The translations under genes and the position numbers were made by a program. A stretch of DNA of 64,000 nucleotides from Caproiciproducens sp. CPB-2 (GTDB lineage: Bacteria; Bacillota; Clostridia; Oscillospirales; Acutalibacteraceae), in the NCBI RefSeq assembly GCF_036287215.1, contig NZ_CP142860.1, positions 1,054,001 to 1,118,000 on the forward strand. Direction: 5' to 3'. Below are positions 1 through 64,000 of this stretch, piece after piece; positions within the stretch are counted from its first letter, which is position 1; every line of letters begins with the position of its first letter. The notes under the pieces were generated by a model. It was not told where the DNA came from and did no database searches. It saw only the letters and a program-made list of their open reading frames with translations.

Positions 1-1
1 C

Positions 2-1615
2 GCCATCGGTACGGATATGCCCTTTCAGTATGAGCAGAAGGTGGAAGCCCAGAACGGTTCCAGCCTTGTGTTGACTATCGACGAGGTGGTCCAGCACTTC
101 CTTGAAAAAAATCTGGAGGAAGGCGTTATCACCAACAAGGTCGGCAACCGCGCCTGCGCGATCGTCATGAATGTGAAGACCGGCGCGATTTTGGGGATGG
201 CGGTCAAAGGGGATTTCGACCCGAACAATCCGTTTGTCGTGGCCGACCAGACAGAGGCCGCCCAGATTGCCGCGATGCCCGAGGGAAAAGAGAAAACCGT
301 CGCGCTGAAAGCCGCGCAGGAAAAGCAGTGGAGAAACAAGTCGGTCAGCGATACCTATTATCCGGGCTCCGTTTTCAAAATGGTGACGGGTTCCTCCGCG
401 ATGGAAGAGGGCGTGGTCAATGAAAACTCGACCTTCTTCTGCAGCGGCTCCATCAAGGTGTCGGACAGAACGATTCACTGCTGGAGGTCGTACGGCCACG
501 GCAGCGAAACCTTTGTGCAGGGACTCTGCAATTCCTGCAATCCGGTTTTCGTACAGCTCGGCGAAAGGCTGGGCCCCGACAATTTCTTTAAGTACTTTAC
601 CGCGTTCGGCCTGACGGCCAAGACGGGCATTGATCTGCCCGGCGAGTCGCGCAGCATCTATTATACCGCCGCCCAGCTGAACCCCGTGGAGCTTGCCACG
701 GAATCCTTCGGGCAGAACTTCAGTATTACGCCTATTCAGATGATTACCGCGGCCTCTGCGGTCGCCAACGGCGGCTATATGGTGCAGCCCCATGTGGTCA
801 GCCAGATTATCGACGCCGACGGCAATATCGTGAAATCCGCCGATACAACGCCGAAGCGTCAGGTGATTTCCACCGACATTTCCCAGCGCATGTGCAAAAT
901 CCTGCAGACCAACGCCACCATCGGCACGGCGAAAAACGGCTATCTGCCCGGCTACCGTGTCGGCGGAAAGACCGGTACGTCCCAGAAGATGGATGTGTTC
1001 CAGAAGACCGGAACCATGCAGTACATCGCGTCCTATCTGGGCTTTGCCCCCGCGGACGATCCGCAGGTAGCCATGCTGGTGTTCTTTGACGAACCGCACG
1101 GCGACAGCTACTACGGCGCCGCCGTAGCCGGCCCTGTTTTCTCCAGAACGATGGAGGAAATCCTGCCGTACCTCGGCGTGGAACGCAAATATACCGATTC
1201 GGAGCTGGCGAAGCTTGACGTAAACGCTCCGGATGTTGTGGGAAAGACCATTACAGAGGCCAAAGCGGATCTTGCCAAGATGAAGCTAACGCCGAAGGTT
1301 TACGGAAGCGGGGACAAAATTGTTTCTCAGGTTCCGGAACCGGGCAAAACCATTCCGCAGAACGGTACGGTGGTGCTGTTTACGGACGATTCGGGTTCCA
1401 GCAAGACGGTCACGGTGCCGAAACTGACCGGGCTTTCCCTTTCCGCCGCCAACAAGAAGGCCGCGGACGCGGGAATCAATATCAGTATCTCCGGTGCGGC
1501 GCTGACCAACGGGACCAACCCGGTATCCAATTCTCAAAGTATTGCCGAGGGCACCAAGGTGGCACCCGGAACAGTGGTAACCGTCGGATTTATAGAGCCG
1601 AATCAGGTGGAGTAA
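2..1615 (+). CDS. spoVD: Penicillin-binding protein, SpoVD/PBP2-like, with C-terminal PASTA domains (5' partial)
   Basis: Class B penicillin-binding protein (peptidoglycan transpeptidase), anchored in the membrane with the catalytic domain outside. The frame is open to the window edge, so the N-terminus and membrane anchor are missing. Counting from the ATG at 17, the catalytic serine motif SVFK lies at about residues 118-121, an SCN motif follows near 173, and KTGTS lies near 318. Two PASTA repeats occupy roughly residues 398-460 and 466-530; they typically bind uncrosslinked peptidoglycan or muropeptides. The PASTA tail and position just upstream of mraY and an ftsW/spoVE gene match the clostridial spoVD locus rather than a generic pbpB, but the vegetative/sporulation split cannot be settled from sequence. 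The stop is 26 bases before the next gene, so cotranscription is likely. Confidence 0.9.
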   Translation, partial: AIGTDMPFQYEQKVEAQNGSSLVLTIDEVVQHFLEKNLEEGVITNKVGNRACAIVMNVKTGAILGMAVKGDFDPNNPFVVADQTEAAQIAAMPEGKEKTVALKAAQEKQWRNKSVSDTYYPGSVFKMVTGSSAMEEGVVNENSTFFCSGSIKVSDRTIHCWRSYGHGSETFVQGLCNSCNPVFVQLGERLGPDNFFKYFTAFGLTAKTGIDLPGESRSIYYTAAQLNPVELATESFGQNFSITPIQMITAASAVANGGYMVQPHVVSQIIDADGNIVKSADTTPKRQVISTDISQRMCKILQTNATIGTAKNGYLPGYRVGGKTGTSQKMDVFQKTGTMQYIASYLGFAPADDPQVAMLVFFDEPHGDSYYGAAVAGPVFSRTMEEILPYLGVERKYTDSELAKLDVNAPDVVGKTITEAKADLAKMKLTPKVYGSGDKIVSQVPEPGKTIPQNGTVVLFTDDSGSSKTVTVPKLTGLSLSAANKKAADAGINISISGAALTNGTNPVSNSQSIAEGTKVAPGTVVTVGFIEPNQVE

Positions 1616-1641
1616 TCATTTAGAGCAGGGGGATGACAATT

Positions 1642-2142
1642 TTGGCAAACTTTCATTCAGCGAAAAAGCTGATTGCTGTAAGCGATAAAAAGGGGCATAC
1701 TATTTCGGTGCTGAACGATATTCTGGCTTTCTGCGGCCACGAAAATTATTTGCTCGCGCCGGCGGGGGAAAGTGTTCCGGAAGATGTGCAGCCTGCGGTT
1801 CTGCTCCTCTGCGACGCCCAGCGCCCGGCTGCCGACGGATTTGCGGTCTGCGTGGCGGACTACGCCTTTTCCGCCATGCCTGAAATCGCCGCCCTGAAGC
1901 CGCTTACTTATTCCACGGTCAGCGACAGCGCGGACTTTACGGCGAGAAATATCCGGAAGCTTCCGGAAGGGTTTGCCGCCTTTGAAATGATCGGGGTCGG
2001 CGTGATCGGCCGGGTCAGGCTCGCGGCCGACAGCCTGGACTGGGTCGGTCCCGCGCTGGCCGCCGCCGCGGCGGCGATTGCCTGCGGGATTTCGTTTGCC
2101 GAGGTGCTCGACGCGCTGAACAGCCTTCAAATCGGGGATTAA
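1642..2142 (+). CDS. Degenerate Mur-ligase-like protein in the murE/murF position
   Basis: A protein of about 166 residues with no confident family. Its C-terminal half reads like the end of a Mur-ligase central domain: a threonine/serine-rich strand, then a segment with ADFTARNIRKLP, a VRL strand, and an Ala-rich helix followed by GISFAEVLDALNSL, which resembles the helix that closes that domain in MurD/E/F. There is no GxxGKT ATP-binding loop and no separate C-terminal ligase domain, so ligase activity is unlikely. The TTG at 1642 is chosen because AGGGGG (1627-1632) sits nine bases upstream; an ATG at 1633 touches that site. It lies between spoVD and mraY, where murE and murF usually sit. 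Resemblance is by eye; a lineage-specific division protein is the alternative. Confidence 0.55.
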   Translation: MANFHSAKKLIAVSDKKGHTISVLNDILAFCGHENYLLAPAGESVPEDVQPAVLLLCDAQRPAADGFAVCVADYAFSAMPEIAALKPLTYSTVSDSADFTARNIRKLPEGFAAFEMIGVGVIGRVRLAADSLDWVGPALAAAAAAIACGISFAEVLDALNSLQIGD

Positions 2143-2223
2143 AAAAACAAAAGAATTATGGTATAATAAAATGCTTGTACTTTGCGTGCGGGCGACAACG
2201 ATAAAAAGGTGGAGTCAGAACAT

Positions 2224-3231
2224 ATGAACTCGGTTTGGATCATTTCCACGGTTATTCTTTCCTTTGGAATCACCGCTCTGCTCGGCAGATGGATGGTACC
2301 TTTTCTGCATAAGATCAATTTCGGCCAGACGATCCGTGAGGTCGGTCCCAGGTGGCACCAGAAGAAAAACGGTACCCCGACGATGGGCGGCTTTATGTTT
2401 ATGATCGGGATTGTCGCCGCCGTTCTGGTCTGTGTGCCGCTTTATTACAGCGTGACCGAAAAGAATTCCTTGGAAATGATGATGAGGACGAAAGTTTTCG
2501 GCGGCCTGCTGATGGCAATCGGCTTTGGGGCGGTCGGATTTTTCGACGATTATATCAAGGTTGTCAAAAAGCGCAATCTGGGACTGAACGTGCGGCAGAA
2601 GCTCGTTCTGCAGTTTATCATCGCGGCCGCCTATCTCTATTCGCTGCGCCTGGCCGGAAGCACCTCCGCCACGCTGATTCCGTTTGTGGGCAGCGTCGAT
2701 CTGGGCGTCTGGTACTGGGTCATCGCGCTGCTCGGCATTGTCGGAATGGTGAACGCCGTCAATTTCACGGACGGCATCGACGGGCTGAACGCTACGGTTA
2801 CTTTTTTCGTAAGCCTTTTTTTCATGCTGATTGCCGGCATGATCGGCATTCACGGGATCAGTATTTTTGCCGCCGCCGCCGCGGGCGGGTGCCTCGGCTT
2901 CCTGATCTGGAACATGAACCCGGCGAAGGTCTTTATGGGGGACACCGGCTCGCTTTTTCTGGGCGGAATCGTGTGCGCTCTCGGCTTCGGGCTGAATCTT
3001 CCGATTTTGATTTTGCCGCTCGGTATTATTTATATCTGCGAAATTCTTTCCGTTGTGCTTCAGGTGTCTTATTTTAAGGCAACGCACGGAAAGCGGCTCT
3101 TTAAAATGAGCCCGATTCATCATCACTTTGAAATGTGCGGATGGGGAGAGCTGAAAATCTGCCGCGTGTTCGGTCTGGTGACGGTGCTGTTCGGCATCGG
3201 CTCCGCCCTTCTCGTATATTATGGATTTTGA
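2224..3231 (+). CDS. mraY: Phospho-N-acetylmuramoyl-pentapeptide-transferase
   Basis: Transfers phospho-MurNAc-pentapeptide from the UDP precursor to undecaprenyl phosphate, giving lipid I on the inner face of the membrane. The 335-residue product is polytopic with about ten hydrophobic segments. Family motifs are present: DDYIKVVKKRNLGL, NFTDGIDGLNA and, near the C-terminus, HHHFEMCGWGE, which together supply the acidic and histidine residues of the active site. The start at 2224 follows GGTGGAG (about 2209-2215); an in-frame TTG at 2182 has no ribosome site. A TATAAT (2162-2167) in the 80-base gap hints at an internal promoter with a poor -35. murD, which often follows mraY, is absent here. 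Confidence 0.97.
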   Translation: MNSVWIISTVILSFGITALLGRWMVPFLHKINFGQTIREVGPRWHQKKNGTPTMGGFMFMIGIVAAVLVCVPLYYSVTEKNSLEMMMRTKVFGGLLMAIGFGAVGFFDDYIKVVKKRNLGLNVRQKLVLQFIIAAAYLYSLRLAGSTSATLIPFVGSVDLGVWYWVIALLGIVGMVNAVNFTDGIDGLNATVTFFVSLFFMLIAGMIGIHGISIFAAAAAGGCLGFLIWNMNPAKVFMGDTGSLFLGGIVCALGFGLNLPILILPLGIIYICEILSVVLQVSYFKATHGKRLFKMSPIHHHFEMCGWGELKICRVFGLVTVLFGIGSALLVYYGF

Positions 3232-3341
3232 CCGAATATTTTCGCCGTGTGTGCGCAGTATTTAATTGTGACAAATATTTTATTTCCCATATGCTTAAAT
3301 AGACAGGAATGCATGCCCTGAGATGGAAAAAGGGGGATACC

Positions 3342-4571
3342 ATGACGAGAACAAAAGAAAAAGACCATACCGCCCCCCGCGGTTCCCGGAAAAAAGAAGA
3401 GGACACCAGGGAGTCGGTACCAAACGGAATCCGGAAAAAGTTCCGGATCTTTTCCGTGCGTTCAGGCATGGATATGCCCTTTTTGTTTTTGATTCTCACC
3501 CTGCTTGTCATCGGTTTGGTGATGCTCTTTTCGGCGAGCTATGCCAACGCGTACTACCGCCATGGAAGCAGCTACTTCTTTATCAGCCGCCAGGCTGTCT
3601 TTGCGGTTCTGGGCGTTACCGCCATGATTTTTATCTCGTATTTCGATTACCACCATCTGCACAAGTTCGCCATTCCCTTTCTCCTTTTATCCTTTATGAT
3701 GCTGGCCCTTGTGCTTTTTATGCCGCGTATCAACGGCGTTCACCGCTGGATCGATCTGGGGCCGTTAGGGCAGTTCCAGCCGTCCGAACTCTCCAAATTC
3801 GCGGTGATACTGGTGTTTTCCCACCTGATTTCCCTCAATTTCAAACGGATGGATACCTTTCGGTACGGCGTTCTGCCGTATATTTTGATTCTTGGCGCCA
3901 CAGTCGGCCTGCTGGTGCTGGAACCCCATATTTCCGCCACCGTCATTATGGTGCTTCTGGCCGGGGTGATGCTGTTTATCGGCGGGGTCCGCCTGCGCTG
4001 GTTCGGGCTTGCGTTCGGCGGCGCCGGCGCGGCGGTCGCTTACCTGGTTCTGTTTACGCAGAAGTTCAGCTATGCCAATGACCGTATTGTCGCCTGGCTG
4101 GACCCTTTTTCCACGGCGAGCAAGGCGATTATGGAGGACACCTGGCAGACGCGGCAGTCGCTTTACGCAATCGGCTCCGGCGGCCTGCTCGGGCTGGGGC
4201 TCGGCCAGTCGAGGCAGAAATATCTGTATCTTCCCGAACCGCAGAACGATTTCATTTTTGCGATCGTCTGTGAGGAGCTGGGCTTCATCGGCGCGCTGAT
4301 CATCATCATCCTGTTTGCCATGCTGGTCTGGCGCGGCATCACCATTTCGCTCAAGGCCAAGGACAAATTCGGCATGCTGCTCGGGATCGGGCTGGTCGTT
4401 CAGGTCGGGCTTCAGGTGGTCCTGAATATCGCCGTTGTGACCAACACCATTCCGAACACCGGTATCAGCCTGCCGTTTTTCAGCTACGGGGGCACGTCGC
4501 TGGTCATCCTGCTGGCGGAGATGGGAATCGTGCTCTCCATCTCGCGAACGTCGGCGATTGAAAAAACTTAG
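3342..4571 (+). CDS. spoVE: SEDS-family peptidoglycan polymerase, FtsW/SpoVE type
   Basis: SEDS glycosyltransferase that polymerises lipid II with a partner class B penicillin-binding protein, here probably the spoVD-like protein upstream. The 409-residue product has a charged N-terminal tail of about 45 residues, then about ten membrane segments. Family signatures include HRWIDLGPLGQFQPSELSK, the PEPQNDFIFA loop and GGTSLVILLAEMG near the C-terminus. The ATG at 3342 follows AGGGGGA with good spacing; an ATG at 3309 lacks one. Whether it is the division protein FtsW or the sporulation paralogue SpoVE cannot be separated from sequence; the spoVD neighbour favours SpoVE or a shared role. Confidence 0.9.
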   Translation: MTRTKEKDHTAPRGSRKKEEDTRESVPNGIRKKFRIFSVRSGMDMPFLFLILTLLVIGLVMLFSASYANAYYRHGSSYFFISRQAVFAVLGVTAMIFISYFDYHHLHKFAIPFLLLSFMMLALVLFMPRINGVHRWIDLGPLGQFQPSELSKFAVILVFSHLISLNFKRMDTFRYGVLPYILILGATVGLLVLEPHISATVIMVLLAGVMLFIGGVRLRWFGLAFGGAGAAVAYLVLFTQKFSYANDRIVAWLDPFSTASKAIMEDTWQTRQSLYAIGSGGLLGLGLGQSRQKYLYLPEPQNDFIFAIVCEELGFIGALIIIILFAMLVWRGITISLKAKDKFGMLLGIGLVVQVGLQVVLNIAVVTNTIPNTGISLPFFSYGGTSLVILLAEMGIVLSISRTSAIEKT

Positions 4572-4609
4572 CACCCGCCATTGGCGGTCAATATAAAAGG
4601 GGTATTGCC

Positions 4610-5731
4610 ATGAAAGTTCTATTTGCCGGCGGCGGCACCGCGGGACATATCAACCCGGCGCTTGCCATTGCCGGGTATCTTCGTGAAAAGGAGCCGGACG
4701 CACAGATCCTTTACGTCGGCGCGAAGGGCGGGATGGAGGAACGGCTGGTTCCCGCCGCGGGTTTCGACTTTGAGAGTATCACCATTTCCGGCTTTCAGCG
4801 TAAGCTGAACTGGAAAAATATCAAAAAAAATGTAAAGACCGTGGTCCATGTTTTCACTTCGAGCCGGGAGGCCCGCAAAATCATTCGGGAGTTTCAGCCC
4901 GATCTCTGTGTGGGTACCGGCGGCTATGTGGCCGGGCCGGTCCTGCGCGAAGCGATGAAGATGAAAATTCCGTCGGTCATCCACGAGCAGAATGCGTTTC
5001 CGGGCGTGACCAATAAAATGCTCTCCAAACACGCGGACAGAACGATGCTTGCGGTATTGGACGCTCAGAAATATCTCGACCCGGCGGCCAGATGCGTCCT
5101 TACCGGCAACCCGGTGAGACAGGCCGTCATCCGCGCGAACCGGGAGGAATCCCGTAAAGCGCTGCATCTGGACGAGCGTCCGGTGATCCTTTCGTTCGGC
5201 GGAAGCCTCGGCGCCCGTAAAATCAACGAGGCCGCTGCCGACCTGCTCGTCAAAAGCGCCCGGACGGACCGTTTCCAGCATATTCACGGCTACGGCCAGT
5301 GGGGCGGATGGTTTCCCGACCTGCTGAAAGAAAAGGGGCTGAATCTGTCGGAGCATCCCCATATCGATGTCCGGGAATATATCAACAATATGCCCGAATG
5401 CCTTGCCGCCGCGGACCTTGTGATCTGCCGTGCGGGAGCAATCTCTCTCAGCGAGCTGCAGGCGCAGGGGAAGGCGGCTATTCTGATTCCGTCGCCCAAT
5501 GTGGCGGAAAATCATCAGTATCACAACGCCATGGCCATGGTCAGCCGCAAGGCGGCCGCCATTTTAGAGGAAAAAGATCTTTCCGGCCCGGCCCTGTGCA
5601 AAATGGTGGACGACCTTTTCCGGCAGCCAGAAACCATCCGGTCGCTGGGGGAAAACGCGCACAGTATGGCGATTCTTGATACCAATGAACGAATTTACAA
5701 AATCATGAAAGAGGTATTGGCAGGCACCTGA
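4610..5731 (+). CDS. murG: UDP-GlcNAc:undecaprenyl-P-P-MurNAc-pentapeptide GlcNAc transferase
   Basis: Adds GlcNAc to lipid I to form lipid II at the cytoplasmic face of the membrane. The 373-residue length is normal. It has the N-terminal glycine-rich loop GGGTAGHINPALAIA, the IHEQNAFPG motif, the interdomain GGSLGA motif near residue 199, and the nucleotide-sugar pocket with CRAGAISLSELQAQGKAA and the ENHQ motif. The start follows an AAAAGGGG site. It is 38 bases after the SEDS gene, consistent with one cell-wall operon. Confidence 0.97.
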   Translation: MKVLFAGGGTAGHINPALAIAGYLREKEPDAQILYVGAKGGMEERLVPAAGFDFESITISGFQRKLNWKNIKKNVKTVVHVFTSSREARKIIREFQPDLCVGTGGYVAGPVLREAMKMKIPSVIHEQNAFPGVTNKMLSKHADRTMLAVLDAQKYLDPAARCVLTGNPVRQAVIRANREESRKALHLDERPVILSFGGSLGARKINEAAADLLVKSARTDRFQHIHGYGQWGGWFPDLLKEKGLNLSEHPHIDVREYINNMPECLAAADLVICRAGAISLSELQAQGKAAILIPSPNVAENHQYHNAMAMVSRKAAAILEEKDLSGPALCKMVDDLFRQPETIRSLGENAHSMAILDTNERIYKIMKEVLAGT

Positions 5732-5796
5732 GAAAGCAATTCACAGCAGAACAAAAGACCGCATAGTATGTGATTAGACTATGTGGGGGTGTTGTT

Positions 5797-7050
5797 ATGT
5801 CAGAGCTTTTAATACAGGGACCGAATAAATTACAGGGTGAAATCCATATCCACGGCGCAAAAAACAGCACATTGCCTCTTATGGCGGCTTCTTTACTCTG
5901 TAGTGGCCAATGCATACTACATAATTGTCCTATTTTGTCGGATGTGGACACATCCTTAAAGATTTTGCGGTATCTCGGCTGCCATGTGGAACGCTCCGGC
6001 AGCGACGTGACCATTGACCCGAGCAGTGCAAACGAATATGAGATACCGGACCTTCTGATGCGTGAAATGCGCTCCTCCATTATTTTTTTGGGAGCGATCG
6101 TCAGCCGGATGGGCAAAGCGGAGCTTTCCTTCCCCGGCGGCTGTGAGCTTGGCCCAAGACCCATTGACCTGCACCTTCTGGCGCTGCGGAAAATGGGAGT
6201 CATCATTAACGAAGACCACGGCTGTCTGAAATGCAGCGCGCCGAACGGGATTCAGGGGGCCTGTATCAATCTGTCGTTCCCAAGCGTGGGGGCTACGGAA
6301 AACATCATCATCGCGGCCAGCCGCGCAAAGGGGACTACGGTCATCACCAACGCGGCGCGCGAACCCGAAATCTGGGATCTGGCCGATTTTCTGAATTCCT
6401 GCGGCGCGAAAATCCAGGGAGCCGGAGAAAGCACCGTCGTCATTGAAGGAGTCGCAGGCCTGACCGGGTGTGAACACAGCGTGATTCCCGACCGCATCGC
6501 GGCGGCAACCTATTTAACGGCGGCCGCGATCACCGGCAGCACGCTCACGGTTGCCAGCGTGATCCCCGAACATATTTCACCCGTTATCCCCGCTTTTGAA
6601 GAGTGCGGGTGCCAGATCGATATTCTGGGCCGCAACATTAAAATAACGGCGCCGAAACGGCTGGGAAGAGTCAAAAGCATCCGGACGATGCCCTACCCCG
6701 GGTTCCCGACCGACGCGCAGGCGCCGGTGATGGCAATGACCACGCTGGCGGACGGCACCAGTATTTTTGTTGAAAATATTTTTGAAAGCCGCTATAAGCA
6801 TGTCGGAGAGCTGATGCGCCTGGGAGCCAACATCAAGGTGGAGGGGCGCGTCGCGATCGTCGAGGGGGTCAGCCGGCTGTCCGGCGCGCCGGTGGAGGCC
6901 GCGGACCTGCGCGGCGGAGCCGCCTTAGTGGTAGCAGGGCTTGCGGCGCAGGGCACCACGCTGATTTCCGGTTTAAAGCATCTGGACCGCGGCTACGAGA
7001 GCATTGAAAAGAGCCTGGCTATGCTGGGAGCGGACATTAAAAGAATTTAA
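5797..7050 (+). CDS. murA: UDP-N-acetylglucosamine 1-carboxyvinyltransferase
   Basis: First committed step of peptidoglycan synthesis: enolpyruvyl transfer from phosphoenolpyruvate to UDP-GlcNAc in the cytoplasm. The 417-residue product starts with the family pattern for substrate binding (GAKNSTLPLMAAS). The catalytic cysteine that fosfomycin alkylates is present in PGGCELGPRPIDLH near residue 117, so the enzyme is predicted to be fosfomycin sensitive. The ATG at 5797 is preceded by GTGGGGGTG; an upstream GTG at 5770 lacks a site. It follows murG by 65 bases and is followed by divIB after 23. Confidence 0.97.
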   Translation: MSELLIQGPNKLQGEIHIHGAKNSTLPLMAASLLCSGQCILHNCPILSDVDTSLKILRYLGCHVERSGSDVTIDPSSANEYEIPDLLMREMRSSIIFLGAIVSRMGKAELSFPGGCELGPRPIDLHLLALRKMGVIINEDHGCLKCSAPNGIQGACINLSFPSVGATENIIIAASRAKGTTVITNAAREPEIWDLADFLNSCGAKIQGAGESTVVIEGVAGLTGCEHSVIPDRIAAATYLTAAAITGSTLTVASVIPEHISPVIPAFEECGCQIDILGRNIKITAPKRLGRVKSIRTMPYPGFPTDAQAPVMAMTTLADGTSIFVENIFESRYKHVGELMRLGANIKVEGRVAIVEGVSRLSGAPVEAADLRGGAALVVAGLAAQGTTLISGLKHLDRGYESIEKSLAMLGADIKRI

Positions 7051-7073
7051 TCCCACTACCGGAGGAATTACAA

Positions 7074-8054
7074 ATGGACAGGAACCGAAGAAACAGCAAG
7101 GATGCCATCCCGCGCGTTTACGACAAGAAAAGCGGGGAATACCGTCCTGTCTCCGAATGGGAAGAACAGGGCGCGGGCGCGCGCGTCGGCGCAAAATACG
7201 CTTCGCCGAAGCGCAGGGCAGATAACCGGAAAAGGCGCAGGCGAAGGTTCCTTCTGCTGTTTTACGTTTTCCTGTTTCTCACGGTGATTGTGGGGGCGGT
7301 GGTCGTTTCCCTGACCGTCCTGTTTAAAATAGAGACCATAGAGGTTTCCGGGACCTCCCGCTATCCGGCGCAGGAGATTGTGCAGGCGGGAGGAATCCGG
7401 AAAGGGGAAAATCTTTTCCTTGCCCATACCAAAAGCGCGGCGGCCGCCATCCAGCAAAAGCTGCCGTATATCGGCACGGCGAAGGTTTCCCGGCGCCTTC
7501 CTGCCAAGATTGTGATCGAGGTAACGGAGGAAGCCGTTTCCGGCGCGATCGAGTACAAGGGAAAATACGCGGTGGTCAGCGCAAACGGCAAGGTGCTTGA
7601 GCTGGCGGAAAAGATGCCGGAAAACTGCACCTCCATCAAAGGGCTTTCGCTTTCCAAAGCCGAGGCCGGGAAAGCTGTCGTTTACGCGGACGCTTCTCAG
7701 AAAGAGACCTTTCAGAGCCTCAGCGCCGCGATCAGCGCCAACAAGTTTGAAAAGATTACGGAGATGGATTTCAGCAATCCATACAAAATCCAGGTTGTCT
7801 ACGACGGACGCATTATTATGAACCTTGGCCTGCCGTCCGATCTGGATTATAAACTCCGCTTTGCAAAACGTATTTTTGATGAGGGAAGAATCAAGGAGAA
7901 CGAACGGGGCACGCTGAATCTTTCCGTAGTAGTGGAAGACAACAACGCCTTCTTTGATCCCAACTATTCGGTTTCCTCTCCCGCGTCTTCTTCCGCGTCT
8001 TCTTCTGCGTCCTCTTCCAAGGCGAGTCAGCCTTCACAAAATAGCAGTGGATAG
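7074..8054 (+). CDS. divIB: Cell division protein DivIB/FtsQ
   Basis: Bitopic divisome protein that bridges cytoplasmic and extracellular division proteins. Visible layout: basic cytoplasmic tail of about 60 residues, one membrane helix at about residues 61-83, then a POTRA-type domain starting at KIETIEVSGTSRYPAQEI, the beta domain, and a low-complexity C-terminal tail very rich in Ser and Ala (the last 30 residues), probably extracellular and disordered. The start follows GGAGGAATT. It is directly upstream of ftsZ with a 170-base AT-rich gap, which probably carries the ftsZ promoter. Confidence 0.92.
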   Translation: MDRNRRNSKDAIPRVYDKKSGEYRPVSEWEEQGAGARVGAKYASPKRRADNRKRRRRRFLLLFYVFLFLTVIVGAVVVSLTVLFKIETIEVSGTSRYPAQEIVQAGGIRKGENLFLAHTKSAAAAIQQKLPYIGTAKVSRRLPAKIVIEVTEEAVSGAIEYKGKYAVVSANGKVLELAEKMPENCTSIKGLSLSKAEAGKAVVYADASQKETFQSLSAAISANKFEKITEMDFSNPYKIQVVYDGRIIMNLGLPSDLDYKLRFAKRIFDEGRIKENERGTLNLSVVVEDNNAFFDPNYSVSSPASSSASSSASSSKASQPSQNSSG

Positions 8055-8226
8055 TTCTTTTTATGAATATTAATATCCGCGAATTATACTATACTGAATA
8101 AGATAGAATTTTATTGAAATTGTGACCGATAAGTGTTAAATTAATATTATATAAAAAATATAATGTTTGCAGCCGCGGCAGCCCGCCGGGCGCGAATGAT
8201 TACGTATATTAAGGGGGATGCAGCAC

Positions 8227-9318
8227 ATGTCTTTCGAGATTGACAATGACTTTGACAACATTGTGCAGATTAAAGTAATCGGTGTGGGCGGCGGCGGCGG
8301 AAACGCGATTGACCGCATGGTCACTATGGGTGTCCAGGGCGTTGAGTTTATCAGTGTAAATACGGACAAACAGGCGCTTTACCGTTCCAAGGCCACACAG
8401 AAAATACAGATCGGAGAAAAAGTCACGCACGGAAAGGGCGCGGGCTCCAAGCCGGAAATGGGGCAGAAGGCCGCGGATGAAAGCCGCGAAGCCATCGCGG
8501 CCGCCATCAGGGGCAGCGACATGGTTTTCATCACCGCCGGTATGGGCGGCGGGACAGGCACCGGCGCCGCACCGATTGTCGCGGAGATTGCGCGCGACAT
8601 GGGCGTTCTGACCGTTGGAATTGTGACCAAGCCCTTTGATTTTGAAGGCCGGCGCCGTATGGAGCAGGCCGAAAGCGGAATTACCGCCCTGCGCGAGCAT
8701 GTGGACTCCCTTGTTGTCATCCCGAATGAAAGACTGAAGCTGGTCAGCGAACAGCGCATCACCCTTATCAACGCCTTCTCCATTGCCGACGATGTTCTCC
8801 GTCAGGGCGTACAGAGCATTTCGGATCTGATCAAGCTGCCCGGCCTTGTCAACCTGGACTTTGCAGACGTCACCGCGGTCATGAAGGACGCCGGCTACGC
8901 GCACATGGGCGTGGGCAGGGCTTCCGGCAAGGATAAAGCGGAAACCGCCGCCAATATGGCGATTTCCAGCCCGCTTCTCGAAACCGCCATCAACGGTGCC
9001 AAGGGCGTCATTATCAATATTACCTCTTCGCCGGACATCGGTCTGGATGAAATCGAGACAGCCTCTTCCATGATTGCTGAACAGGCGCATCAGGATGCCA
9101 ACATTATCTGGGGCGCGGCGTTCGATGAGAACATGGACGACGAAATGAGTGTTACGGTCATCGCCACGGGCTTCGCCACCACCAACGGAACGGTTTTCTC
9201 TTCGGACAAGCCGGAGCAGGACGCCAAACGGGACGAGCCCGCAAAGCCGGTCAGCAAGCCCAACCCGATCGACGACGAGGACTTCACCGACATCATGTCG
9301 ATTTTTAACCGCAAATAA
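8227..9318 (+). CDS. ftsZ: Cell division GTPase FtsZ
   Basis: Tubulin-like GTPase that forms the cytokinetic ring. The 363-residue product has [13 protein letters not shown] at the nucleotide site, the tubulin signature [10 protein letters not shown] near residue 103, the T7 synergy loop near NLDFADV, a poorly conserved linker, and a short conserved C-terminal peptide ending [12 protein letters not shown] that would bind FtsA/SepF-type partners. The ATG at 8227 follows AGGGGG by nine bases; the ATG at 8218 overlaps that site. ftsA is not adjacent. A strong terminator follows at 9343-9374. Confidence 0.98.
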
Positions 9319-9342
9319 GTGAAACAGTACATAGCGGCCTTT

Positions 9343-9374
9343 CGGCGGATACGGGAACGTATCCGCCGTTTTTT
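9343..9374 (+). terminator. Intrinsic terminator after ftsZ
   Basis: Perfect 11-base stem (CGGCGGATACG and its complement) with a GGAA loop followed by six T. It ends the division-gene transcript 25 bases after the ftsZ stop. Confidence 0.93.
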
Positions 9375-9495
9375 GCTTTCTATCAAAATGCACGATAAAA
9401 TCCGGTTAGAATTTGCCTAATTCATTCAAAATGAGCCATGTAGAGCATTTTAGAACAGATTTGAACAAATATTGCTCAAAATACCCCGATTGCTC

Positions 9496-9523
9496 TTGTA
9501 ATCTCCTGATATTGTGTTATAAT
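9496..9523 (+). promoter_or_regulatory. Promoter for the CorA-type gene
   Basis: TTGTAA (9496-9501), 16-base spacer, TATAAT (9518-9523). It gives a 5' leader of about 100 bases before the CorA-like start. The rest of the 9375-9630 gap is AT-rich with no other feature seen except the short ORF at 9573. Confidence 0.6.
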
Positions 9524-9572
9524 AGCTTTTGGAATAAAGACATCCAAATTTGAACATACTGGGGGTGGCATT

Positions 9573-9686
9573 GTGAAACCTGACCCTTTAAGTCGACACT
9601 TCATTCAATTTCATAAAGGAGATGAGCGCAATGCTATCCTATTACAAGACGATCAACGGTCACATCTCGCCGATTCCTTCCTGTGA
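9573..9686 (+). CDS. Possible 37-codon upstream ORF overlapping the corA start
   Basis: A GTG-initiated ORF behind GGGGGTGG (9561-9568) that begins Val-Lys-Pro-Asp-Pro and ends 56 bases inside the CorA-type gene in another frame. Two early proline codons recall the proline-containing leader ORFs of enterobacterial Mg2+ transporter mRNAs, but no homology is claimed. It could couple or attenuate translation of the transporter, or be chance. Confidence 0.25.
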   Translation: MKPDPLSRHFIQFHKGDERNAILLQDDQRSHLADSFL

Positions 9687-10554
9687 ACCCGGGTGCTGGA
9701 TCAACTGCGTGGCGCCGGACGACGAGGAAATCAACAGCCTGATTGCCGACTTTCAGATTGAACCGGATTTCTTCCGCGCGGCCATGGACGAAGAGGAATC
9801 CTCCCATATCGACAAGGAAGACGAGAGCACGCTGATCATCATCGATATCCCGGTGATTGAAAAGGCCGGTAAAAATATTACGTATACCACCACGCCGGTC
9901 GGCATTATTCTGACGGAAAAAAACGTGATCACCGTTTCCACCAAGGAAAACCCGATTATCAATGAATTTTCTGAGGACGTTGTCAAGGGCGTTCAGACCA
10001 ACATGAAAACCCGCTTTGTCCTTCTTTTTATGCTGCGTGTCGCGTCACGGTATCTGCAATACTTAAAACAGATCGATAAGATCAGCAACTTTGTGGAGCG
10101 CGAGCTCCGCAAATCCATGAAGAATTCCGAGCTGATCCAGCTTCTGGATATTGAAAAATCCCTGGTGTACTTTTCTTCTTCGCTCAAAGCAAATGAAATT
10201 ACCATTGAAAAAATCATGCGCGGCCGCGTCGTCAAGCTTTACGACGACGATCAGGATCTGGTCGAGGATGTGCTGATAGAAGTAAAACAGGCAATCGAAA
10301 TGTCGAATATCCACCTCAACATTCTGTCCGGTACCATGGACGCGTTTGCTTCCGTGATCTCGAACAACCTGAACATCGTCATGAAGGTTCTGGCTTCCCT
10401 TACCCTCCTGATTTCCATCCCGACTGTTATTTCGGGCGTTTACGGCATGAATGTGAGCGGGATTCCGCTGACGAATTTCTGGTTCCCGGTATCGCTTTCC
10501 CTGGTTTGTATGGGGATTGCCTATTTGATACTGAGAAAGAAAAATATGTTTTAA
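9631..10554 (+). CDS. corA: CorA-family divalent metal ion transporter
   Basis: Pentameric inner-membrane channel for Mg2+ (Co2+/Ni2+ in some members). The 307-residue product has the typical acidic cytoplasmic funnel, the long helix rich in Lys/Glu (about residues 150-245), and two C-terminal membrane helices; the first ends with the diagnostic GMN motif in VYGMNVSG near residue 274. The ATG at 9631 has GGAG at a good distance; the ATG at 9622 abuts it. It sits alone between ftsZ and the fumarase-like gene, with its own promoter. Confidence 0.93.
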   Translation: MLSYYKTINGHISPIPSCEPGCWINCVAPDDEEINSLIADFQIEPDFFRAAMDEEESSHIDKEDESTLIIIDIPVIEKAGKNITYTTTPVGIILTEKNVITVSTKENPIINEFSEDVVKGVQTNMKTRFVLLFMLRVASRYLQYLKQIDKISNFVERELRKSMKNSELIQLLDIEKSLVYFSSSLKANEITIEKIMRGRVVKLYDDDQDLVEDVLIEVKQAIEMSNIHLNILSGTMDAFASVISNNLNIVMKVLASLTLLISIPTVISGVYGMNVSGIPLTNFWFPVSLSLVCMGIAYLILRKKNMF

Positions 10555-10568
10555 TTGATTCCGGTATA

Positions 10569-10625
10569 TGCTATAATAAATGAGAATAAAATAAATTGAT
10601 AGGGAACTGTAATACAGTTCCCTAT
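10569..10625 (+). promoter_or_regulatory. Extended -10 promoter and 27-base palindrome upstream of the fumarase-beta gene
   Basis: TGCTATAAT (10569-10577) is an extended -10 with a weak -35. About 20 bases downstream, ATAGGGAACTGT (10599-10610) and ACAGTTCCCTAT (10614-10625) form a perfect 12-base inverted repeat around AAT. There is no T-run after it, so an operator or a 5'-UTR hairpin is more likely than a terminator. Confidence 0.55.
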
Positions 10626-10646
10626 TCTGATAGTTGTGAGGTTAGC

Positions 10647-11177
10647 ATGGACAGACTGCAAATTCATACGAACGATATGGCACAGGCCGCCAAAACGCTG
10701 CGCGCGGGCGACAGGATTCTGCTGAGCGGCACGGTCTACACGGCGCGCGACGCCGCGCATAAGCGGCTGTTCGCCATGCTTGACAAGGGGGAGCCGCTCC
10801 CGTTCGGGCTGAAAAAAGCCGCGATTTATTACGCCGGACCGACACCCGCGCCGGATCACCTGCCGATCGGCGCGTGCGGGCCGACCACTTCCTCGCGCAT
10901 GGATGTGTTTGCGCCCCGCCTGCTGGATCTGGGCCTGAAATGCATGATCGGCAAGGGCGGACGCTCTTCAGAGGTAGTAGACGCTATCCGGCGCAACCAG
11001 GCGGTGTATCTGTGCGCGATCGGGGGCGCGGGGGCGCTTGCGGCGAAATGCGTCCGTTCCGTCAAGGTCCTTGCGTTTGAGGACCTTGGCTGTGAATCCG
11101 TGAAAGAGCTGCAGATAGAGGATTTTCCGCTGTTTACGGCAATCGACTGCTGTGGAGGCAGCCTTTTTGAGGTGTAG
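10647..11177 (+). CDS. Class I fumarate hydratase, beta-subunit (C-terminal) domain
   Basis: The 176-residue product matches the C-terminal swivel subunit of two-subunit Fe-S fumarases and L(+)-tartrate dehydratases. Recognisable segments are AGDRILLSGTVYTARDAAHKR, then GPTTSSRMD, IGKGG and a C-terminal ECxxGG-like CCGGSLF. The alpha subunit, which carries the [4Fe-4S] ligands, is not adjacent and not seen in the window, so activity would need a partner encoded elsewhere. The start follows GTGAGG; the first 17 residues of the longer frame cover the promoter hairpin and are excluded. It ends two bases before the metal-efflux gene, suggesting cotranscription. Confidence 0.85.
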   Translation: MDRLQIHTNDMAQAAKTLRAGDRILLSGTVYTARDAAHKRLFAMLDKGEPLPFGLKKAAIYYAGPTPAPDHLPIGACGPTTSSRMDVFAPRLLDLGLKCMIGKGGRSSEVVDAIRRNQAVYLCAIGGAGALAAKCVRSVKVLAFEDLGCESVKELQIEDFPLFTAIDCCGGSLFEV

Positions 11178-11179
11178 CT

Positions 11180-12355
11180 ATGTTTCAGTTTTTAATTCGC
11201 TTGTTTGTGAAGGATTATCAGAAAACGGATGACAGCAAGGTGCGGGAACGCTACGGGAAATTTTCCGGCGCGGTCGGGATTGTGACGAATATCCTGCTGT
11301 TTCTCATGAAGATCACAACGGGGATTCTTTTTCACAGCATCGCGATCACCGCGGACGCCATCAACAACCTGTCGGATTCCGGCTCGGCCATCGTTACTCT
11401 GGTCGGCTTTAAGATGGCGGGAAAGCCCGCCGACGAGGAGCATCCGTACGGCCACGCGCGCATTGAATATCTTTCCGGCCTGATTGTGTCGTTTGCCATT
11501 CTGATGGTCGGCTTTCAGCTGGTTCAGAGTTCCTTCGATAAAATTCTGAACCCGGAGGACGCCGAATTCAGTCTGGTTTCCATCGGCGTGCTGGTTCTGT
11601 CGGCTTTGATCAAGCTGTGGCAGTGCCTGTTCTATAAAAAGGTCGGCGGCACCATCGGCTCCACCACCGTTTCCGCCAACGCGGCGGACAGCCTGAACGA
11701 CGTGTTTTCCACCCTGTCCGTGCTGGCCGGTATCCTCATCACCTATTTTACGGGCTTTAACCTTGACGGATACATGGGTGTGATCGTCGCCCTGCTCATC
11801 ATGATTACGGGCGTCCGGCTGATTGTCGAAACCAGCAATCCGCTTCTGGGGATGGCCCCTACCAAGGAACTGGTGGATGAAATCTACGCCAAAATCATGA
11901 GCTACAACGGGATTCTGGGGATTCACGACCTGAATGTCCACAATTACGGCCCCATGCGCTGCTTTGCCTCCGTTCACTGCGAGGTCTCCGCCGAACAGGA
12001 TATCATGGTGAGCCATGATATCATCGACAATATCGAACGGGATTTTCTCAGCGAAAAGGGAATCCACCTCGTGATCCACCTTGACCCGATTGTGACGGAC
12101 GACGAGCGCACCAACCAACTGAAAAAGCAGGTTATGGAGATCATCAAAGGGATTTCTCCGGAAATCAGCATGCATGATTTCCGTGTGGTGTGGGGCACCA
12201 CCCACTCCAACCTGATTTTTGACGTCTGCGTTTCCTTCGCGTTCCCCCTGAGCGACAGCGAGCTGACCCGGCGGATTACGGAGGAGATCAGTAAGCTCGA
12301 CCCGACCTATTTTGTGGTCCTTACCGTCGACCACAGCTATGTTCCGGAGCCATAA
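11180..12355 (+). CDS. Cation diffusion facilitator (CDF) metal efflux transporter
   Basis: Proton-coupled exporter of Zn2+, Mn2+, Fe2+ or a similar metal. The 391-residue product has about six membrane helices in the first 215 residues, with the metal-site patterns DAINNLSD in helix 2 and ADSLND in helix 5, the HPYGHARIEY loop between, and a cytoplasmic domain with HDLNVHNYG and histidine-rich positions. The C-terminus is longer than in the shortest CDF proteins, with an extra ferredoxin-like repeat. Metal specificity cannot be read from sequence. Possible operon with the fumarase-beta gene. Confidence 0.93.
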   Translation: MFQFLIRLFVKDYQKTDDSKVRERYGKFSGAVGIVTNILLFLMKITTGILFHSIAITADAINNLSDSGSAIVTLVGFKMAGKPADEEHPYGHARIEYLSGLIVSFAILMVGFQLVQSSFDKILNPEDAEFSLVSIGVLVLSALIKLWQCLFYKKVGGTIGSTTVSANAADSLNDVFSTLSVLAGILITYFTGFNLDGYMGVIVALLIMITGVRLIVETSNPLLGMAPTKELVDEIYAKIMSYNGILGIHDLNVHNYGPMRCFASVHCEVSAEQDIMVSHDIIDNIERDFLSEKGIHLVIHLDPIVTDDERTNQLKKQVMEIIKGISPEISMHDFRVVWGTTHSNLIFDVCVSFAFPLSDSELTRRITEEISKLDPTYFVVLTVDHSYVPEP

Positions 12356-12392
12356 CGCGCCGCCCGCAACAAAAAATTAACAATTCACCTAC

Positions 12393-12421
12393 TTGCATTT
12401 TTTAGGGGCTTGTATTAAAAT
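12393..12421 (+). promoter_or_regulatory. Promoter of htpG
   Basis: TTGCAT (12393-12398), 17-base spacer, TAAAAT (12416-12421), ending five bases before the CIRCE element; a SigA-type promoter controlled by a repressor overlapping the start point. Confidence 0.7.
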
Positions 12422-12425
12422 ACTT

Positions 12426-12452
12426 TTAGCACTTAAAACAAGAGAGTGCTAA
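12426..12452 (+). promoter_or_regulatory. CIRCE element (HrcA operator)
   Basis: TTAGCACTT-N9-GAGTGCTAA, one mismatch from the consensus TTAGCACTC-N9-GAGTGCTAA. It lies just downstream of the htpG -10, the usual position for HrcA repression of heat-shock genes. hrcA itself is not in the window. Confidence 0.95.
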
Positions 12453-12478
12453 AATTGATGGACAGAGGTAGGTTGATT

Positions 12479-14362
12479 ATGGCAGTAAAACAATTTAAAG
12501 CGGAATCCAAACGCCTTTTGGATTTGATGATCCATTCCATTTATACCCATCGCGAAATTTTTATGCGCGAGCTGATTTCCAATGCCAGCGACGCCATTGA
12601 CAAGCTTTATTACCGGACGCTGAGCGACGGCGACACCGGACTGAACCGGGATGATTTCTGCATTCAGATTATTCCGGATAAAGAAAACCGCACGCTGACC
12701 ATTACCGACAACGGCTGCGGCATGACGAAAGAGGAACTGGAAAACAACCTCGGCACCATTGCCAAGAGCGGCTCTCTGAATTTTAAAAAAGAAAACGAGC
12801 AGAAGGAAGATATTGAAATCATCGGCCAATTCGGGGTGGGCTTCTATTCCGCGTTCATGGTCAGCGAAAAGGTAACCGTCGTCAGCAAGCCGTACGGCGG
12901 GGAAGAGGCTTACCGCTGGGAAAGCAGCGGCACTGCGGGTTACACGATGGAGCCCTGCGAAAAGGAAGGCCACGGCACCGAAATCATTCTGAAGATCATG
13001 CCGAATACGGACGACAACAATTACGACGAGTATCTCGATTCCTATACCATCCGGAACCTTGTCAAGAAATATTCCGATTACATCCGCTACCCCATTAAGA
13101 TGGACGTAGAAAAAAGCCGTCTGAAAGAGGGCAGCAAGGATGAATACGAAACCTATACCGAAAACGAAACGCTGAACAGCATGGTCCCCATCTGGCGGAA
13201 AAATAAAAATGAGATCACCGAAGACGAGTACAATGAATTTTACAAGAGCAAATTCATGGACTACGTCAATCCGATCAGGGTGATTCATTCCAGCACCGAG
13301 GGCACCGCAACCTATAACGCCCTGATGTTCATTCCCGCCAAGGCGCCGATGAATTTCTACACCCGCGATTATGAAAAGGGCCTTCAGCTTTACTCCAACG
13401 GGGTGCTGATTATGGACAGGTGCGCGGACCTGCTGCCGGATTATTTCAGCTTTGTACGCGGCCTTGTCGACTCTCAGGACCTTTCGCTGAATATTTCCCG
13501 CGAAATGCTGCAGCATGACCGCCAGCTGAAAATCATCGCCGGACGTCTGGAAAAGAAAATCAAGTCCGAACTGGAAACGATGCTGGAAAACGAGCGCGAA
13601 AAATATGAGGAATTCTTCAAGAATTTCGGCCTGCAGCTGAAGTACGGTATTTATCAGGATTACGGCATGCATAAGGATGTCCTGCAGGACCTGCTGCTGT
13701 TCTACTCCTCCGGCGAAAAGAAGCTGGTCACGCTCAAGGAATACGTTTCCCGTATGAAGGAGGACCAGAAATATATTTATTACGCCTGCGGCGAAACCAC
13801 GGATAAGGTGGATATGCTCCCGCAGACCGAGGCTTTGAAGGACAAGGGCTATGAAATCCTTTATCTGACCGACAATGTGGACGAGTTCGCCCTGCGGATG
13901 CTGATAAAGTACGATGACAAGGAGTTCCGTTCCGTTTCCGCCGACGACCTGGGGCTGGAAACCGAGGAGGAAAAGAAGGAAGCCGCAAAGCAGGTGGAGG
14001 AGAACAAGGACCTGCTGACCTTTATGAAGGATGCTCTTGACGGCAAGGTCAAACAGGTGATCCTGTCGCAGAAGCTGAAAACGCATCCGGTATGCCTGTC
14101 CACCGACGGCGCGATCTCCATCGAGATGGAAAAGGTGCTCAACGCCATGCCGACGGATGAAAAGGTCACGGCGCAGCGGGTGCTGGAAATCAACGCGAAC
14201 CATCCGGTTTTCGCGAAGCTCCGCGAGCTTTACGAGAATGATAAAGATACCTTAAAGGAATACGCCTCCCTGCTGTATACGCAGGCCCTGCTGATCGAGG
14301 GCGTCAGCATCGACGACCCGGTCGCGTTTTCCAATCAGATCTGCGGCCTGATGACGAAATAA
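12479..14362 (+). CDS. htpG: Molecular chaperone HtpG (Hsp90)
   Basis: Dimeric ATP-dependent chaperone of the cytoplasm. The 627-residue product has the GHKL ATPase motifs in order: [25 protein letters not shown] and [14 protein letters not shown], then the middle domain with the catalytic-arginine segment [10 protein letters not shown], and the C-terminal dimerisation domain. The ATG at 12479 follows AGAGGTAGG; an upstream in-frame ATG at 12446 lies inside the CIRCE element and is rejected. The HrcA operator upstream puts it in the class I heat-shock regulon, unlike Bacillus subtilis htpG. Confidence 0.97.
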
Positions 14363-14390
14363 ACACCGACTAATATCATCACAAAAATAG

Positions 14391-14494
14391 CTACAGCAAT
14401 TCCATATCAGATTGCGGGACAAAACACGTTTCTCTCCCGCCGAAGGCGGGGGAGAAACGTAATCTTGTTGCAGAATCAACTGGAAATGCTGTAG
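14391..14494. repeat. Nested 104-base inverted-repeat element (MITE-like or structured RNA)
   Basis: Outer arms CTACAGCAATTCCA (14391-14404) and TGGAAATGCTGTAG (14481-14494) match at 13 of 14 positions. Inside, ACGTTTCTCTCCCGCC (14426-14441) pairs with 14445-14460 at 15 of 16 around GAA. No coding capacity. It sits between convergent htpG and the transglutaminase gene; a small palindromic repeat family or an unusual terminator are both possible. Confidence 0.6.
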
Positions 14495-14511
14495 TTATTA
14501 TTTTACAAGCG

Positions 14512-14554
14512 AAAGCACCGGGAGCGGAATATCCATCCAATCCCGGTGCTTTTT
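14512..14554. terminator. Terminator between htpG and the transglutaminase operon
   Basis: AAAGCACCGGGA (14512-14523) pairs with TCCCGGTGCTTT (14541-14552), a perfect 12-base stem with T on one side and A on the other, so it can serve both converging transcripts. Confidence 0.85.
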
Positions 14555-14569
14555 GACCGTTTTGCGCGG

Positions 14570-17125
14570 CTAAATTAAATTGTCCAGGTACTTGAATGCG
14601 AAGCGCTTTGCCCTCGGCAGTCGTCCATAGCATTCGCGTGCCGTTTGTTCCGCATAGTCCGTCATCCTTTTTCGTTCCTTCTCCGTGATTCCCTGACGGC
14701 TGAACCGGGCTTTCAGCGCGAGACCGCCGATTTCCTCACTGATTTCTCCGCCGTATTCCGTGAGTTTTGTGAGATAGGCATAGACCGCGATTGCGGCCCT
14801 GTTGACGTCTGTGTGCTCAAATAATTTCAAACGGTGTGCTAATGCGATTCTGCGCTTTAACGCCGTACAGGCAGGCAAAAGGGCAATCAAAGCAATGATA
14901 AGGACAAGCGGCAAAGTGGAATTGCTCAGATCCGGGTTTTCCTGCGGCCCCGCGCCGGGGGCGGAGCTCGCGGATGGAGACGATTCGGTTTGCGCGGGCT
15001 GGGAGGAAGCGGTTTCCGGCTCGCTCTGCACGGCGCTTTCCGCGGATGGATTGCCGGATTCCGCGCTAAGAACCGGGGGCTGATTCACCGGATTGTTGTC
15101 CTGCGTCAGATTCCGGGCCGGATTGAAACCGGGCGTGACGTCGAACGGCTGCCAGCCCAGCCCGGGGGAATAAAGCTCCACCCAGGCGTGCGCCCGGCTG
15201 TCGGGGATATCCGCCCAGCCGTCGCTTCCCGCGTTCAAATAGTCCCCGGTCGTGACGATATAGCCCTCCGCATAGCGGGCCGGAACACCCATGGCCCGCA
15301 GCATGACGGCGGCGGCGGTGGCAAAATGGACGCAGTAGCCCTCGTGGCTTTCCGACAGGAAATAGTCGGCGAAGTCCCTGCCCTTCGGCGGTTTTTTCGG
15401 CGAAAGGGTATAGTAGCAGTGGTCGCTCAGATAGCGCTTGACTGCGTTGGCAATGCTGTCTACGGACGAATAAGAGTAGGAACTCGCTAAGTCCTGTACA
15501 AAGAATCCGTTCAGCCGCTCGTCCTGCTTCATCAGGCTCAATATTTCTTCTCTTGTACCCTGCGGCAGCTGCGTATATTTGTCGTACAGAAACAGGCGGT
15601 ACTCCTGCTCTTTGCTGACAAAGGTTTTGGTTTCCCCATCCAGTCTGTTCAGAAGTTGGTCGGGGAGCGTGCTTTTGTAATAATCCGCAATATTAGTGGA
15701 ATTCAGACTGTCCAGTCTGCTCTGCGCGTTTAAATAATCTGCCGCGCCCCTTGTCCGGAGCAGGGAATTCGGGGCCAGCGATAAAAGGATACTCCACGGA
15801 GTGGACCGGGTCGCCTCTTCCGACAGGGCGTATGCGTAAAAATTGTATTGACCGGTGCCGAAAAGAGCGCCGGAGCGGATAAACGCATCGTTGATAAACC
15901 GCACGCCCGAAATCTGCTGCGGGGTAGTGGTCAGGTTGTACGGCGCGTAAATGCATTGCTTTGCCGCCGCGACATTTTGAACCTGAATCCCAAACGGCTG
16001 AAAGTCCGGGGTATTCCCGCGGCGGGACAGGGAGGCGTACGCCCCGGATAGGTTCTGAACGTTCAAGCCGTCCAGCTTTTGGTTGATATCGGTGTAGTCG
16101 GAATCCGGCAGCAGCTCCCAGCTTGAGCCGGTATAGACGCTTCCGGCAAAGCTTTTCAGGTAGAGGGGATACGGCCGGTCCGTCTTGACGCGCAGGGCGG
16201 TTTTTCCGGTGAATTCCACTTTCCCGGCGCCGGACAGGTCCACATGGGAAACGTTTCCGGCAAAGGCTTTGCCGCCGTTCAAAAAGGTACCGTCCGTCGC
16301 GGTGTCGATCAGCTCCGTGCGCAGCTTTTCCGCCCCCTCGGGATGCCGGTAGCTCTGCGGGGGAAACGTGCTCATAATCAGCGCGAAGCTCAGCAGGACC
16401 GCCGGAATCATCAGCAGGCCGCTTCGGGATGATACCGCGTCGTTTCTGACGGAAAAGCCCTTCGCCTTGGCGGAGCCCTTCTTTTTTTCTGCAGACAGGC
16501 GCGTCAGAATCAGCAGCGTCCAGCAGAGAAACAGCAGAAGCACGGCGGGGAAATACGGCGTGATCGTAAAGGCCAGCGCCGCAAGCAAAAAGGGAAAAGT
16601 GGACAGAAAGGCCAGCCAGAAGCTCTTCCGTTTGATGACGGCGTTGCTCATCAGGCCCGTGACGGGGAACAGCACAAACAGCACAAACAGCGTGCATAGT
16701 TGGGAATACTGCGCCGCCGGGGCCAAAACAAGGTAGATGGGGAATTCAAAGTCGGAATGCTCCGCGTAGGCGGTCATCATCCGGTTGATGGTGATGAGGA
16801 AGCCCTGAAAGATCAATTGGCGCAGGTACCAGACCGCCGCGCAGTACGCCAGACAAAAGATTAGCAGCAACAGGGGCTGAAAGCGTTTAAAGGAATCAAT
16901 CAGCGCAAATACGGCGGTAAACAGCAGGGTGTAGGATAAAACCGTCAGGGGAAGCACGGGGAGCGCAAAGGCGGAAATAAAACACCAGCCCGCGCCGAAA
17001 ACGCCGGACAGGATCAGAATCAGCCGGAACACCGTGTTCCTTACGGGCGACGGCGTCTGTCCGCTCAGGCGGGGCGGGGAGATTTTCAGGCCGGGGGAAT
17101 CCGGCAGATGATTTTCAGTATTCAT
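14570..17125 (-). CDS. Membrane-anchored transglutaminase-like domain protein
   Basis: A protein of about 851 residues. The N-terminal 250 residues hold six to seven membrane helices, followed by a large extracellular region and a transglutaminase-like core near residues 600-690 with the Cys-His-Asp pattern: GYCVHFATAAAVMLRAMGVPAR, then RAHAWVELYSPGLGWQPFDVTPG. A Ser/Pro/Glu-rich linker, one more membrane helix and a cytoplasmic tail (DUF4129-like in position) close the protein. Start at 17125 follows AGGTGAG. It is the last gene of the MoxR-DUF58-transglutaminase operon, an arrangement widely seen in bacteria; protease or peptide-crosslinking activity is family knowledge, and the substrate is unknown. 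Confidence 0.9.
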   Translation of the reverse strand: MNTENHLPDSPGLKISPPRLSGQTPSPVRNTVFRLILILSGVFGAGWCFISAFALPVLPLTVLSYTLLFTAVFALIDSFKRFQPLLLLIFCLAYCAAVWYLRQLIFQGFLITINRMMTAYAEHSDFEFPIYLVLAPAAQYSQLCTLFVLFVLFPVTGLMSNAVIKRKSFWLAFLSTFPFLLAALAFTITPYFPAVLLLFLCWTLLILTRLSAEKKKGSAKAKGFSVRNDAVSSRSGLLMIPAVLLSFALIMSTFPPQSYRHPEGAEKLRTELIDTATDGTFLNGGKAFAGNVSHVDLSGAGKVEFTGKTALRVKTDRPYPLYLKSFAGSVYTGSSWELLPDSDYTDINQKLDGLNVQNLSGAYASLSRRGNTPDFQPFGIQVQNVAAAKQCIYAPYNLTTTPQQISGVRFINDAFIRSGALFGTGQYNFYAYALSEEATRSTPWSILLSLAPNSLLRTRGAADYLNAQSRLDSLNSTNIADYYKSTLPDQLLNRLDGETKTFVSKEQEYRLFLYDKYTQLPQGTREEILSLMKQDERLNGFFVQDLASSYSYSSVDSIANAVKRYLSDHCYYTLSPKKPPKGRDFADYFLSESHEGYCVHFATAAAVMLRAMGVPARYAEGYIVTTGDYLNAGSDGWADIPDSRAHAWVELYSPGLGWQPFDVTPGFNPARNLTQDNNPVNQPPVLSAESGNPSAESAVQSEPETASSQPAQTESSPSASSAPGAGPQENPDLSNSTLPLVLIIALIALLPACTALKRRIALAHRLKLFEHTDVNRAAIAVYAYLTKLTEYGGEISEEIGGLALKARFSRQGITEKERKRMTDYAEQTARECYGRLPRAKRFAFKYLDNLI

Positions 17126-17142
17126 GCGGCTCACCTGTTCCT

Positions 17143-18330
17143 TTATAGAATCAGGCCGGAAAGGCACTGCTGGATTTTTTCAGGATGGACCGTTGCCACT
17201 TCCGCGTTCATCGCGCGCAGCGCGTCCGCCAGCCGGAGCTGTTCGTCGTCCGTTTCTCCTCCGACAAAAAGCACGGTGATCTTTTCTCCGTTCGGCCGGT
17301 CACAAAGCTCCGTAAGCGCTTCGGTCAGTTTTCCCGTGATATAAACGGCGTGGGAAAAGCTTCCGGCGTCCTGCTCCGTCTTGCTGCGGGACTTCAGGAC
17401 ATACGGTTCCTCGCGGTAGGACTGCGCGGAAAGCAGGCTGTTCAGCAGAGAGGCCAGATCCTCGTCGCTTTGAATCAGCGACGTGTACAGCCGGTCCTCT
17501 TCTTTTCCGTACCATTCGATTCGGTGGATGATCCGGTTTTCCGTAAAGAAATGCGATAAAGAGGCGGCTGTTTCCATCAGTGCGTCCAGCGTCTCCATAT
17601 CTGGCGCGAGCAGCTCCAACAGCACCCGAATGCCGCTGTCGACCGGAAGGCTGAATTCCTTTACCATCAGCTCGTCCAGCTTGGAACTGAGCTTCCAGTG
17701 GATGCTGCGCAGGCGGTCGCCGCTGCGGAACGCGCGCACGTCGAAAATTTCAGACGGGTCGTCCCCCGGCTTTTCTTCCGAGTAGGTATTGCTTTCCGTG
17801 CCCGCGGCCGCCGTCATATCGATGGAAGAATCGACCGGATGCACCCGGGGAGCGATAAAGCATTCGGCCCGAAGGTCCGGTTTCCGGCTGATCTGAAATA
17901 TTCCGAGGGGGTCGTAGTACTGAAGCTGCGTCAGCTTTACCGTGATACGGCCGCAGTAGCGGGACTGCATCCGGTATTCCGCGGTCTGCTCCGAGCGGGC
18001 GTTCACCGGCGTGAACAGGGTTTGCTCCTGCCTTTCGCCGCTGAGCGAGTTTACACAGGAGAAGTGCAGCTTTGCGCGGAGCAGGGGAAAGGCGGACGCG
18101 CTCTTCAGGGTAATATACAGAGAAAATTCCTGATTTTTGTACGGGGTGACATTCTGCGCCGCAAGCTCCGCGGTTGTTTTGCGTACGGCGAGCACCAGAA
18201 ACAGCCACGAGAAGAACGGCAGGATGAGAATCAGCACCAGCGTAAAAAAGGCCAGATATTCTTTAAAAAAGATAAAGAAGAGAATTGCGGCGGCAAGCAC
18301 GGCGCAGTAGGCGGCACGACAGCGGAACAT
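17143..18330 (-). CDS. DUF58 domain protein (VWA-like), MoxR partner
   Basis: A 395-residue protein with two N-terminal membrane helices (about residues 8-48), an extracytoplasmic or beta-rich segment, and the DUF58 core around residues 195-240 containing GDDPSEIFDVRAFRSGDRLRSIHWKLSSK (the first and last parts are the recognisable family signature DxRxYxxGDxxRxIxW). DUF58 proteins contain a von Willebrand A-like fold and act with MoxR ATPases, probably in assembling or activating extracytoplasmic complexes. It overlaps nothing but lies 17 bases from the transglutaminase start and 9 from the moxR stop, so the three are co-translated from one mRNA. Confidence 0.88.
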   Translation of the reverse strand: MFRCRAAYCAVLAAAILFFIFFKEYLAFFTLVLILILPFFSWLFLVLAVRKTTAELAAQNVTPYKNQEFSLYITLKSASAFPLLRAKLHFSCVNSLSGERQEQTLFTPVNARSEQTAEYRMQSRYCGRITVKLTQLQYYDPLGIFQISRKPDLRAECFIAPRVHPVDSSIDMTAAAGTESNTYSEEKPGDDPSEIFDVRAFRSGDRLRSIHWKLSSKLDELMVKEFSLPVDSGIRVLLELLAPDMETLDALMETAASLSHFFTENRIIHRIEWYGKEEDRLYTSLIQSDEDLASLLNSLLSAQSYREEPYVLKSRSKTEQDAGSFSHAVYITGKLTEALTELCDRPNGEKITVLFVGGETDDEQLRLADALRAMNAEVATVHPEKIQQCLSGLIL

Positions 18331-18339
18331 GGCGCGCCC

Positions 18340-19278
18340 CTATTTCTGCGCGACGGCGGGCGCGGGGACGTCCCTCAAAATGTCCCTGAGCAGGCCGGCT
18401 GCGGTCACGTTGCCTATTTTCGCCTGGGGCTTCAGAATCATACGGTGCTCCACCACGTCGGTGAAGACGGACTGCACGTCCTTCGGGACCACATAGTCCC
18501 TGCCGGAAAGGTAGGCGTTCGCCTGCGCCATTTTGACGAGCGCGATGGAGCCGCGCGGGCTCGCGCCCAGCCGGATCAGGCTGTTTTCGCGGGTCGCGCT
18601 CACCAAATGGGCGATGTATGCGTACAGATCGTCTGAGAGATAGACGGTGTCCGTCTCGTTCTGCATGGTGATGATTTCCCGCGCGTCGGCGGCTTTCTGG
18701 ACCGATTCCAGCGGGTCCTCGCCCTGCTTGCGCTTCAAAATTTCCACTTCGTCGCGCAGCTCGGGGTACCCCATGGTCAGCCGGACCATAAAGCGGTCGA
18801 GCTGGGAATCCGGCAGCATCTGCGTGCCCACCGAACCGATGGGGTTCTGGGTCGCAATCACGATATAGGGCTTCGGGGTGGGGTGGGCGATTCCGTCAAC
18901 CGTGATGCTGCCTTCCTCCATGACCTCCAGAAGCGCGGACTGCGTCTTGCTGGAGGTGCGGTTGATCTCGTCGGCCAGAAACAGGTTGCACAGCGCCGCG
19001 CCGGGCTTGTACTCCAATAAACCGGTCGCCTTGTTGTAGATGGAAAATCCCGTTACGTCGGTCGGCATTACGTCCGGCGTGAACTGGACCCGCTTGTAAT
19101 CAAGGGACATCGCCTTGGAAAAGGCAAGGGCCAGCGTCGTTTTTCCAACGCCGGGGATGTCCTCCAGAAGGATGTGCCCCTGCGCCAGAATCACCATCAG
19201 CACTTTCCGGACAATCACGTCTTTTCCGACCACTGCTTTTTTTACCTCGTTGATGATTCGCAAAGCCTTTTCCTGCAT
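18340..19278 (-). CDS. MoxR-family AAA+ ATPase
   Basis: Chaperone-like ATPase of the MoxR family. The 312-residue product has Walker A in GVGKTTLALAFSKA near residue 42, Walker B in LFLADEINRTSSKTQ near 105, sensor 1 at IATQNP, and the arginine-finger/sensor 2 region GASPRGSIAL. The ATG at 19278 has GGTGG at good spacing; an in-frame GTG at 19290 overlaps this site. It is the promoter-proximal gene of the operon; its promoter lies in the 140-base divergent gap shared with the sirtuin gene. Confidence 0.93.
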   Translation of the reverse strand: MQEKALRIINEVKKAVVGKDVIVRKVLMVILAQGHILLEDIPGVGKTTLALAFSKAMSLDYKRVQFTPDVMPTDVTGFSIYNKATGLLEYKPGAALCNLFLADEINRTSSKTQSALLEVMEEGSITVDGIAHPTPKPYIVIATQNPIGSVGTQMLPDSQLDRFMVRLTMGYPELRDEVEILKRKQGEDPLESVQKAADAREIITMQNETDTVYLSDDLYAYIAHLVSATRENSLIRLGASPRGSIALVKMAQANAYLSGRDYVVPKDVQSVFTDVVEHRMILKPQAKIGNVTAAGLLRDILRDVPAPAVAQK

Positions 19279-19430
19279 TTTCAAAGCCACCGCCCCGTTT
19301 TTTTATTCCGTATTATTATAGTCGAAATCAATCCGTTATGCAAACCGGGTATTTTATTCCGGAAGAATTTTCTCTTGAAAAATTGCCGCCACAGGCGCAA
19401 AATAGAAGAAGCAAGAATGGAGGCTGTGTA

Positions 19431-20153
19431 ATGGAACAGAATATTGAAAAGCTGCAGAGCATGATTGACGAGAGCAAACGCATTGTGTTTTTCGGGGGAG
19501 CCGGTGTTTCCACCGAAAGCGGAATCCCGGATTTCCGCAGCGTGGACGGGCTTTACCACCAGCATTACCGCTATCCGCCCGAAACGATGCTGAGCCACAG
19601 TTTTTATGAAACGCATACGGAAGAATTCTACGACTTTTACCGGGCCAAGATGCTTTGCCTGACCGCAAAGCCGAACGCCGCCCACAGAAAGCTTGCCGAG
19701 CTGGAGCGGGCGGGAAAACTGACCGCGGTGGTCACGCAGAATATCGACGGCCTGCACCAGATGGCGGGGAGCAAAACGGTCTACGAGCTGCACGGCTCCG
19801 TTCACCGCAACTACTGCCGGCGCTGCCATAAGCTTTACGACGCGGAATTCATCCTGAACAGCACGGGAATTCCGACCTGCACCTGCGGCGGCACCGTTAA
19901 GCCGGATGTGGTGCTGTACGAGGAGGGCCTCAATCAGCGCACGCTCTACGGCGCGGTGGAGGCGATTGAGCGCGCGGACATGCTGATCATCGGCGGGACC
20001 TCCCTTGCGGTTTATCCGGCAGCAAGCCTGATCGACTACTACGGCGGGGACCGGCTGGTCCTGATCAACCGCACCAGTACCCCGCAGGACCGCAACGCCA
20101 ATCTGGTGATTCAGGGCAGCATCGGCGAGGTGCTTGACAAAATCAAAGTGTGA
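19431..20153 (+). CDS. cobB: NAD-dependent protein deacylase, sirtuin (Sir2/CobB)
   Basis: Removes acyl groups from lysine using NAD+. The 240-residue product has the NAD motif GAGVSTESGIPDFRS, TQNIDGLH, the catalytic histidine in ELHGS, and a zinc-binding set of four cysteines (CRRC about residue 133, then CTC near 160). The Arg-Tyr pair diagnostic of desuccinylases is not convincingly present, so simple deacetylase activity is assumed. The ATG at 19431 follows AATGGAGG; the 31-residue upstream extension is unlikely to be translated. Single-gene unit. Confidence 0.95.
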   Translation: MEQNIEKLQSMIDESKRIVFFGGAGVSTESGIPDFRSVDGLYHQHYRYPPETMLSHSFYETHTEEFYDFYRAKMLCLTAKPNAAHRKLAELERAGKLTAVVTQNIDGLHQMAGSKTVYELHGSVHRNYCRRCHKLYDAEFILNSTGIPTCTCGGTVKPDVVLYEEGLNQRTLYGAVEAIERADMLIIGGTSLAVYPAASLIDYYGGDRLVLINRTSTPQDRNANLVIQGSIGEVLDKIKV

Positions 20154-20322
20154 CCTTGAAAGGTTGCAGATGGAAAATCGAACTTTCTTCTCTATTGGCT
20201 TTTAATCGCCTTAGTGCAGTTTCCCGCCACCTGACAAGTTTTTTGATACTCTCCGGCTCCCTTATGGACCGCAATATTTTAGCGGAAAGGTGAACCCGCA
20301 AAACTTTTCTGAAAGCAGAAGG

Positions 20323-20365
20323 AAAGCCCGGAAGAACGTGATTTTTTTCGTTCCTCCGGGCTTTT
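20323..20365. terminator. Terminator between sirtuin and lipoprotein genes
   Basis: AAAGCCCGGAAGAACG (20323-20338) pairs with 20349-20364 at 15 of 16 positions with one G-T. The rest of the 20154-20399 gap holds no gene; 20225-20255 resembles a sequence at 47573-47598 (see findings). Confidence 0.88.
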
Positions 20366-20399
20366 GTACCATTTCCTGCAAAAGCCGCCGCTCGGCTGT

Positions 20400-20864
20400 T
20401 TAGCCCTTGACCGCGGCGTCGTATATCTTATTCAGCTCCTCGTACTGGGGCGAGACAATCATGCTGACGTAATTTCCGTTCTGGTTGACGCCGCATTTTT
20501 TCAGCATCGCGTATTCCTCCGGCAGATAGTCCTTCATTTCGGTTTCCTTCTGCTGGTAGCGGGCGTCCAGCTTTTCCTTGATCCGCTTGGCCGCGTCGGC
20601 GTCCTTTCCCTCCAGGAAGATGATCTCGTCGCCCTTGATGCCGGTCGAATCAACGTAGGCGGCGAACTGCTTGACGTCCGCAGTGTCAATTCCGTAATTC
20701 GGCATCAGGTCCTCGGCGGACAAATCCATCATTTCCTTATTGGAAACGGCCGTCTTCATATCCGCCATCACCTTAGAAAGGTCGGCCTGTTTTGTTCCGC
20801 CGCCGCACGCGGCCAGAGAACAGAGCATTGCCGCGGCGAGCAGCAATGATAGAAGCTTTTTCAT
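20400..20864 (-). CDS. DUF4358-type lipoprotein
   Basis: A 154-residue secreted lipoprotein with a hydrophobic signal (about residues 1-18) and lipobox LAAC, Cys about 20. The mature part is acidic and helical and resembles DUF4358 proteins of Firmicutes, which often sit beside SGNH/GDSL or acyltransferase genes; function is unknown. It starts 13 bases after the upstream SGNH hydrolase stop, so the pair is an operon. Confidence 0.8.
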   Translation of the reverse strand: MKKLLSLLLAAAMLCSLAACGGGTKQADLSKVMADMKTAVSNKEMMDLSAEDLMPNYGIDTADVKQFAAYVDSTGIKGDEIIFLEGKDADAAKRIKEKLDARYQQKETEMKDYLPEEYAMLKKCGVNQNGNYVSMIVSPQYEELNKIYDAAVKG

Positions 20865-20876
20865 CGGTATTCTCCC

Positions 20877-21734
20877 TTATTTTACAGTGTGTGTCAAAAT
20901 GTAATCAATCCATACCTGACAGGCTTTGTCCGTAAAATGAATTCCGAGGTCGTTGGGGTCGCTGCAGTATTCGGGAATCAGGTTCCCCTCGCTGTCCCGC
21001 ATGACCGACGCAACGTCAATGTAATAATATCCGTTCTTTTTGCACATTTCCGCCAGCTTCGCGTCGTAAGCGGAAAGATTCGGATTGTTCAGGGTCGTCA
21101 TCTGCTGCTCCTTGATGATGGGGGTCGCGGATTGAACGAATAGTTTGGCGTCCGGGGATTTTTCCTGAATCTTCGCAAGAAGCTTGGACATGTTTTCTAC
21201 GGAGCCGTCGATGCCGTACAGGGCCAGGTCGTTCGCTCCCAGCATAATGTAGACCCTTTTCGCGCCCATCGCCGCAACGTTGTCTTCCAGAAGCGCCTTC
21301 TTTCCGTTATAGGCCGGGTGGATGGAAGAAGTGCCAAGGGGTTTCAGCGCGTTGCCGCTGCCCATGCTGCCGGCGGCCAGAAATTGTGCCTTTCCAAAGA
21401 AGCCCGCCTCTGTTTTGCGCTTTGCGGTGACGTAGTTTTTCAGCTTCAGGGATACGGAATCCCCAATAAATACCGCGTCATCAAGGTAGCTTGCGTCCGC
21501 CTTGGCGCTTTCCTGCACCGCGGCGGAATTTTCCGGCTGAGAGGAAGAAGGCGGCGTCTGTGAGGAGGAAGCCTCCTGTGAACTTACCGCGGAAGAAACC
21601 GCGCTTTGTATTGCGGAACTCGCGGGGGCGGCGCTGGAAGAAGCTTGCTTATTTCCGCCGCAGCCGGATAAAAGCAGCAGACCGGCCGTCAGAAGGACCA
21701 GTCCTCTCCTGCTGTAATTTTTATTATGATTCAT
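20877..21734 (-). CDS. SGNH/GDSL-type hydrolase lipoprotein
   Basis: Lipid-anchored esterase/acetylhydrolase-like protein of 285 residues. Signal peptide with lipobox LLSGC (Cys about 25), a Ser/Ala/Gln-rich linker to about residue 75, then the SGNH blocks: GDSVSLKL (nucleophile Ser), the Gly in block II, GANDLALYG (block III Asn) and a C-terminal DLGIHFTDKA with the catalytic His. It may deacylate cell-wall or surface polymers. First gene of a two-gene operon with the DUF4358 lipoprotein; RBS AGAAGGTG. Confidence 0.9.
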   Translation of the reverse strand: MNHNKNYSRRGLVLLTAGLLLLSGCGGNKQASSSAAPASSAIQSAVSSAVSSQEASSSQTPPSSSQPENSAAVQESAKADASYLDDAVFIGDSVSLKLKNYVTAKRKTEAGFFGKAQFLAAGSMGSGNALKPLGTSSIHPAYNGKKALLEDNVAAMGAKRVYIMLGANDLALYGIDGSVENMSKLLAKIQEKSPDAKLFVQSATPIIKEQQMTTLNNPNLSAYDAKLAEMCKKNGYYYIDVASVMRDSEGNLIPEYCSDPNDLGIHFTDKACQVWIDYILTHTVK

Positions 21735-21856
21735 CTTAGCACCTTCTAATCAACAAGTAAAATTAACACAAACAGTATAGCATATGTAGGACCGTATCAC
21801 AACAATTGTTACAAAATATGACAGGAAGATATCCCCATCAATTCCAGACATAGAAA

Positions 21857-21884
21857 ATGGGCGGCGCCCTGTGGCGCCGCCCAT
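21857..21884 (-). terminator. Terminator of the DUF1540 gene
   Basis: Perfect 12-base stem (ATGGGCGGCGCC and complement) with a 4-base loop. In minus orientation it is followed by TTTTCTAT, 32 bases after the DUF1540 stop. Confidence 0.85.
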
Positions 21885-21915
21885 CCTGTCTGTTGTTATG
21901 GGGATTTCCGAAATC

Positions 21916-22239
21916 CTATCTGTTTTCAAAGCTGGCACATGCCGTTGCGGACTGTGAGTGCGGTTGGGCGTTTCCGGACTGGACGCTGATTTCATTCGCG
22001 CCGCACCGCTCGTTTGAGTTAAACCGGCAGTTTTTCGCTTCACAGTAGATGTCCAGCGCCGTATTGGGAAGGGAACAGCCAACGGAGTTCTGCGCGCCTT
22101 CCGTCGCATCGAGAAAAGAAGAACAGCAGGTTTCCTCGCTGTCCCGGGCCTGACGGCCGCTGACCTGAATTTCGGGTCTGCAGCAAAAGTTGTCCCTGTT
22201 GTTGGCACAGGTCATTACGTCACAATGTAAATTTGTCAT
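21916..22239 (-). CDS. DUF1540 domain protein (cysteine-rich, two repeats)
   Basis: A 107-residue protein with two DUF1540 units: an N-terminal one with CDVMTCANN and a cysteine cluster ending TCCSSF, and a C-terminal one with CEAKNCRFNSNERC ending ACASF. The conserved cysteines suggest metal binding; family function is unknown, though such proteins are common in spore-forming Clostridia. The ATG at 22239 is favoured over a GTG at 22248 that is part of the AGAGGTG ribosome site. Monocistronic. Confidence 0.88.
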   Translation of the reverse strand: MTNLHCDVMTCANNRDNFCCRPEIQVSGRQARDSEETCCSSFLDATEGAQNSVGCSLPNTALDIYCEAKNCRFNSNERCGANEISVQSGNAQPHSQSATACASFENR

Positions 22240-22318
22240 GGTCGGCACCTCTTTATTAAAAATTTCTTTTAATATTCTGTACCGACTGGGGACTTTTATA
22301 CAGATGGCAGATTTCCCT

Positions 22319-23146
22319 TTAATTTGCCTTGCTTTCCGTTTTACCGGCAGGAGGGTTTTTGACCACGGTGATCTCTACTCTGCGGTTTTTGGCTCTGCCT
22401 TCCTCGGTCAGGTTGGAAGCAATCGGCGAAAAATGGGCGAAGCCCTGTATCGACAGCTTGTCCTGCTTCATTCCGTAGCTGACAAAGCTGTTCATCACCG
22501 TGATGGCGCGCTCCGTGGACAGCCTCCAGGAAACCTGGTCGCTCGCGACGGTATGTTCGCCGACGTCCGCGGTATGCCCGCTGATGGTAATGTAATCAAT
22601 GCGGTCGTATACCTGCGACAGGGCGCCTTCGATCTCGTGAAGCACCGGTTCGCTGGAGGGCAGCATTTTGGGGCTGTCCGGAACAAACATCAGCGTGTCC
22701 TTCAGATGGATCTTTACATAGGTGTCCGAATTGACCAGCCCGACCGAATTTTGCAGACTGTTTTTCTGAACATAGTTTTCCAGCACGTCGTAAACCTGAT
22801 CCAGCGCGTCGGGATTTACCGCGGATCCGCCAAAACCTGTGCCCGTACCGGTTCCCGTCCCTGTTCCGGTTCCCGTCCCTGTGCCAGTCCCCGTCCCTGT
22901 TCCGGTTCCGGTGCCTGTCCCTGTTCCGGTTCCCGCCCCGTTGGCGCTTGTGGAGTAACTGTTGCCCATCGCCATGCCGAAATTCTCAGCCATTTTTGCG
23001 ACCTTTTTCGCGTCGACGGTACTCATGGAATAGAGAATAATAAATAAAGCGAGCAGAAGGGTAATCATATCGGAATAGGTCAGAAGCCATCTCTCGCTGT
23101 TTTCTTCTTCTTCATGCTCTGAAGCAACATGCTTTTTAATAGCCAT
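22319..23146 (-). CDS. motB: MotB-type flagellar stator protein with Gly-Thr repeat linker
   Basis: A 275-residue stator subunit: cytoplasmic N-terminus, one membrane helix (about residues 20-42) with the proton-conducting aspartate in LLTYSDMITLLLALF, then an OmpA-like peptidoglycan-binding domain with SGHTADVG and LSTERAITVMNSF and the closing NRRVEI motif. Between helix and OmpA domain lies a run of about sixteen Gly-Thr dipeptides encoded by a degenerate 6-base repeat (about 22836-22940), replacing the usual plug/linker sequence. It follows motA by 15 bases. Confidence 0.93.
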   Translation of the reverse strand: MAIKKHVASEHEEEENSERWLLTYSDMITLLLALFIILYSMSTVDAKKVAKMAENFGMAMGNSYSTSANGAGTGTGTGTGTGTGTGTGTGTGTGTGTGTGTGTGFGGSAVNPDALDQVYDVLENYVQKNSLQNSVGLVNSDTYVKIHLKDTLMFVPDSPKMLPSSEPVLHEIEGALSQVYDRIDYITISGHTADVGEHTVASDQVSWRLSTERAITVMNSFVSYGMKQDKLSIQGFAHFSPIASNLTEEGRAKNRRVEITVVKNPPAGKTESKAN

Positions 23147-23161
23147 ATGTTTCCCCCTGAT

Positions 23162-23965
23162 TTATTTCTCGATACCTTCCTTATACTTCTTATCGCCGTG
23201 CGGAAACAGCTGGTAATAAACGGAAAGCTTATTTTCGATGCTGCGGGAAGATTCTCCGCGCGCGATCATGCAGATTCCTTCCGTCATCATTTCCCTTAAA
23301 ATCTGCTGCCGCTTCAGAACGCTTTTCAGGCGGCTGGCAAAGGGCAGGTACACAAGGTTCGCCAGCACGACGCCGTACAGCGTAGCGACGAAAGCGACGC
23401 CGATGGAAGCTGTGAGCGCCGCCGCGTCGGTCATGTTCGACAGCACCTGGATCAGTCCCATGACGGTGCCGATTACGCCCATGGTGGGAGAGAAGCCCGC
23501 GGCGCTGGTAAATACGGATATTTCCATCTGCTTCTGCGCCGTATAGGCGCGGATGTTGGATTCCAGGGCGTACTGGATTTCCTCGTCGGACTTCATGTCC
23601 AGCGCCAGCACCATGCCGGATTTTAAAACCAGAAATTCGTTGCTGTCCAGCTCGGAGTCGTTGATCAGCTCCTGCAGCTTCAGGATTCCTCCCTGACGGC
23701 AGGCGTCGGCCATAAAGGTGATTTTTTCAATGACCTTGGTTGGATCTCCCGACGATTTGTTGGAAAACGTACCCACCAGGGACTTAAACGCCGACAGAAT
23801 ATCGGTCAGCTTGTAAGAAAGTACGACGGCGCCCATGGTACCGCCAAAAACAATGACGAAGGGGCTCAGCAGAAAAAGGGAACTCAACACTCCGTGCTCC
23901 AAGGTGTATCCCAGAATCAAAGCACCAAACGAAATCACAATTCCCAAAACAACTGAAATATCCAA
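23162..23965 (-). CDS. motA: MotA-type flagellar stator protein
   Basis: Membrane ion-channel subunit of the flagellar stator, about 267 residues with four membrane segments. The cytoplasmic loop and the segment with GFSPTMGVIGTVMGLIQVL and TLYGVVLANLVYLP carry the MotA/ExbB signature prolines. The TTG at 23965 is chosen: it is preceded at seven bases by GGAGGA and gives the family start MDISVVLGIVISFG. The upstream ATG at 24004 would add 13 unrelated residues. No other flagellar genes are in the window. Confidence 0.93.
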   Translation of the reverse strand: MDISVVLGIVISFGALILGYTLEHGVLSSLFLLSPFVIVFGGTMGAVVLSYKLTDILSAFKSLVGTFSNKSSGDPTKVIEKITFMADACRQGGILKLQELINDSELDSNEFLVLKSGMVLALDMKSDEEIQYALESNIRAYTAQKQMEISVFTSAAGFSPTMGVIGTVMGLIQVLSNMTDAAALTASIGVAFVATLYGVVLANLVYLPFASRLKSVLKRQQILREMMTEGICMIARGESSRSIENKLSVYYQLFPHGDKKYKEGIEK

Positions 23966-24171
23966 ACGAAATTCCTCCGATATCTTAAAATGCATGCCGA
24001 ACAAAATTACAGAAAGAAGCTCATTTCCAATTCGGAATAATTCTTTTATCGTATTATCCGACAGAGATGAAACCTCTTCTATACTAAATATCGACAGGAT
24101 TATTTAAATATGTAGTCCCTGCGAAAGGAATGTTTTTTCTTTATATAATCTTTATATCGGCCGGAATCCTC

Positions 24172-24199
24172 TTGACTTTACAGGAAAATCGCTTACAAT
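24172..24199 (+). promoter_or_regulatory. Promoter of the YjbR gene
   Basis: TTGACT (24172-24177), 16-base spacer, TACAAT (24194-24199), 62 bases upstream of the start. Confidence 0.65.
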
Positions 24200-24261
24200 T
24201 TGAATAGCTTTCGGATACATTCCGGGAATCTTTCATGATACTAAGGAGGAGGGGCTGCGGT

Positions 24262-24633
24262 ATGCTGACAAAACGCGCGCTGATTGAATTTTGCCTGACA
24301 TTTCCCGGCGCATATGAGGATTATCCGTTTGACGACGATCCCGGATCGGCGCAGGCGTGGGCCGTTCTGCGGCACCGGGCCAACAAAAAAGCCTTTGCCT
24401 TTATTTATGAGCGCGGCGGGGCCGTCAATATCAATCTGAAGTGCGACCCGATGTTTGCCGATTTGCTGCGCGGCGCTTATTCCGCGGTGACGCCCGCCTA
24501 TCATATGAACAAGGTGCACTGGAATACCGTAAAGGTGGACGGTTCTGTTCCGGAGCAGGAAATTTACACGTGGATCGGCCAGAGCTACGATCTCATCAGG
24601 CCCAGGACCGCGAAAAGAAAAAATAGTGCTTGA
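24262..24633 (+). CDS. MmcQ/YjbR family protein
   Basis: A 123-residue YjbR/CyaY-like fold protein with the N-terminal FCLTFPGAYEDYPF segment, the central FAFIYERGG and LKCDP strands, and a C-terminal HWNTVKVDG followed by WIGQSYDLI. The family is described as DNA-binding on structural grounds; the biochemical role is not established. AAGGAGGAG upstream supports the ATG at 24262. It ends within the promoter region of the T-box operon. Confidence 0.9.
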   Translation: MLTKRALIEFCLTFPGAYEDYPFDDDPGSAQAWAVLRHRANKKAFAFIYERGGAVNINLKCDPMFADLLRGAYSAVTPAYHMNKVHWNTVKVDGSVPEQEIYTWIGQSYDLIRPRTAKRKNSA

Positions 24634-24658
24634 CAAGTTTCCGTGTTTTGCATATAAT
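24630..24658 (+). promoter_or_regulatory. Promoter of the T-box/trpXYZ operon
   Basis: TTGACA (24630-24635), 17-base spacer, TATAAT (24653-24658): full consensus on both boxes. The -35 overlaps the yjbR stop codon. Confidence 0.92.
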
Positions 24659-24679
24659 AGCTGTCAAAGAGAATAAAAA

Positions 24680-24968
24680 CCATAAACCGATGATTAAGAG
24701 TAGTAGGCAGGCAGATCGCTCGCGCAGAGAGCCGCAGATGGTGGGATTGCGGAGGAGTGAGGCAGGCTGAATGGACTTATGAGGGCAAAATGAAAAGCGG
24801 AGCAGCCGGCTCTGCCTATTAGCTTTTGACGGGAACTTCGCCCGTTACCAAGGAAGCATACATCATGGAAAGTCGTGTATGGAAAAAGCGGGCGGTTTAA
24901 CCGTCAATTTGGGTGGTACCACAGGAGCGAATGCTCTTGTCCCTGTTTTCAGGGGCAAGGGTTTTTTT
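24680..24968 (+). ncRNA. T-box leader, predicted tryptophan specific
   Basis: tRNA-sensing leader. The invariant T-box sequence GGGTGGTACCACAG lies at 24911-24924 and would pair with the uncharged tRNA acceptor end. It is followed by a terminator: CTTGTCCCTG (24936-24945), loop TTTT, CAGGGGCAAG and a T-run. A long stem I starts near 24690. In its 3' side, GAA-TGG-A places a UGG (Trp) specifier at 24772-24774, agreeing with the transporter type downstream. Binding of uncharged tRNA-Trp should allow read-through. Specifier placement was done by eye. Confidence 0.93.
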
Positions 24969-25089
24969 ATTTCTAAGGGAATCCAGGTTAAGGAGTGACG
25001 GAAATGGCAATGTATGGGATACGATGGCGAGGCTGTGTCAATCAACCGCGGCAAAAACGAAACAACTTAACTTTCAGGAGGAAACGACA

Positions 25090-26145
25090 ATGAAAAACAG
25101 ATTTCATTATACAATAAAAAGGATCATGGCGGGGATTCTTGCGGCAGCGCTTGCGGCTTCCTTTACGGCATGTTCATCCGGTACGGCGGCCAGCTCCGCG
25201 GCAAGCGCTGCCGGTTCGGAAGCACAGAGCCAGGGCGCGGCGAAAAATTTCAAGATCGGCGTCATTCAGTACGCGACGCATCCCTCGCTCGACAACTGCT
25301 ACACCGGGTTTAAAGCGGGTCTGGAAGAAGCCGGACTCAAAGACGGGGACAATATCACCATTGATTTTCAAAACGCGCAGGGCGATAACGCGAACGGCGA
25401 CCTGATCGCGAAAAACATGGTTTCCAAGAAATATGACATGATGATGGGAATCGCAACTCCGGCGGCCATGTCCGCGTACAGCGCGGCGAAAAGCACCGAT
25501 ATCCCCGTTGTGTTCACCGCCGTTTCCGACGCGGTCGCCGCGGGAATCGTCAAGTCCAACGAAAAGCCGGAAGTTAACTGCACGGGTTCGTCCGACGTGC
25601 TTCCGCTTGAGCAGCAGATCAAAATGATCCGCGCGTTCCTGCCGGATGCGAAAAAAATCGGCATCCTCTACACCACCAGCGAGCCGAATTCCGTGTCCCA
25701 GCTCGCGCAGTTCACGGAGCTTGCCCCGAAATACAACTTTGAAGTCGTCGACGTCGGCGTGACCAACGCCTCCGAGGTTGCCGCCGCGGCTGCGACGGCC
25801 GTTTCCAAGGGCGTTGACTGCATCAATAATTTTACCGATAATAATGTCGTCGACAATCTTTCCTCCGTCCTTCAGGCGGCCGGAAAGGCAAACATCCCCG
25901 TTTTCGGCTCGGAAGAGGAACAGGTGAAAAACGGCTGCCTCGCATCCCAGAGCATCGACTATGTCGCCCTGGGCAAGGAAACCGGGAAGATGGCGGCGAA
26001 AATCCTGAAAGGGGAAGCGAAGGCTTCCGAAACGCCGGTTTATATGGTCAAGGACTGCACCCCCGTCTACAACAAAGCGGTCATGGATCAGCTCGGCCTG
26101 ACCCTGCCGGCGGAATACTCCGGCGCCACGGCGGTAACAAAATAA
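25090..26145 (+). CDS. trpX: ABC transporter substrate-binding lipoprotein, TrpX type
   Basis: Periplasmic-binding-protein-like lipoprotein of 351 residues (ABC_sub_bind family) anchored outside the membrane. Signal peptide with lipobox FTAC (Cys about 29), Ala/Ser linker, then the two-domain fold beginning KIGVIQYATHPSLDNCYTGF. Conserved internal points are TDIPVVFTAVSDA and KIGILYTTSEPNS. The T-box upstream with a Trp specifier suggests tryptophan or a related indole compound as ligand. Start at 25090 follows AGGAGGAAACG; the preceding open frame covers leader RNA and is not coding. Confidence 0.93.
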   Translation: MKNRFHYTIKRIMAGILAAALAASFTACSSGTAASSAASAAGSEAQSQGAAKNFKIGVIQYATHPSLDNCYTGFKAGLEEAGLKDGDNITIDFQNAQGDNANGDLIAKNMVSKKYDMMMGIATPAAMSAYSAAKSTDIPVVFTAVSDAVAAGIVKSNEKPEVNCTGSSDVLPLEQQIKMIRAFLPDAKKIGILYTTSEPNSVSQLAQFTELAPKYNFEVVDVGVTNASEVAAAAATAVSKGVDCINNFTDNNVVDNLSSVLQAAGKANIPVFGSEEEQVKNGCLASQSIDYVALGKETGKMAAKILKGEAKASETPVYMVKDCTPVYNKAVMDQLGLTLPAEYSGATAVTK

Positions 26146-26166
26146 CAGAAAGCTGGTAAACTCTCC

Positions 26167-27084
26167 ATGGATATCATTCTGGGCCTGGCTGTCAATGTGC
26201 TGGAAGAGGGATTCATTTACGGGATCATGGCCGTCGGCGTATACATCACCTACCGCGTTCTGGGGTTCCCGGACCTTTCGGTCGACGGGACGTTCCCGCT
26301 CGGGGCGTGTGTGACGGCGGCACTGATTACCGTCGGAACCGACCCCTGGCTGGCGTGCCTGGCGGCCTTTGTCTGCGGCGCCGCCGCGGGCTGCCTGACG
26401 GGCCTGCTGCACGTGAAGCTCGGAATTACCGACCTTCTTTCCGGTATTCTCGTGATGACCGGGCTTTGGAGTGTGAACCTTGTCGTTACCAAAGGCAGCG
26501 CGGTGATGCCGTTTTACGACAAAAGCACCATTTTCAATTCCGGGTTTTCCGGCCTGCTGGCAGGCGGCCTTCCGGAAAATTACCGGGTGGTGGTCATCGC
26601 GGCGGTTTCCTGCGTCATTGTGAAGCTCTTGCTGGACGGGTACCTGAAGACCAAATCCGGCCTGCTGCTCCGCGCTTCGGGGGACAACGCGCAGTATGTT
26701 ACCTCTCTCGGCAGGAACCCCGGGACCATGAAGGTCGTCGGCCTTGCCATCGGCAACGGCTGTACGGCTTTGGCGGGCAGCATTTTAAGCCAGCAGACGG
26801 AATCCGCCAGCGTGGCCAGCGGAACGGGCATGGTGGTAATGGCGCTTGCCTCGGTGATTATCGGCACGAACCTGTTCCGGAAAATCAGGCTGATGAAAGC
26901 CACCACGGCGGCGATCCTGGGCGCCGTTATTTATAAGGCGTGCCTCGTGATCGCCATGCAGCTCGGACTGCCGACCAATTATCTGAAGCTGCTGATGGCG
27001 GTCCTTTTCACCGTCGCGCTGATATCCAACAATATGTTCATGGGGAGGGGGAAAAAGCAAAATGTCAATCCAACCCAAATCTGA
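26167..27084 (+). CDS. trpY: ABC transporter permease, TrpY type
   Basis: Membrane component (305 residues, about eight to nine helices) of the importer. The N-terminus EEGFIYGIMAVGVYITYRVLGFPDLSVDG is typical of permeases paired with ABC_sub_bind proteins and related to the branched-chain permease fold. It starts 21 bases after trpX; its end overlaps trpZ by 23 bases, implying translational coupling. Confidence 0.92.
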   Translation: MDIILGLAVNVLEEGFIYGIMAVGVYITYRVLGFPDLSVDGTFPLGACVTAALITVGTDPWLACLAAFVCGAAAGCLTGLLHVKLGITDLLSGILVMTGLWSVNLVVTKGSAVMPFYDKSTIFNSGFSGLLAGGLPENYRVVVIAAVSCVIVKLLLDGYLKTKSGLLLRASGDNAQYVTSLGRNPGTMKVVGLAIGNGCTALAGSILSQQTESASVASGTGMVVMALASVIIGTNLFRKIRLMKATTAAILGAVIYKACLVIAMQLGLPTNYLKLLMAVLFTVALISNNMFMGRGKKQNVNPTQI

Positions 27085-27871
27085 GACGGGCGAAAGCTTC
27101 GTCAGCATGAAGCATATTTATAAAACCTTCAACCCCGGTTCGGTCAACGAGGTGGTGCTGTTCACCGATTTCAATCTGGAAATTGAAAAGGAACAGTTTG
27201 TTTCCGTCATCGGCAGCAACGGCTCCGGAAAGACCACCATCCTCAACATCCTCTGCGGGAGCATCGCCGTCGACAGCGGCAGCGTTTCCGTGAACCGTCA
27301 GGAAATCAGCCGGCTGAAAGAGTACCAGCATTCCAAATTCATCGGCCGTGTTTTTCAGGACCCGTCGAAAGGGACCTGTCCCGAGCTGACCATTCTGGAA
27401 AATATGGCGCTTGCGGACAATAAGGGCGGTTCCTTCGGGCTGCAGCCCGGGGTGAATAAAAGGAAAATCGATTTTTACCGTTCGCAGCTGGAGCTGTTAA
27501 AGCTCGGCCTGGAAGAGAAGCTCGATCTGCCGGTCGCCAGCCTTTCCGGCGGCCAGCGTCAGGCGCTGGCGCTGCTCATTTCCACCATGACGCCGATTGA
27601 TCTTCTGATCCTCGACGAACACACCGCGGCGCTCGACCCGCGCTCCAGCGAAAACGTCATGGAGCTCACGGAACGGTTTGTCCGTGAAAAGAAGCTGACG
27701 ACGCTGATGGTTACGCACAATCTGAAATTCGCCGTCAATTACGGCGACCGGCTGGTGATGATGCACCGCGGCGGGATTGTGGTCGATGCCGCCGGAGAGC
27801 GGAAAAACGAGCTGGCCATCAAGGACCTGACGGATAAATTCAACGAAATCAGCATTGAGGTCGGGAATTGA
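27062..27871 (+). CDS. trpZ: ABC transporter ATP-binding protein, TrpZ type
   Basis: ATPase of the importer, 269 residues. Walker A GSNGSGKTT near residue 50, Q-loop region VFQDPSKGTCPE, signature LSGGQRQALALL near 162, Walker B LLILDEHTAALDP and the switch His in VTHNLKFAVNYGD. The ATG at 27062 lies inside the permease gene behind GGGAGGGGG. Last gene of the T-box operon. Confidence 0.95.
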   Translation: MSIQPKSETGESFVSMKHIYKTFNPGSVNEVVLFTDFNLEIEKEQFVSVIGSNGSGKTTILNILCGSIAVDSGSVSVNRQEISRLKEYQHSKFIGRVFQDPSKGTCPELTILENMALADNKGGSFGLQPGVNKRKIDFYRSQLELLKLGLEEKLDLPVASLSGGQRQALALLISTMTPIDLLILDEHTAALDPRSSENVMELTERFVREKKLTTLMVTHNLKFAVNYGDRLVMMHRGGIVVDAAGERKNELAIKDLTDKFNEISIEVGN

Positions 27872-27902
27872 CTGTGACGCAGATTTAAATAAAAATAAAG
27901 AA

Positions 27903-27953
27903 AAGGAACGCTCCGCCGAACTGGTTTCAGTCCACGGGCGTTCCTTCTTTTTT
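27903..27953 (+). terminator. Terminator of the trpXYZ operon
   Basis: AAGGAACGC (27903-27911) pairs with GCGTTCCTT (27938-27946), followed by CTTTTTT. Confidence 0.8.
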
Positions 27954-27964
27954 ACAGACGGATA

Positions 27965-28396
27965 TTACAGTTCCGAGCAGTCCGCGGAAAGCTGCCGGGC
28001 TTCAATATCCTTGAGCACATCTTCGAGCGTGGTGCCGGTCAGAACCTCGTCCACGCTGCGGTCAATCATATCCCAGACGTTGCGGTTCAGAAAGCTGCGG
28101 ATGCTGGTTCTTTCTCCCAGATTGTCGTAAACCGACATGTCGCCCTCCAGCACGGTCATAATGTCCCGCAGGGTGATCTCCTTTGCCGGTTTGGCCAGCA
28201 CATAGCCGCCCTGTGCGCCCGCGATTCCGATGACGATCCCCGCGCGCTTCAGGGAAGCGAAAATACTTTCCAGATAATTGAGGGACAGGTCCTGCCTCCG
28301 GGAAATTCCGGAGAGGGAGACACAGCCCTCTTCGCTGTTCATGGCAAGATCGATCAGGGCGCGCAGCCCGTACCTTCCTTTTGTCGAGATTTTCAT
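27965..28396 (-). CDS. Rrf2-family transcription regulator (second of tandem pair)
   Basis: A 143-residue winged-helix regulator beginning MKISTKGRYGLRALIDLA, the classic Rrf2 start, with the recognition region LSLNYLESIFASLKRAG and the wing GAQGGYVLAKP. The three-cysteine Fe-S ligand pattern of IscR is absent; the only cysteines are one in the N-terminal domain and one near the end, so it resembles cysteine-metabolism regulators of the CymR type more than an Fe-S sensor. Its ATG overlaps the upstream Rrf2 stop by four bases (ATGA). The pair is divergent from cysK, and CymR is known to act with CysK in Bacillus and Staphylococcus. Confidence 0.9.
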   Translation of the reverse strand: MKISTKGRYGLRALIDLAMNSEEGCVSLSGISRRQDLSLNYLESIFASLKRAGIVIGIAGAQGGYVLAKPAKEITLRDIMTVLEGDMSVYDNLGERTSIRSFLNRNVWDMIDRSVDEVLTGTTLEDVLKDIEARQLSADCSEL

Positions 28397-28827
28397 GAGC
28401 GCCCTCCGTTTTCCGCGATATATTTTTCTTTCAGCTCCTGCAGGGTCAGGCTGTCGGCCGTGTCGGATATTGCCGCGGAAATCCGTATCCATACGTTCCG
28501 GCTGATACAGCTTGAACGCACCTTGCTTTTGCAGGCGGACAGGCTGCTCACGCACTCGACGGGCACCATATCGCCTTCCGTCGCGCGGATGATTTTGCCG
28601 ACGGTGATCCCGTCCTCCGGCTGGTTCAGAAGAAAGCCGCCCTTCGCGCCGCGTATAGTGGACACCAGCCCGGCTTTTTTCAGACTGAAAAAGATCTGCT
28701 CCATATATGCTGCCGAAACCTGAATCCCCGAGGACAATTCCCTGATGCTCAGCAGTTTTTCATTGCCGAAGACCGCCAGATACAGCATTCCTTCCAGCGC
28801 GTAACGGCTTTTTGTGGAAAGTTTCAT
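28393..28827 (-). CDS. Rrf2-family transcription regulator with cysteine cluster (first of tandem pair)
   Basis: A 144-residue paralogue of the downstream regulator, starting MKLSTKSRYALEGMLYLA, with wing GAKGGFLLNQP. Unlike its partner it carries three cysteines in the C-terminal half (VECVSSLSACKSKVRSSC), the region where IscR, NsrR and RsrR bind Fe-S clusters, though the spacing is not exactly theirs. It may sense iron-sulphur status, NO or redox. A palindrome at 28857-28876 lies 30 bases upstream of its start and is a candidate autoregulatory operator. Confidence 0.9.
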   Translation of the reverse strand: MKLSTKSRYALEGMLYLAVFGNEKLLSIRELSSGIQVSAAYMEQIFFSLKKAGLVSTIRGAKGGFLLNQPEDGITVGKIIRATEGDMVPVECVSSLSACKSKVRSSCISRNVWIRISAAISDTADSLTLQELKEKYIAENGGRS

Positions 28828-28856
28828 AGGCCACTCCTTATTTTTTTATCCCTTAT

Positions 28857-28876
28857 AAAACATGATACTATGTTTT
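28857..28876. promoter_or_regulatory. Palindrome upstream of the Rrf2 pair
   Basis: AAAACAT-GATACT-ATGTTTT, 7-base perfect arms, in the rrf2/cysK divergent region. A candidate operator; the binding protein is not known. Confidence 0.4.
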
Positions 28877-28911
28877 CATAATCGTTGCAATAAAAAATAT
28901 TACTTTTCCTA

Positions 28912-28940
28912 TTGACATTATCATATATGAGTTCTATAAT
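28912..28940 (+). promoter_or_regulatory. Promoter of cysK
   Basis: TTGACA (28912-28917), 17 bases, TATAAT (28935-28940): consensus promoter giving a leader of about 170 bases. Shortly downstream, 28955-28976 contains ATACATTACTAAATAG and an imperfect inverted ATGT end, similar in its core to the suf and gpmA palindromes. Confidence 0.9.
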
Positions 28941-28993
28941 AAAGTCAAATCGAATACATTACTAAATAGATATGTTTAATATTGATTGGGGGA

Positions 28994-29101
28994 ATGTTGG
29001 TGAACCGGCTGTTCTTTCTCAGAGCGGGGCGCAATATTTATTGTCCCAGCTTGCCAAATAGGTGGATGCCCCAAAAAAATTTGTTACCTTTAATATCATA
29101 A
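28994..29101 (+). CDS. Possible 35-codon leader ORF upstream of cysK
   Basis: ATG behind TTGGGGGA, with a single cysteine codon at position 17, ending in the cysK ribosome-binding region. It encodes a basic peptide beginning MLVNRLFFLRAGRN. No homologue is recognised. It might be a regulatory leader peptide for the cysteine-biosynthetic gene, or chance. Confidence 0.3.
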   Translation: MLVNRLFFLRAGRNIYCPSLPNRWMPQKNLLPLIS

Positions 29102-29118
29102 ATTAAGGAGAGATGATT

Positions 29119-30045
29119 ATGTCTATCGCTAAGAATTTAACTGAACTGATCGGAAACACTCCGCTTTTGGAACTGACGAATTATGAAAAGGAAAAGGGCT
29201 TGGAAGCAACCGTTGCGGCAAAACTGGAATATTTCAATCCGCTTTCTTCCGTTAAGGACAGAATCGGCTATGCGCTGATCAAGGATGCGGAGGACAAAGG
29301 GCTTATCAATAAAGATACCACCATCATCGAGCCGACAAGCGGCAACACCGGCGTCGGCCTTGCCTTTGTCGCGGCGGCAAAGGGCTACCGGCTGATCCTT
29401 GCCATGCCGGAAACCATGAGCATCGAGCGCCGCAGGCTGGTTGCCGCTTTGGGAGCCGAGCTGGTTCTTACCGAGGGCGCCAAGGGTATGAAGGGCGCGA
29501 TCGCGAAAGCGGATGAACTTGCGAAGGAAATTCCGAATTCCTATATTCCCGGCCAGTTTGTGAACCCGGCGAACCCGAAAATTCACCGTGAGACGACCGG
29601 ACCCGAAGTCTGGCGCGATACCGACGGAAAAGTCGATATTTTCGTTGCCGGTATCGGAACGGGCGGCACCATTACCGGTGTCGGCGAATACCTGAAATCC
29701 CAGAATCCGAACGTGAAGATCGTCGGCGTGGAGCCCGCTTCTTCCCCGGTCATCAGCGAAGGGAAATCCGGACCGCACAAGATTCAGGGAATCGGCGCGG
29801 GCTTTGTTCCGGATATTCTGAACACGGACATTCTGGATGAAGTGCTTACCGTCGCCAATGAGGACGCTTTTGCAACCACCAAGCACCTCGCTTCCAGCGA
29901 AGGACTGCTCGTCGGCATTTCCTCCGGCGCCGCCGCGTTTGCAGCGACCCAGCTTGCGAAACGCCCGGAAAACAAGGGGAAACTGATTGTGGCGCTGCTG
30001 CCGGATACCGGCGAACGCTACCTCTCCACAGGCGTTTTTGACTGA
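29119..30045 (+). CDS. cysK: Cysteine synthase A (O-acetylserine sulfhydrylase)
   Basis: PLP enzyme that makes L-cysteine from O-acetylserine and sulfide. The 308-residue product has the PLP lysine in [14 protein letters not shown] near residue 42, the substrate loop [12 protein letters not shown], the phosphate-binding [10 protein letters not shown] near 177 and the C-terminal serine site GISSGAA. The ATG at 29119 has AAGGAG at eight bases; 29113 is too close. Divergent from two Rrf2 regulators, which suggests control by sulphur or Fe-S status. Confidence 0.97.
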
Positions 30046-30076
30046 TTCATACCTCCAAGTATTCATATACATTTCC

Positions 30077-30119
30077 AAAGAAGCTGCGGCAGATTTCATT
30101 CGTCTGCCGCAGCTTCTTT
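30077..30119 (+). terminator. Terminator of cysK
   Basis: Perfect 17-base stem (30077-30093 with 30103-30119) and a 9-base loop. The remaining gap to the response regulator (30120-30407) shows no gene. Confidence 0.88.
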
Positions 30120-30407
30120 GCCTCCGGTTTCCAGAAACGGGGCGTGCATCATGATCGTGCGCTTTTTGGGGAATAATTGATTTGCGGGAGCGTATGGATT
30201 TTTCATCTTCATACCCCATCCATCTTATCATTATAATTTCATTATTGCATAAAAACACTGTTCCTGCAAGCATGATCTGTGGTACAATAAAGCCATCCCG
30301 TTCCGCGGGGGATTGTATCAAACAATCGTTGAACGGTCACAAAGTCTTCACAATGATCTTTTATAATGATGATGTATAAATTGAAGGAAAAAGCGGAGGC
30401 GGACAGC

Positions 30408-31100
30408 TTGTATCATATTTTGGTAGTGGACGACGAGGAAAAGATCCGGGAACTGATTAAAAAATACGCCACGTTTGAGGGGCATACCGTCACCGAGGCC
30501 GGGGACGGTATGGAGGCGGTTTCCATCTGCCGCAGCCACCCCAACGATTTCGACATCATTCTGATGGACGTCATGATGCCGGAGCTGGACGGGTTTTCCG
30601 CCGTACGGGAAATCCGCAAATACAGCGCCACGCCCGTCCTGATGCTCAGCGCGCGGGGCGAAGAGTACGACAAAATCCACGGGTTTGAGCTGGGGATCGA
30701 CGACTATGTCGTCAAGCCGTTTTCCCCGAAGGAGCTGATGCTGCGGATTCACGCGATCATCAAGCGCGCCAGCCCGGAAAGCGCCGCGGCTCAGAAGGAG
30801 GTACAGCGGTTTGAGGGCCTGACCGTCGACTTTACGGGGCGGATCGTCACCGTGGACGGGGAAAAGGTTGACCTGTCTCCCAAGGAGTACGACCTTCTTT
30901 TCTATCTTGTCAACAATAAGAACATCGCTTTGACGCGGGAAAAGCTGATTACCAATGTGTGGGGCTATGATTTTTACGGGGACGACCGCACGCTGGATAC
31001 CCATATCAAGCTGCTTCGCCGCAGCCTGAAGCAATACAGCAAGTTCATTGTCACGTTACGAGGGGTGGGGTACCGCTTTGAAGTTGAAAGAACACTTTGA
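30408..31100 (+). CDS. Two-component response regulator, OmpR/PhoB family
   Basis: DNA-binding regulator of 230 residues. Receiver domain with acidic pair VVDDEEK, phospho-acceptor Asp in DIILMDVMMPELDG near residue 52, and the switch Lys in DYVVKPFSPKEL; then a winged-helix domain from LSPKEYDLLFYLVNNKN to VTLRGVGYRFE. A TTG at 30408 is chosen because GGAGG lies eight bases upstream; the ATG run at 30366 has no site. It overlaps the histidine kinase start by 23 bases. Confidence 0.95.
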   Translation: MYHILVVDDEEKIRELIKKYATFEGHTVTEAGDGMEAVSICRSHPNDFDIILMDVMMPELDGFSAVREIRKYSATPVLMLSARGEEYDKIHGFELGIDDYVVKPFSPKELMLRIHAIIKRASPESAAAQKEVQRFEGLTVDFTGRIVTVDGEKVDLSPKEYDLLFYLVNNKNIALTREKLITNVWGYDFYGDDRTLDTHIKLLRRSLKQYSKFIVTLRGVGYRFEVERTL

Positions 31101-32508
31101 GCGCATCGGTATTAAATGGCGCATTTTTGCCTCTTTCGCCGGTTTTACGGCAGTGATCCTGGTCCTGCTGTGGGTGTTTCAGGTGGTCTTTCTGAACAGC
31201 TTCTACAAAGCCATTAAAACCCGGGAAATCAGGACGTCCGCCCAGACGATCGCAAAAAACATCGATTCCGGCGACCTGTCCGCAACGGTACAGAGCCTTT
31301 CGCAGAGAAACCAGATGTGCATTATTGTTTCCGACCAGAACGGAGTGATCTACTATAAGGAAGATTCCCTGCCGAACAGCGTTATCAGCCGCCTGAGCCT
31401 TTTCAATCTTGCACAGGTCTACGCCGTGACGAAAGCGCAGGGCGGTACTTATTTTGAGCGGTTGACGCGCGATTTCAGCGTGGAAAATTATCAGCGCAGG
31501 CTTGAGCCGCCGCGCGCGGAAAGCATTATCTACGCGCAGATTGTGGAGAAAAAGGACGGCACCCGCCAAATGGTGCTGCTCAATTCCACGATTTCGCCGA
31601 TCGATTCCACCGTAAACACCCTGCGGATCCAGCTTGTCTGCATCACCGTCGTCATGCTGATCCTGTCCCTTTTGCTTGCGCTGTTCCTGTCCAAAAAAAT
31701 TTCTACGCCGATCATCAAAATCAACGAGGCGGCAAAGGTCCTCGGTACCGGGAAATACGACGTATCCTTCGACGAGACGGGTTACAGGGAGATATCGGAG
31801 CTGGGCCAGACCCTGAACTACGCGGCGAAGGAGCTTTCCAAAACGGAAGCGCTGCGCCGGGACCTGATCGCGAATATTTCCCACGACCTGCGCACGCCGC
31901 TGACCATGATTACCGGCTACAGCGAGGTTATGCGCGATCTGCCCGGGGAAAATACCCCGGAAAACGTACAGATCATCATCGACGAAGCCACGCGCCTGAC
32001 CACGCTGGTCAACGACGTTCTCGATATTTCCAAGCTGCAGTCCGGCACCCAGCCGCTCAGCAAAGCCGATTTCAATCTGACGCAGAGCATCCGGACGATT
32101 CTGCAGCGCTATTCCAAGCTGACGGATTACAACATTACCTTTCACGCCGACGAGGACGTGACGGTCAACGCCGACGAGCTGAAAATTTCCCAGGTTGTCT
32201 ACAATCTGGTAAACAACGCCATCACCTACACCGGGAACGATAAGGTTGTTGAAATTACGCAGCTGGTGCGGGACGGCAGAGTGAAAATTTCCGTCCGCGA
32301 CACCGGCGAAGGGATTCCGGAGGACAAACTCAACGATATCTGGGACCGTTACTATAAGGTAGACAAGGCGCATAAGCGCGCACAGATCGGCACGGGGCTG
32401 GGGCTTTCCATTGTAAAGGCCATTCTCGATATGCACGGCGGCGCGTACGGCGTGCAGAGCCGGGAGGGCAGCGGAAGCGTGTTCTGGTTTGAGCTGGAAA
32501 TTCTTTGA
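31078..32508 (+). CDS. Membrane sensor histidine kinase
   Basis: Partner kinase of the adjacent regulator, 476 residues. Membrane helix at about residues 13-35, extracytoplasmic sensor of about 150 residues, second helix near 190-213, HAMP domain, HisKA with phospho-His in NISHDLRTPLTMITGYSEVM, and an ATPase domain with N-box NNAITYT, G1 DTGEGIPEDKL and G2 GTGLGLSIVKA. TTG at 31078 follows GGGGTGGGG; translation is coupled to the regulator. The signal is unknown. Confidence 0.95.
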   Translation: MKLKEHFERIGIKWRIFASFAGFTAVILVLLWVFQVVFLNSFYKAIKTREIRTSAQTIAKNIDSGDLSATVQSLSQRNQMCIIVSDQNGVIYYKEDSLPNSVISRLSLFNLAQVYAVTKAQGGTYFERLTRDFSVENYQRRLEPPRAESIIYAQIVEKKDGTRQMVLLNSTISPIDSTVNTLRIQLVCITVVMLILSLLLALFLSKKISTPIIKINEAAKVLGTGKYDVSFDETGYREISELGQTLNYAAKELSKTEALRRDLIANISHDLRTPLTMITGYSEVMRDLPGENTPENVQIIIDEATRLTTLVNDVLDISKLQSGTQPLSKADFNLTQSIRTILQRYSKLTDYNITFHADEDVTVNADELKISQVVYNLVNNAITYTGNDKVVEITQLVRDGRVKISVRDTGEGIPEDKLNDIWDRYYKVDKAHKRAQIGTGLGLSIVKAILDMHGGAYGVQSREGSGSVFWFELEIL

Positions 32509-32577
32509 GACGGACTCCGGGAGGAATTGCTGTAAAAAGCCGGGCAGTATGGTATCATAAAAAAAGGAGGCGATGGA

Positions 32578-33534
32578 ATGGATATATCGGTCGTCGGCTG
32601 CGGAAGATGGGGCAGCTTCCTGGCGTGGTATCTTGACAGATTGAATCATCGTATTACCCTCTATGGGCGCGCGGGCTCTCAGAAGATGAGGACGCTTCTC
32701 GAGACGCGCACCAATGGACTGGTTACATTGAATAAAGGGATCGTTCTTTCGGAAAATCTCGCCGAAACGGTGGGCACTGCGGAGATCCTGGTGGTTTCCA
32801 TCGGGGCGCAGAGCTTTCGCTCGCTGATGCGGGAGCTGTCCGCTCTCAGCCTGGGCGGCAAAACGATTGTGCTGTGCATGAAGGGGCTGGAAGCGGAAAC
32901 GGGCAGGCGGCTGACGCAGATTGCAGAGGAATACGCGCCGAAGGTGCCCTGCGCCATTTGGGTCGGGCCGGGACACGTGCAGAATTTCGTAAGGGGAATC
33001 CCCAACTGTATGGTCATTGACAGCCACAGCATGGAGATCAAGGAATATCTGGTCAAGGCGTTTTCAAGCGATTTGATCCGCTTTTATTACGGGACCGACC
33101 TGCTGGGCAACGAGGTGGGCGCGGCCGCCAAAAATGTCATCGGCATTGCGGGCGGAATGCTGGACGGGCTGAACCGCACCGCGCTGAAGGGCGCCCTGAT
33201 GTCCCGAGGGACAAGGGAGATCGCGCGCCTGATCCAGGCGATGGGCGGCAATGAAATTACCGCTTACGGCCTCAGCCACCTGGGCGATTGCGAGGCGACC
33301 GTCTTTTCCGAGTTCAGCCATAACCGCAGGTTCGGCGAGCTGTTCGTCAGGGGAGAAAATTACGGCGAGCTGGCCGAGGGGGTGGCGACCACCACAGCAC
33401 TTTTGAGGCTGGGGGAAGAGTACCGGGTGGAACTGCCGATCTGCCGCGCGGTGGACGTGGTGATCAACGGGAAGAAGGAGCCGAAAACAGTGCTTTCGGA
33501 TTTGTTCCTGCGCAGTCTGAAAATGGAGTTCTGA
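32578..33534 (+). CDS. gpsA: NAD(P)H-dependent glycerol-3-phosphate dehydrogenase
   Basis: Reduces dihydroxyacetone phosphate to sn-glycerol 3-phosphate for phospholipid synthesis. The 318-residue product has an N-terminal dinucleotide motif VVGCGRWGSFLAW, VSIGAQSFR for the second nucleotide strand, the GNEVGAAAKNVIGIAGG block with the catalytic lysine, and SRGTREIARL. It is somewhat divergent from the closest GpsA norm (GxGxWG rather than GxGxxG with Ala), so a related family member is possible. RBS AGGAGGCGATGGA; monocistronic after the kinase. Confidence 0.9.
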   Translation: MDISVVGCGRWGSFLAWYLDRLNHRITLYGRAGSQKMRTLLETRTNGLVTLNKGIVLSENLAETVGTAEILVVSIGAQSFRSLMRELSALSLGGKTIVLCMKGLEAETGRRLTQIAEEYAPKVPCAIWVGPGHVQNFVRGIPNCMVIDSHSMEIKEYLVKAFSSDLIRFYYGTDLLGNEVGAAAKNVIGIAGGMLDGLNRTALKGALMSRGTREIARLIQAMGGNEITAYGLSHLGDCEATVFSEFSHNRRFGELFVRGENYGELAEGVATTTALLRLGEEYRVELPICRAVDVVINGKKEPKTVLSDLFLRSLKMEF

Positions 33535-33603
33535 CTGCCTTTTCCAAACGATACCCTTGTAAAAAATATTTCCTTTTGGATATTTTCCGCCGCGGCGGGA
33601 ATC

Positions 33604-33640
33604 TTTAAAAACAGGCTGCTGTGTCGGCCTGTTTTTTAAA
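33604..33640 (+). terminator. Terminator of gpsA
   Basis: AAAACAGGC (33608-33616) pairs with GCCTGTTTT (33627-33635), with flanking TTTA and T-run. Confidence 0.8.
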
Positions 33641-33753
33641 TATTTCAGGGATAAAGTTGACAAATTTAGTATATAATTTTACAATATATCTGTTCTATGG
33701 ATCGGATTCTGCGGCAAGCCGCAGATCGTATTTTGAAATGAAGGATGATTATC

Positions 33754-34599
33754 ATGAGCGAAGAAAATTGTACGCATAACTGCGATTCCTGCGGCGAGGA
33801 CTGCCCTTCCCGCGCCGCCGGCCCGGCCGATTTTCTGGAAGCCCCAAACGCAATGAGTAAAATCAATAAAGTGATCGGCGTAGTCAGCGGCAAAGGCGGC
33901 GTAGGCAAAAGCATGGTGACCTCCATGCTGGCCGTCCTTCTCAACCGCCGCGGCAGCCACACCGCCATCCTCGATGCGGATGTCACCGGCCCCTCCATCC
34001 CCAAAGCATTCGGTCTTCACCAAAAGGCTATGGGAAGCGAACTCGGCCTGCTTCCGGTCAAAAGCAAGACCGGTATCGACGTTATGTCCGTCAATCTTTT
34101 GCTGGATGAGGAAACGGCTCCGGTCGTCTGGCGCGGCCCGATCATCGCAAATACCGTCAAGCAGTTCTGGACGGACGTGATCTGGACGGACGTGGACTAC
34201 ATGTTTGTCGATATGCCTCCGGGGACCGGCGACGTGCCGCTGACCGTGTTCCAGTCCATTCCGCTGGACGGCATCATCATTGTCACCTCCCCGCAGGAGC
34301 TTGTTTCCATGATTGTGGCCAAAGCGGTGAACATGGCGAAAATGATGAATGTGCCGATTGTCGGTATTGTGGAAAATATGAGCTATGTCAAGTGCCCGGA
34401 CTGCGGCAGGATCATCAAGCCCTTCGGCGAGAGCCATGTGGAAGAGATCGCCGCAAAATTCGGTCTGAAGGTCCTGGGCAAGTGCCCGCTTGACCCCGAG
34501 GTTGCAAAAAACTGCGATTCCGGTTTGGTCGAGCTGATCAACGCGCAGTGGCTGGAAGCCGCCGCCGACGCGGTCGAGCAGCAGCCGGCAAAATCTTAA
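33754..34599 (+). CDS. Mrp/NBP35-family Fe-S cluster carrier ATPase
   Basis: Cytoplasmic P-loop ATPase that carries or inserts [4Fe-4S] clusters. The 281-residue product has an N-terminal cysteine motif CTHNCDSCGEDC (residues about 5-16), the deviant Walker A SGKGGVGKSM near residue 46, the Mrp signature with MPPGTGDVPLTVFQS near 155, and a CPDCG pair near 216 expected to bind the bridging cluster. The N-terminal cysteines recall NBP35-type proteins. Start at 33754 follows AAGGA. Confidence 0.93.
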   Translation: MSEENCTHNCDSCGEDCPSRAAGPADFLEAPNAMSKINKVIGVVSGKGGVGKSMVTSMLAVLLNRRGSHTAILDADVTGPSIPKAFGLHQKAMGSELGLLPVKSKTGIDVMSVNLLLDEETAPVVWRGPIIANTVKQFWTDVIWTDVDYMFVDMPPGTGDVPLTVFQSIPLDGIIIVTSPQELVSMIVAKAVNMAKMMNVPIVGIVENMSYVKCPDCGRIIKPFGESHVEEIAAKFGLKVLGKCPLDPEVAKNCDSGLVELINAQWLEAAADAVEQQPAKS

Positions 34600-34667
34600 T
34601 CATCGCATATAAAATCTGCCCTTCTCAACTGATTTTACAGCAGTTGTTCATACAGAGAAATTCGTTT

Positions 34668-34712
34668 CGTTGCCTCCTCCTGCTTTCGGCGGGGGGAGGC
34701 AACGTTCTTTTT
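34668..34712 (+). terminator. Terminator after the Mrp gene
   Basis: CGTTGCCTCC on the left pairs with GGAGGCAACG (34668-34704) and is followed by TTCTTTTT. The rest of 34600-34830 holds no gene. Confidence 0.82.
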
Positions 34713-34832
34713 CGCCTTTTTTCAAGCTGTTGCCGGTTTTGAGCGGGGCGTTTTTTATGCGTCATAACTTGCCAGAATCCGGTAAATATATGGATAGTCT
34801 GTAAACAATGCGTTAAAAGTGAAAAAAGGGTC

Positions 34833-34896
34833 TTGATTTATGAAAAAGATTGCGTATAATAATGTTTCATGTAGTTAACTATTAAGGTACTTAATA
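34833..34896 (+). promoter_or_regulatory. Promoter and operator of the MarR-ABC exporter operon
   Basis: TTGATT (34833-34838), 16 bases, TATAAT (34855-34860). At 34880-34896, TATTAAG-GTA-CTTAATA is a perfect 7-base palindrome, about 20 bases past the -10, positioned for repression by the MarR protein encoded next. Confidence 0.75.
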
Positions 34897-34926
34897 TTCG
34901 TAAACAGAACAAAGGAGAGGGAATGT

Positions 34927-35394
34927 ATGGACCAGGCGGAAAAGGAGAAACTGATTCAGGCAATGCACAACCTGAAAAGGGCTCATGCGTGGGGACCGTC
35001 GATGGAGGGCGTATCCCGGGGCGAGTATTTTACGCTGCATACGATTCGGCGGCTGACACAGGAAGCGGGCGAAAGCAGTCCCGGAGCGAAGGTTACCGAC
35101 CTGAGTAGGGCGGCGCAAATGAGCAGGCCCGCCGTTTCCCAAATGCTGAACGCCCTTGAAAACAAGCAGCTGGTGGAACGGATCATGGCGAAAAGCGACC
35201 GGCGGGTCGTTTATGTGAAATTATCGGAAAAGGGAGCGGAACAGCTTGAAAAGACCCATCGGCAGTTCCATTATTGGTTCGACAGAGTGATGGAAGAGCT
35301 GGGGCCGGAGGATACCGCGGAGCTTACCCGGCTTGTCAATAAGCTGCACGGTATTATGGAAAATCTCCGGGCGGACCAGATGAAAGGATTATAA
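34927..35394 (+). CDS. MarR-family transcription regulator
   Basis: A 155-residue winged-helix regulator. The recognition segment is AAQMSRPAVSQMLNALENKQLVER and the wing follows with KSDRRVVYVKLSEKG. RBS AGGAGAGGG. It precedes a heterodimeric ABC exporter pair by six bases, an arrangement typical of drug- or peptide-responsive efflux operons that are autorepressed by their MarR protein; inducer unknown. Confidence 0.93.
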   Translation: MDQAEKEKLIQAMHNLKRAHAWGPSMEGVSRGEYFTLHTIRRLTQEAGESSPGAKVTDLSRAAQMSRPAVSQMLNALENKQLVERIMAKSDRRVVYVKLSEKGAEQLEKTHRQFHYWFDRVMEELGPEDTAELTRLVNKLHGIMENLRADQMKGL

Positions 35395-35400
35395 CAAAAT

Positions 35401-37644
35401 ATGAAGAAACTGGCGAAATACTTAAAGCCTTATACACTCATGATTTTGATATCGATTGCCCTGCTGTTCGGGCAGGCGATGGCGGATTTGAATCTGCCCA
35501 ATTACATGTCCGAGATCGTCAATATCGGCATTCAGCAAAGCGGCATCGAAGACGCCGCTCCGGAAGCGATCAGCGCCAAAGGGCTTACATTCGTAACCGG
35601 ATTTATGACGGAGGAGCAGAAAAAGACCGTCGGGGACAGCTACACTCTGATTCCTTCCTCCGGTTCGGGTGACAGCCACGAAGATGCCGTCAGGCGGTAT
35701 CCGCTGCTGAAAACAGAGGATATCTATGTGCGCGGCAGTGTGGACAGTGCGACCCTTACGCAGCTGGACCGGGCGTTCGGGGAATCAGCCTGGACCTTGA
35801 TCAACACCATGAAGACCCTTGCGCAGCAGTCCGGCAAAAGCCTGACGGCCTCCGCGGGAGGAAAGACAGATGTTTCGGAAATGGACCTCAGTAAAGTTTA
35901 CGCACTGGGGCCGGTACTGGAAAAGCTGCCCGCCGGCGTGATTGAGAATGCGCGCGGCGAAGCGCTGAAAAATTCCGAATCCATGCTGCTGCAGAGCGGC
36001 ACGGCAATGTGCAGAAGCTTTTACCGGGAACTGGGGATGAATATCTCCGGCATCCAGACCGCTTATATCCTCAGAATGGGCCTTCTGATGCTTCTCATCG
36101 CGCTGGCGGGCGGCGCGGCGACCGTTATGGTCGGCTATTTCGCCGCAAAGCTCAGCGCCGGGGTGGCGCGCGACCTGCGCCGCGCGGTATTCAGAAAGGT
36201 AGAAAGCTTTTCCAACCGCGAGTTCGACGAATTTTCGACGGCCTCTCTGATTACGCGTACCACCAATGATGTCACGCAGGTGCAGATGCTGCTGATGATG
36301 GGTGTGCGCATGCTCTGCTACGCCCCCATTATGGGGGTCGGCGGGATTATTATGGCGGTGCACAAATCGGTGTCCATGAGCTGGATCATCGCACTGGCCT
36401 GCGTCGTGCTGGTCGGTATGATTGCGGTCGTGTTCAGCGTCGCCCTGCCCAAGTTCAAGATTGTGCAGCAGCTGGTCGACCGGCTCAATCTGGTTTCGCG
36501 TGAAAACCTGAACGGCCTGATGGTCATCCGCGCTTTTGGAACACAAAAATTTGAAGAGGAACGGTTTGATATCGCGAACCGCGACCTTACGAAGAATTCG
36601 CTGTTCGTCAACCGCATCATGGTGTTCATGATGCCGGTGATGATGCTGATCATGAACGCCTCCACGCTTTTGATTGTATGGGTGGGCGCGCATCAGATCG
36701 CGGCTTCCGCCATGCAGGTCGGCGACATGATGGCGTTCATGCAGTACGCGATGCAGATCATCATGAGCTTCCTGATGATTTCCATTATGTTCATTATGGT
36801 GCCCCGCGCGGCGGTGTCCGGCAACCGGATTGCCCAGGTGCTCGATGTGGAGCCTTCTATTGAGGACCCGGAGCATCCCGTATCCTTTGACGGGAATCAA
36901 ACCGGCTATATCGATTTCAAAGACGTCTCCTTCCGGTACAGCGGCGCAAGCGAGGATGTGCTCCAGCATATCACCTTTACCGCCAAACCGGGACAGACGA
37001 CCGCCTTTATCGGCTCGACGGGCTCGGGCAAAACGACTCTTGTGAACCTCATCCCCCGTTTTTACGACGTGACCGCCGGCGAAGTGCTGGTGAACGGCGT
37101 CAATGTAAAGAATGTCTCCCAGAAGGAGCTGAGGGATCAGATCGGCTATGTACCGCAGAAGGGAATCCTTCTGTCCGGCACCATCGATTCCAACCTGCGC
37201 TACGGCGACAAAGACGCGGCGGAGGAAGATGTCCGCACCGCGGCGGAAGTTGCCCAGGCAATGGAATTTATCTCCGAAAAACCGGAGGGGTTTCATTCGG
37301 AGATCGCGCAGGGCGGCGCAAACGTCTCCGGCGGACAGAAGCAGCGCCTTTCCATTGCGCGCGCACTGGTAAAAAAACCGCCTGTCTATATTTTTGACGA
37401 CAGCTTTTCCGCACTCGATTATAAAACCGACGCGGCTCTGCGCTCTGCGCTGAAAAGGCACACGGGCGAGAGCACCGTCCTGATTGTGGCGCAGCGTGTC
37501 AGCACGATTATGAGCGCCGAGCAGATCATTGTACTGGACGAAGGGAAAATCGTAGGAATCGGTACGCATAAGGAGCTTTTAAAGTCCTGTCCGACTTATT
37601 ATGAAATTGCGTCGTCACAGCTTTCAAAGGAGGAACTGGCATGA
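35401..37644 (+). CDS. ABC exporter half-transporter A with large extracellular insert
   Basis: 747-residue multidrug/peptide-type exporter subunit. Helix 1 (about 13-33) is followed by an unusually long hydrophilic stretch of about 180 residues before helix 2 near 222-247; standard members have only a short loop. The ATPase domain has Walker A GSTGSGKTT near 541, signature NVSGGQKQRLS near 643 and Walker B YIFDDSFSALD, where the catalytic Glu is replaced by Asp. This asymmetry is typical of heterodimeric exporters, and the next gene supplies the partner. Stop overlaps the partner start (ATGA). Confidence 0.94.
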   Translation: MKKLAKYLKPYTLMILISIALLFGQAMADLNLPNYMSEIVNIGIQQSGIEDAAPEAISAKGLTFVTGFMTEEQKKTVGDSYTLIPSSGSGDSHEDAVRRYPLLKTEDIYVRGSVDSATLTQLDRAFGESAWTLINTMKTLAQQSGKSLTASAGGKTDVSEMDLSKVYALGPVLEKLPAGVIENARGEALKNSESMLLQSGTAMCRSFYRELGMNISGIQTAYILRMGLLMLLIALAGGAATVMVGYFAAKLSAGVARDLRRAVFRKVESFSNREFDEFSTASLITRTTNDVTQVQMLLMMGVRMLCYAPIMGVGGIIMAVHKSVSMSWIIALACVVLVGMIAVVFSVALPKFKIVQQLVDRLNLVSRENLNGLMVIRAFGTQKFEEERFDIANRDLTKNSLFVNRIMVFMMPVMMLIMNASTLLIVWVGAHQIAASAMQVGDMMAFMQYAMQIIMSFLMISIMFIMVPRAAVSGNRIAQVLDVEPSIEDPEHPVSFDGNQTGYIDFKDVSFRYSGASEDVLQHITFTAKPGQTTAFIGSTGSGKTTLVNLIPRFYDVTAGEVLVNGVNVKNVSQKELRDQIGYVPQKGILLSGTIDSNLRYGDKDAAEEDVRTAAEVAQAMEFISEKPEGFHSEIAQGGANVSGGQKQRLSIARALVKKPPVYIFDDSFSALDYKTDAALRSALKRHTGESTVLIVAQRVSTIMSAEQIIVLDEGKIVGIGTHKELLKSCPTYYEIASSQLSKEELA

Positions 37645-39533
37645 GTAAAACAACCTCCCAGCCGCGTAAGGCGATTCCGGGCCGCGGTCCTCACGGAATG
37701 ATGATGCATGGGGAAAAAGCCAAAGACTTTAAGGGAACGTTCAAAAAACTGGTCCGCTACATGGGCAAATATAAATTTTCGCTGATTACCGTCCTCGTTT
37801 TCGCCGTGGCGTCCACCGTGTTTTCCATTGTGGGCCCGAAGATTCTGGGCAGCGCGACCAACGCGCTTTTTACCGGCATCATGAGCCAGATCACCGGTGC
37901 GGGGACCGGCATCGACTTCGGTTACATCGCGGGCATTATGCTGTGGCTGGTCGGCCTGTACCTGGTCAGCGCCCTGTTCTCCTATATCCAGAGTTACATT
38001 ATGACCGGCATATCCATGAAGGTAACCTATCAGCTTCGGCGTGAAATCGCCGCCAAAATCCAGAAGCTGCCGTTTCAGTATTACGACACGACCAGCAACG
38101 GCGAAGTGCTTTCGCACATCACGAACGACGTCGACGCCATCAGCCAGAGCCTGAACCAGAGCGTCACGCAGATTATCACCTCTGTCACCACCATCATCGG
38201 GATCCTGATGATGATGCTGTCCATCAGCTGGCGGATGACGCTGGTTGCGCTCTGCATTATTCCCGCTTCCATGACCTTCATTCTGACCATTATCAAAAAA
38301 TCACAGAAGCATTTTATGGTCCAGCAGACTTACCTTGGACATGTCAACGGCCATATTGAGGAAATGTACGCCAGTCATGTTGTGGTCAAAGCCTTTAACG
38401 GCGAGGCCGAGTCGACCAGAACCTTTGAGGATTACAACGATACGCTGTATTCCTCCGCGTGGAAAAGCCAGTTTATGTCCGGCATGATGATGCCCGTCAT
38501 GAGCTTCATCGGCAATCTGGGCTATGTTGCGGTCTGCATTTTAGGCGGATATCTTGCCGCTAACGGCAGGATTTCCGTCGGCGATATTCAGGCGTTCATT
38601 CAGTACGTCCGCCAGTTTACGCAGCCGATGACGCAGGTTGCCAATATTTCCAACGTCCTGCAGCAGACCGCGGCCGCGGCGGAGCGTGTGTTCACGTTTC
38701 TGGAGCAGCCGGAGGAGGTGCCGGAAAGCAGCTTCCCGATCAGCGTCAACACCGGCAACGGTCCGGATACGGAGCTGAACGTACACATTCAGGGAAGCGT
38801 TCAGTTCGCGCACGTCCACTTCGGGTATCATCCGGATAAGATCATCATCAACGATTTCTCGGCGGATATCCAGCCGGGGCGGAAGGTCGCCATAGTCGGC
38901 CCGACGGGCGCCGGAAAAACCACGATGGTCAAACTCCTGATGCGTTTCTACGACGTGAACGAGGGCGCGATTCTGGTTGACGGCTACGATATCCGCGATT
39001 TCAAACGCAACGACCTGCGCTCCCTGTTCGGCATGGTCCTGCAGGATACCTGGCTTTACAACGCCAGCATTGCGGACAATATCCGTTACGGCAGGCTGGA
39101 CGCCACGGACGAGGAAGTCATCGCCGCCGCAAAGGCCGCTCAGGTGGACCATTTTGTACGGACGCTGCCGGACGGCTACAACATGATTCTCAACGAAGAT
39201 ACCAGCAATGTGTCCCAGGGCCAGAAGCAGCTTCTGACCATCGCCCGCGTGATCCTCGCCGACCCCCAGATCCTGATTCTGGATGAGGCGACCAGCAGCG
39301 TGGACACCCGTACCGAGCTTCTGATCCAGAAAGCGATGGATCATCTGATGAAGGGCCGTACCAGCTTTGTCATCGCCCACCGCCTTTCCACCATCCGCGA
39401 CGCCGATACGATTCTGGTCATGAAGGACGGCGATATTGTGGAGCAGGGAAACCACGAGGAATTGCTCGGCAGAAACGGATTTTACGCAAACCTGTACAAC
39501 AGCCAGTTCGTCAGGCCGGAAGAGCTTGCGTAA
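37641..39533 (+). CDS. ABC exporter half-transporter B
   Basis: 630-residue partner of the preceding subunit. An N-terminal basic tail of about 45 residues precedes six membrane helices (about 48-340). ATPase domain: Walker A GPTGAGKTT near 421, signature NVSQGQKQLLT (degenerate second glycine), Walker B LILDEATSSVD with a normal catalytic Glu. Together with subunit A one ATP site is canonical and one degenerate, as in TM287/288 or BmrCD. Substrate not predictable. Confidence 0.94.
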   Translation: MSKTTSQPRKAIPGRGPHGMMMHGEKAKDFKGTFKKLVRYMGKYKFSLITVLVFAVASTVFSIVGPKILGSATNALFTGIMSQITGAGTGIDFGYIAGIMLWLVGLYLVSALFSYIQSYIMTGISMKVTYQLRREIAAKIQKLPFQYYDTTSNGEVLSHITNDVDAISQSLNQSVTQIITSVTTIIGILMMMLSISWRMTLVALCIIPASMTFILTIIKKSQKHFMVQQTYLGHVNGHIEEMYASHVVVKAFNGEAESTRTFEDYNDTLYSSAWKSQFMSGMMMPVMSFIGNLGYVAVCILGGYLAANGRISVGDIQAFIQYVRQFTQPMTQVANISNVLQQTAAAAERVFTFLEQPEEVPESSFPISVNTGNGPDTELNVHIQGSVQFAHVHFGYHPDKIIINDFSADIQPGRKVAIVGPTGAGKTTMVKLLMRFYDVNEGAILVDGYDIRDFKRNDLRSLFGMVLQDTWLYNASIADNIRYGRLDATDEEVIAAAKAAQVDHFVRTLPDGYNMILNEDTSNVSQGQKQLLTIARVILADPQILILDEATSSVDTRTELLIQKAMDHLMKGRTSFVIAHRLSTIRDADTILVMKDGDIVEQGNHEELLGRNGFYANLYNSQFVRPEELA

Positions 39534-39558
39534 TTTGTCACGGCCCGCCGGATTGCTG

Positions 39559-39602
39559 TTGATTTTTGGGAAAAGATATTGTATACTAAAATAGTAGACA
39601 AT
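39559..39602 (+). promoter_or_regulatory. gpmA promoter with overlapping palindromic operator
   Basis: TTGATT (39559-39564), 17 bases, TATACT (39582-39587). A 25-base palindrome at 39578-39602, left arm ATTGTATACTA and right arm TAGTAGACAAT (10 of 11), covers the -10. It matches the suf operator at 45459-45483 at 20 of 25 positions. Confidence 0.7.
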
Positions 39603-39658
39603 AAATATACCGTCCGCCAACGGTTCAGGGAATACCGGACGGCTAAGGAGGACATAAA

Positions 39659-40411
39659 ATGAAACTGGTTTTGGTCCGGCACGGGGAAAGCGAGTGGAAT
39701 CAGAAAAATCTTTTTACGGGCTGGGCGGATGTCGGCCTTTCGGAAAACGGCAGGCGCGAGGCGGCGGAAGCCGGCGTTCTGCTGAAACAGGAGGGCTATG
39801 ATTTTGACATATGCTATACTTCCTATTTAAAAAGGGCGATTCAGACTTTGAATCTGACGCTTGGGCAGCTTGACCGCGAATGGCTGCCGGTTGTAAAATC
39901 GTGGAAGCTCAACGAGCGGCATTACGGAGCGCTGCAGGGGCTGAACAAAGCGGAGACCGCCCAAAAGTACGGGGAGGACCAGGTGAAAATCTGGAGGCGT
40001 TCCTTCGACGTCCGGCCGCCGGCGCTCGCGGAGGACGATACGCGCAATCCGAAATTCGACCCGGCGTACAGAAACGAAATCAAACAGGAGCTTCCCCTCT
40101 GCGAAAGCCTGAAGGACACCATAGACAGGGTGCTTCCCTATTTTGAGGCTGCGGTCAAAAAGGATATGCGGGACGGTAAAAGGGTCCTGATCGCCGCGCA
40201 CGGCAACTCCATCCGCGCGCTGGTCAAGCATTTTGACGGGCTGACCAAAGAAGAAATCATGGAAGTGAACATCCCGACGGGTGTCCCGCTCGTCTATGAG
40301 TTCGACAATGGGTTCCATGTCCTGCGCAAATACTATCTGGGCGATCAGGCCCTGCTGAAAGCCAAAATGGAGCGCGTGGCGAATCAGGGGAAATCTTCCC
40401 CTGTCAAATAA
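39659..40411 (+). CDS. gpmA: 2,3-bisphosphoglycerate-dependent phosphoglycerate mutase
   Basis: Glycolytic interconversion of 3- and 2-phosphoglycerate in the cytoplasm. The 250-residue product has the catalytic histidine in [18 protein letters not shown] near residue 8, the ERHYGALQG motif near 87, and the second histidine in [16 protein letters not shown]. Length and motifs match GpmA of E. coli type. RBS AAGGAGGAC. Its promoter carries a palindrome shared with the suf operon. Confidence 0.97.
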
Positions 40412-40437
40412 GTTCCAATCTTTTCCTGTAAAAAAAG

Positions 40438-40472
40438 ACGCCTGTCCGGTTTTGTGCCGGGCGGGCGTTTTT
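40438..40472. terminator. Terminator between gpmA and suf operon
   Basis: ACGCCTGTCCGG (40438-40449 approx.) pairs with CCGGGCGGGCGT with G-T wobbles, followed by TTTTT. Serves gpmA; the convergent suf transcript ends nearby. Confidence 0.8.
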
Positions 40473-40488
40473 CAGTCGTTCTATTCAT

Positions 40489-40932
40489 TTATGCCTGTTT
40501 TTCCTTGTCTTTTTCCACGGCGTTCTCCAGCGTGTGCCAGCCCAGGACCGCGCATTTTACTCTCGCGGGCATGTGGGAAATATCACGGAAGGCGATCGCC
40601 TCGTCCAGCGCTTCCAACTGCTTTTCATCCGTGATTTCATTTTTGATCATCCCCAGAAACGTTTTGGCAAGCTTTAACGCTTCGTCGGCGGGCTCGCCCT
40701 TGATCAGGTCGATCATGATGGAGGCGGACGCCTGTGAGATCGCGCAGCCGACCCCGGTGAACGCGGCGTCCTCAATGATATTGTCCCTGATTCGCAGCTC
40801 CAGTTCAATTTCGTCGCCGCAGCTGGGATTGACTCCTTTCAGCACCGTTGTGGGGTTTTCAATATGGTGCTTGTTGCGGCTGGAATTGTTGTGTTCCGTA
40901 AGAATCTGTGTATAAAGCTCTTTAAGCTCCAT
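40489..40932 (-). CDS. sufU: Fe-S cluster assembly protein SufU
   Basis: Zinc-containing sulphur acceptor from SufS. The 147-residue product has the three cysteines of the family at NPSCGD (about 38), GVGCAIS (about 63) and RVKCAVLGWHTLE (about 126), plus the aspartate ligand. Its start overlaps the sufS stop by 11 bases. Last gene of the suf operon. Confidence 0.95.
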   Translation of the reverse strand: MELKELYTQILTEHNNSSRNKHHIENPTTVLKGVNPSCGDEIELELRIRDNIIEDAAFTGVGCAISQASASIMIDLIKGEPADEALKLAKTFLGMIKNEITDEKQLEALDEAIAFRDISHMPARVKCAVLGWHTLENAVEKDKEKQA

Positions 40933-42149
40933 AACCGAGCCACCCCCTGACCTTTTTCAGGCTTTCGAGAAAAATGTCGATATCCTCTTTCGTATTGTAG
41001 AAGTACAGGCTCAGCCTGCACGCGGCGTTGATGCCCAGGTACCGCATCAGCGGCTGGGCGCAGTGGTGGCCCGCACGGATTGCCACGCCGTCCTCATTCA
41101 GGATCGTGGCCACGTCGTGCGGATGCACCCCGTCCACGTTGAAGGAGATGACGCCGCAGCGGTCCCGGGTGCCGGACTTGTCTCCGTACACCGTCACATG
41201 CGGGATGGCCGCAAGTCCCTGAAGAGCATACGCAAGCAGTTCGGCCTCCGTCTTTTGAATCGTATCGTAACCGACCTTTTGCAGATAGCGGATCGCTTCC
41301 GCAAGGCCGACGGCGCCGCCGACGTTCGGGGTTCCGGCCTCGAATTTCTGCGGAAGCTGGGCGAAGGTCGCGTCCTGCTCGTATACATATTCAATCATTT
41401 CACCGCCGGTGAGGAAGGGCGGCATCTTTTCCAGAAGGGCCTTTTTGCCGTACAGGACGCCGATTCCCATCGGCGCAAGCATTTTATGACCGGAAAACGC
41501 GGCGAAATCCACATCGAGCTCCCCGACGTTCAGGGGGAAAATGGGGAACGCTCTGCGCGCAGTCCAGAACGACGACGGCGCCGGCCCGGTGCGCCGCGTC
41601 GATGATTTTCGCGGCCGGATTCACCGTCCCCAGAACATTGGAAACATACGTCACCGCGACCACACGGGTGTTCGGGGTGATCTTTTTTTCAATCTCTTCA
41701 CCGGTCAGGCGCCCGGACGCGTCGGGATATAGGAAGTTCAATTTGACACCCTTCGCCTTGGCCACCATCTGCCACGGCACCAGATTGCTGTGATGCTCCA
41801 GAACGGAGAGGGTCACTTCGTCCCCTTCCTTCAGAAAGGGGAGGCCGTAGCTGTACGCCACAAGATTGAGGGACTCCGTGGCGTTGCGCGTGAAAATGAT
41901 TTCGCTGTCGTCCCCGGCCCCGATCCATTCGGCGACCGTATGGCGCGCGTTTTCATACGCCTGCGTCGCCTGGACGCTCAGGCTATACAGCCCGCGGTAC
42001 GGATTGGCGTTCTCGGAACGATAGTATTCCTCGACGGCTTTCAGAACGGAGAGAGGCTTTTGGGTGGTGGCGGCGTTATCCAGATAGACCAGGCGCCTGC
42101 CGTTTCCCTTTTTCTGCAGAATGGGAAAATCATTGAGATAAGGATTCAA
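40922..42149 (-). pseudogene. sufS: Cysteine desulfurase SufS, split by a +1 frameshift
   Basis: PLP enzyme that takes sulphur from cysteine for cluster assembly. The gene reads in two frames: 42149 down to about 41540 gives the N-terminal part with YLDNAATTQKP, EHHSNLVPW and VVLDCAQSVPHFP; from about 41540 to 40922 another frame gives VDFAAFSGHKMLAPMG with the PLP lysine, and AGHHCAQPLMRYLG with the catalytic cysteine. A run of five G at 41533-41537 (plus strand) is the break: with four, the reading restores HFPLNVGELDVDFAAF-like sequence. All other regions are intact and conserved, so a sequencing error in the homopolymer, a recent mutation, or slippage are all possible. Start is TTG 42149, overlapping sufD. 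Confidence 0.9.
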
Positions 42150-43227
42150 TTTTATTCAGCCTCTTTTCCACATAATCGGATACGGCGCGCCTGAGCGCAT
42201 CGTCCGGAATTTTTTCGGTTGCCGGACGGAACTGCGCTTCGATCACCAGCTTTTTGGCGACGAGTTCGTCCAGCCCGCGCGACATCAGGTAAAACAGCTT
42301 GTTTTCGTCGATCTTTCCGGTCGTCGCGGCATGCTGCCCCTCGACATTTTCTTCCCCGCATAAAATCAGCGGCGCGGTGCGGCTGCGCACCTTCGGGCTG
42401 AACAGCAGGCTGTATTCGCTTTCGTGGCCGACCGCCTGCTTTGCGCCTCTCAGAAAGTCGATGGTGCCGCGGAAAATCTTGCTGCTTTCGTCCAGCAGCG
42501 CGCCGGAGGCGCTGATTTCACTGTTCGTCTTCGGGCCCGCGTGTTCCGCGACGACGTTCATATCGAGGGAACGGCCCTGATCGCCGAAGTAAATCGTGTT
42601 GTAGTCCATCCGGCTGTTTTTTCCGAGCAGGCGGGCTTTGCAGCCCGCGTACGAGCTCTTGGCGCCGAACTCCACCTGTACGATGTCGACCGCGCCGTTT
42701 TCCTGTGTCACCGCGCCGATATTGTCGAAATTCACGCAGGTGTCGCCGAGCAGCTGAACCTGCACCAGATGGATGACGGCGTTTTTTCCCGCAAACAGGC
42801 GTGTCAGCCCGCTGTGGAAACCGGAAACGCCTTCTTTGGAGAGATAGCTCATGACCACCGTGACCTCGCTTCCCTCCTCCGCCACCAACGTATTCCTGTC
42901 TACAATGGCCGGATTGCTTTCATCCATATGGTAGGAAAGGAAAATCGGCTGCTCCGGCCGGGTCCCCGCGGGAACGACGGCGGTGATGCCGCAATTCCAA
43001 TGGCCCCGGACAAAATCTGCGGCATCCGCCCCCAATGCTGTTTCCAGCTCCGGGACGGGAAGCACGCCGCTGAAAAGTTTTACGCTGTCCGGGACCCGGA
43101 CAATCTTATTTTCTTTTTTGCAGGGCGCGATTTCCGGTATTTCCGCCGGAACGTCCGTGCCGTTTACGCCAAGCCAGCCCCAGGTGGGAACGGGCAGGCT
43201 GTTTATTTTCTGAAAAGTTGTATTCAT
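42130..43227 (-). CDS. sufD: Fe-S cluster assembly protein SufD
   Basis: Scaffold subunit that pairs with SufB and SufC. The 365-residue beta-helix protein has lower conservation at the N-terminus (PTWGWLGVNG, the PxPxWxW signature of SufD) and the conserved C-terminal block HAATTGKIDENKLFYLMSRG with the catalytically important histidine. Located between sufB (22-base gap) and sufS (20-base overlap). Confidence 0.95.
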   Translation of the reverse strand: MNTTFQKINSLPVPTWGWLGVNGTDVPAEIPEIAPCKKENKIVRVPDSVKLFSGVLPVPELETALGADAADFVRGHWNCGITAVVPAGTRPEQPIFLSYHMDESNPAIVDRNTLVAEEGSEVTVVMSYLSKEGVSGFHSGLTRLFAGKNAVIHLVQVQLLGDTCVNFDNIGAVTQENGAVDIVQVEFGAKSSYAGCKARLLGKNSRMDYNTIYFGDQGRSLDMNVVAEHAGPKTNSEISASGALLDESSKIFRGTIDFLRGAKQAVGHESEYSLLFSPKVRSRTAPLILCGEENVEGQHAATTGKIDENKLFYLMSRGLDELVAKKLVIEAQFRPATEKIPDDALRRAVSDYVEKRLNKIESLSQ

Positions 43228-43249
43228 GGATGCCTCCTTTGCACCGGCG

Positions 43250-44671
43250 TCAGCCGATGGACCCCTCCATTTCCAGTCTGATCAGGTTGTTCATTTCCAC
43301 CGCGTATTCCATCGGAAGCTCCTTTGCGATCGGTTCCGCAAAGCCGGTGACGATCATCGCCTTTGCGTCCTCTTCGGACAGCCCCCGGCTCATCAGGTAG
43401 AAGATCGCGTCGTCGCTGATGCGCCCGATCTTCGCCTCGTGCCCGATGTCGACATTGTCGTTCTGGATATCCGTCACCGGGATGGTGTCCGAGCGGGAGC
43501 GGTCGTCCAGCATCAGGGATTCGCACGAAACGGAGGATTTGCAGTCGTGCGCGTCCGGCAGAATTTTGACGGAGCTGCGGTAGGTGCAGTTCCCGCCGTC
43601 CTTGGAAATCGATTTGGTGCTGATATTGGAATAGGTGTAGGGCGCGGCGTGTACGACCTTCATGCCGGTGTCGAGCGACTGTCCCTTTCCGGCGAAGGTG
43701 ATGCCCGTGAATTCCATGCGGGCTTTTTCACCCTTCAGGATGCTCATCGGGTACAGATAGGATACATGGGAGCCGAACGAGCCGGAAACCCATTCCATGC
43801 TGGCGCCTTTTCCGACCAGCGCGCGCTTGGTGTTCAGATTGTACATGTTCTTCGACCAGTTTTCCACGGTCGAGTAACGCAGATGCGCGTTTTCGCCCAC
43901 GTACAACTCCACACAGCCCGCGTGCAGATTGGCCACGTTGTATTTGGGAGCCGAACAGCCTTCGATAAAATGGAGGCTTGCGCCCGCGCCCACGATAATC
44001 AGGGTATGCTCAAACTGCCCCGCGCCCGGCGCGTTCAGCCGGAAGTAGGACTGCAGCGGAATCTCCACATTGACTCCGGGCGGAACATATACGAACGACC
44101 CGCCGGACCAGACCGCCCCGTGCAGCGCCACAAATTTGTGGTCCTCGGGCGGAACCAGCTTCATAAAGTGCTTTTTCACCATCGGCCCGTACACCGGGTT
44201 GTGGATCGCGCTTTCCATATCGGTGTAAATCACGCCCTGGCGGCTGACTTCCTCGCGCAGGTTGTGATAAACCACCTCGGAATCGTACTGTGCGCCGACG
44301 CCGGAAAGATAATCCCGTTCCGCCTTCGGAATGCCGAGCCGTTCAAAGGTGTTTTTGATATCGTCGGGAACCTCCGTCCATTTGGCGCTCATCCCGGTAT
44401 CCGGGCGGATATAGGTGATGATCTGATCCATATCCAGTCCGTCCAGCGGCGGGCCCCAGGAGGGCATGGGGAGGCGGTTGTAGACCTGAAGGGATTTCAG
44501 CCGGAAAAGCCGCATCCACTCCGGGTCGTTTTTCTTGATTGCAATTTCGTTGACGATCTTTGCGGTCAGTCCCTTTTCGACCTGAAAAGAGGCGTTGACC
44601 TTGTCTTTCACGTCGTAAATACTGCGGTCGATATCTTCCACATAGGTCTTTCTGACACCTGTATCTCTCAA
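43250..44671 (-). CDS. sufB: Fe-S cluster assembly protein SufB
   Basis: Main scaffold of the SufBCD complex. The 473-residue product has DYLSGVGAQYDSE, VPPGVNVEIPLQ, the ENWSKNMYNLNTKRA segment and the conserved cysteine in SVSCESLMLDDRSRSDTIP, with HEAKIGRISDDAIFYLMSRG at the end. A TTG start at 44671 follows GGAGGAAACC. Second gene of the operon. Confidence 0.97.
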   Translation of the reverse strand: MRDTGVRKTYVEDIDRSIYDVKDKVNASFQVEKGLTAKIVNEIAIKKNDPEWMRLFRLKSLQVYNRLPMPSWGPPLDGLDMDQIITYIRPDTGMSAKWTEVPDDIKNTFERLGIPKAERDYLSGVGAQYDSEVVYHNLREEVSRQGVIYTDMESAIHNPVYGPMVKKHFMKLVPPEDHKFVALHGAVWSGGSFVYVPPGVNVEIPLQSYFRLNAPGAGQFEHTLIIVGAGASLHFIEGCSAPKYNVANLHAGCVELYVGENAHLRYSTVENWSKNMYNLNTKRALVGKGASMEWVSGSFGSHVSYLYPMSILKGEKARMEFTGITFAGKGQSLDTGMKVVHAAPYTYSNISTKSISKDGGNCTYRSSVKILPDAHDCKSSVSCESLMLDDRSRSDTIPVTDIQNDNVDIGHEAKIGRISDDAIFYLMSRGLSEEDAKAMIVTGFAEPIAKELPMEYAVEMNNLIRLEMEGSIG

Positions 44672-44688
44672 TTCGGTTTCCTCCTCCG

Positions 44689-45435
44689 TCAGCCCGCGGC
44701 GGCCGCGGCGAGCTGCTGAAAGCCGGCTTCGTTGATCTGGCCGATCAGCGAGCGGGGACCGGTTTTCACGATTTTTCCGTCCATCAGGACATGGACGTAA
44801 TCCACGTTCAGGTATTCGAGAATTTTGGTATTGTGCGTAATCACAAGCAGGGAATTGTCCCTGTTCTTGAATTTCTCCACACCCTGTGAAACAATTTTTA
44901 CCGCGTCCACGTCCAGCCCCGAATCCGTTTCGTCCAAAATGGCGAGCTTTGGGTTCAGCATCAGCATCTGCAGGATTTCGGACTTTTTCTTTTCGCCGCC
45001 GGAGAACCCCACGTTCAGGTAGCGCGAAGCGTATTCCCCGTCCATGCCGAGTTCCTCCATTTTTCCCTTCAGCTCCTTCTGATAGGAAAACAGCTTCACG
45101 GGTCTGCCGGTAATTGCCGTGCGTGAAGTCCTCATAAAGTTTTCCAGCGTGACCCCCGGAACCTCTTCCGGATTTTGGAACGATAAAAACAGCCCCGCCT
45201 TTGCGCGCTCATTCGTGGGTTCCCGGGTGATATCCTTGCCGTCGAACACGATCGAACCTTCGTCCACACGGTATTGGGGATGTCCCATAACCGTATTGAC
45301 CAGCGTGGATTTTCCCCCGCCGTTGGGTCCCATCAGCACATGGATTTCCCCTTTGCCTACGGACAGGTTGATCCCTTTTAATATCGCTTTGTCATCTGCG
45401 CTGACGCGCAGATTTTTTATTTCCAACAGTGACAC
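44689..45435 (-). CDS. sufC: Fe-S cluster assembly ATPase SufC
   Basis: ABC-type ATPase driving SufBD. The 248-residue product has Walker A GPNGGGKST near residue 36, the family-specific FLSFQNPEEVPGV, signature FSGGEKKKSEI, and Walker B LAILDETDSGLDVDA. GTG start at 45435 follows AGAGGTG. First gene of the suf operon, behind a palindromic operator. Confidence 0.97.
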   Translation of the reverse strand: MSLLEIKNLRVSADDKAILKGINLSVGKGEIHVLMGPNGGGKSTLVNTVMGHPQYRVDEGSIVFDGKDITREPTNERAKAGLFLSFQNPEEVPGVTLENFMRTSRTAITGRPVKLFSYQKELKGKMEELGMDGEYASRYLNVGFSGGEKKKSEILQMLMLNPKLAILDETDSGLDVDAVKIVSQGVEKFKNRDNSLLVITHNTKILEYLNVDYVHVLMDGKIVKTGPRSLIGQINEAGFQQLAAAAAG

Positions 45436-45458
45436 CGCATTACACCTCTTTTAAGCTT

Positions 45459-45514
45459 AATGTATACTAAATTAGTGTACATTATCATTATAACATCATT
45501 TTCTTGTTTTACAA
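45459..45514 (-). promoter_or_regulatory. suf promoter and palindromic operator
   Basis: In minus orientation: -35 TTGTAA (45509-45514), 16 bases, -10 TATAAT (45487-45492). A palindrome at 45459-45483, arms AATGTATACTAA and TTAGTGTACATT (11 of 12) around A, overlaps the start point. It is almost the gpmA operator sequence. An Rrf2-type regulator is a natural candidate. Confidence 0.75.
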
Positions 45515-45577
45515 GCGAAATAATCCATTAAATTCGGGAGTTTCACACGGCTGACTTTGGTTATATTGTTTCAAAGC

Positions 45578-47056
45578 TTAAAACAGGATCCGGCGGGTTG
45601 CTATGGAGTCGACAAACGAACTGTCGTGTTCCACAAACAGCATGGTCGGCCGGTATTTCAGAAGGAGCTCCTCGATCTGCATACGGGACAGAACGTCGAT
45701 GAAATTGAGCGGTTCATCCCAAAGATACAGGTGCGCCTGCTCGCACAGGCTTTTCGCGATGAGCACCTTCTTTTTCTGGCCTTCGCTGAAATCCGCCATG
45801 TCCTTTTCAAACTGCACCCTCGAAAAGTCCAGCTTGCGCAGGATCGCCTTGAACAGGCTTTCGTCAATATGGCTTTCTTCCGCGTAGTCCTTTAAATTTC
45901 CCAGCAAAAGGGAGGTATCCTGGGGAACATAGGAAATGATCAGATTTTTTCCCATCTGCACTCTGCCGGTGAAATTGATTTCTTCCCCGGTCAGCAGTTT
46001 GAGGATACTGGATTTTCCGCAGCCGTTTTTGCCGCACAGCGCGATCCGGTCGCCCCGGCTGACCGTAAAGGAAAGATCGTCGAAGACCCTTTTGTCCCCG
46101 TAAAGCACGGAGAGGTTTTCAAGTTCGACCAGCCTGTTTTTGGGATATTCCAGCGGCTTGACGGACAGGGTTTCGGCTGTTTCGATATTTTTCAGGAGCT
46201 TTTCCTTTTCCTGCGCCGCCTTTTCCCTGCGCGCTTCAATCGCGCCCGCCCGCTTCATCATTTTGGCGGCCTTGTGGCCGATGTAGCCTTTATCCGGCTT
46301 CAAGCCGGAATTCAGGCTGCCGATTTTTGTCTTTTCCACTTTATCCGACCATCCGGCGGTTCTTTTCGCGGCGGCGGAAAGCTGGCCGATCTGTTTTTTC
46401 AGCTTTGCGTTTTCCTCGGTTTCAAATCGGTCCTGCATTTCCTTGTTATGCAGCCAGGAAGAAAAATTCCCTTTCTGGATTTCTATATTGGTTTTATTGA
46501 TGGACAGGACGTGATCGATGCAGCGGTCCAGAAACGCACGGTCGTGGGAAATTAGAATAAAGCCCTTTTTTGCGTTCAGATAATCGCCGACGATTTTGCG
46601 GGCCTCCATGTCCAGATGGTTGGTCGGCTCGTCAATCAGCAGAAAATGATGGTCGTTCAGAAACAGCGCGGCAAGCAGAACCTTGGTCTGCTCCCCGCTG
46701 CTCAGTGTCTCGAAGGGGCGGTGCAGGACGTCCTGCGAAACGTCCAGCAGGGACAGCTCCCGGTTCAGCTGCCAGAGCTCCGCCTGAGGACAGATGCTGT
46801 TGACCACGTCAAGCGTGTCCTGTGTTTTGTCCGGAACGTCGAAGGGGAAATAATCGAACGGTACGGAAGACGAGATCGTTCCGGCATACTCGTGTTTTCC
46901 CATCAGAAGATTCAGAAACGTGGTTTTTCCCCGTCCGTTCCGGCCCGTAAATCCAAGCTTCCAGTCGGTGTCGATCTGGAAGGAGACGTTTTCAAATATG
47001 GGATCATAGCTTCCGTCATAGCAGAAGGTCAGGTTGCTGATCTGAATCAGCGACAT
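45578..47056 (-). CDS. ABC-F ribosomal protection protein, Lsa/CplR-like
   Basis: Soluble two-domain ATPase of 492 residues with no membrane segment; ABC-F proteins of this class displace lincosamide, streptogramin A and pleuromutilin drugs from the ribosome. First domain: GRNGRGKTTF, signature LSSGEQTKVLLA, Walker B LLIDEPTNHLD. Long basic interdomain linker with GWSDKVEKTKIG and GYIGHKAAKMMKRA. Second domain: GKNGCGKSSI, FSEGQKKKVLIA and LYLWDEPLNFID. The linker and the atypical second Walker B fit the Lsa/CplR group; drug range is not predictable. The ATG at 47056 follows GGAGGTG. Controlled by an attenuator leader. Confidence 0.93.
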   Translation of the reverse strand: MSLIQISNLTFCYDGSYDPIFENVSFQIDTDWKLGFTGRNGRGKTTFLNLLMGKHEYAGTISSSVPFDYFPFDVPDKTQDTLDVVNSICPQAELWQLNRELSLLDVSQDVLHRPFETLSSGEQTKVLLAALFLNDHHFLLIDEPTNHLDMEARKIVGDYLNAKKGFILISHDRAFLDRCIDHVLSINKTNIEIQKGNFSSWLHNKEMQDRFETEENAKLKKQIGQLSAAAKRTAGWSDKVEKTKIGSLNSGLKPDKGYIGHKAAKMMKRAGAIEARREKAAQEKEKLLKNIETAETLSVKPLEYPKNRLVELENLSVLYGDKRVFDDLSFTVSRGDRIALCGKNGCGKSSILKLLTGEEINFTGRVQMGKNLIISYVPQDTSLLLGNLKDYAEESHIDESLFKAILRKLDFSRVQFEKDMADFSEGQKKKVLIAKSLCEQAHLYLWDEPLNFIDVLSRMQIEELLLKYRPTMLFVEHDSSFVDSIATRRILF

Positions 47057-47084
47057 AAGCATACACCTCCGATAAAAAATAAAA

Positions 47085-47114
47085 GGTCTGCAGGAAAGTC
47101 AATTCCTGCAGACC
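47085..47114 (-). terminator. Attenuator terminator in the ABC-F leader
   Basis: Perfect 12-base stem (GGTCTGCAGGAA and complement), 6-base loop, then TTTTATTTTTTAT in minus orientation, ending about 20 bases before the ABC-F ribosome site. GCAGGAAAGT at 47202-47193 (minus) is fully complementary to ACTTTCCTGC at 47099-47090, giving an alternative antiterminator pairing. Confidence 0.9.
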
Positions 47115-47266
47115 GAAAATACAGCCACTCCACGCACAAAGGCATGGAGATGTTCTGAACTTTATTCCGAATTCCGGGGTACGAGATTTGCAACTTTCCT
47201 GCTTACGCACAGCAAAATAAACAGCCCAAACACTGCTTCTTTTGGAGTACACTATTCAATTCATAG

Positions 47267-47287
47267 TCAGCAAGAAAAATTGCGCAT
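47267..47287 (-). CDS. Leader peptide MRNFSC of the ABC-F attenuator
   Basis: Six-codon ORF with a good ribosome site (TTGGAG, ten bases upstream), located about 35 bases after the predicted transcription start and 65 bases before the antiterminator strand. Ribosome stalling here by an antibiotic would be the signal for read-through, as in other clostridial and bacillar ABC-F leaders. Inferred from layout. Confidence 0.65.
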   Translation of the reverse strand: MRNFSC

Positions 47288-47321
47288 CTTTTCAACTCCA
47301 ATTCTTATTTTTATCGCTCTT

Positions 47322-47350
47322 ACTATATCATGCCGGTTTTGCCGTGTCAA
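47322..47350 (-). promoter_or_regulatory. Promoter of the ABC-F operon
   Basis: TTGACA (47345-47350), 17 bases, TATAGT (47322-47327), read on the minus strand. It yields a leader of about 260 bases before the ABC-F start. Confidence 0.85.
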
Positions 47351-47389
47351 GTCAACAGGCAAAACCGGAACGGGGGATGTTCAGACAAA

Positions 47390-47560
47390 CGGATAATACT
47401 TCAGGCAGTCGGTAAGTCGCGCAACCGCAAATTGTAAAACAATTTTGCTTACTGCGTTGGCAAATTACGGTCACATACAACCAGTATGCTCCCTTATTTG
47501 CGGTGCTTGCCAACCCTTTTGCCGCTTCGCGGCATTTCCCCTGATAGGGGAATCATGTCT
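47390..47560. repeat. Non-coding tract of consecutive stem-loops
   Basis: Between the ABC-F promoter and the recombinase gene. Successive inverted repeats: AATTGT-AAA-ACAATT near 47440; GTTGGCAA near 47455 with TTGCCAAC near 47510; GCCGC-TTC-GCGGC near 47522; and TTCCCCT-GAT-AGGGGAA near 47536. No ORF spans it. It looks like an interspersed structured repeat or an RNA; no family is assigned. Confidence 0.5.
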
Positions 47561-47709
47561 TGCGCGATTTCTCGGCACCTGACAGTTTTTCGGAACTCTC
47601 AATATTTATGTATCAGCCAGACTATTTTGTAAAGCGCTTATACAAAGCGCCGAGCGACTTTTTCTCAATACGGGATACTGTTCGTATCGCCTATTGTAAG
47701 CGATTGGCT

Positions 47710-49281
47710 CTAAGAAAAGGCTTCCAGCTGACGAAAGCGAAAATGAATGATAATATGTTTGTCCTCGGTCAGTTCGACCCGCTCGATCAGGCTGACGAGC
47801 ACCTCCCGGTTTGACCACGCGCCGTCGACAAAACGGTTCACCAGTTCGCGGGCCAGTTTCTTCTGCTTTTCCGGCTCATACGTGGGTGCCTCCAGACCGG
47901 ACAGTTTCTGTTCCAACGCTGCCCGTTCCTGCTTGGCTCTCTGATAAATGCGTTCAAAGTCCTGCTCCTCCAGAATTCCGGACAGGCGATCCATATACAT
48001 ACGGTCAAGGTGCGCTGTCAGGCTCTCAATTTTTGCCTTGAGTGCCGCGGCCTCCTGCTCTTGACTGTTCGCCTGATTGGCTTCTTCTACTGCCTTTTCC
48101 GCCGTAGGAAGGAGCTCTTCAGTCCGCACATAGTTCTCGCAGACCTCCCGTACCTTTTCGATAACAGCTTGTGTGACAGTCTGTTCCTTGATGGAATGGC
48201 AGGTGCAAACATTGGCCTTCGTGAAGCGCTGGTAGGTGCGGCAAACAAAGTAAAGGCAGTCTTCGCCTCTTACGTTTGGACGGTTGATGACGGCCAGCGG
48301 ATAACCGCATTCGTGGCAGTAGATGAGTCCCTTGAGCAAAAAATCGTAGGTCCGTGAACGGGTGGTCTTACGGCTTCCCAACAGCTGCTGCACCTTATCA
48401 AAGGGTTCCCGGTCGATCAAAGGCTCGTGAGTGCCCTCTACCACAATCCAGTTCTCCCGCGGCTGACGGACGCATTTCTTCGACTTGTAGTTGATCTTCT
48501 TGGATCGCCCCTGCACCATGTTACCAATATACGTCTCATTTTGGAGCATGTCGGAAATTCGCTCGCTGCTCCACATTCCGGCGTATGGTCCGGTACGCCC
48601 TTGACTCAGTCCGGCATAAGTTGCCGGCGTCGGCACTTTTTCCACATTGAGCCGGGCTGCAATTTGGCGGCAGGACAGCCCCTCCAGCGCCATGCCGAAG
48701 ATGCGCCGCACCATGGGTGCCGCCTCTTCATCAATAACAATTTTATTCTTTTCCTCCGCCATTTTGTAACCGTAAAGCGGTTTCCCTCCGATAAAGAGTC
48801 CTTTGCGCTGTTTGTCATGCTTGACGCTCTTGATCTTTTTGGAGATGTCCTTGGCGTACATGTCGTTCATGATGGCGCGAAAAGGTGTGATGTCGTTTGC
48901 CGTGCTCTCAATTCCGGTGTCGATTCCATCAAGCAGGGAGATGTAGCGGACCCGGTTTTCCGGAAAATACCGCTCCATGTAATGGCCGGTCATGATATAA
49001 TCGCGGCCTAGACGGGACAGGTCCTTGGTAATCACCATATTGACCTTTTTTGCTTCGATATCCGCAATCATACGCTGGAAGGCCGGACGATCGAAGTTTG
49101 TTCCGCTCCATCCGTCATCGATATAGGTATCAAACACGCACAGTTTGTGCTCTTTCGCAAAAGCGGTAAGAAGGGACAGCTGATTGGTTACGCTTTCGGA
49201 TTGTCCTTCGCTTTCATCCTCCTTTGAAAGTCTGATGTACAGTCCCACATGATAGTCCATCGGGTTGCTTATTTCCAGGTA
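47710..49281 (-). CDS. Large serine recombinase
   Basis: Site-specific integrase/transposase of the TnpX/TndX type, 523 residues. Resolvase-like catalytic domain with the nucleophile Ser20 in VGLYIRLSKEDE and the arginine motif DLSRLGRDYI, a recombinase domain near residues 165-270, and a zinc-ribbon region with CHECGYPL and a following CRTYQR...CTCHS pattern, then a coiled coil and a C-terminal tail. Start at 49281 follows GGAGGTATGAC. Marks an integrative element; its cargo is probably the neighbouring accessory genes, but att sites are not identified. Confidence 0.94.
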   Translation of the reverse strand, partial: YLEISNPMDYHVGLYIRLSKEDESEGQSESVTNQLSLLTAFAKEHKLCVFDTYIDDGWSGTNFDRPAFQRMIADIEAKKVNMVITKDLSRLGRDYIMTGHYMERYFPENRVRYISLLDGIDTGIESTANDITPFRAIMNDMYAKDISKKIKSVKHDKQRKGLFIGGKPLYGYKMAEEKNKIVIDEEAAPMVRRIFGMALEGLSCRQIAARLNVEKVPTPATYAGLSQGRTGPYAGMWSSERISDMLQNETYIGNMVQGRSKKINYKSKKCVRQPRENWIVVEGTHEPLIDREPFDKVQQLLGSRKTTRSRTYDFLLKGLIYCHECGYPLAVINRPNVRGEDCLYFVCRTYQRFTKANVCTCHSIKEQTVTQAVIEKVREVCENYVRTEELLPTAEKAVEEANQANSQEQEAAALKAKIESLTAHLDRMYMDRLSGILEEQDFERIYQRAKQERAALEQKLSGLEAPTYEPEKQKKLARELVNRFVDGAWSNREVLVSLIERVELTEDKHIIIHFRFRQLEAFS

Positions 49282-49323
49282 CATGTCATACCTCCGAAAA
49301 TAAGCGACCATTCATCATGGACA

Positions 49324-49476
49324 TTATAGGCGGGCCGCTTTTGAGAAAGCAAGTCTGAAATTGTTATTTTTAAGCTCTCTTTCGAGAAAAAAGCGGAACG
49401 ATTGGAACAGCAAAATCCGAAAGTCGTCCCCGTCCTGCGTATAACGGCAATCCACAGATATGTTATGGGCGCTCAT
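49324..49476 (-). CDS. Small protein upstream of the recombinase (50 residues)
   Basis: Starts behind a strong GGAGGTGTTTGAC site and encodes MSAHNISVDCRYTQDGDDF followed by a hydrophobic/aromatic stretch and a basic end. It is 42 bases upstream of the recombinase, likely in the same transcript. Small ORFs of this kind are common beside recombinases of clostridial integrative elements; function unknown. Confidence 0.6.
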   Translation of the reverse strand: MSAHNISVDCRYTQDGDDFRILLFQSFRFFLERELKNNNFRLAFSKAARL

Positions 49477-49550
49477 GTCAAACACCTCCTCCAGAACTAT
49501 GTTTTATAGATATGCGCGGGCGGAAATTTTTCTGCGTGTCCATAAAAGAA

Positions 49551-49584
49551 AAAGCACCGGACGTTGTGAATCCAAGTGCTTTTT
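49551..49584. terminator. Hairpin between recombinase unit and Wadjet promoter
   Basis: AAAGCAC (49551-49557) pairs with GTGCTTT (49576-49582) plus inner GGA/TCC, with A-run and T-run outside; a probable terminator. The surrounding 49485-49735 has no gene. Confidence 0.55.
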
Positions 49585-49735
49585 AATAGCTGATATCACT
49601 TATTTAATTTGGTACCGTGTAAACGCTTTTTTTAATGTGCGGTTGCGCATGGGGCCAAGCTTACACAAATATGAATAAAAATTTAAGGCAGCTGGTATGT
49701 GGGAACGTGCTCGTTTGTTTTGCCTGCCGTTTGAA

Positions 49736-49826
49736 TTGACAGTTTTTTCTTCCTGCTGTACAATTTAAGAAGAAAAATGTCGGAATATCAGAGAGCGTAA
49801 AAGACTCTGCTTGATTGCAGAGTTTT
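49736..49826 (+). promoter_or_regulatory. Promoter and leader hairpin of the Wadjet remnant
   Basis: TTGACA (49736-49741), 17 bases, TACAAT (49759-49764). In the leader, AAGACTCTGC (49801-49810) pairs with GCAGAGTTTT (49817-49826) around TTGATT; a possible attenuator. Confidence 0.75.
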
Positions 49827-49898
49827 ACTATAGGTTTAGAGAAAAGCATACCTCATTCTGCCCCATTCCAATGGTGAATCAGAAAGGTGGGATTCGAA

Positions 49899-51389
49899 GT
49901 GGCATTTCAGGCCGCACTTTTGGAGAGTATTTCTCAGACAAAGTATTTGTCTGCCGATAACTATATCCAATACAGGGCCATCATGCGCATATTCTATTTG
50001 GAATATCAAAAAATGCATTATCAGCTGGACAAGGAAACGATCTTGGTTCAGCTTCATGAAGACACCATTTTCGCCCAATATTCACCGGAACAGTTGACGG
50101 TGGATCTGGATCAGCTGGTCAATTGGAAAAATCTAACCCCAATTCAGGATCCGCATAAAGTCTATACGGTAGCCGATTTTAAGAACAGGCAATTTCAGTA
50201 TATGATGTCCCAGATAGCCTTGGAAATCGAGCGGATGACCATTACCCTGGAGAACCTCCATACCCGGACAGCGGGTCTGTCTTTCAGTGCATTCCGGCGA
50301 ATCCATGATGCGCTAAGTACGGCAACTCGTTTGGATGAATTGTCTCAAAAAGAAATCGCCGCATGGTGGCAGGATCTTCAGGAAGATTTTAGCCGTCTGA
50401 GTCAAAACCATCAGGATTATTTGCGGGAATTTTATGGACCCACTGCTGAAAAAAGCATGAAGTCCACCTCCTTCATCACTCACAAGCAACGCTTGATTCG
50501 CTATTTGGAAGAGTTTATTCAGGATTTGCAGAGCAGCTCTGCCCAGATAGCGGCCCAGCTGGAAGCTATTCCGCCAGAACAGGCAGAGCATATTGTGAGG
50601 CTTGTGCATCAAAGCCAATTGGATCTGCCACGGCCGCAATCAGAACAAAGCCCCGACTGGAAAACAGATCTTCTAAAACAGGACAAGGGTGTATGGCAGT
50701 CTTTGGTTCATTGGTTTGTTGGAGAAAATTCCACTGCCAATCAAGTTATGGAGGTTACGAACGAGATCATCCGCAGGATTGTGCAAAACGCGGCTCTTTT
50801 GGTACAGATGCAAAATATGGGCGTCAGCAAAAAAGCGGAAATTCGTCGGCTGCTTTCCCTCTTTGGCCAATGTAAGGATCTTAAAGAAGCACACAGGCTT
50901 TCTTCTCAGGTGTTTGGAGCCCAGGAAGTCAGACATTTTTGCGTCAACGCACCGCGCGATACCGAGCGAATTGACATTAGCACCTATGACGAACCTCCGA
51001 TGGAATATGCTGTTCAACCTCGCGTGCGTACGTACAAGCCCAGGATAGACAAAAGCAGTTTTTCCGACAAATCGGAGGATAAGAAGCTGCAGCGCCAGCT
51101 GATTCTTGAAGAACAGCACAGGCTGCGCCGGCTTGTGGAAGGTTATATCAAAGACGGGGTTTTGGATTTCAGCGCGATGAAAACTCCCCTCACACCAGAT
51201 ATCAGAAATATTTTTCTGTCCTGGGTAGCTGCAGCCAATCTCAGTCAGGATCATCGGGGACGAACGGAGTATGGGCAAACTTTCTCATTGAAGCGAAGAG
51301 GGGACGGGAACTGCCGACTTCCCTGTACGGATGGGATATTGACGATGCCGGACTATGTCCTGGTTTTTGAGGGTAAAGCGTATGGATGA
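49899..51389 (+). CDS. jetA: Wadjet JetA-like protein (type II, DUF2397/TIGR02677-like)
   Basis: A 496-residue, mostly helical protein, the kleisin-like subunit of an SMC-type anti-plasmid Wadjet complex. The start region ISQTKYLSADNYIQYRAIMRIFYLEYQKMH, (read in two parts) and VNWKNLTPIQDPHKVYTVADF, a winged-helix-like segment, fit the type II JetA pattern. Type assignment rests on size, order and the next two genes. GTG at 49899 follows AAAGGTGG at ten bases; a GTG at 49887 overlaps that site. It overlaps jetB by eight bases. Base composition is more AT-rich than the neighbouring chromosome. Confidence 0.78.
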   Translation: MAFQAALLESISQTKYLSADNYIQYRAIMRIFYLEYQKMHYQLDKETILVQLHEDTIFAQYSPEQLTVDLDQLVNWKNLTPIQDPHKVYTVADFKNRQFQYMMSQIALEIERMTITLENLHTRTAGLSFSAFRRIHDALSTATRLDELSQKEIAAWWQDLQEDFSRLSQNHQDYLREFYGPTAEKSMKSTSFITHKQRLIRYLEEFIQDLQSSSAQIAAQLEAIPPEQAEHIVRLVHQSQLDLPRPQSEQSPDWKTDLLKQDKGVWQSLVHWFVGENSTANQVMEVTNEIIRRIVQNAALLVQMQNMGVSKKAEIRRLLSLFGQCKDLKEAHRLSSQVFGAQEVRHFCVNAPRDTERIDISTYDEPPMEYAVQPRVRTYKPRIDKSSFSDKSEDKKLQRQLILEEQHRLRRLVEGYIKDGVLDFSAMKTPLTPDIRNIFLSWVAAANLSQDHRGRTEYGQTFSLKRRGDGNCRLPCTDGILTMPDYVLVFEGKAYG

Positions 51390-52545
51390 ACTGCGTTCTC
51401 TTCTGGATCGGTTTTGGATTATCAAGAGTCAGGACAAACAGCTTTATTTTGATGTGAAACGTGCTCTGCCGCAGTACCGCCGTTTCGTTAATGAGCTTTT
51501 GGGCTGGAATCTCATTGTCAATGAATCCGTCATTAAATTGGAAAAGGTGCCGCCCCGGTCGATGCCATGGATGGGGATAGAGAGCTTTACCGACACCATG
51601 GATTATTGTTTGCTTTGCGCATTGCTTCTCTATTTGGAGGATCTGGATGACGGAGAGCAGTTTTTGCTTTCGTCTCTGACCGAAGCCATTGAAACCTATA
51701 TGACCGGGTTCTGCCCAGTGGACTGGACGAAATATGTCCATCGGAAGTCTCTGGTTCGGGTTCTTTTGTATGTGCAGAGCATGGGACTGCTTGTGGTCTA
51801 TGATGGAAACAGCGAAGGCTTTGGGAACAAGCAGGACCAGGAAGTGCTCTATGAAAACACTGGGCTTTCTCGGCATTTTCCCGTTCACTTTGGCCGGGAC
51901 ATCTCGGATTGCCTGACCGTTGAAGATTTCGAGGCTTTTTCTTGGGGTGAGGACGGCGAACGGGGGCGGCAGCGGATTAACCGCGTCTATCGCCAGCTGA
52001 CCTTGGCTCCCGCGCTTTACTGGTCGGAGGGGGATCGGGCTGATTACGAGTATGTCAAAAATCAGCGGCAGTGGCTGGAGAAAAATCTGGACAATGCTCT
52101 GGGTGGAGAATTGCATATCCACAAAAACGGGGTCTTTTTTGTGTTCAATGAAGATTCTCCTTTTGGCGTTTGCCATCCCAGGGATTTAGCCCTTTCAGAT
52201 GTGGCCCTTCTTTTATGCTCGCTCATCCGTGAACGGGTAACGCGCGGAGAGATTGATCGGCGTGAGGATGATATGATTGTTCTGACGCATCGCGAATTCC
52301 GACACCTGGTGAATACATGCAAAGAAAGCAACGGATGCGGCTGGGGCAAGCAGCTTCGCGAGCTTTCTCCAGACAAGCTCTATCAGGAGCTGCTTACATA
52401 CATGGAAAGTTGGATGCTTGCTGAAGACCATGGTGATTATCTGTTGATTTGTCCCGCGGCCGGTAAGTGGACTGGCAACTTTATAAAAGGTTTCAGCGGG
52501 AATCGGAAAGGGGCGCAAGAGGATGGATCGATGGAAAATGCATAG
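51382..52545 (+). CDS. jetB: Wadjet JetB-like protein (type II, DUF2398/TIGR02678-like)
   Basis: A 387-residue protein, the KITE-type subunit that binds JetA and JetC. Features of the family: an N-terminal KRALPQYRRFVNELLGW, a VIKLEKVPPRSMPWMG motif, LLCALLLYLEDLD, and HRKSLVRVLLYVQSMGLL. ATG at 51382 overlaps the jetA stop; its end overlaps jetC by 23 bases, so the three genes are translationally coupled. It appears intact. Confidence 0.82.
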   Translation: MDELRSLLDRFWIIKSQDKQLYFDVKRALPQYRRFVNELLGWNLIVNESVIKLEKVPPRSMPWMGIESFTDTMDYCLLCALLLYLEDLDDGEQFLLSSLTEAIETYMTGFCPVDWTKYVHRKSLVRVLLYVQSMGLLVVYDGNSEGFGNKQDQEVLYENTGLSRHFPVHFGRDISDCLTVEDFEAFSWGEDGERGRQRINRVYRQLTLAPALYWSEGDRADYEYVKNQRQWLEKNLDNALGGELHIHKNGVFFVFNEDSPFGVCHPRDLALSDVALLLCSLIRERVTRGEIDRREDDMIVLTHREFRHLVNTCKESNGCGWGKQLRELSPDKLYQELLTYMESWMLAEDHGDYLLICPAAGKWTGNFIKGFSGNRKGAQEDGSMENA

Positions 52546-52975
52546 GCTTGGATTCGTGAATTTCTGGCTCTATGACGTAGAAGAATTTGACCTTGAAGAT
52601 GGGCATATTTTACTGCGCGGCGCCAATGCTTCTGGCAAGTCTATCACAACTCAGAGCTTTATCCCATTTTTGCTGGACGGTAATAAAAGTCCTGAACGGT
52701 TGGATCCGTTTGGGTCACGAGACAGGCGAATGGATTTTTACTTGCTGGGAGACGGTGAGCGGGAGGAATCCACTGGCTACCTATACTTGGAATTCAAGAA
52801 AAAAGGGTTGGAAGAATATCTTACCATCGGTGTTGGGATGCGGGCACAAAAAGGGAAAAATATTGATTTCTGGGGCTTTTGCCTGTGCGATGGAAGAAGG
52901 ATCATTCCGTCGCAAGTTCAGCTTTATCAAACTGTTGGTAGCATAAACGGTTTGCCGGTTAAGCAAACGCCATAG
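52523..52975 (+). pseudogene. jetC: Truncated Wadjet JetC-like SMC ATPase
   Basis: N-terminal fragment of an SMC-like ATPase. The first 130 residues are convincing: FVNFWLYDVEEFDLEDGHIL, Walker A GANASGKS at residues 33-40, then FIPFLLDGNKSPERLDPFG and GYLYLEFKKKG. Type II JetC proteins are typically far longer (over 1,000 residues, with coiled coils and a C-terminal ABC half). Here the family similarity stops near 52915 and a stop follows at 52975; no coiled coil, signature motif or Walker B remains, and no jetD follows. The complex should not assemble a working ATPase. Confidence 0.85.
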
Positions 52976-53321
52976 GAATTTCACCTCTCCGTGGTTCTCA
53001 CCGAGCCGTCCCCATTGCTTGAGTCTGTGGCTGGACGGAAGTAGCGTTAGCACTGTCCGTTTCATTGCGAAACAGCCCACCACGGGCTGTTTTATAACCG
53101 GGCCTTGCCGCTCGTCGCCTTCGATGCCATCGGTTCGACGGATGTCTGTCACCCATCCGCAGGTAGTCTTGGCGCGCCCGTTATTGTCGCTGCCGCTCAT
53201 CACGGCCGGACAGATCATGTATTTATGCTGCCGGATATGAAATTTTCAAGGAGCAACGAGGGAATAGAAAAACCCCCTCACTTATTTCCACGTTGAGCGA
53301 GGGGGTTGAGCGGAAATTTTT
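52976..53321. other. Mobile-element debris downstream of truncated jetC
   Basis: No convincing gene. It contains a terminator AAACAGCCC-ACCAC-GGGCTGTTT (53070-53091 plus T) for the jet transcript and a second one, AACCCCCTC (53271-53279) with GAGGGGGTT (53299-53307), followed by a T-run on the minus strand, ending the small sigma-like gene. A minus-strand open frame over 52781-53218 overlaps jetC codons and is probably a decayed mobile-element sequence. Confidence 0.5.
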
Positions 53322-53531
53322 TTACTTTTCCATAAATTTTTTCAATTTCTCCAGGATTCTTATCTTCCGGCCGTGAATGGATCGCTGCGGAACGCCGATT
53401 TCTCTGGACACCTGCCGCTCACTTTTGCCTTTGAAAAACAGAGCAGAGATCAACTCCTGTTCCTCCGTGCTGAGATGCTTGAGGTGGGTCAGCATTTTTT
53501 CGATCATCACAGCCTTAATTGCCTTTGTCAT
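53322..53531 (-). CDS. Short sigma-70 region 4-like protein
   Basis: 69 residues forming a helix-turn-helix of sigma region 4 type (LSTEEQELISALFFKGKSERQVSREIGVPQRSI, read in two parts). It matches the last two-thirds of the 149-residue protein at 56282-56731 almost residue for residue. The start is the ATG at 53531, after GGAG; an out-of-frame ATG lies four bases upstream. Probably a truncated mobile-element regulator; may still bind DNA or be inert. Confidence 0.7.
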   Translation of the reverse strand: MTKAIKAVMIEKMLTHLKHLSTEEQELISALFFKGKSERQVSREIGVPQRSIHGRKIRILEKLKKFMEK

Positions 53532-53671
53532 TCATGGAAAAACTCCTTTCTATTTGTTATAATTTAGTTTGTTTAGCAGGAGAAATTAACAAGAAATTGA
53601 TATGTTATCAATATTGACAGTTAGGTCAGTTTACAAGGAACTACACACAAACCGCAAAATGGACTGCTGAA

Positions 53672-53721
53672 AACAAAGCGGCGATATGCTCCCGGAGAGG
53701 GTGACATATCGCCGCTTTGTT
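53672..53721. repeat. Perfect 17-base inverted repeat
   Basis: AACAAAGCGGCGATATG (53672-53688) and its exact complement (53705-53721) with a 16-base loop. Located between the short sigma-like gene and the MarR promoter in element debris (53532-53965, otherwise no gene seen). Confidence 0.7.
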
Positions 53722-53965
53722 GTTGGTGATTCCAAGGGTGATTGCCCCTTGGACCACGACTTTTCGAAGCAAAGTTGTGCTATACGCTCTGTCAGCGTCG
53801 CCGCTTCAGTGCTCATTACCGTCGTGGAAAACAAGGGTATTTGAAGCGACAGGAAAACGAACAGGGCATAGATGGAGACTCCCGTCTTTTGTTCAACCTC
53901 AACCTCGGCCAACTTGGCCTGAAATTCAATCGGACAATAAGAAACATTCAATCCAGCAAAAAATT

Positions 53966-54023
53966 AGATAGGTACCTTGACATATCCGGCGAATCGTGTA
54001 TAATGTGTTATAGATAGGTACCT
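53966..54023 (+). promoter_or_regulatory. MarR promoter with duplicated operator
   Basis: TTGACA (53977-53982), 16 bases, TATAAT (53999-54004). The 12-mer AGATAGGTACCT occurs at 53966-53977 and again at 54012-54023, flanking the promoter. Each contains the palindrome AGGTACCT; likely MarR sites for autorepression. Confidence 0.75.
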
Positions 54024-54047
54024 AACCATAATAAGAGGAGAATCATA

Positions 54048-54671
54048 ATGGACGATAACAATAGCAAACAGAAGGATGAATGTTTCATCATTTCCCCAGA
54101 TGAACTACTGTTTATTCTGAGCCAGTTCATCAGGCTGTACCAGAAAAAAATGTACCGTGCAAGGCTTCCTTATGTGCCTTATCGGGGCCAGAACCGGGTG
54201 TTGCACATCATCGCGGATAATGATGGCCTGAACCAGAAGGAGCTTGCAGAGCTTCTTGACATCCGTTCCGCATCCATGTCCGAGCTTTTGAACAAGCTTG
54301 AGAAATCAAATCTGATCACACGGGAAAAGGATGAGATGGATAAACGGGTCACACGGGTCTTTTTATCGACCGCAGGGCGCGAACTTGTAAATGGTTCACA
54401 AGATCAGGGAAATTTTGCGGAAATGCTTTTTGAAGGATTGTCTGACGAAGAAAAATACACATTTTACACCATCTTGAAGAAGCTTTGCGCCATATTTGAA
54501 GCGCAGGCGTTGCTTGTGGGTGAAGATGATGACGAATCCCTGCCCCCGCATTTAAGGGGAGATCACATGCCGCCTCCACCGCCGGAAGAAGGGCCTGTTC
54601 CTCCTCATTTACGGAGAGACCCGCCCGGTCCGCCGAAAAATGGGCCGCTTCCGCCTCATCTGAGAAGATAA
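54048..54671 (+). CDS. MarR-family regulator with proline-rich repeat tail
   Basis: A 207-residue regulator. Residues about 1-150 form the winged helix (recognition segment NQKELAELLDIRSASMSELLNKLEKSNLI, read in parts, and wing KDEMDKRVTRVF). The last 40 residues are a low-complexity tail with three copies of PPHLR(G/R), separated by Pro-rich runs; such a tail is unusual in the family and may be for protein contact or metal binding (His, Asp, Glu). RBS AAGAGGAG. The permease gene follows after 170 bases. Confidence 0.9.
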   Translation: MDDNNSKQKDECFIISPDELLFILSQFIRLYQKKMYRARLPYVPYRGQNRVLHIIADNDGLNQKELAELLDIRSASMSELLNKLEKSNLITREKDEMDKRVTRVFLSTAGRELVNGSQDQGNFAEMLFEGLSDEEKYTFYTILKKLCAIFEAQALLVGEDDDESLPPHLRGDHMPPPPPEEGPVPPHLRRDPPGPPKNGPLPPHLRR

Positions 54672-54844
54672 CCAATTAATCCGTACCATCAGAACCAATT
54701 GGAAACTGAACCGTTCGAGTGATTCCATAAAAATACAGTTTGGAAATTGCAGTTCATATTATCTTTTTTCGGCTATATTCCGTATAGCCTGGTAATTTGT
54801 ACGCCTTTTTCAGCAATCATAAAATTCCACAGGAGGTAGAACAT

Positions 54845-56092
54845 TTGAAAACTTGCATGAAAACAAGCGATCCCAAACAGTCGGCCGGTTCAAAAGAGGT
54901 GTCTGCCGTCCATCCGGAAAGGGCCGCTTTTACTCGCTTATCTTTGATCCAGATTCCCATCCGGAGCCTTTTCGTGCGGATATGGAGAACGATTCATCAT
55001 GAGTTTACAGAGCATACACTCTTTTCCGTTTCCCTGATTGTTGCAGCTATCACCTCTTGTTTCAGCAAGCCCCAATGGGGCTATATTGACGTGAAAGTGC
55101 TTGTCTGCCTATTCGAGCTGATGTTGATCGTAAAGGCGTTGGAGGAGTATGGACTTCTTGGACACATCGCCGTAAACATCGTGAATCGCTGCCGGGACGA
55201 AAGGCGGTTGACAATAGGTCTGTGTGTAATTTCATTTCTGCTCTCAATGTTCACTACGAACGACGTCGCGATTCTGACGGTTATCCCCATTCTGATCATC
55301 ATCGCGCAAACATGCGGTTTTTCCGCCGCCGTTTCCTGCGTACTGGTTACCGCCGCGGCCAGTCTGGGAAGCAGCACGACCCCGATCGGCAATCCACAGA
55401 ACCTTTACATCTTTTCGTTTTACAGGATGAGTCCGACATCCTTTTTCAGAGATTCCTTACCCTTATGTTTTATAAGTCTGCTTCTGCTGACGGTGTCATG
55501 TCTGCTTATCCGGCCCCAAAAAATCCAGACTAAGCTTGACGGCATTCCTGTTACCGAAAAGAAAAAGGTGACGGCGTTCCTCTTGCTGGCGGTTCCGGTG
55601 ATTGCCGGTGTTTTGAACCTGATCCCTTATGAGTTTACTCTTTTGCTCGTGTTGGTGATCGCCATTATTTTAGACAGGGCTTTGATACGCAAGCTGGATT
55701 ACCGGCTTCTGCTGACTTTTTTATTCCTGTTCGTTGCAGTGGGCAATATTTCTCATATGCCCGAATTGAAAGGACAATTAGCGGCACTTACAGCCACTCC
55801 ATTCAAAACGTATGTATCCGCGCTTTTTCTGAGTCAAATCATCAGCAATGTCCCCAGTACAGTCATGCTTGCGCCGTTTACTACCCATATGCGTGAATTG
55901 TTTTACGGTGTCAATATTGGCGGGCTTGGTACTCCTATTGCCTCACTCGCCAGCATCATCGCATATTCATTGTTCTGCCGAACTTTTGCACAAAAGAAGC
56001 TTCAATTCATTCGTGCCTTCCTGATTTACAATTTTATCTTGCTCATTGTTCTGGGCGCCGTGTTTGCTGTTGTTATTATCGCCAAAATGTAA
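54845..56092 (+). CDS. SLC13/ArsB-like anion permease
   Basis: A 415-residue integral membrane protein with about ten to eleven helices, preceded by a basic cytoplasmic tail of about 60 residues. The motif TTNDVAILTVIPI and the re-entrant loop LGSSTTPIGNPQN are typical of the ion-transporter superfamily covering ArsB, NhaD and citrate/dicarboxylate carriers. Substrate is not predictable. The TTG at 54845 is chosen because AGGAGG lies eight bases upstream. Downstream of the MarR gene, which may control it. Confidence 0.85.
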   Translation: MKTCMKTSDPKQSAGSKEVSAVHPERAAFTRLSLIQIPIRSLFVRIWRTIHHEFTEHTLFSVSLIVAAITSCFSKPQWGYIDVKVLVCLFELMLIVKALEEYGLLGHIAVNIVNRCRDERRLTIGLCVISFLLSMFTTNDVAILTVIPILIIIAQTCGFSAAVSCVLVTAAASLGSSTTPIGNPQNLYIFSFYRMSPTSFFRDSLPLCFISLLLLTVSCLLIRPQKIQTKLDGIPVTEKKKVTAFLLLAVPVIAGVLNLIPYEFTLLLVLVIAIILDRALIRKLDYRLLLTFLFLFVAVGNISHMPELKGQLAALTATPFKTYVSALFLSQIISNVPSTVMLAPFTTHMRELFYGVNIGGLGTPIASLASIIAYSLFCRTFAQKKLQFIRAFLIYNFILLIVLGAVFAVVIIAKM

Positions 56093-56281
56093 TTACGTCC
56101 ATGTGTTAAGCCATAAAGTTGGTCAAACAAATTGTCCAAGTACATCGGAGAAAAATCAACTTTACCAACGCTGATCCGTATGGCCTGACCGAAACAATTG
56201 AACTGCCAGTTCATAAGAGAATACAGCCCTCTTAATTTCGGTTCCCCTTCGCCTTTCTGCAGCGAGGGGGAGCCGGGAACT

Positions 56282-56731
56282 TCATTCATTCATAAGTCTT
56301 TTTAATTTCGCCAGGATTTTTATCTTCCGGTCGTGAATGGTTCGTTGGGCGATACCTGTTTCTCTCGACATCTGATGCTCACTTTTATCATCGAAAAAAA
56401 AAGTAGTGATCAATTTTTGTTCCTCCGGGCTGAGATGATTGAGGCAGGTTAGCATTTTTTCGATCATCACGGCCTTAATCACGGCATCGTCCACATCCTC
56501 GTCAGCAACGGCGAATTGCCTGTTTTCCTCCAGAAGCCGTTCATAGGAATCCTCTCGGCTGGGGATATATGTAACGGTGCCGCTGACAGAATCGATCCGG
56601 CATCGCTCAACTTTGATGTCATACTGCAAGTATTCCATCTGACGGTCGCTTTTTTCTAAAACCTCGATGATCTCTCTGCTTACATCAGGATACTTCTCCT
56701 GGTAATTTGTCTTTTTCTGATATTTTGTCAT
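56282..56731 (-). CDS. Sigma-70 region 4-like regulator (149 residues)
   Basis: Full-length relative of the 69-residue protein at 53322. The N-terminal 75 residues are helical and charged; the C-terminal part is a region 4-like helix-turn-helix with LSPEEQKLITTFFFDDKSE and TGIAQRTIHDRKI. Such proteins occur on integrative elements in Firmicutes, often as regulators of excision genes; their role is not settled. A G-rich stem-loop at 56238-56273 follows the gene. RBS AATGGAGG. Confidence 0.8.
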   Translation of the reverse strand: MTKYQKKTNYQEKYPDVSREIIEVLEKSDRQMEYLQYDIKVERCRIDSVSGTVTYIPSREDSYERLLEENRQFAVADEDVDDAVIKAVMIEKMLTCLNHLSPEEQKLITTFFFDDKSEHQMSRETGIAQRTIHDRKIKILAKLKRLMNE

Positions 56732-56884
56732 AAGGCTTGTCCTCCATTTCGTGATTGTTGAAATCCGGAAATGAAGAACGAGCGGCGGTGAACGGCAACA
56801 AGGCTTTTTTATCTCGCGGATAAAGGACGCAAAAATAGACTCGAAATTTAAATTTATTGCATTCTTTTTAAGACTTTGTGTCGA

Positions 56885-56936
56885 AAATAAAAAATCAGCA
56901 CTCTGCCCATATAAACAGAGTGCTGATTTTTTATTT
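56885..56936. terminator. Strong bidirectional terminator
   Basis: A perfect 21-base inverted repeat (56885-56905 and 56916-56936) with ten-base loop; T-runs on both strands. On the minus strand it closes the riboswitch unit about 150 bases before the sigma-like gene. Confidence 0.9.
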
Positions 56937-56969
56937 ACCGCAACAATATATTTAGTCGGGGAGATGTCT

Positions 56970-57005
56970 TTATTTTGACCTCCCCAAATTACCAGAGCAG
57001 ACCAT
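56970..57005 (-). CDS. Eleven-codon ORF in the riboswitch transcript
   Basis: ATG behind AAAGGAG encoding MVCSGNLGRSK. Located between the riboswitch terminator and the strong terminator. A hairpin (CTTTCGCC with GGTGAAAG) ends in the ribosome site, and the site plus start codon can also pair with sequence inside/after the ORF. It may be a true mini-protein, a remnant of a longer gene, or a regulatory ORF. Confidence 0.35.
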   Translation of the reverse strand: MVCSGNLGRSK

Positions 57006-57088
57006 AAAGACTCCTTTCACCGAAGGCATGGCGAAAGACGCACAATTTTTAAAGACTTAATGTGGCAAGCTCGGTAAATAACAAAAGA

Positions 57089-57112
57089 CTGCCCTCATAA
57101 TTAAGAGGGCAG
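57089..57112 (-). terminator. Terminator of the riboswitch expression platform
   Basis: CTGCCCTC and GAGGGCAG form an 8-base stem around TTAATTAT, followed in minus orientation by TCTTTTGTTATTT. It lies ten bases past the aptamer, in the usual place for riboswitch-controlled termination. Confidence 0.75.
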
Positions 57113-57121
57113 CCCTATTAT

Positions 57122-57212
57122 AGAGCTTCCGGCAGCCAGGCTATCATAGTGTGTTAATGCACCTTAGATCCTGCGGCTTTGCGTCCCCACCTTTGGGTGG
57201 GTTTGCCCTTGG
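57122..57212 (-). ncRNA. Cyclic di-GMP-I riboswitch (GEMM-I)
   Basis: Read on the minus strand, the sequence contains the GEMM-I signature blocks AGGGCAAACC, a short GC stem with a CAAA loop, GGGACGCAAAGCC, the receptor-like GGATCTAAGG, and a final AGCC-TGGCTGCCGG stem. These match the known consensus (GGGCAAACC ... GGGACGCAAAGCC ... CUAA ... GGUAGCGG). The aptamer lies about 100 bases after the last gene of the alkylation operon. It is followed by a terminator, an 11-codon ORF and a second terminator, so the regulated target is unclear. Confidence 0.85.
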
Positions 57213-57310
57213 CTTTATTTATTTTCTGTTGTGCTTTTGCATATCCCATTGCTTATTTGAATAAAAAGGATTGCTTCTCGTAAGTTCTTTGCGGTTTTCA
57301 ATCACTTCCT

Positions 57311-58249
57311 TTAAAGCAGGCACATTTGGCCATCACAAATGGATTTCATATCTTTTTCACTAATTTGTACCCCTTGCGGTAATACACCAAATAAAAGGGG
57401 AGAGTTTGGGTCATGGTCCGCAATATGCCTTCGGACGTTTTTCTCCGAAGAAGTTGCGTAGCAATAGCGGCATTCATGTGGGCAGCAGTCGTAAGAACCG
57501 ATGTCGACACTCTCCACACACCCACAGCCAGGCCTCTGGTTGGAATCTTTCCGAACATGGATTGGACAACCAAGAATTTTTTCAATCATGCCGGCGTCGA
57601 TGCAGGATGCATGATTGATCCCGTACTGAGACAAATCTATCGGTTCACAACAGGTAAATAGCTGCAGACAGTGTCTTCGGGCGATTTCCGAGAATGCCTC
57701 TGCCAGCTGATACATATCTGCCTTTTGCATTTCAATGGCACCCATTTTTTGCAGAGTTCCTCTCACTTTGGGGTAAAAATCAAGGAAACTGAAAATACAA
57801 CGGTGTGTCATACCATCCAGCGCCGCCGCCATCTGTTCAAAACAGCGCGCGTGATATTCAACCGGCATTTCACGCGAAAGGATTACCGGGTCGTACCGCC
57901 ACACCACTTGATCCGGCCCCAATATTTGACTTAGGCTGCAAAAAGTGCGAATCAGTTCAGTTTTTGGCGGCAGGTTCCGCTCAATTTCCTTCCCATAGGG
58001 GGTCAGGGTAAATTGGAAATAGAACGGATACCCCAACTCGGAAATCTTCCCGAGTTTTGGCAGCATTGTTTTCGGGTTCTTTGTCCAGAACACGAGGCAG
58101 TCCACCGCGCTCCGGTTCAACGCCACCTTGCTGAACCGAAGCGGATTTCGTGGGTTCGGGACCAATACATAACCCGCTTTCAGTCGATTCAGCAGCCATT
58201 CGGAGTAAAAGGCCGGAATATCGGTGCGGCGGCTTGCACTGACGATCAT
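57311..58249 (-). CDS. DUF1848 protein (copy A)
   Basis: A 312-residue protein of the DUF1848 family: N-terminus VSASRRTDIPAFYSEW, then FWTKNP and WRYDPVILS segments, which suggest a TIM-barrel-like fold. The C-terminal region has GCGCVES and then C256, C260 and C263 in a CxxxCxxC pattern (CPHECRYC) followed by YA, which could ligate a [4Fe-4S] cluster. Radical SAM enzymes use the same spacing, though at the N-terminus. Function unknown; co-translated with adaA by a four-base overlap. Last gene of the alkylation operon. Confidence 0.88.
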   Translation of the reverse strand: MIVSASRRTDIPAFYSEWLLNRLKAGYVLVPNPRNPLRFSKVALNRSAVDCLVFWTKNPKTMLPKLGKISELGYPFYFQFTLTPYGKEIERNLPPKTELIRTFCSLSQILGPDQVVWRYDPVILSREMPVEYHARCFEQMAAALDGMTHRCIFSFLDFYPKVRGTLQKMGAIEMQKADMYQLAEAFSEIARRHCLQLFTCCEPIDLSQYGINHASCIDAGMIEKILGCPIHVRKDSNQRPGCGCVESVDIGSYDCCPHECRYCYATSSEKNVRRHIADHDPNSPLLFGVLPQGVQISEKDMKSICDGQMCLL

Positions 58250-58809
58250 CGGTTATCACTCCCGTGTGCGGACGATTCCCGGTATTCCATCGGGGAAACT
58301 CCAGTGACACGCCGAAACTGTGTGTAAAAGGTGGAGAGGCTCTCGAAACCACTTTGTAGCGCAATCTGTAAAACGTTGTCTTGCGTCTCAGCCAGCAGTT
58401 GTTTTGCTTCGGATATGCGCAGTTCGTTCCAGTATTCCGTCAGACTCTTTCCATACTGTGCCTGAAACACTTGAGCAACACGGTTTCGGCTGAGGCCCAG
58501 TTGTTTCAACTCCGCCTTAAATCTGGGATGATCCGCATACCAGTGGTCGCAGACGGCTTTGATTTTCTCGGCGGCCTCTTTCTGCGGCTGGAACTCCAAC
58601 AAGTCAGGACGACAGCGCTTACAGGGGCGAAGCCCGCTTTTTCGGGCTTCCTCCGCCGTATCAAAAAAGACAACGTTTTCCCTTTTCGGACTTTTTGACC
58701 GACAGGAAGGACGGCAGAAGATTCCCGTCGTCTTCACACCGTAGAAAAATCTGCCATCACAAGCAGTGTCACAGGCCAAAGACGCCTGCCACTTTTCTTC
58801 GTCCGTCAT
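58246..58809 (-). CDS. adaA: AdaA-like methylphosphotriester sensor and activator
   Basis: A 187-residue protein that joins an Ada zinc domain to an AraC-type helix-turn-helix. The four-cysteine set is clear: FCRPSC (including the acceptor) and PCKRC; the DNA-binding half contains LSRNRVAQVFQAQYGKSLTEYW and SGFESLSTFYTQFRR. Ada proteins transfer methyl groups from phosphate to cysteine and then activate their regulon, so this is probably the activator of the operon. Start at 58809 follows AAAGGAG. Confidence 0.95.
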   Translation of the reverse strand: MTDEEKWQASLACDTACDGRFFYGVKTTGIFCRPSCRSKSPKRENVVFFDTAEEARKSGLRPCKRCRPDLLEFQPQKEAAEKIKAVCDHWYADHPRFKAELKQLGLSRNRVAQVFQAQYGKSLTEYWNELRISEAKQLLAETQDNVLQIALQSGFESLSTFYTQFRRVTGVSPMEYRESSAHGSDNR

Positions 58810-58841
58810 CTCTTGTCGCTCCTTTCGGGTTTGTCTTTCCA

Positions 58842-59345
58842 TTACTTTAGTTTGTCCACAGGAACTTTCTCCAACTGTAACAGCCGAATTTTCTTTTCTA
58901 TGCCGCCCGCATATCCGGTGAGGCTGCCGTCAGAACCAATCACTCGGTGGCAAGGGATCAGGATAGAGATCGGATTGTGTCCGACCGCGCCGCCTACGGC
59001 CCGCGCGGAGGTATGGACGCCGATTACGTTTAGCCGCCTGACAATACTTCCGTATGTGATCACCGTACCGTATGGAACGTCTTGTAGAATTTTCCATACG
59101 GACTGCCGGAATTCGCTTCCCTTCGGTTCAAGCGGAATAGAAAAATTCGGCTCTTTTCCGCTGAAATAGATTGCCAGCCATTCCTGCACCCGGTCGAAAA
59201 GCGGGAGGTTTTTCTCCCCGGCATGTACGTCTAGTGTAGCGGCGTAGCATTTTTGTCCTTCCAGCCAGAGGCCTGTGATGGACCGATCGTTTCCCGAAAC
59301 GGTCAGCTGGCCTAATGGGGAAGGAATGCGGCAGATTGCGTCCAT
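58842..59345 (-). CDS. ogt: Methylated-DNA--protein-cysteine methyltransferase (copy 1)
   Basis: Suicide enzyme that removes methyl from O6-methylguanine. The 167-residue product has the helix-turn-helix region with YGTVITYGSIVRRL, the active-site IPCHRVIGSDG near residue 131, and the closing GYAGGIEKK. The ATG at 59345 follows GGAGAGA. Fourteen bases after alkD and 32 before adaA. Confidence 0.96.
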   Translation of the reverse strand: MDAICRIPSPLGQLTVSGNDRSITGLWLEGQKCYAATLDVHAGEKNLPLFDRVQEWLAIYFSGKEPNFSIPLEPKGSEFRQSVWKILQDVPYGTVITYGSIVRRLNVIGVHTSARAVGGAVGHNPISILIPCHRVIGSDGSLTGYAGGIEKKIRLLQLEKVPVDKLK

Positions 59346-59359
59346 CAAAAATCTCTCCT

Positions 59360-60046
59360 TCAAACTTTTCGTTTCATTGCACGAATCCGGCTTTTTGTTT
59401 CCTTATTTACCTGCAGGGATTCCGTGATTTTCTGCAAGGCTTTATTATAAGTGACGTCATCCAGATGATTGTCGGACAAATAGGTCATCGTCTCTTTCGG
59501 AAAACGGACAAAACAGATGGATACCGCCCACGCGACAGCCATTTTTACATAATAACCGTCATTCTGCACCGCGTCCAGTATGCGAAAAACATCCGAAAGC
59601 CGACTTTCGTCAATAAAATAGAAAAGCAGCATCACAACAGCAAAACGGACTTCAAACTCCTTTTTTGATGTCAAATACGGCTGCAGAAAAATCCACGTTT
59701 GTTCGCGGTATTTCTTCACAAATTTCAGTCCCGAGCAAAAGCTGTCGCAAACCGACCAGTTGTCAATTTTGGGGACAAAAGTCTGAATCAGCCGAAACCG
59801 CTCCTCGGGCTCACAATCCGCATAACCAATCACCATGCCCTGCAGCATGATTTCTTCAAAAGAATCTTCCTCTGCCGTACGGAGAAATCCGCGCCAGTCC
59901 TCTTTTGTCAGCCGTAGTGCAAGCCTGCGCAACTGCGGCAGGCGGACGCCAAGCACATGATCTGTTTTTGGAAGGAGACCGGATGAAAAGATACGGTATT
60001 TTTCATCCGACAGTTGTTCAAGCTCCTGTCTAATTTTATTTTGCAT
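59360..60046 (-). CDS. alkD: AlkD-family DNA alkylation repair protein
   Basis: HEAT-like repeat DNA glycosylase for N3/N7-alkylpurines, 228 residues, built of about six helical pairs. Family markers include VRLPQLRRLA, FEEIMLQGMVIG, VPKIDNWSVCDSFC and VMLLFYFID. The Trp and Asp residues in KIDNWSVCD fit the AlkD active-site cleft. Start 60046 follows AAGGAGGCAACTC. Confidence 0.93.
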   Translation of the reverse strand: MQNKIRQELEQLSDEKYRIFSSGLLPKTDHVLGVRLPQLRRLALRLTKEDWRGFLRTAEEDSFEEIMLQGMVIGYADCEPEERFRLIQTFVPKIDNWSVCDSFCSGLKFVKKYREQTWIFLQPYLTSKKEFEVRFAVVMLLFYFIDESRLSDVFRILDAVQNDGYYVKMAVAWAVSICFVRFPKETMTYLSDNHLDDVTYNKALQKITESLQVNKETKSRIRAMKRKV

Positions 60047-60081
60047 GAGTTGCCTCCTTCCACCTTCGGATCACTAAAAAT

Positions 60082-61020
60082 TTATGTATCGATATTTGGT
60101 ATTTGGTTGCGACTTTTTTCTTTCCGACTAATATGATTCGATAGGATCAGTCCCAGAATAGCAATAGCGCATCCGACCCACTGTGCGGCGGAAAGCTGCT
60201 CTTTTAGTAAAGCCCAGGCTGTGATGAGGCCAAACACCGGTACAAGAAGAGATAAAGGCGCAACTTTTCCAGCCGGATATCTGGACAACAGGGAACTCCA
60301 AACGCCATATCCGAACAGCGTGGCCAGTAAGGAAAGATAAAGTATGGAGAATACTGTGAACGGCGTAATGGTATAGAGTGCCTGCCAGATTTTCGTCGGT
60401 GAATCTGCCAGAAACGCGGCGGCTAACATTGGGAGCGGGGGCACCAGGCTGGACCATACAACCAAACTGAACATATTCAGATTTTTTCCCTGCCTGTGGG
60501 CCTCATCGGAGGCACGGCGCACAACAATATTGGAAATTCCCCAGAAAAAAGCCGCCAACAGGGTAAGAGCAAGTGCACTGGATGGAATGGTAGAGACGCC
60601 TCCGACACAGATTCCCCCACTGATGAGGACTAAACCTATGGCAGCCACGAATAATCCTACCGCCTGGTTTGCCCGGATGCGCTCCCGAAAAAAAACACCT
60701 GCCAGCAAAATCGTGAAAAGCGCCTGAGACTGCAACATAACCGATGCCACACCGGCCGGCATTCCGATATGTTCCGCATAAAACAGGCAGGAAAACTGCC
60801 CCACTCCGACAGTCAGGCCATAAGCGACGAGATATTTCCAACTGATATCCGGACGCTTGACGAAAAAGACAGCGGGAACCGCCGCAAAAATATAGCGTAA
60901 AGCCACAAGCAGCATAGGGGGGAGCGAACTCACGCCGAATTTAATAACCGTAAAATTGATTCCCCACAGCACGACTACAAGAAGAGCAAGAAATTTGTCA
61001 CGCGGTTTCATCGGCTGCAT
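60082..61020 (-). CDS. EamA/DMT-family transporter
   Basis: A 312-residue membrane protein with ten helices in two EamA repeats (about 12-140 and 155-300), of the RhaT/YdcZ-type drug/metabolite superfamily. Repeats begin with FLALLVVVLWGINFTVIK and LAAFFWGISNIVVRR. Exporters of this family move amino acids, metabolites or drugs; the substrate cannot be read. Its start overlaps the preceding unknown gene by 13 bases. Confidence 0.93.
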   Translation of the reverse strand: MQPMKPRDKFLALLVVVLWGINFTVIKFGVSSLPPMLLVALRYIFAAVPAVFFVKRPDISWKYLVAYGLTVGVGQFSCLFYAEHIGMPAGVASVMLQSQALFTILLAGVFFRERIRANQAVGLFVAAIGLVLISGGICVGGVSTIPSSALALTLLAAFFWGISNIVVRRASDEAHRQGKNLNMFSLVVWSSLVPPLPMLAAAFLADSPTKIWQALYTITPFTVFSILYLSLLATLFGYGVWSSLLSRYPAGKVAPLSLLVPVFGLITAWALLKEQLSAAQWVGCAIAILGLILSNHISRKEKSRNQIPNIDT

Positions 61021-61502
61021 CCTTCTTCCTCTGCAGCCAACGACCGACTTGAGAAGCTTTGTGCGCGTTTGCCGCGCTTGACTGTCAACTCCAGTTTTTT
61101 AAGTTCCTCATATGCTTGTCTCACTGTCTCCCGAATAGCCTCCGCTTTGGCTTCTGGAATCTGCTTTTGAAAAACCTCGGCTGCCGCTGAGGCATAGTCC
61201 GCCCTGTGTTTTGCATTTAGACATCTCCAGTTAATTCCTCGAAAACACCCGGCGATTTCCGGGTTCATTGGAAGCTTTCCCTGCAGCATCAACACTGCCA
61301 GAATCGGGTAGCCCGGATACCCCTGCCAGTAGGTCGCGTTGTCACCGGAAGAATAAGTGTTCCCTTGCCAGACGACCTTATAGGCTTTGGAGCCGTCCGA
61401 TGAGACGACTTCGGCTTCTCCCTCCCGCAGACTCACGCGTCCGTCTGCGATTGCACTGTAAGCTTCATATAATTTTTCTATTGGCGGCAGTTTTCCCGTC
61501 AT
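61008..61502 (-). CDS. Unknown protein in the alkylation operon
   Basis: A 164-residue protein without a recognised family. It is soluble and helical, with a central conserved-looking segment TYWQGYPGYPILAVLMLQGK, a CFRGINWRCLN pair of cysteines, and a lysine/arginine-rich C-terminus. It might be a DNA- or nucleic-acid-associated protein. RBS AGGAGTGG; it overlaps the permease gene by 13 bases. Confidence 0.75.
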   Translation of the reverse strand: MTGKLPPIEKLYEAYSAIADGRVSLREGEAEVVSSDGSKAYKVVWQGNTYSSGDNATYWQGYPGYPILAVLMLQGKLPMNPEIAGCFRGINWRCLNAKHRADYASAAAEVFQKQIPEAKAEAIRETVRQAYEELKKLELTVKRGKRAQSFSSRSLAAEEEGCSR

Positions 61503-61559
61503 ACAACCACTCCTATTTTCGTTGTGCAATGCAGAACCTTTCCCATCGGCTGCCGCATT

Positions 61560-62495
61560 CTACCGGTGGGCAGATTGTTTCTCCGGTAAAAGAAACGACT
61601 TTTGAGCACCCGCTTCCAGACGGTCAGTGGGCTTCAGGCGGCCGATCAGCAGAGGAGACATGGGATCGTGAAGACGATAATTTTCTAAAGGAAGCTGTGA
61701 ATTTTTGTTCGCGTAACAGTATTTACAGCCGTTAGGACAGCTATTGAGCGCTCCGAGATCCCGACTTTCTATGCAGTGACACCCTTCACGAAATCCGCGG
61801 TGCTTGAGTTTACGGAACTGAATGCCATTTGCGCGTCCTAAGATGTCTAGGGTAACGCAACCGGAAGTTTCAATCCCATACCCGGCATAATTTTCTTCCG
61901 GGCCGCAGGTCTGGATGGGAATGCCGTATTTCGCCGCGATTGCACCAAGGCCCCGGGCCAGCGCATCCTTGTCCTCTTCCCGCAGCGGGACCAGTTCCGG
62001 AAAATTCACCTCGTGCTTTTTATACATCTCTACAAAGCTGAAAATACAGCGGTCCACATGGCCCGCCAGCCGTTTCGCCATCGACTCAAAGGTTTCGAGG
62101 TGGCGGGCGACAGTATATTTTTTTGTGAGAAGCACAGGGTCATACCGCCACGCAATGCGTTTGGCTCCGACAATTTCAGCAAGTCGCAGCAGGGTGGCAA
62201 TGCTTGTGTCAATATCCGGGACTCCGGGTTCGACATCCCGGCCGTAGGCGGTAATCGTATAATAAAAATAAGTATGGAACCGTTCCGTGATCGTATGGAT
62301 ACGGTCTAAAACAGGCGCAAAATTTTTTGACCCGAAAATGACGCAGTCCACCTGATCCGGCGTTAGTTCGTAGCGACGCACCGAGTTGGGAAAAAGAGAG
62401 TTCCGCGAAAAGGCGTAGCCTTCTTCAAACCGGCGGAACATCCAGTCCGAATAGTGGTTTACAATGTCGGTTCGTCCGCTGATATTGATGATCAT
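61560..62495 (-). CDS. DUF1848 protein (copy B)
   Basis: A 311-residue paralogue of copy A: N-terminus INISGRTDIVNHYSDW, WRYDPVLLTK and a C-terminal GCHCIES followed by C253, C257 and C260 (CPNGCKYC, then YA). The two copies are well diverged, so this is not a recent duplication. The ATG at 62495 follows AAGGAGG and overlaps the upstream glycosylase stop by four bases. Confidence 0.88.
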   Translation of the reverse strand: MIINISGRTDIVNHYSDWMFRRFEEGYAFSRNSLFPNSVRRYELTPDQVDCVIFGSKNFAPVLDRIHTITERFHTYFYYTITAYGRDVEPGVPDIDTSIATLLRLAEIVGAKRIAWRYDPVLLTKKYTVARHLETFESMAKRLAGHVDRCIFSFVEMYKKHEVNFPELVPLREEDKDALARGLGAIAAKYGIPIQTCGPEENYAGYGIETSGCVTLDILGRANGIQFRKLKHRGFREGCHCIESRDLGALNSCPNGCKYCYANKNSQLPLENYRLHDPMSPLLIGRLKPTDRLEAGAQKSFLLPEKQSAHR

Positions 62496-63403
62496 CCGCC
62501 CGCCTCCTTGCTTTTTTGCGAGTTCTTCCACGCGGCGTACTCTTTCGGCATACAGACCGCGCAGGGACGGTACCCAGCCGCAACAGCCGTTTTTTCGTCC
62601 GCAAAAAACACACGGCTTTTTACATACTGCCCTTTTGCAATCGCGCGCAGAGCGGAAGGGCAGTCCAACCGTCCGTAAATTTTATTTTTACGGTGCCCGC
62701 CCAGGGTCCCTTTTTCTTCGCTCAGATAGGGCTTTCCATCCGTACCGATCAGCGTGTATTCTTTCTTACATTCCATATCTTTTGCTCCTAGAAAGGAAAT
62801 TTTCCACAGATAGATGGAAGCCACCGAGCCGTATGGTGAATACCGTGACCGGCACAGATCGAATTGCTTTCGTGTCAGCTTCGGAAAACCATACAGCTTT
62901 TCCATGCCGCGGCGGATGGCAACGTCACCCCAGCTGACAACGTCGGGCCGCTCCATACAGTTGAGAAGCAGCATCTCCGCGGTCCACGGTCCGACACCCC
63001 GAATTCGCGTCAGGCGGTGAACCACCTCCGCGTCCGAAAGATTCCGCAAATCATCCAGCCGGATACTTCCATAACAAATGTTTTCAGCCAGTTCCGAAAT
63101 GCAAACCGCTTTTTTCATGGTCATACCGCAATGCTGAATATCGTCTGCCGAAACAGAGGACAGGTTCTTCGGTGAAATGTCGCTGAACCTGTCCTGCATG
63201 CGGCCCCAGATCGTGTTTGCGGAACGGACGGAGACCAGCTGACCGATCACGGCATAAACGAGCGCCGCGAATACATCCGGAATGACTACACGTTCCACCC
63301 GTCCGAGCCGCGCGATGGCCGAGCCGAGAACCGCGTCTGAGGCAGAAAGGTATGCTACTTCTTTAGACCCATAATCGAAATATTTGGTTTTAACGGTTCG
63401 CAT
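62492..63403 (-). CDS. AlkA-type DNA glycosylase fused to an Ada-like metal-binding domain
   Basis: A 303-residue protein in two parts. Residues about 1-205 are a helix-hairpin-helix glycosylase: LTRIRGVGPWTAEMLLL is the HhH-GPD motif, followed by the catalytic aspartate in DVVSWGDVAIRR. Residues about 215-300 resemble the Ada zinc region: CPSALRAIAKGQ, VFFADEKTAVAAGYRPCAVC; only three cysteines are obvious, so metal ligation is uncertain. The predicted role is to excise 3-methyladenine and related bases. Start overlaps the upstream ogt by 14 bases. Confidence 0.85.
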   Translation of the reverse strand: MRTVKTKYFDYGSKEVAYLSASDAVLGSAIARLGRVERVVIPDVFAALVYAVIGQLVSVRSANTIWGRMQDRFSDISPKNLSSVSADDIQHCGMTMKKAVCISELAENICYGSIRLDDLRNLSDAEVVHRLTRIRGVGPWTAEMLLLNCMERPDVVSWGDVAIRRGMEKLYGFPKLTRKQFDLCRSRYSPYGSVASIYLWKISFLGAKDMECKKEYTLIGTDGKPYLSEEKGTLGGHRKNKIYGRLDCPSALRAIAKGQYVKSRVFFADEKTAVAAGYRPCAVCMPKEYAAWKNSQKSKEAGG

Positions 63404-63860
63404 GAGTCCGTTCCAGCTTCAGAAGCTGTTCTTTTCGTTCCAGCCCGCCCGCGTAGCCGACCAGCCCGCCGTCGGAACCAACGACTCGATGGCACGGCGT
63501 TAAGATCAAAATCGGATTTTTATTGTTCGCCATGCCTACGGCACGCGACGCCGACGGGCGACCGATGCTTTTCGCAACCTGCCCGTAGCTCCGGGTCTCT
63601 CCGTACGGAATGCTCCGCAGCGCCGCCCAAACGGTTTTTTGAAACTCCGTCCCCTCCGCTCTGAGCGGCAAGTCAAAGGCCTTGCGGATTCCGGAAAAAT
63701 ATTCCGAAAGCTGGCGCTCCGCTTCCTTCAACAAGGGCGTTTTCGGCGTAACGGCAGTCTCCGGCGGATCGTCCGTGAAGGACAGACCCGTAATGGTGTC
63801 GTTCGCGGCAGTGATCAAAACCAGACCCAGTGGGGTTGAAATTTTTGCCGTATCTTTCAT
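63390..63860 (-). CDS. ogt: Methylated-DNA--protein-cysteine methyltransferase (copy 2)
   Basis: A 156-residue O6-methylguanine repair protein with YGETRSYGQVAKSIGRP, the active site TPCHRVVGSDG near residue 120 and GYAGGLERK. First gene of the nine-gene alkylation operon. RBS AGGAGGCG. A TAATAT at 63886-63891 (minus) may be its -10. The last 140 bases of the window otherwise show no feature. Confidence 0.95.
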   Translation of the reverse strand: MKDTAKISTPLGLVLITAANDTITGLSFTDDPPETAVTPKTPLLKEAERQLSEYFSGIRKAFDLPLRAEGTEFQKTVWAALRSIPYGETRSYGQVAKSIGRPSASRAVGMANNKNPILILTPCHRVVGSDGGLVGYAGGLERKEQLLKLERTHANR

Positions 63861-64000
63861 TTGTATCGCCTCCTGATATACTCCTATATTACCCGTCTTT
63901 TATCCGCATGTCTTCCGATTTTGCACTATCTAATTTTCAGCATCTCGTTACGGTATGAATGAGCCCCTTTGTTATATCAACGACTAATCGTTAGGACACT

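Follow-up and report, generated by a model that had tools for sequence, protein, structure and literature searches.

Why two proteins of the DUF1848 family (PF08902) should be encoded among genes for the repair of alkylated DNA is the question raised by a minus-strand gene cluster near the end of the window, that is, the whole 64,000-nucleotide stretch of Caproiciproducens sp. CPB-2 analysed here. Repair proteins of the Ogt family take away O6-alkyl groups, whereas N-alkylpurines are cut out by glycosylases of the AlkA and AlkD types. In the literature available to us, we found no mention of DUF1848, PF08902, IPR014998, or RTasDUF1848, and the parts of the papers available to us (PMC10853773 and PMC10332631 included) held no prior report linking a permuted radical SAM protein or DUF1848 to alkylation repair.

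Gene Content and Organization of the Operon

All nine ORFs of the original prediction are present, spanning 63860 to 57311, and their Pfam domains are as it had claimed (two Ogts, an HhH-GPD fusion, two DUF1848 proteins, EamA, AlkD-type, and AdaA; Table 1). With the starts preferred by eye (ATG at 62495 for DUF1848-B, 61502 for gene X, 59345 for ogt1, and 58809 for adaA), the largest intergenic gap is 57 bases; with the longer in-frame starts of ogt1 (TTG at 59363) and adaA (ATG at 58842) and a shortened X (61490), it is 69 bases, before X. Neighboring genes overlap by 14 bp (ogt2/AlkA-like), 4 bp (AlkA-like/DUF1848-B, the ATG lying on the glycosylase stop as ATGA), 13 bp (X/EamA), and 4 bp (adaA/DUF1848-A, the start again lying on the stop), which bears out the prediction of a tight nine-gene cluster. 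Promoter-like sites were near the shuffled level in two counts (8 vs. 5.1, sd 2.3, and 4 vs. 5.5), so that there is nothing to build on, and terminator-like sites upstream numbered 9 vs. 7.0 in shuffles. On both strands of positions 57000–64000 of the window, 23 terminator-like sites were counted (8.2 in shuffles, sd 2.9), most of them intragenic.

Table 1. Genes of the cluster, in order of transcription, and the gene upstream of it.
Gene	Product	Positions in the window	Strand	Supporting matches
ogt2	O6-alkylguanine-DNA alkyltransferase	63390..63860	-	PF01035 E 1e-35, PF02870 E 2e-7; PCHR motif
AlkA-like fusion	AlkA-type HhH-GPD glycosylase with C-terminal Ada_Zn-like domain	62492..63403	-	PF00730 E 1e-9; PF02805 E 1e-6, partial
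DUF1848-B	DUF1848 protein, 311 aa	61560..62495	-	PF08902 304 bits (scored from a longer GTG start)
X	164 aa	61008..61502	-	PF27709.1 (precomputed Pfam)
EamA	EamA-family permease	60082..61020	-	PF00892 E 1.5e-38
alkD	AlkD-type DNA alkylation repair glycosylase	59360..60046	-	PF08713 E 8e-16
ogt1	Second O6-alkylguanine-DNA alkyltransferase	58842..59345	-	PF01035 E 2e-31
adaA	Ada-type methylphosphotriester sensor/AraC-type activator	58246..58809	-	PF02805 E 1e-31, PF12833 E 1e-23
DUF1848-A	DUF1848 protein, 312 aa	57311..58249	-	PF08902 357 bits
CRP-AdaA fusion	CRP-like part fused to an AdaA-type sensor	L003:2013-3263 (genome 1118013-1119263), 152 bases upstream, beyond the window	-	cNMP_binding, HTH_Crp_2, Ada_Zn, HTH_18

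The adaA product has the four Ada cysteines (by eye) and an AraC-type HTH, an Ogt bears the PCHR motif, and alkylpurine glycosylases are encoded beside them. Judging from this gene content, the nine genes and the upstream CRP-AdaA fusion would form an Ada-type adaptive-response operon, predicted to be inducible by methylating agents, in a probably anaerobic host. The combination of an Ada-type sensor-activator, an Ogt, and an AlkA-type glycosylase recalls the Ada regulons of E. coli (ada-alkB, alkA) and B. subtilis (adaA-adaB, alkA), here in one tight operon. In contrast to those regulons, it adds AlkD, a pair of Ogts, and, in the CRP-AdaA fusion, one more AdaA-type sensor, while DUF1848 occupies the place that alkB has in E. 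coli ada-alkB.

The top NCBIfam match of the AlkA-like fusion is DNA-3-methyladenine glycosylase 2, under the cut-off of that model. Its Ada_Zn-like domain is a partial match (profile 20–64 of 65) in which the first Cys of the AdaA CxxxC pair is missing (by eye), so that the domain probably does not accept methyl groups. The two Ogts share 39% identity and the two DUF1848 proteins 33%, which rules out a recent duplication as the origin of the two halves of the operon.

Linkage of DUF1848 to Alkylation-Repair Genes

A DUF1848 gene was counted as linked if Ogt, AlkD, AlkA, or AdaA was encoded on its own strand no more than 3.5 kb away, and 175 non-redundant sequences were scored in this way. Fourteen of 38 relatives in the DUF1848-A clade, a clade picked after inspection of the tree, were linked vs. 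0/135 outside it, the window being excluded (Fisher p 8e-10 with DUF1848-B scored as a linked outsider). On the tree, the linkage label changes 8 times compared with 15.6 in shuffles, none of 500 being as low. A single position (L93) was above the cut as a clade-diagnostic residue.

Gene order is shuffled from one linked locus to another: ogt-alkD-adaA-DUF (L079), ogt-adaA-DUF (L080), adaA-ogt-DUF (L316), ogt-alkD-DUF (L123 and L147), ogt-alkA-DUF (L124, with L309 taken as the same contig), alkD-DUF (L098, L152, L326, and L328), and DUF-ogt-alkD (L166, of the same genus as the window). The original prediction had read the operon as two parallel modules, and similar sets do recur, as ogt-alkA-DUF1848 in L124 and as adaA, ogt, and DUF1848 in L079, L080, and L316 (with alkD in L079 too). 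DUF1848-B lies in a separate clade, and apart from its own row, none of the 16 rows in its supported set is linked.

In the family at large, a repair gene lies within 3.5 kb at 16/189 DUF1848 loci, and all but one of these 16 have it on the strand of the DUF1848 gene (the exception, L332, at 3 kb). A sample of 199 genomes held 45 full-length DUF1848 matches outside the window's genome, one of which (L037) had a repair neighbor in phmmer searches with the window proteins, a count that leaves out weak AraC-type matches to adaA (L035, L057, and L063) and to the CRP-AdaA fusion (L051). When compared by eye across these 199 genomes, AlkD and DUF1848 matches were close together in the window's own genome alone. 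The immediate operonic neighbors of 135 DUF1848 loci numbered 117, of which 109 were run through Pfam (8 short or near-copy proteins were dropped by hand); DNA_alkylation and NUDIX, with four members each, were the top families among the 25 of 110 listed. DUF1848 as a whole is thus ruled out as an alkylation family by the counts of 16/189 and 1/45. The neighborhood check, which the original prediction had named as its refuter, went against it family-wide, most neighbors being unrelated to repair, and the tie to alkylation repair stands for the DUF1848-A clade but not for DUF1848-B. It is the DUF1848-A clade that deserves study, and a role in alkylation repair should not be assumed for the other members.

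DUF1848-A as a Probable Permuted Radical-SAM-Like Protein

Seven cysteines are essentially invariant across 238 DUF1848 sequences, and three of them (C256, C260, and C263, each at a fraction of 1.0 after rounding) form a C-terminal CX3CX2C motif. In DUF1848-A, this motif occupies residues 256–263 of 312, behind the barrel strands rather than on the canonical N-terminal side. A structure model predicts a TIM-type (β/α) barrel, whose best alignments are to radical-SAM enzymes, heading the VIA list; the radical-SAM folds on this list align from residues past their own Cys motif. The near-invariant polar residues K57, E90, W117, R118, and D120 suggest an active site.

DUF1848-A resembles COG1533/spore photoproduct lyase (SPL)-type proteins (PF20903, PF04055) in its CX3CX2C within C.HGC.YCYA surroundings and in its TIM-type barrel, but differs from them in its C-terminal instead of N-terminal motif and its four extra invariant cysteines. 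In a profile comparison with 112 of 120 listed COG1533 relatives, local matches were obtained for the motif block (57.9) and the barrel block (33.8), compared with a maximum of 22.5 in 100 column shuffles, and the two blocks come in swapped order. The gain in profile score upon rotating DUF1848 was not robust, and the DUF1848 profile against the radical SAM loci of this genome gave a best E of 0.04, rotated or not. PF08902 was the sole Pfam match of DUF1848-A at E <= 0.01, with none to PF04055 or PF20903, and PDB sequence searches with DUF1848-A and gene X gave no significant match. On the strength of the modeled barrel and the displaced motif, DUF1848-A is most likely a circularly permuted radical-SAM-like protein with putative Fe-S/SAM chemistry.

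Proposed Mechanism and Alternative Explanations

The clade-wise siting beside alkylation-repair genes, together with the radical-SAM look, means that DUF1848-A may be an oxygen-independent repair enzyme. We consider it fairly probable that the operon is an Ada-type response in which DUF1848-A acts as a permuted radical-SAM-like enzyme on alkylated nucleic acid. AdaA, and probably also the upstream CRP-AdaA fusion, would detect DNA methylphosphotriesters and switch the operon on, as their domains suggest; the two Ogts would clear O6-alkyl groups, and the AlkA-type and AlkD-type glycosylases would cut out N-alkylpurines. DUF1848-A, its cluster motif moved C-terminal by circular permutation, might then treat an alkylated lesion left by the other enzymes, while DUF1848-B would be a distant paralog that the operon has recruited as well, perhaps to deal with a different lesion. 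If this is true, radical SAM chemistry, already used by spore photoproduct lyase, would serve DNA repair in a further way, on a permuted scaffold.

It is unlikely that DUF1848 is a mobile accessory enzyme (for defense or RNA/DNA modification) whose repair neighbors reflect island clustering and not a common function. Both proteins fit the PADLOC (DRT) model RTasDUF1848, a partner of defense reverse transcriptases (E 2.5e-48 for A and 5e-35 for B), relatives are encoded on 19 viral contigs, and most sampled DUF1848 loci have other neighbors; a truncated Wadjet system and a putative serine recombinase ORF (by eye) lie ~5–10 kb away inside the window. The nine genes include repair genes instead of a reverse transcriptase. 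The restriction of linkage to one clade, the shared strand at nearly all linked loci, the 4-bp overlaps, and the shuffled gene orders argue against simple island clustering.

A narrower form of the enzymatic reading, which we hold to be doubtful, takes the DUF1848-A clade for an anaerobic counterpart of AlkB, a permuted radical-SAM enzyme that would demethylate 1-methyladenine and 3-methylcytosine and whose tie to AdaA would parallel that between alkB and ada in E. coli. The adaA/DUF1848-A overlap resembles the E. coli ada-alkB operon, AlkB and AGT homologs are described in PMC9040887 as reversing streptozotocin damage in self-resistance, and the AlkB domain PF13532 is missing in 12/12 linked genomes (G1052, G520, and G378 outside the count), without a match in the nine proteins or in this genome. 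However, PF13532 is also missing in 199/199 phylum genomes, so that its absence from linked genomes is uninformative about DUF1848. AlkB, a 2-oxoglutarate/Fe dioxygenase, resembles DUF1848-A at most in the latter's place in an Ada-type operon; its fold and cofactor are different. AlkB-type dioxygenases require oxygen, and none was found in the phylum sample; for the repair of 1-methyladenine and 3-methylcytosine in such bacteria, a radical-SAM-like family that recurs near Ada, Ogt, and AlkD offers a concrete candidate. Propionispora sp. 2/2-37 and Tissierella simiarum MSJ-40 are strains in which it could be tried.

The original prediction had also enlisted gene X and the permease in resistance to a genotoxic alkylating compound. 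A self-protection island, in which the operon, the EamA exporter, and a UvrA-like ABC protein ~2.9 kb upstream of ogt2 resist one specific genotoxic natural product, is rather improbable in our view, although the permease does sit within the operon and genotoxin clusters carry UvrA-like, AlkB/AGT, and glycosylase resistance proteins (PMC9040887). No biosynthetic genes were recognized by eye among the ORFs of positions 48000–64000 of the window and ~7.5 kb upstream, and the linked loci elsewhere consist of plain Ada-type genes. Among 120 DUF1848 loci, EamA had one match (L066) and gene X none, which speaks against the assigned role of either. The top NCBIfam match of the permease is the O-acetylserine/cysteine exporter NF008523 (259.6 bits, cut-off 472). 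Gene X had no match in our Pfam search of the nine proteins, no clear PDB counterpart in fold, and no relatives in viral contigs and plasmids, and was seen solely in this genome among the 398 and 295 genomes searched. Both genes are probably passengers or accessory genes.

Finally, DUF1848-A is very unlikely to serve the Ada response as a regulator or Fe-S sensor rather than as an enzyme acting on DNA, for although DUF1848 comes directly behind adaA in L079, L080, and the window, the predicted barrel and the near-invariant polar residues suggest an active site, and DUF1848 also adjoins alkD or ogt at loci without adaA.

DUF1848 and alkylation repair

DUF1848 matches were found in 59 of 199 phylum-sample genomes (57 above cut-off), 62 of 291 class-sample genomes (60 above cut-off), and 11 of 60 near relatives. 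In the order to which the Gilliamella record belongs, 5 of 99 genomes have a match. We surveyed 189 loci, many of them cut by contig ends: 40 + 15 + 54 (including locus L278) from the genome samples, and 80 genome-contig loci, which are the best 80 of 581 confirmed and are biased toward DUF1848-A. Using profiles built from the window genes plus first matches, Ogt, AlkD, AlkA, or AdaA was detected within 3.5 kb of DUF1848 ("linked") in 16 of the 189 loci, including two that, by length, are a single contig (L124 and L309) and one with the repair gene on the opposite strand (L332); L099, with Ogt at 3,533 bases, was left out. Three of 10 other genomes of the host genus carry DUF1848, which is linked in one of the three.

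The proposed tie between DUF1848 and alkylation repair finds support in one clade and not in the rest of the family. In a tree of 175 sequences including DUF1848-A and DUF1848-B (clustered at 90% identity, two short sequences removed), every linked sequence besides DUF1848-B, namely DUF1848-A and 14 more, falls in one clade of 39 (SH-aLRT 92); of the 135 others outside it, none is linked. Fisher's test gave p = 8e-10 with DUF1848-B entered as a linked outsider, for a clade selected from 11 nested groups once their counts had been seen. Independently of clade choice, the linkage label changes 8 times on the tree versus 15.6 in shuffles (0/500 as low). An earlier 135-row tree placed 12 of 13 linked rows within one group of 37 (support 80). 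The linked hosts include Tissierella, Propionispora, Eubacteriaceae, Oscillospiraceae, Gilliamella, and a Neisseriaceae MAG. In the 135-row tree the Gilliamella and Neisseriaceae sequences are near neighbours, and their linkage may stem from a single transfer.

At the linked loci the partners are kept while their order reshuffles, which is what shared function would give. Four-bp overlaps join adaA to DUF1848 in L079, L080, and the window, and alkD to DUF1848 in L098, L147, and L328.

Gene orders at linked loci (DUF, DUF1848)
Locus	Order
L079	ogt-alkD-adaA-DUF
L080	ogt-adaA-DUF
L316	adaA-ogt-DUF
L123, L147	ogt-alkD-DUF
L124	ogt-alkA-DUF
L098	alkD-DUF, then ogt
L152, L326, L328	alkD-DUF
L037, L097	ogt-DUF
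L166 (G403, host's genus)	DUF-ogt-alkD
L081	DUF, ogt 870 bases on

The operon and its flanks

The nine-gene operon of the original prediction is real and was well described. The ORF listing of the window recovers nine consecutive minus-strand ORFs from 63860 to 57311, encoding Ogt, an HhH-GPD fusion with partial Ada_Zn, DUF1848, a protein without assignment (X), EamA, an AlkD-type protein, Ogt, AdaA, and DUF1848. Ribosome-binding-type stretches precede the later starts of ogt1 (59345), adaA (58809), and X (61502), with which the largest gap is 57 bases (69 with the other starts), and an ATGA overlap lies at the starts of both DUF1848 genes. The two halves, which are parallel in content, have look-alikes in L124 and L079. 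The operon therefore appears to combine two modules that each occur on their own elsewhere, save that DUF1848-B falls outside the linked clade. Judging from sequence, this is no recent duplication, because identity is 33% between the DUF1848 proteins and 39% between the Ogts. By eye, the C-terminal Ada_Zn-like domain of the AlkA-type glycosylase fusion has no acceptor cysteine; this C-terminal part weakly matches PADLOC PDC-S40.

The host genome is one contig of 3,446,181 bases, and the host is probably an anaerobe. Upstream of ogt2, genes continue on the same strand in the host stretch L003. The CRP-AdaA fusion gene sits 152 bases 5' of ogt2, and a hairpin with 13-bp arms separates it from the dehydrogenase gene; its product keeps four of four Ada cysteines by eye and is possibly a second sensor for the operon. 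The UvrA-like ABC gene lies ~2.9 kb upstream of ogt2; such proteins are reported from genotoxin clusters (PMC9040887). The idea of resistance to a competitor's natural product found no support in the ORFs read (window 48000-64000 and ~7.5 kb upstream).

Features of the window and of stretch L003
Feature	Position	Strand	Basis
Type II Wadjet genes	49887-52975	plus	
pemK RNA match	52970-53050	minus	
Terminator-like stem, after riboswitch	57116-57085		
c-di-GMP-I riboswitch, directly downstream of DUF1848-A	57217-57128	minus	76.7 bits
DUF1848-A	57311-58249	minus	PF08902
DUF1848-B	61560-62495	minus	PF08902
Glycosylase fusion	62492-63403	minus	
CRP-AdaA fusion	L003:2013-3263 (genome 1118013-1119263, just beyond window)	minus	Pfam: cNMP_binding + HTH_Crp_2 + Ada_Zn + HTH_18
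UvrA-like ABC protein, 757 aa	L003:4712-6985	minus	Pfam UvrA_DNA-bind, E 2e-6
Iron alcohol dehydrogenase	L003, upstream of ogt2	as operon	Pfam
GntR/UTRA regulator	L003, upstream of ogt2	as operon	Pfam

Proposed mechanism

Because of these domains, our default reading of the operon is a putative Ada-type response, in which AdaA and the CRP-AdaA fusion would sense phosphotriesters, Ogt would reverse O6 lesions, and AlkA and AlkD would excise N-alkylpurines. DUF1848-A is the sole recurrent additional enzyme of the operon. Both m1A and m3C largely escape Ogt, AlkA, and AlkD. AlkB was found neither in the host genome nor in the phylum sample (0/199), and since it is absent from all 199 sampled genomes too, this is a gap and not a correlation with DUF1848. 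Oxygen-independent replacement has a precedent in HemN for HemF; by analogy, DUF1848-A might conceivably be a radical-SAM counterpart of AlkB, an assignment we consider rather unlikely. For alkylation repair under anaerobic conditions, the DUF1848-A clade is a candidate that can be tested.

Other contexts of DUF1848

Another protein family is encoded directly 5' of DUF1848 in eight loci (L036, L041, L044, L107, L118, L136, L141, and L148; perhaps also L120), all beyond the alkylation clade and spread over three phyla, with a 4-bp overlap in five of the eight. By eye, its N-terminus is rich in cysteines and it has a methyltransferase-like glycine motif; the two members tested gave no Pfam match. 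The family is a putative second partner of DUF1848. DUF1848 relatives are encoded on 19 IMG/VR contigs (L346-L364), and in PADLOC the family is entered among the partners of defence reverse transcriptases. Among the Wadjet genes of the window, JetA2 and JetB2 give nearly full-length model matches; the JetC2 match ends at model position 141-145 of about 1,360, and the pemK RNA match lies at this break.
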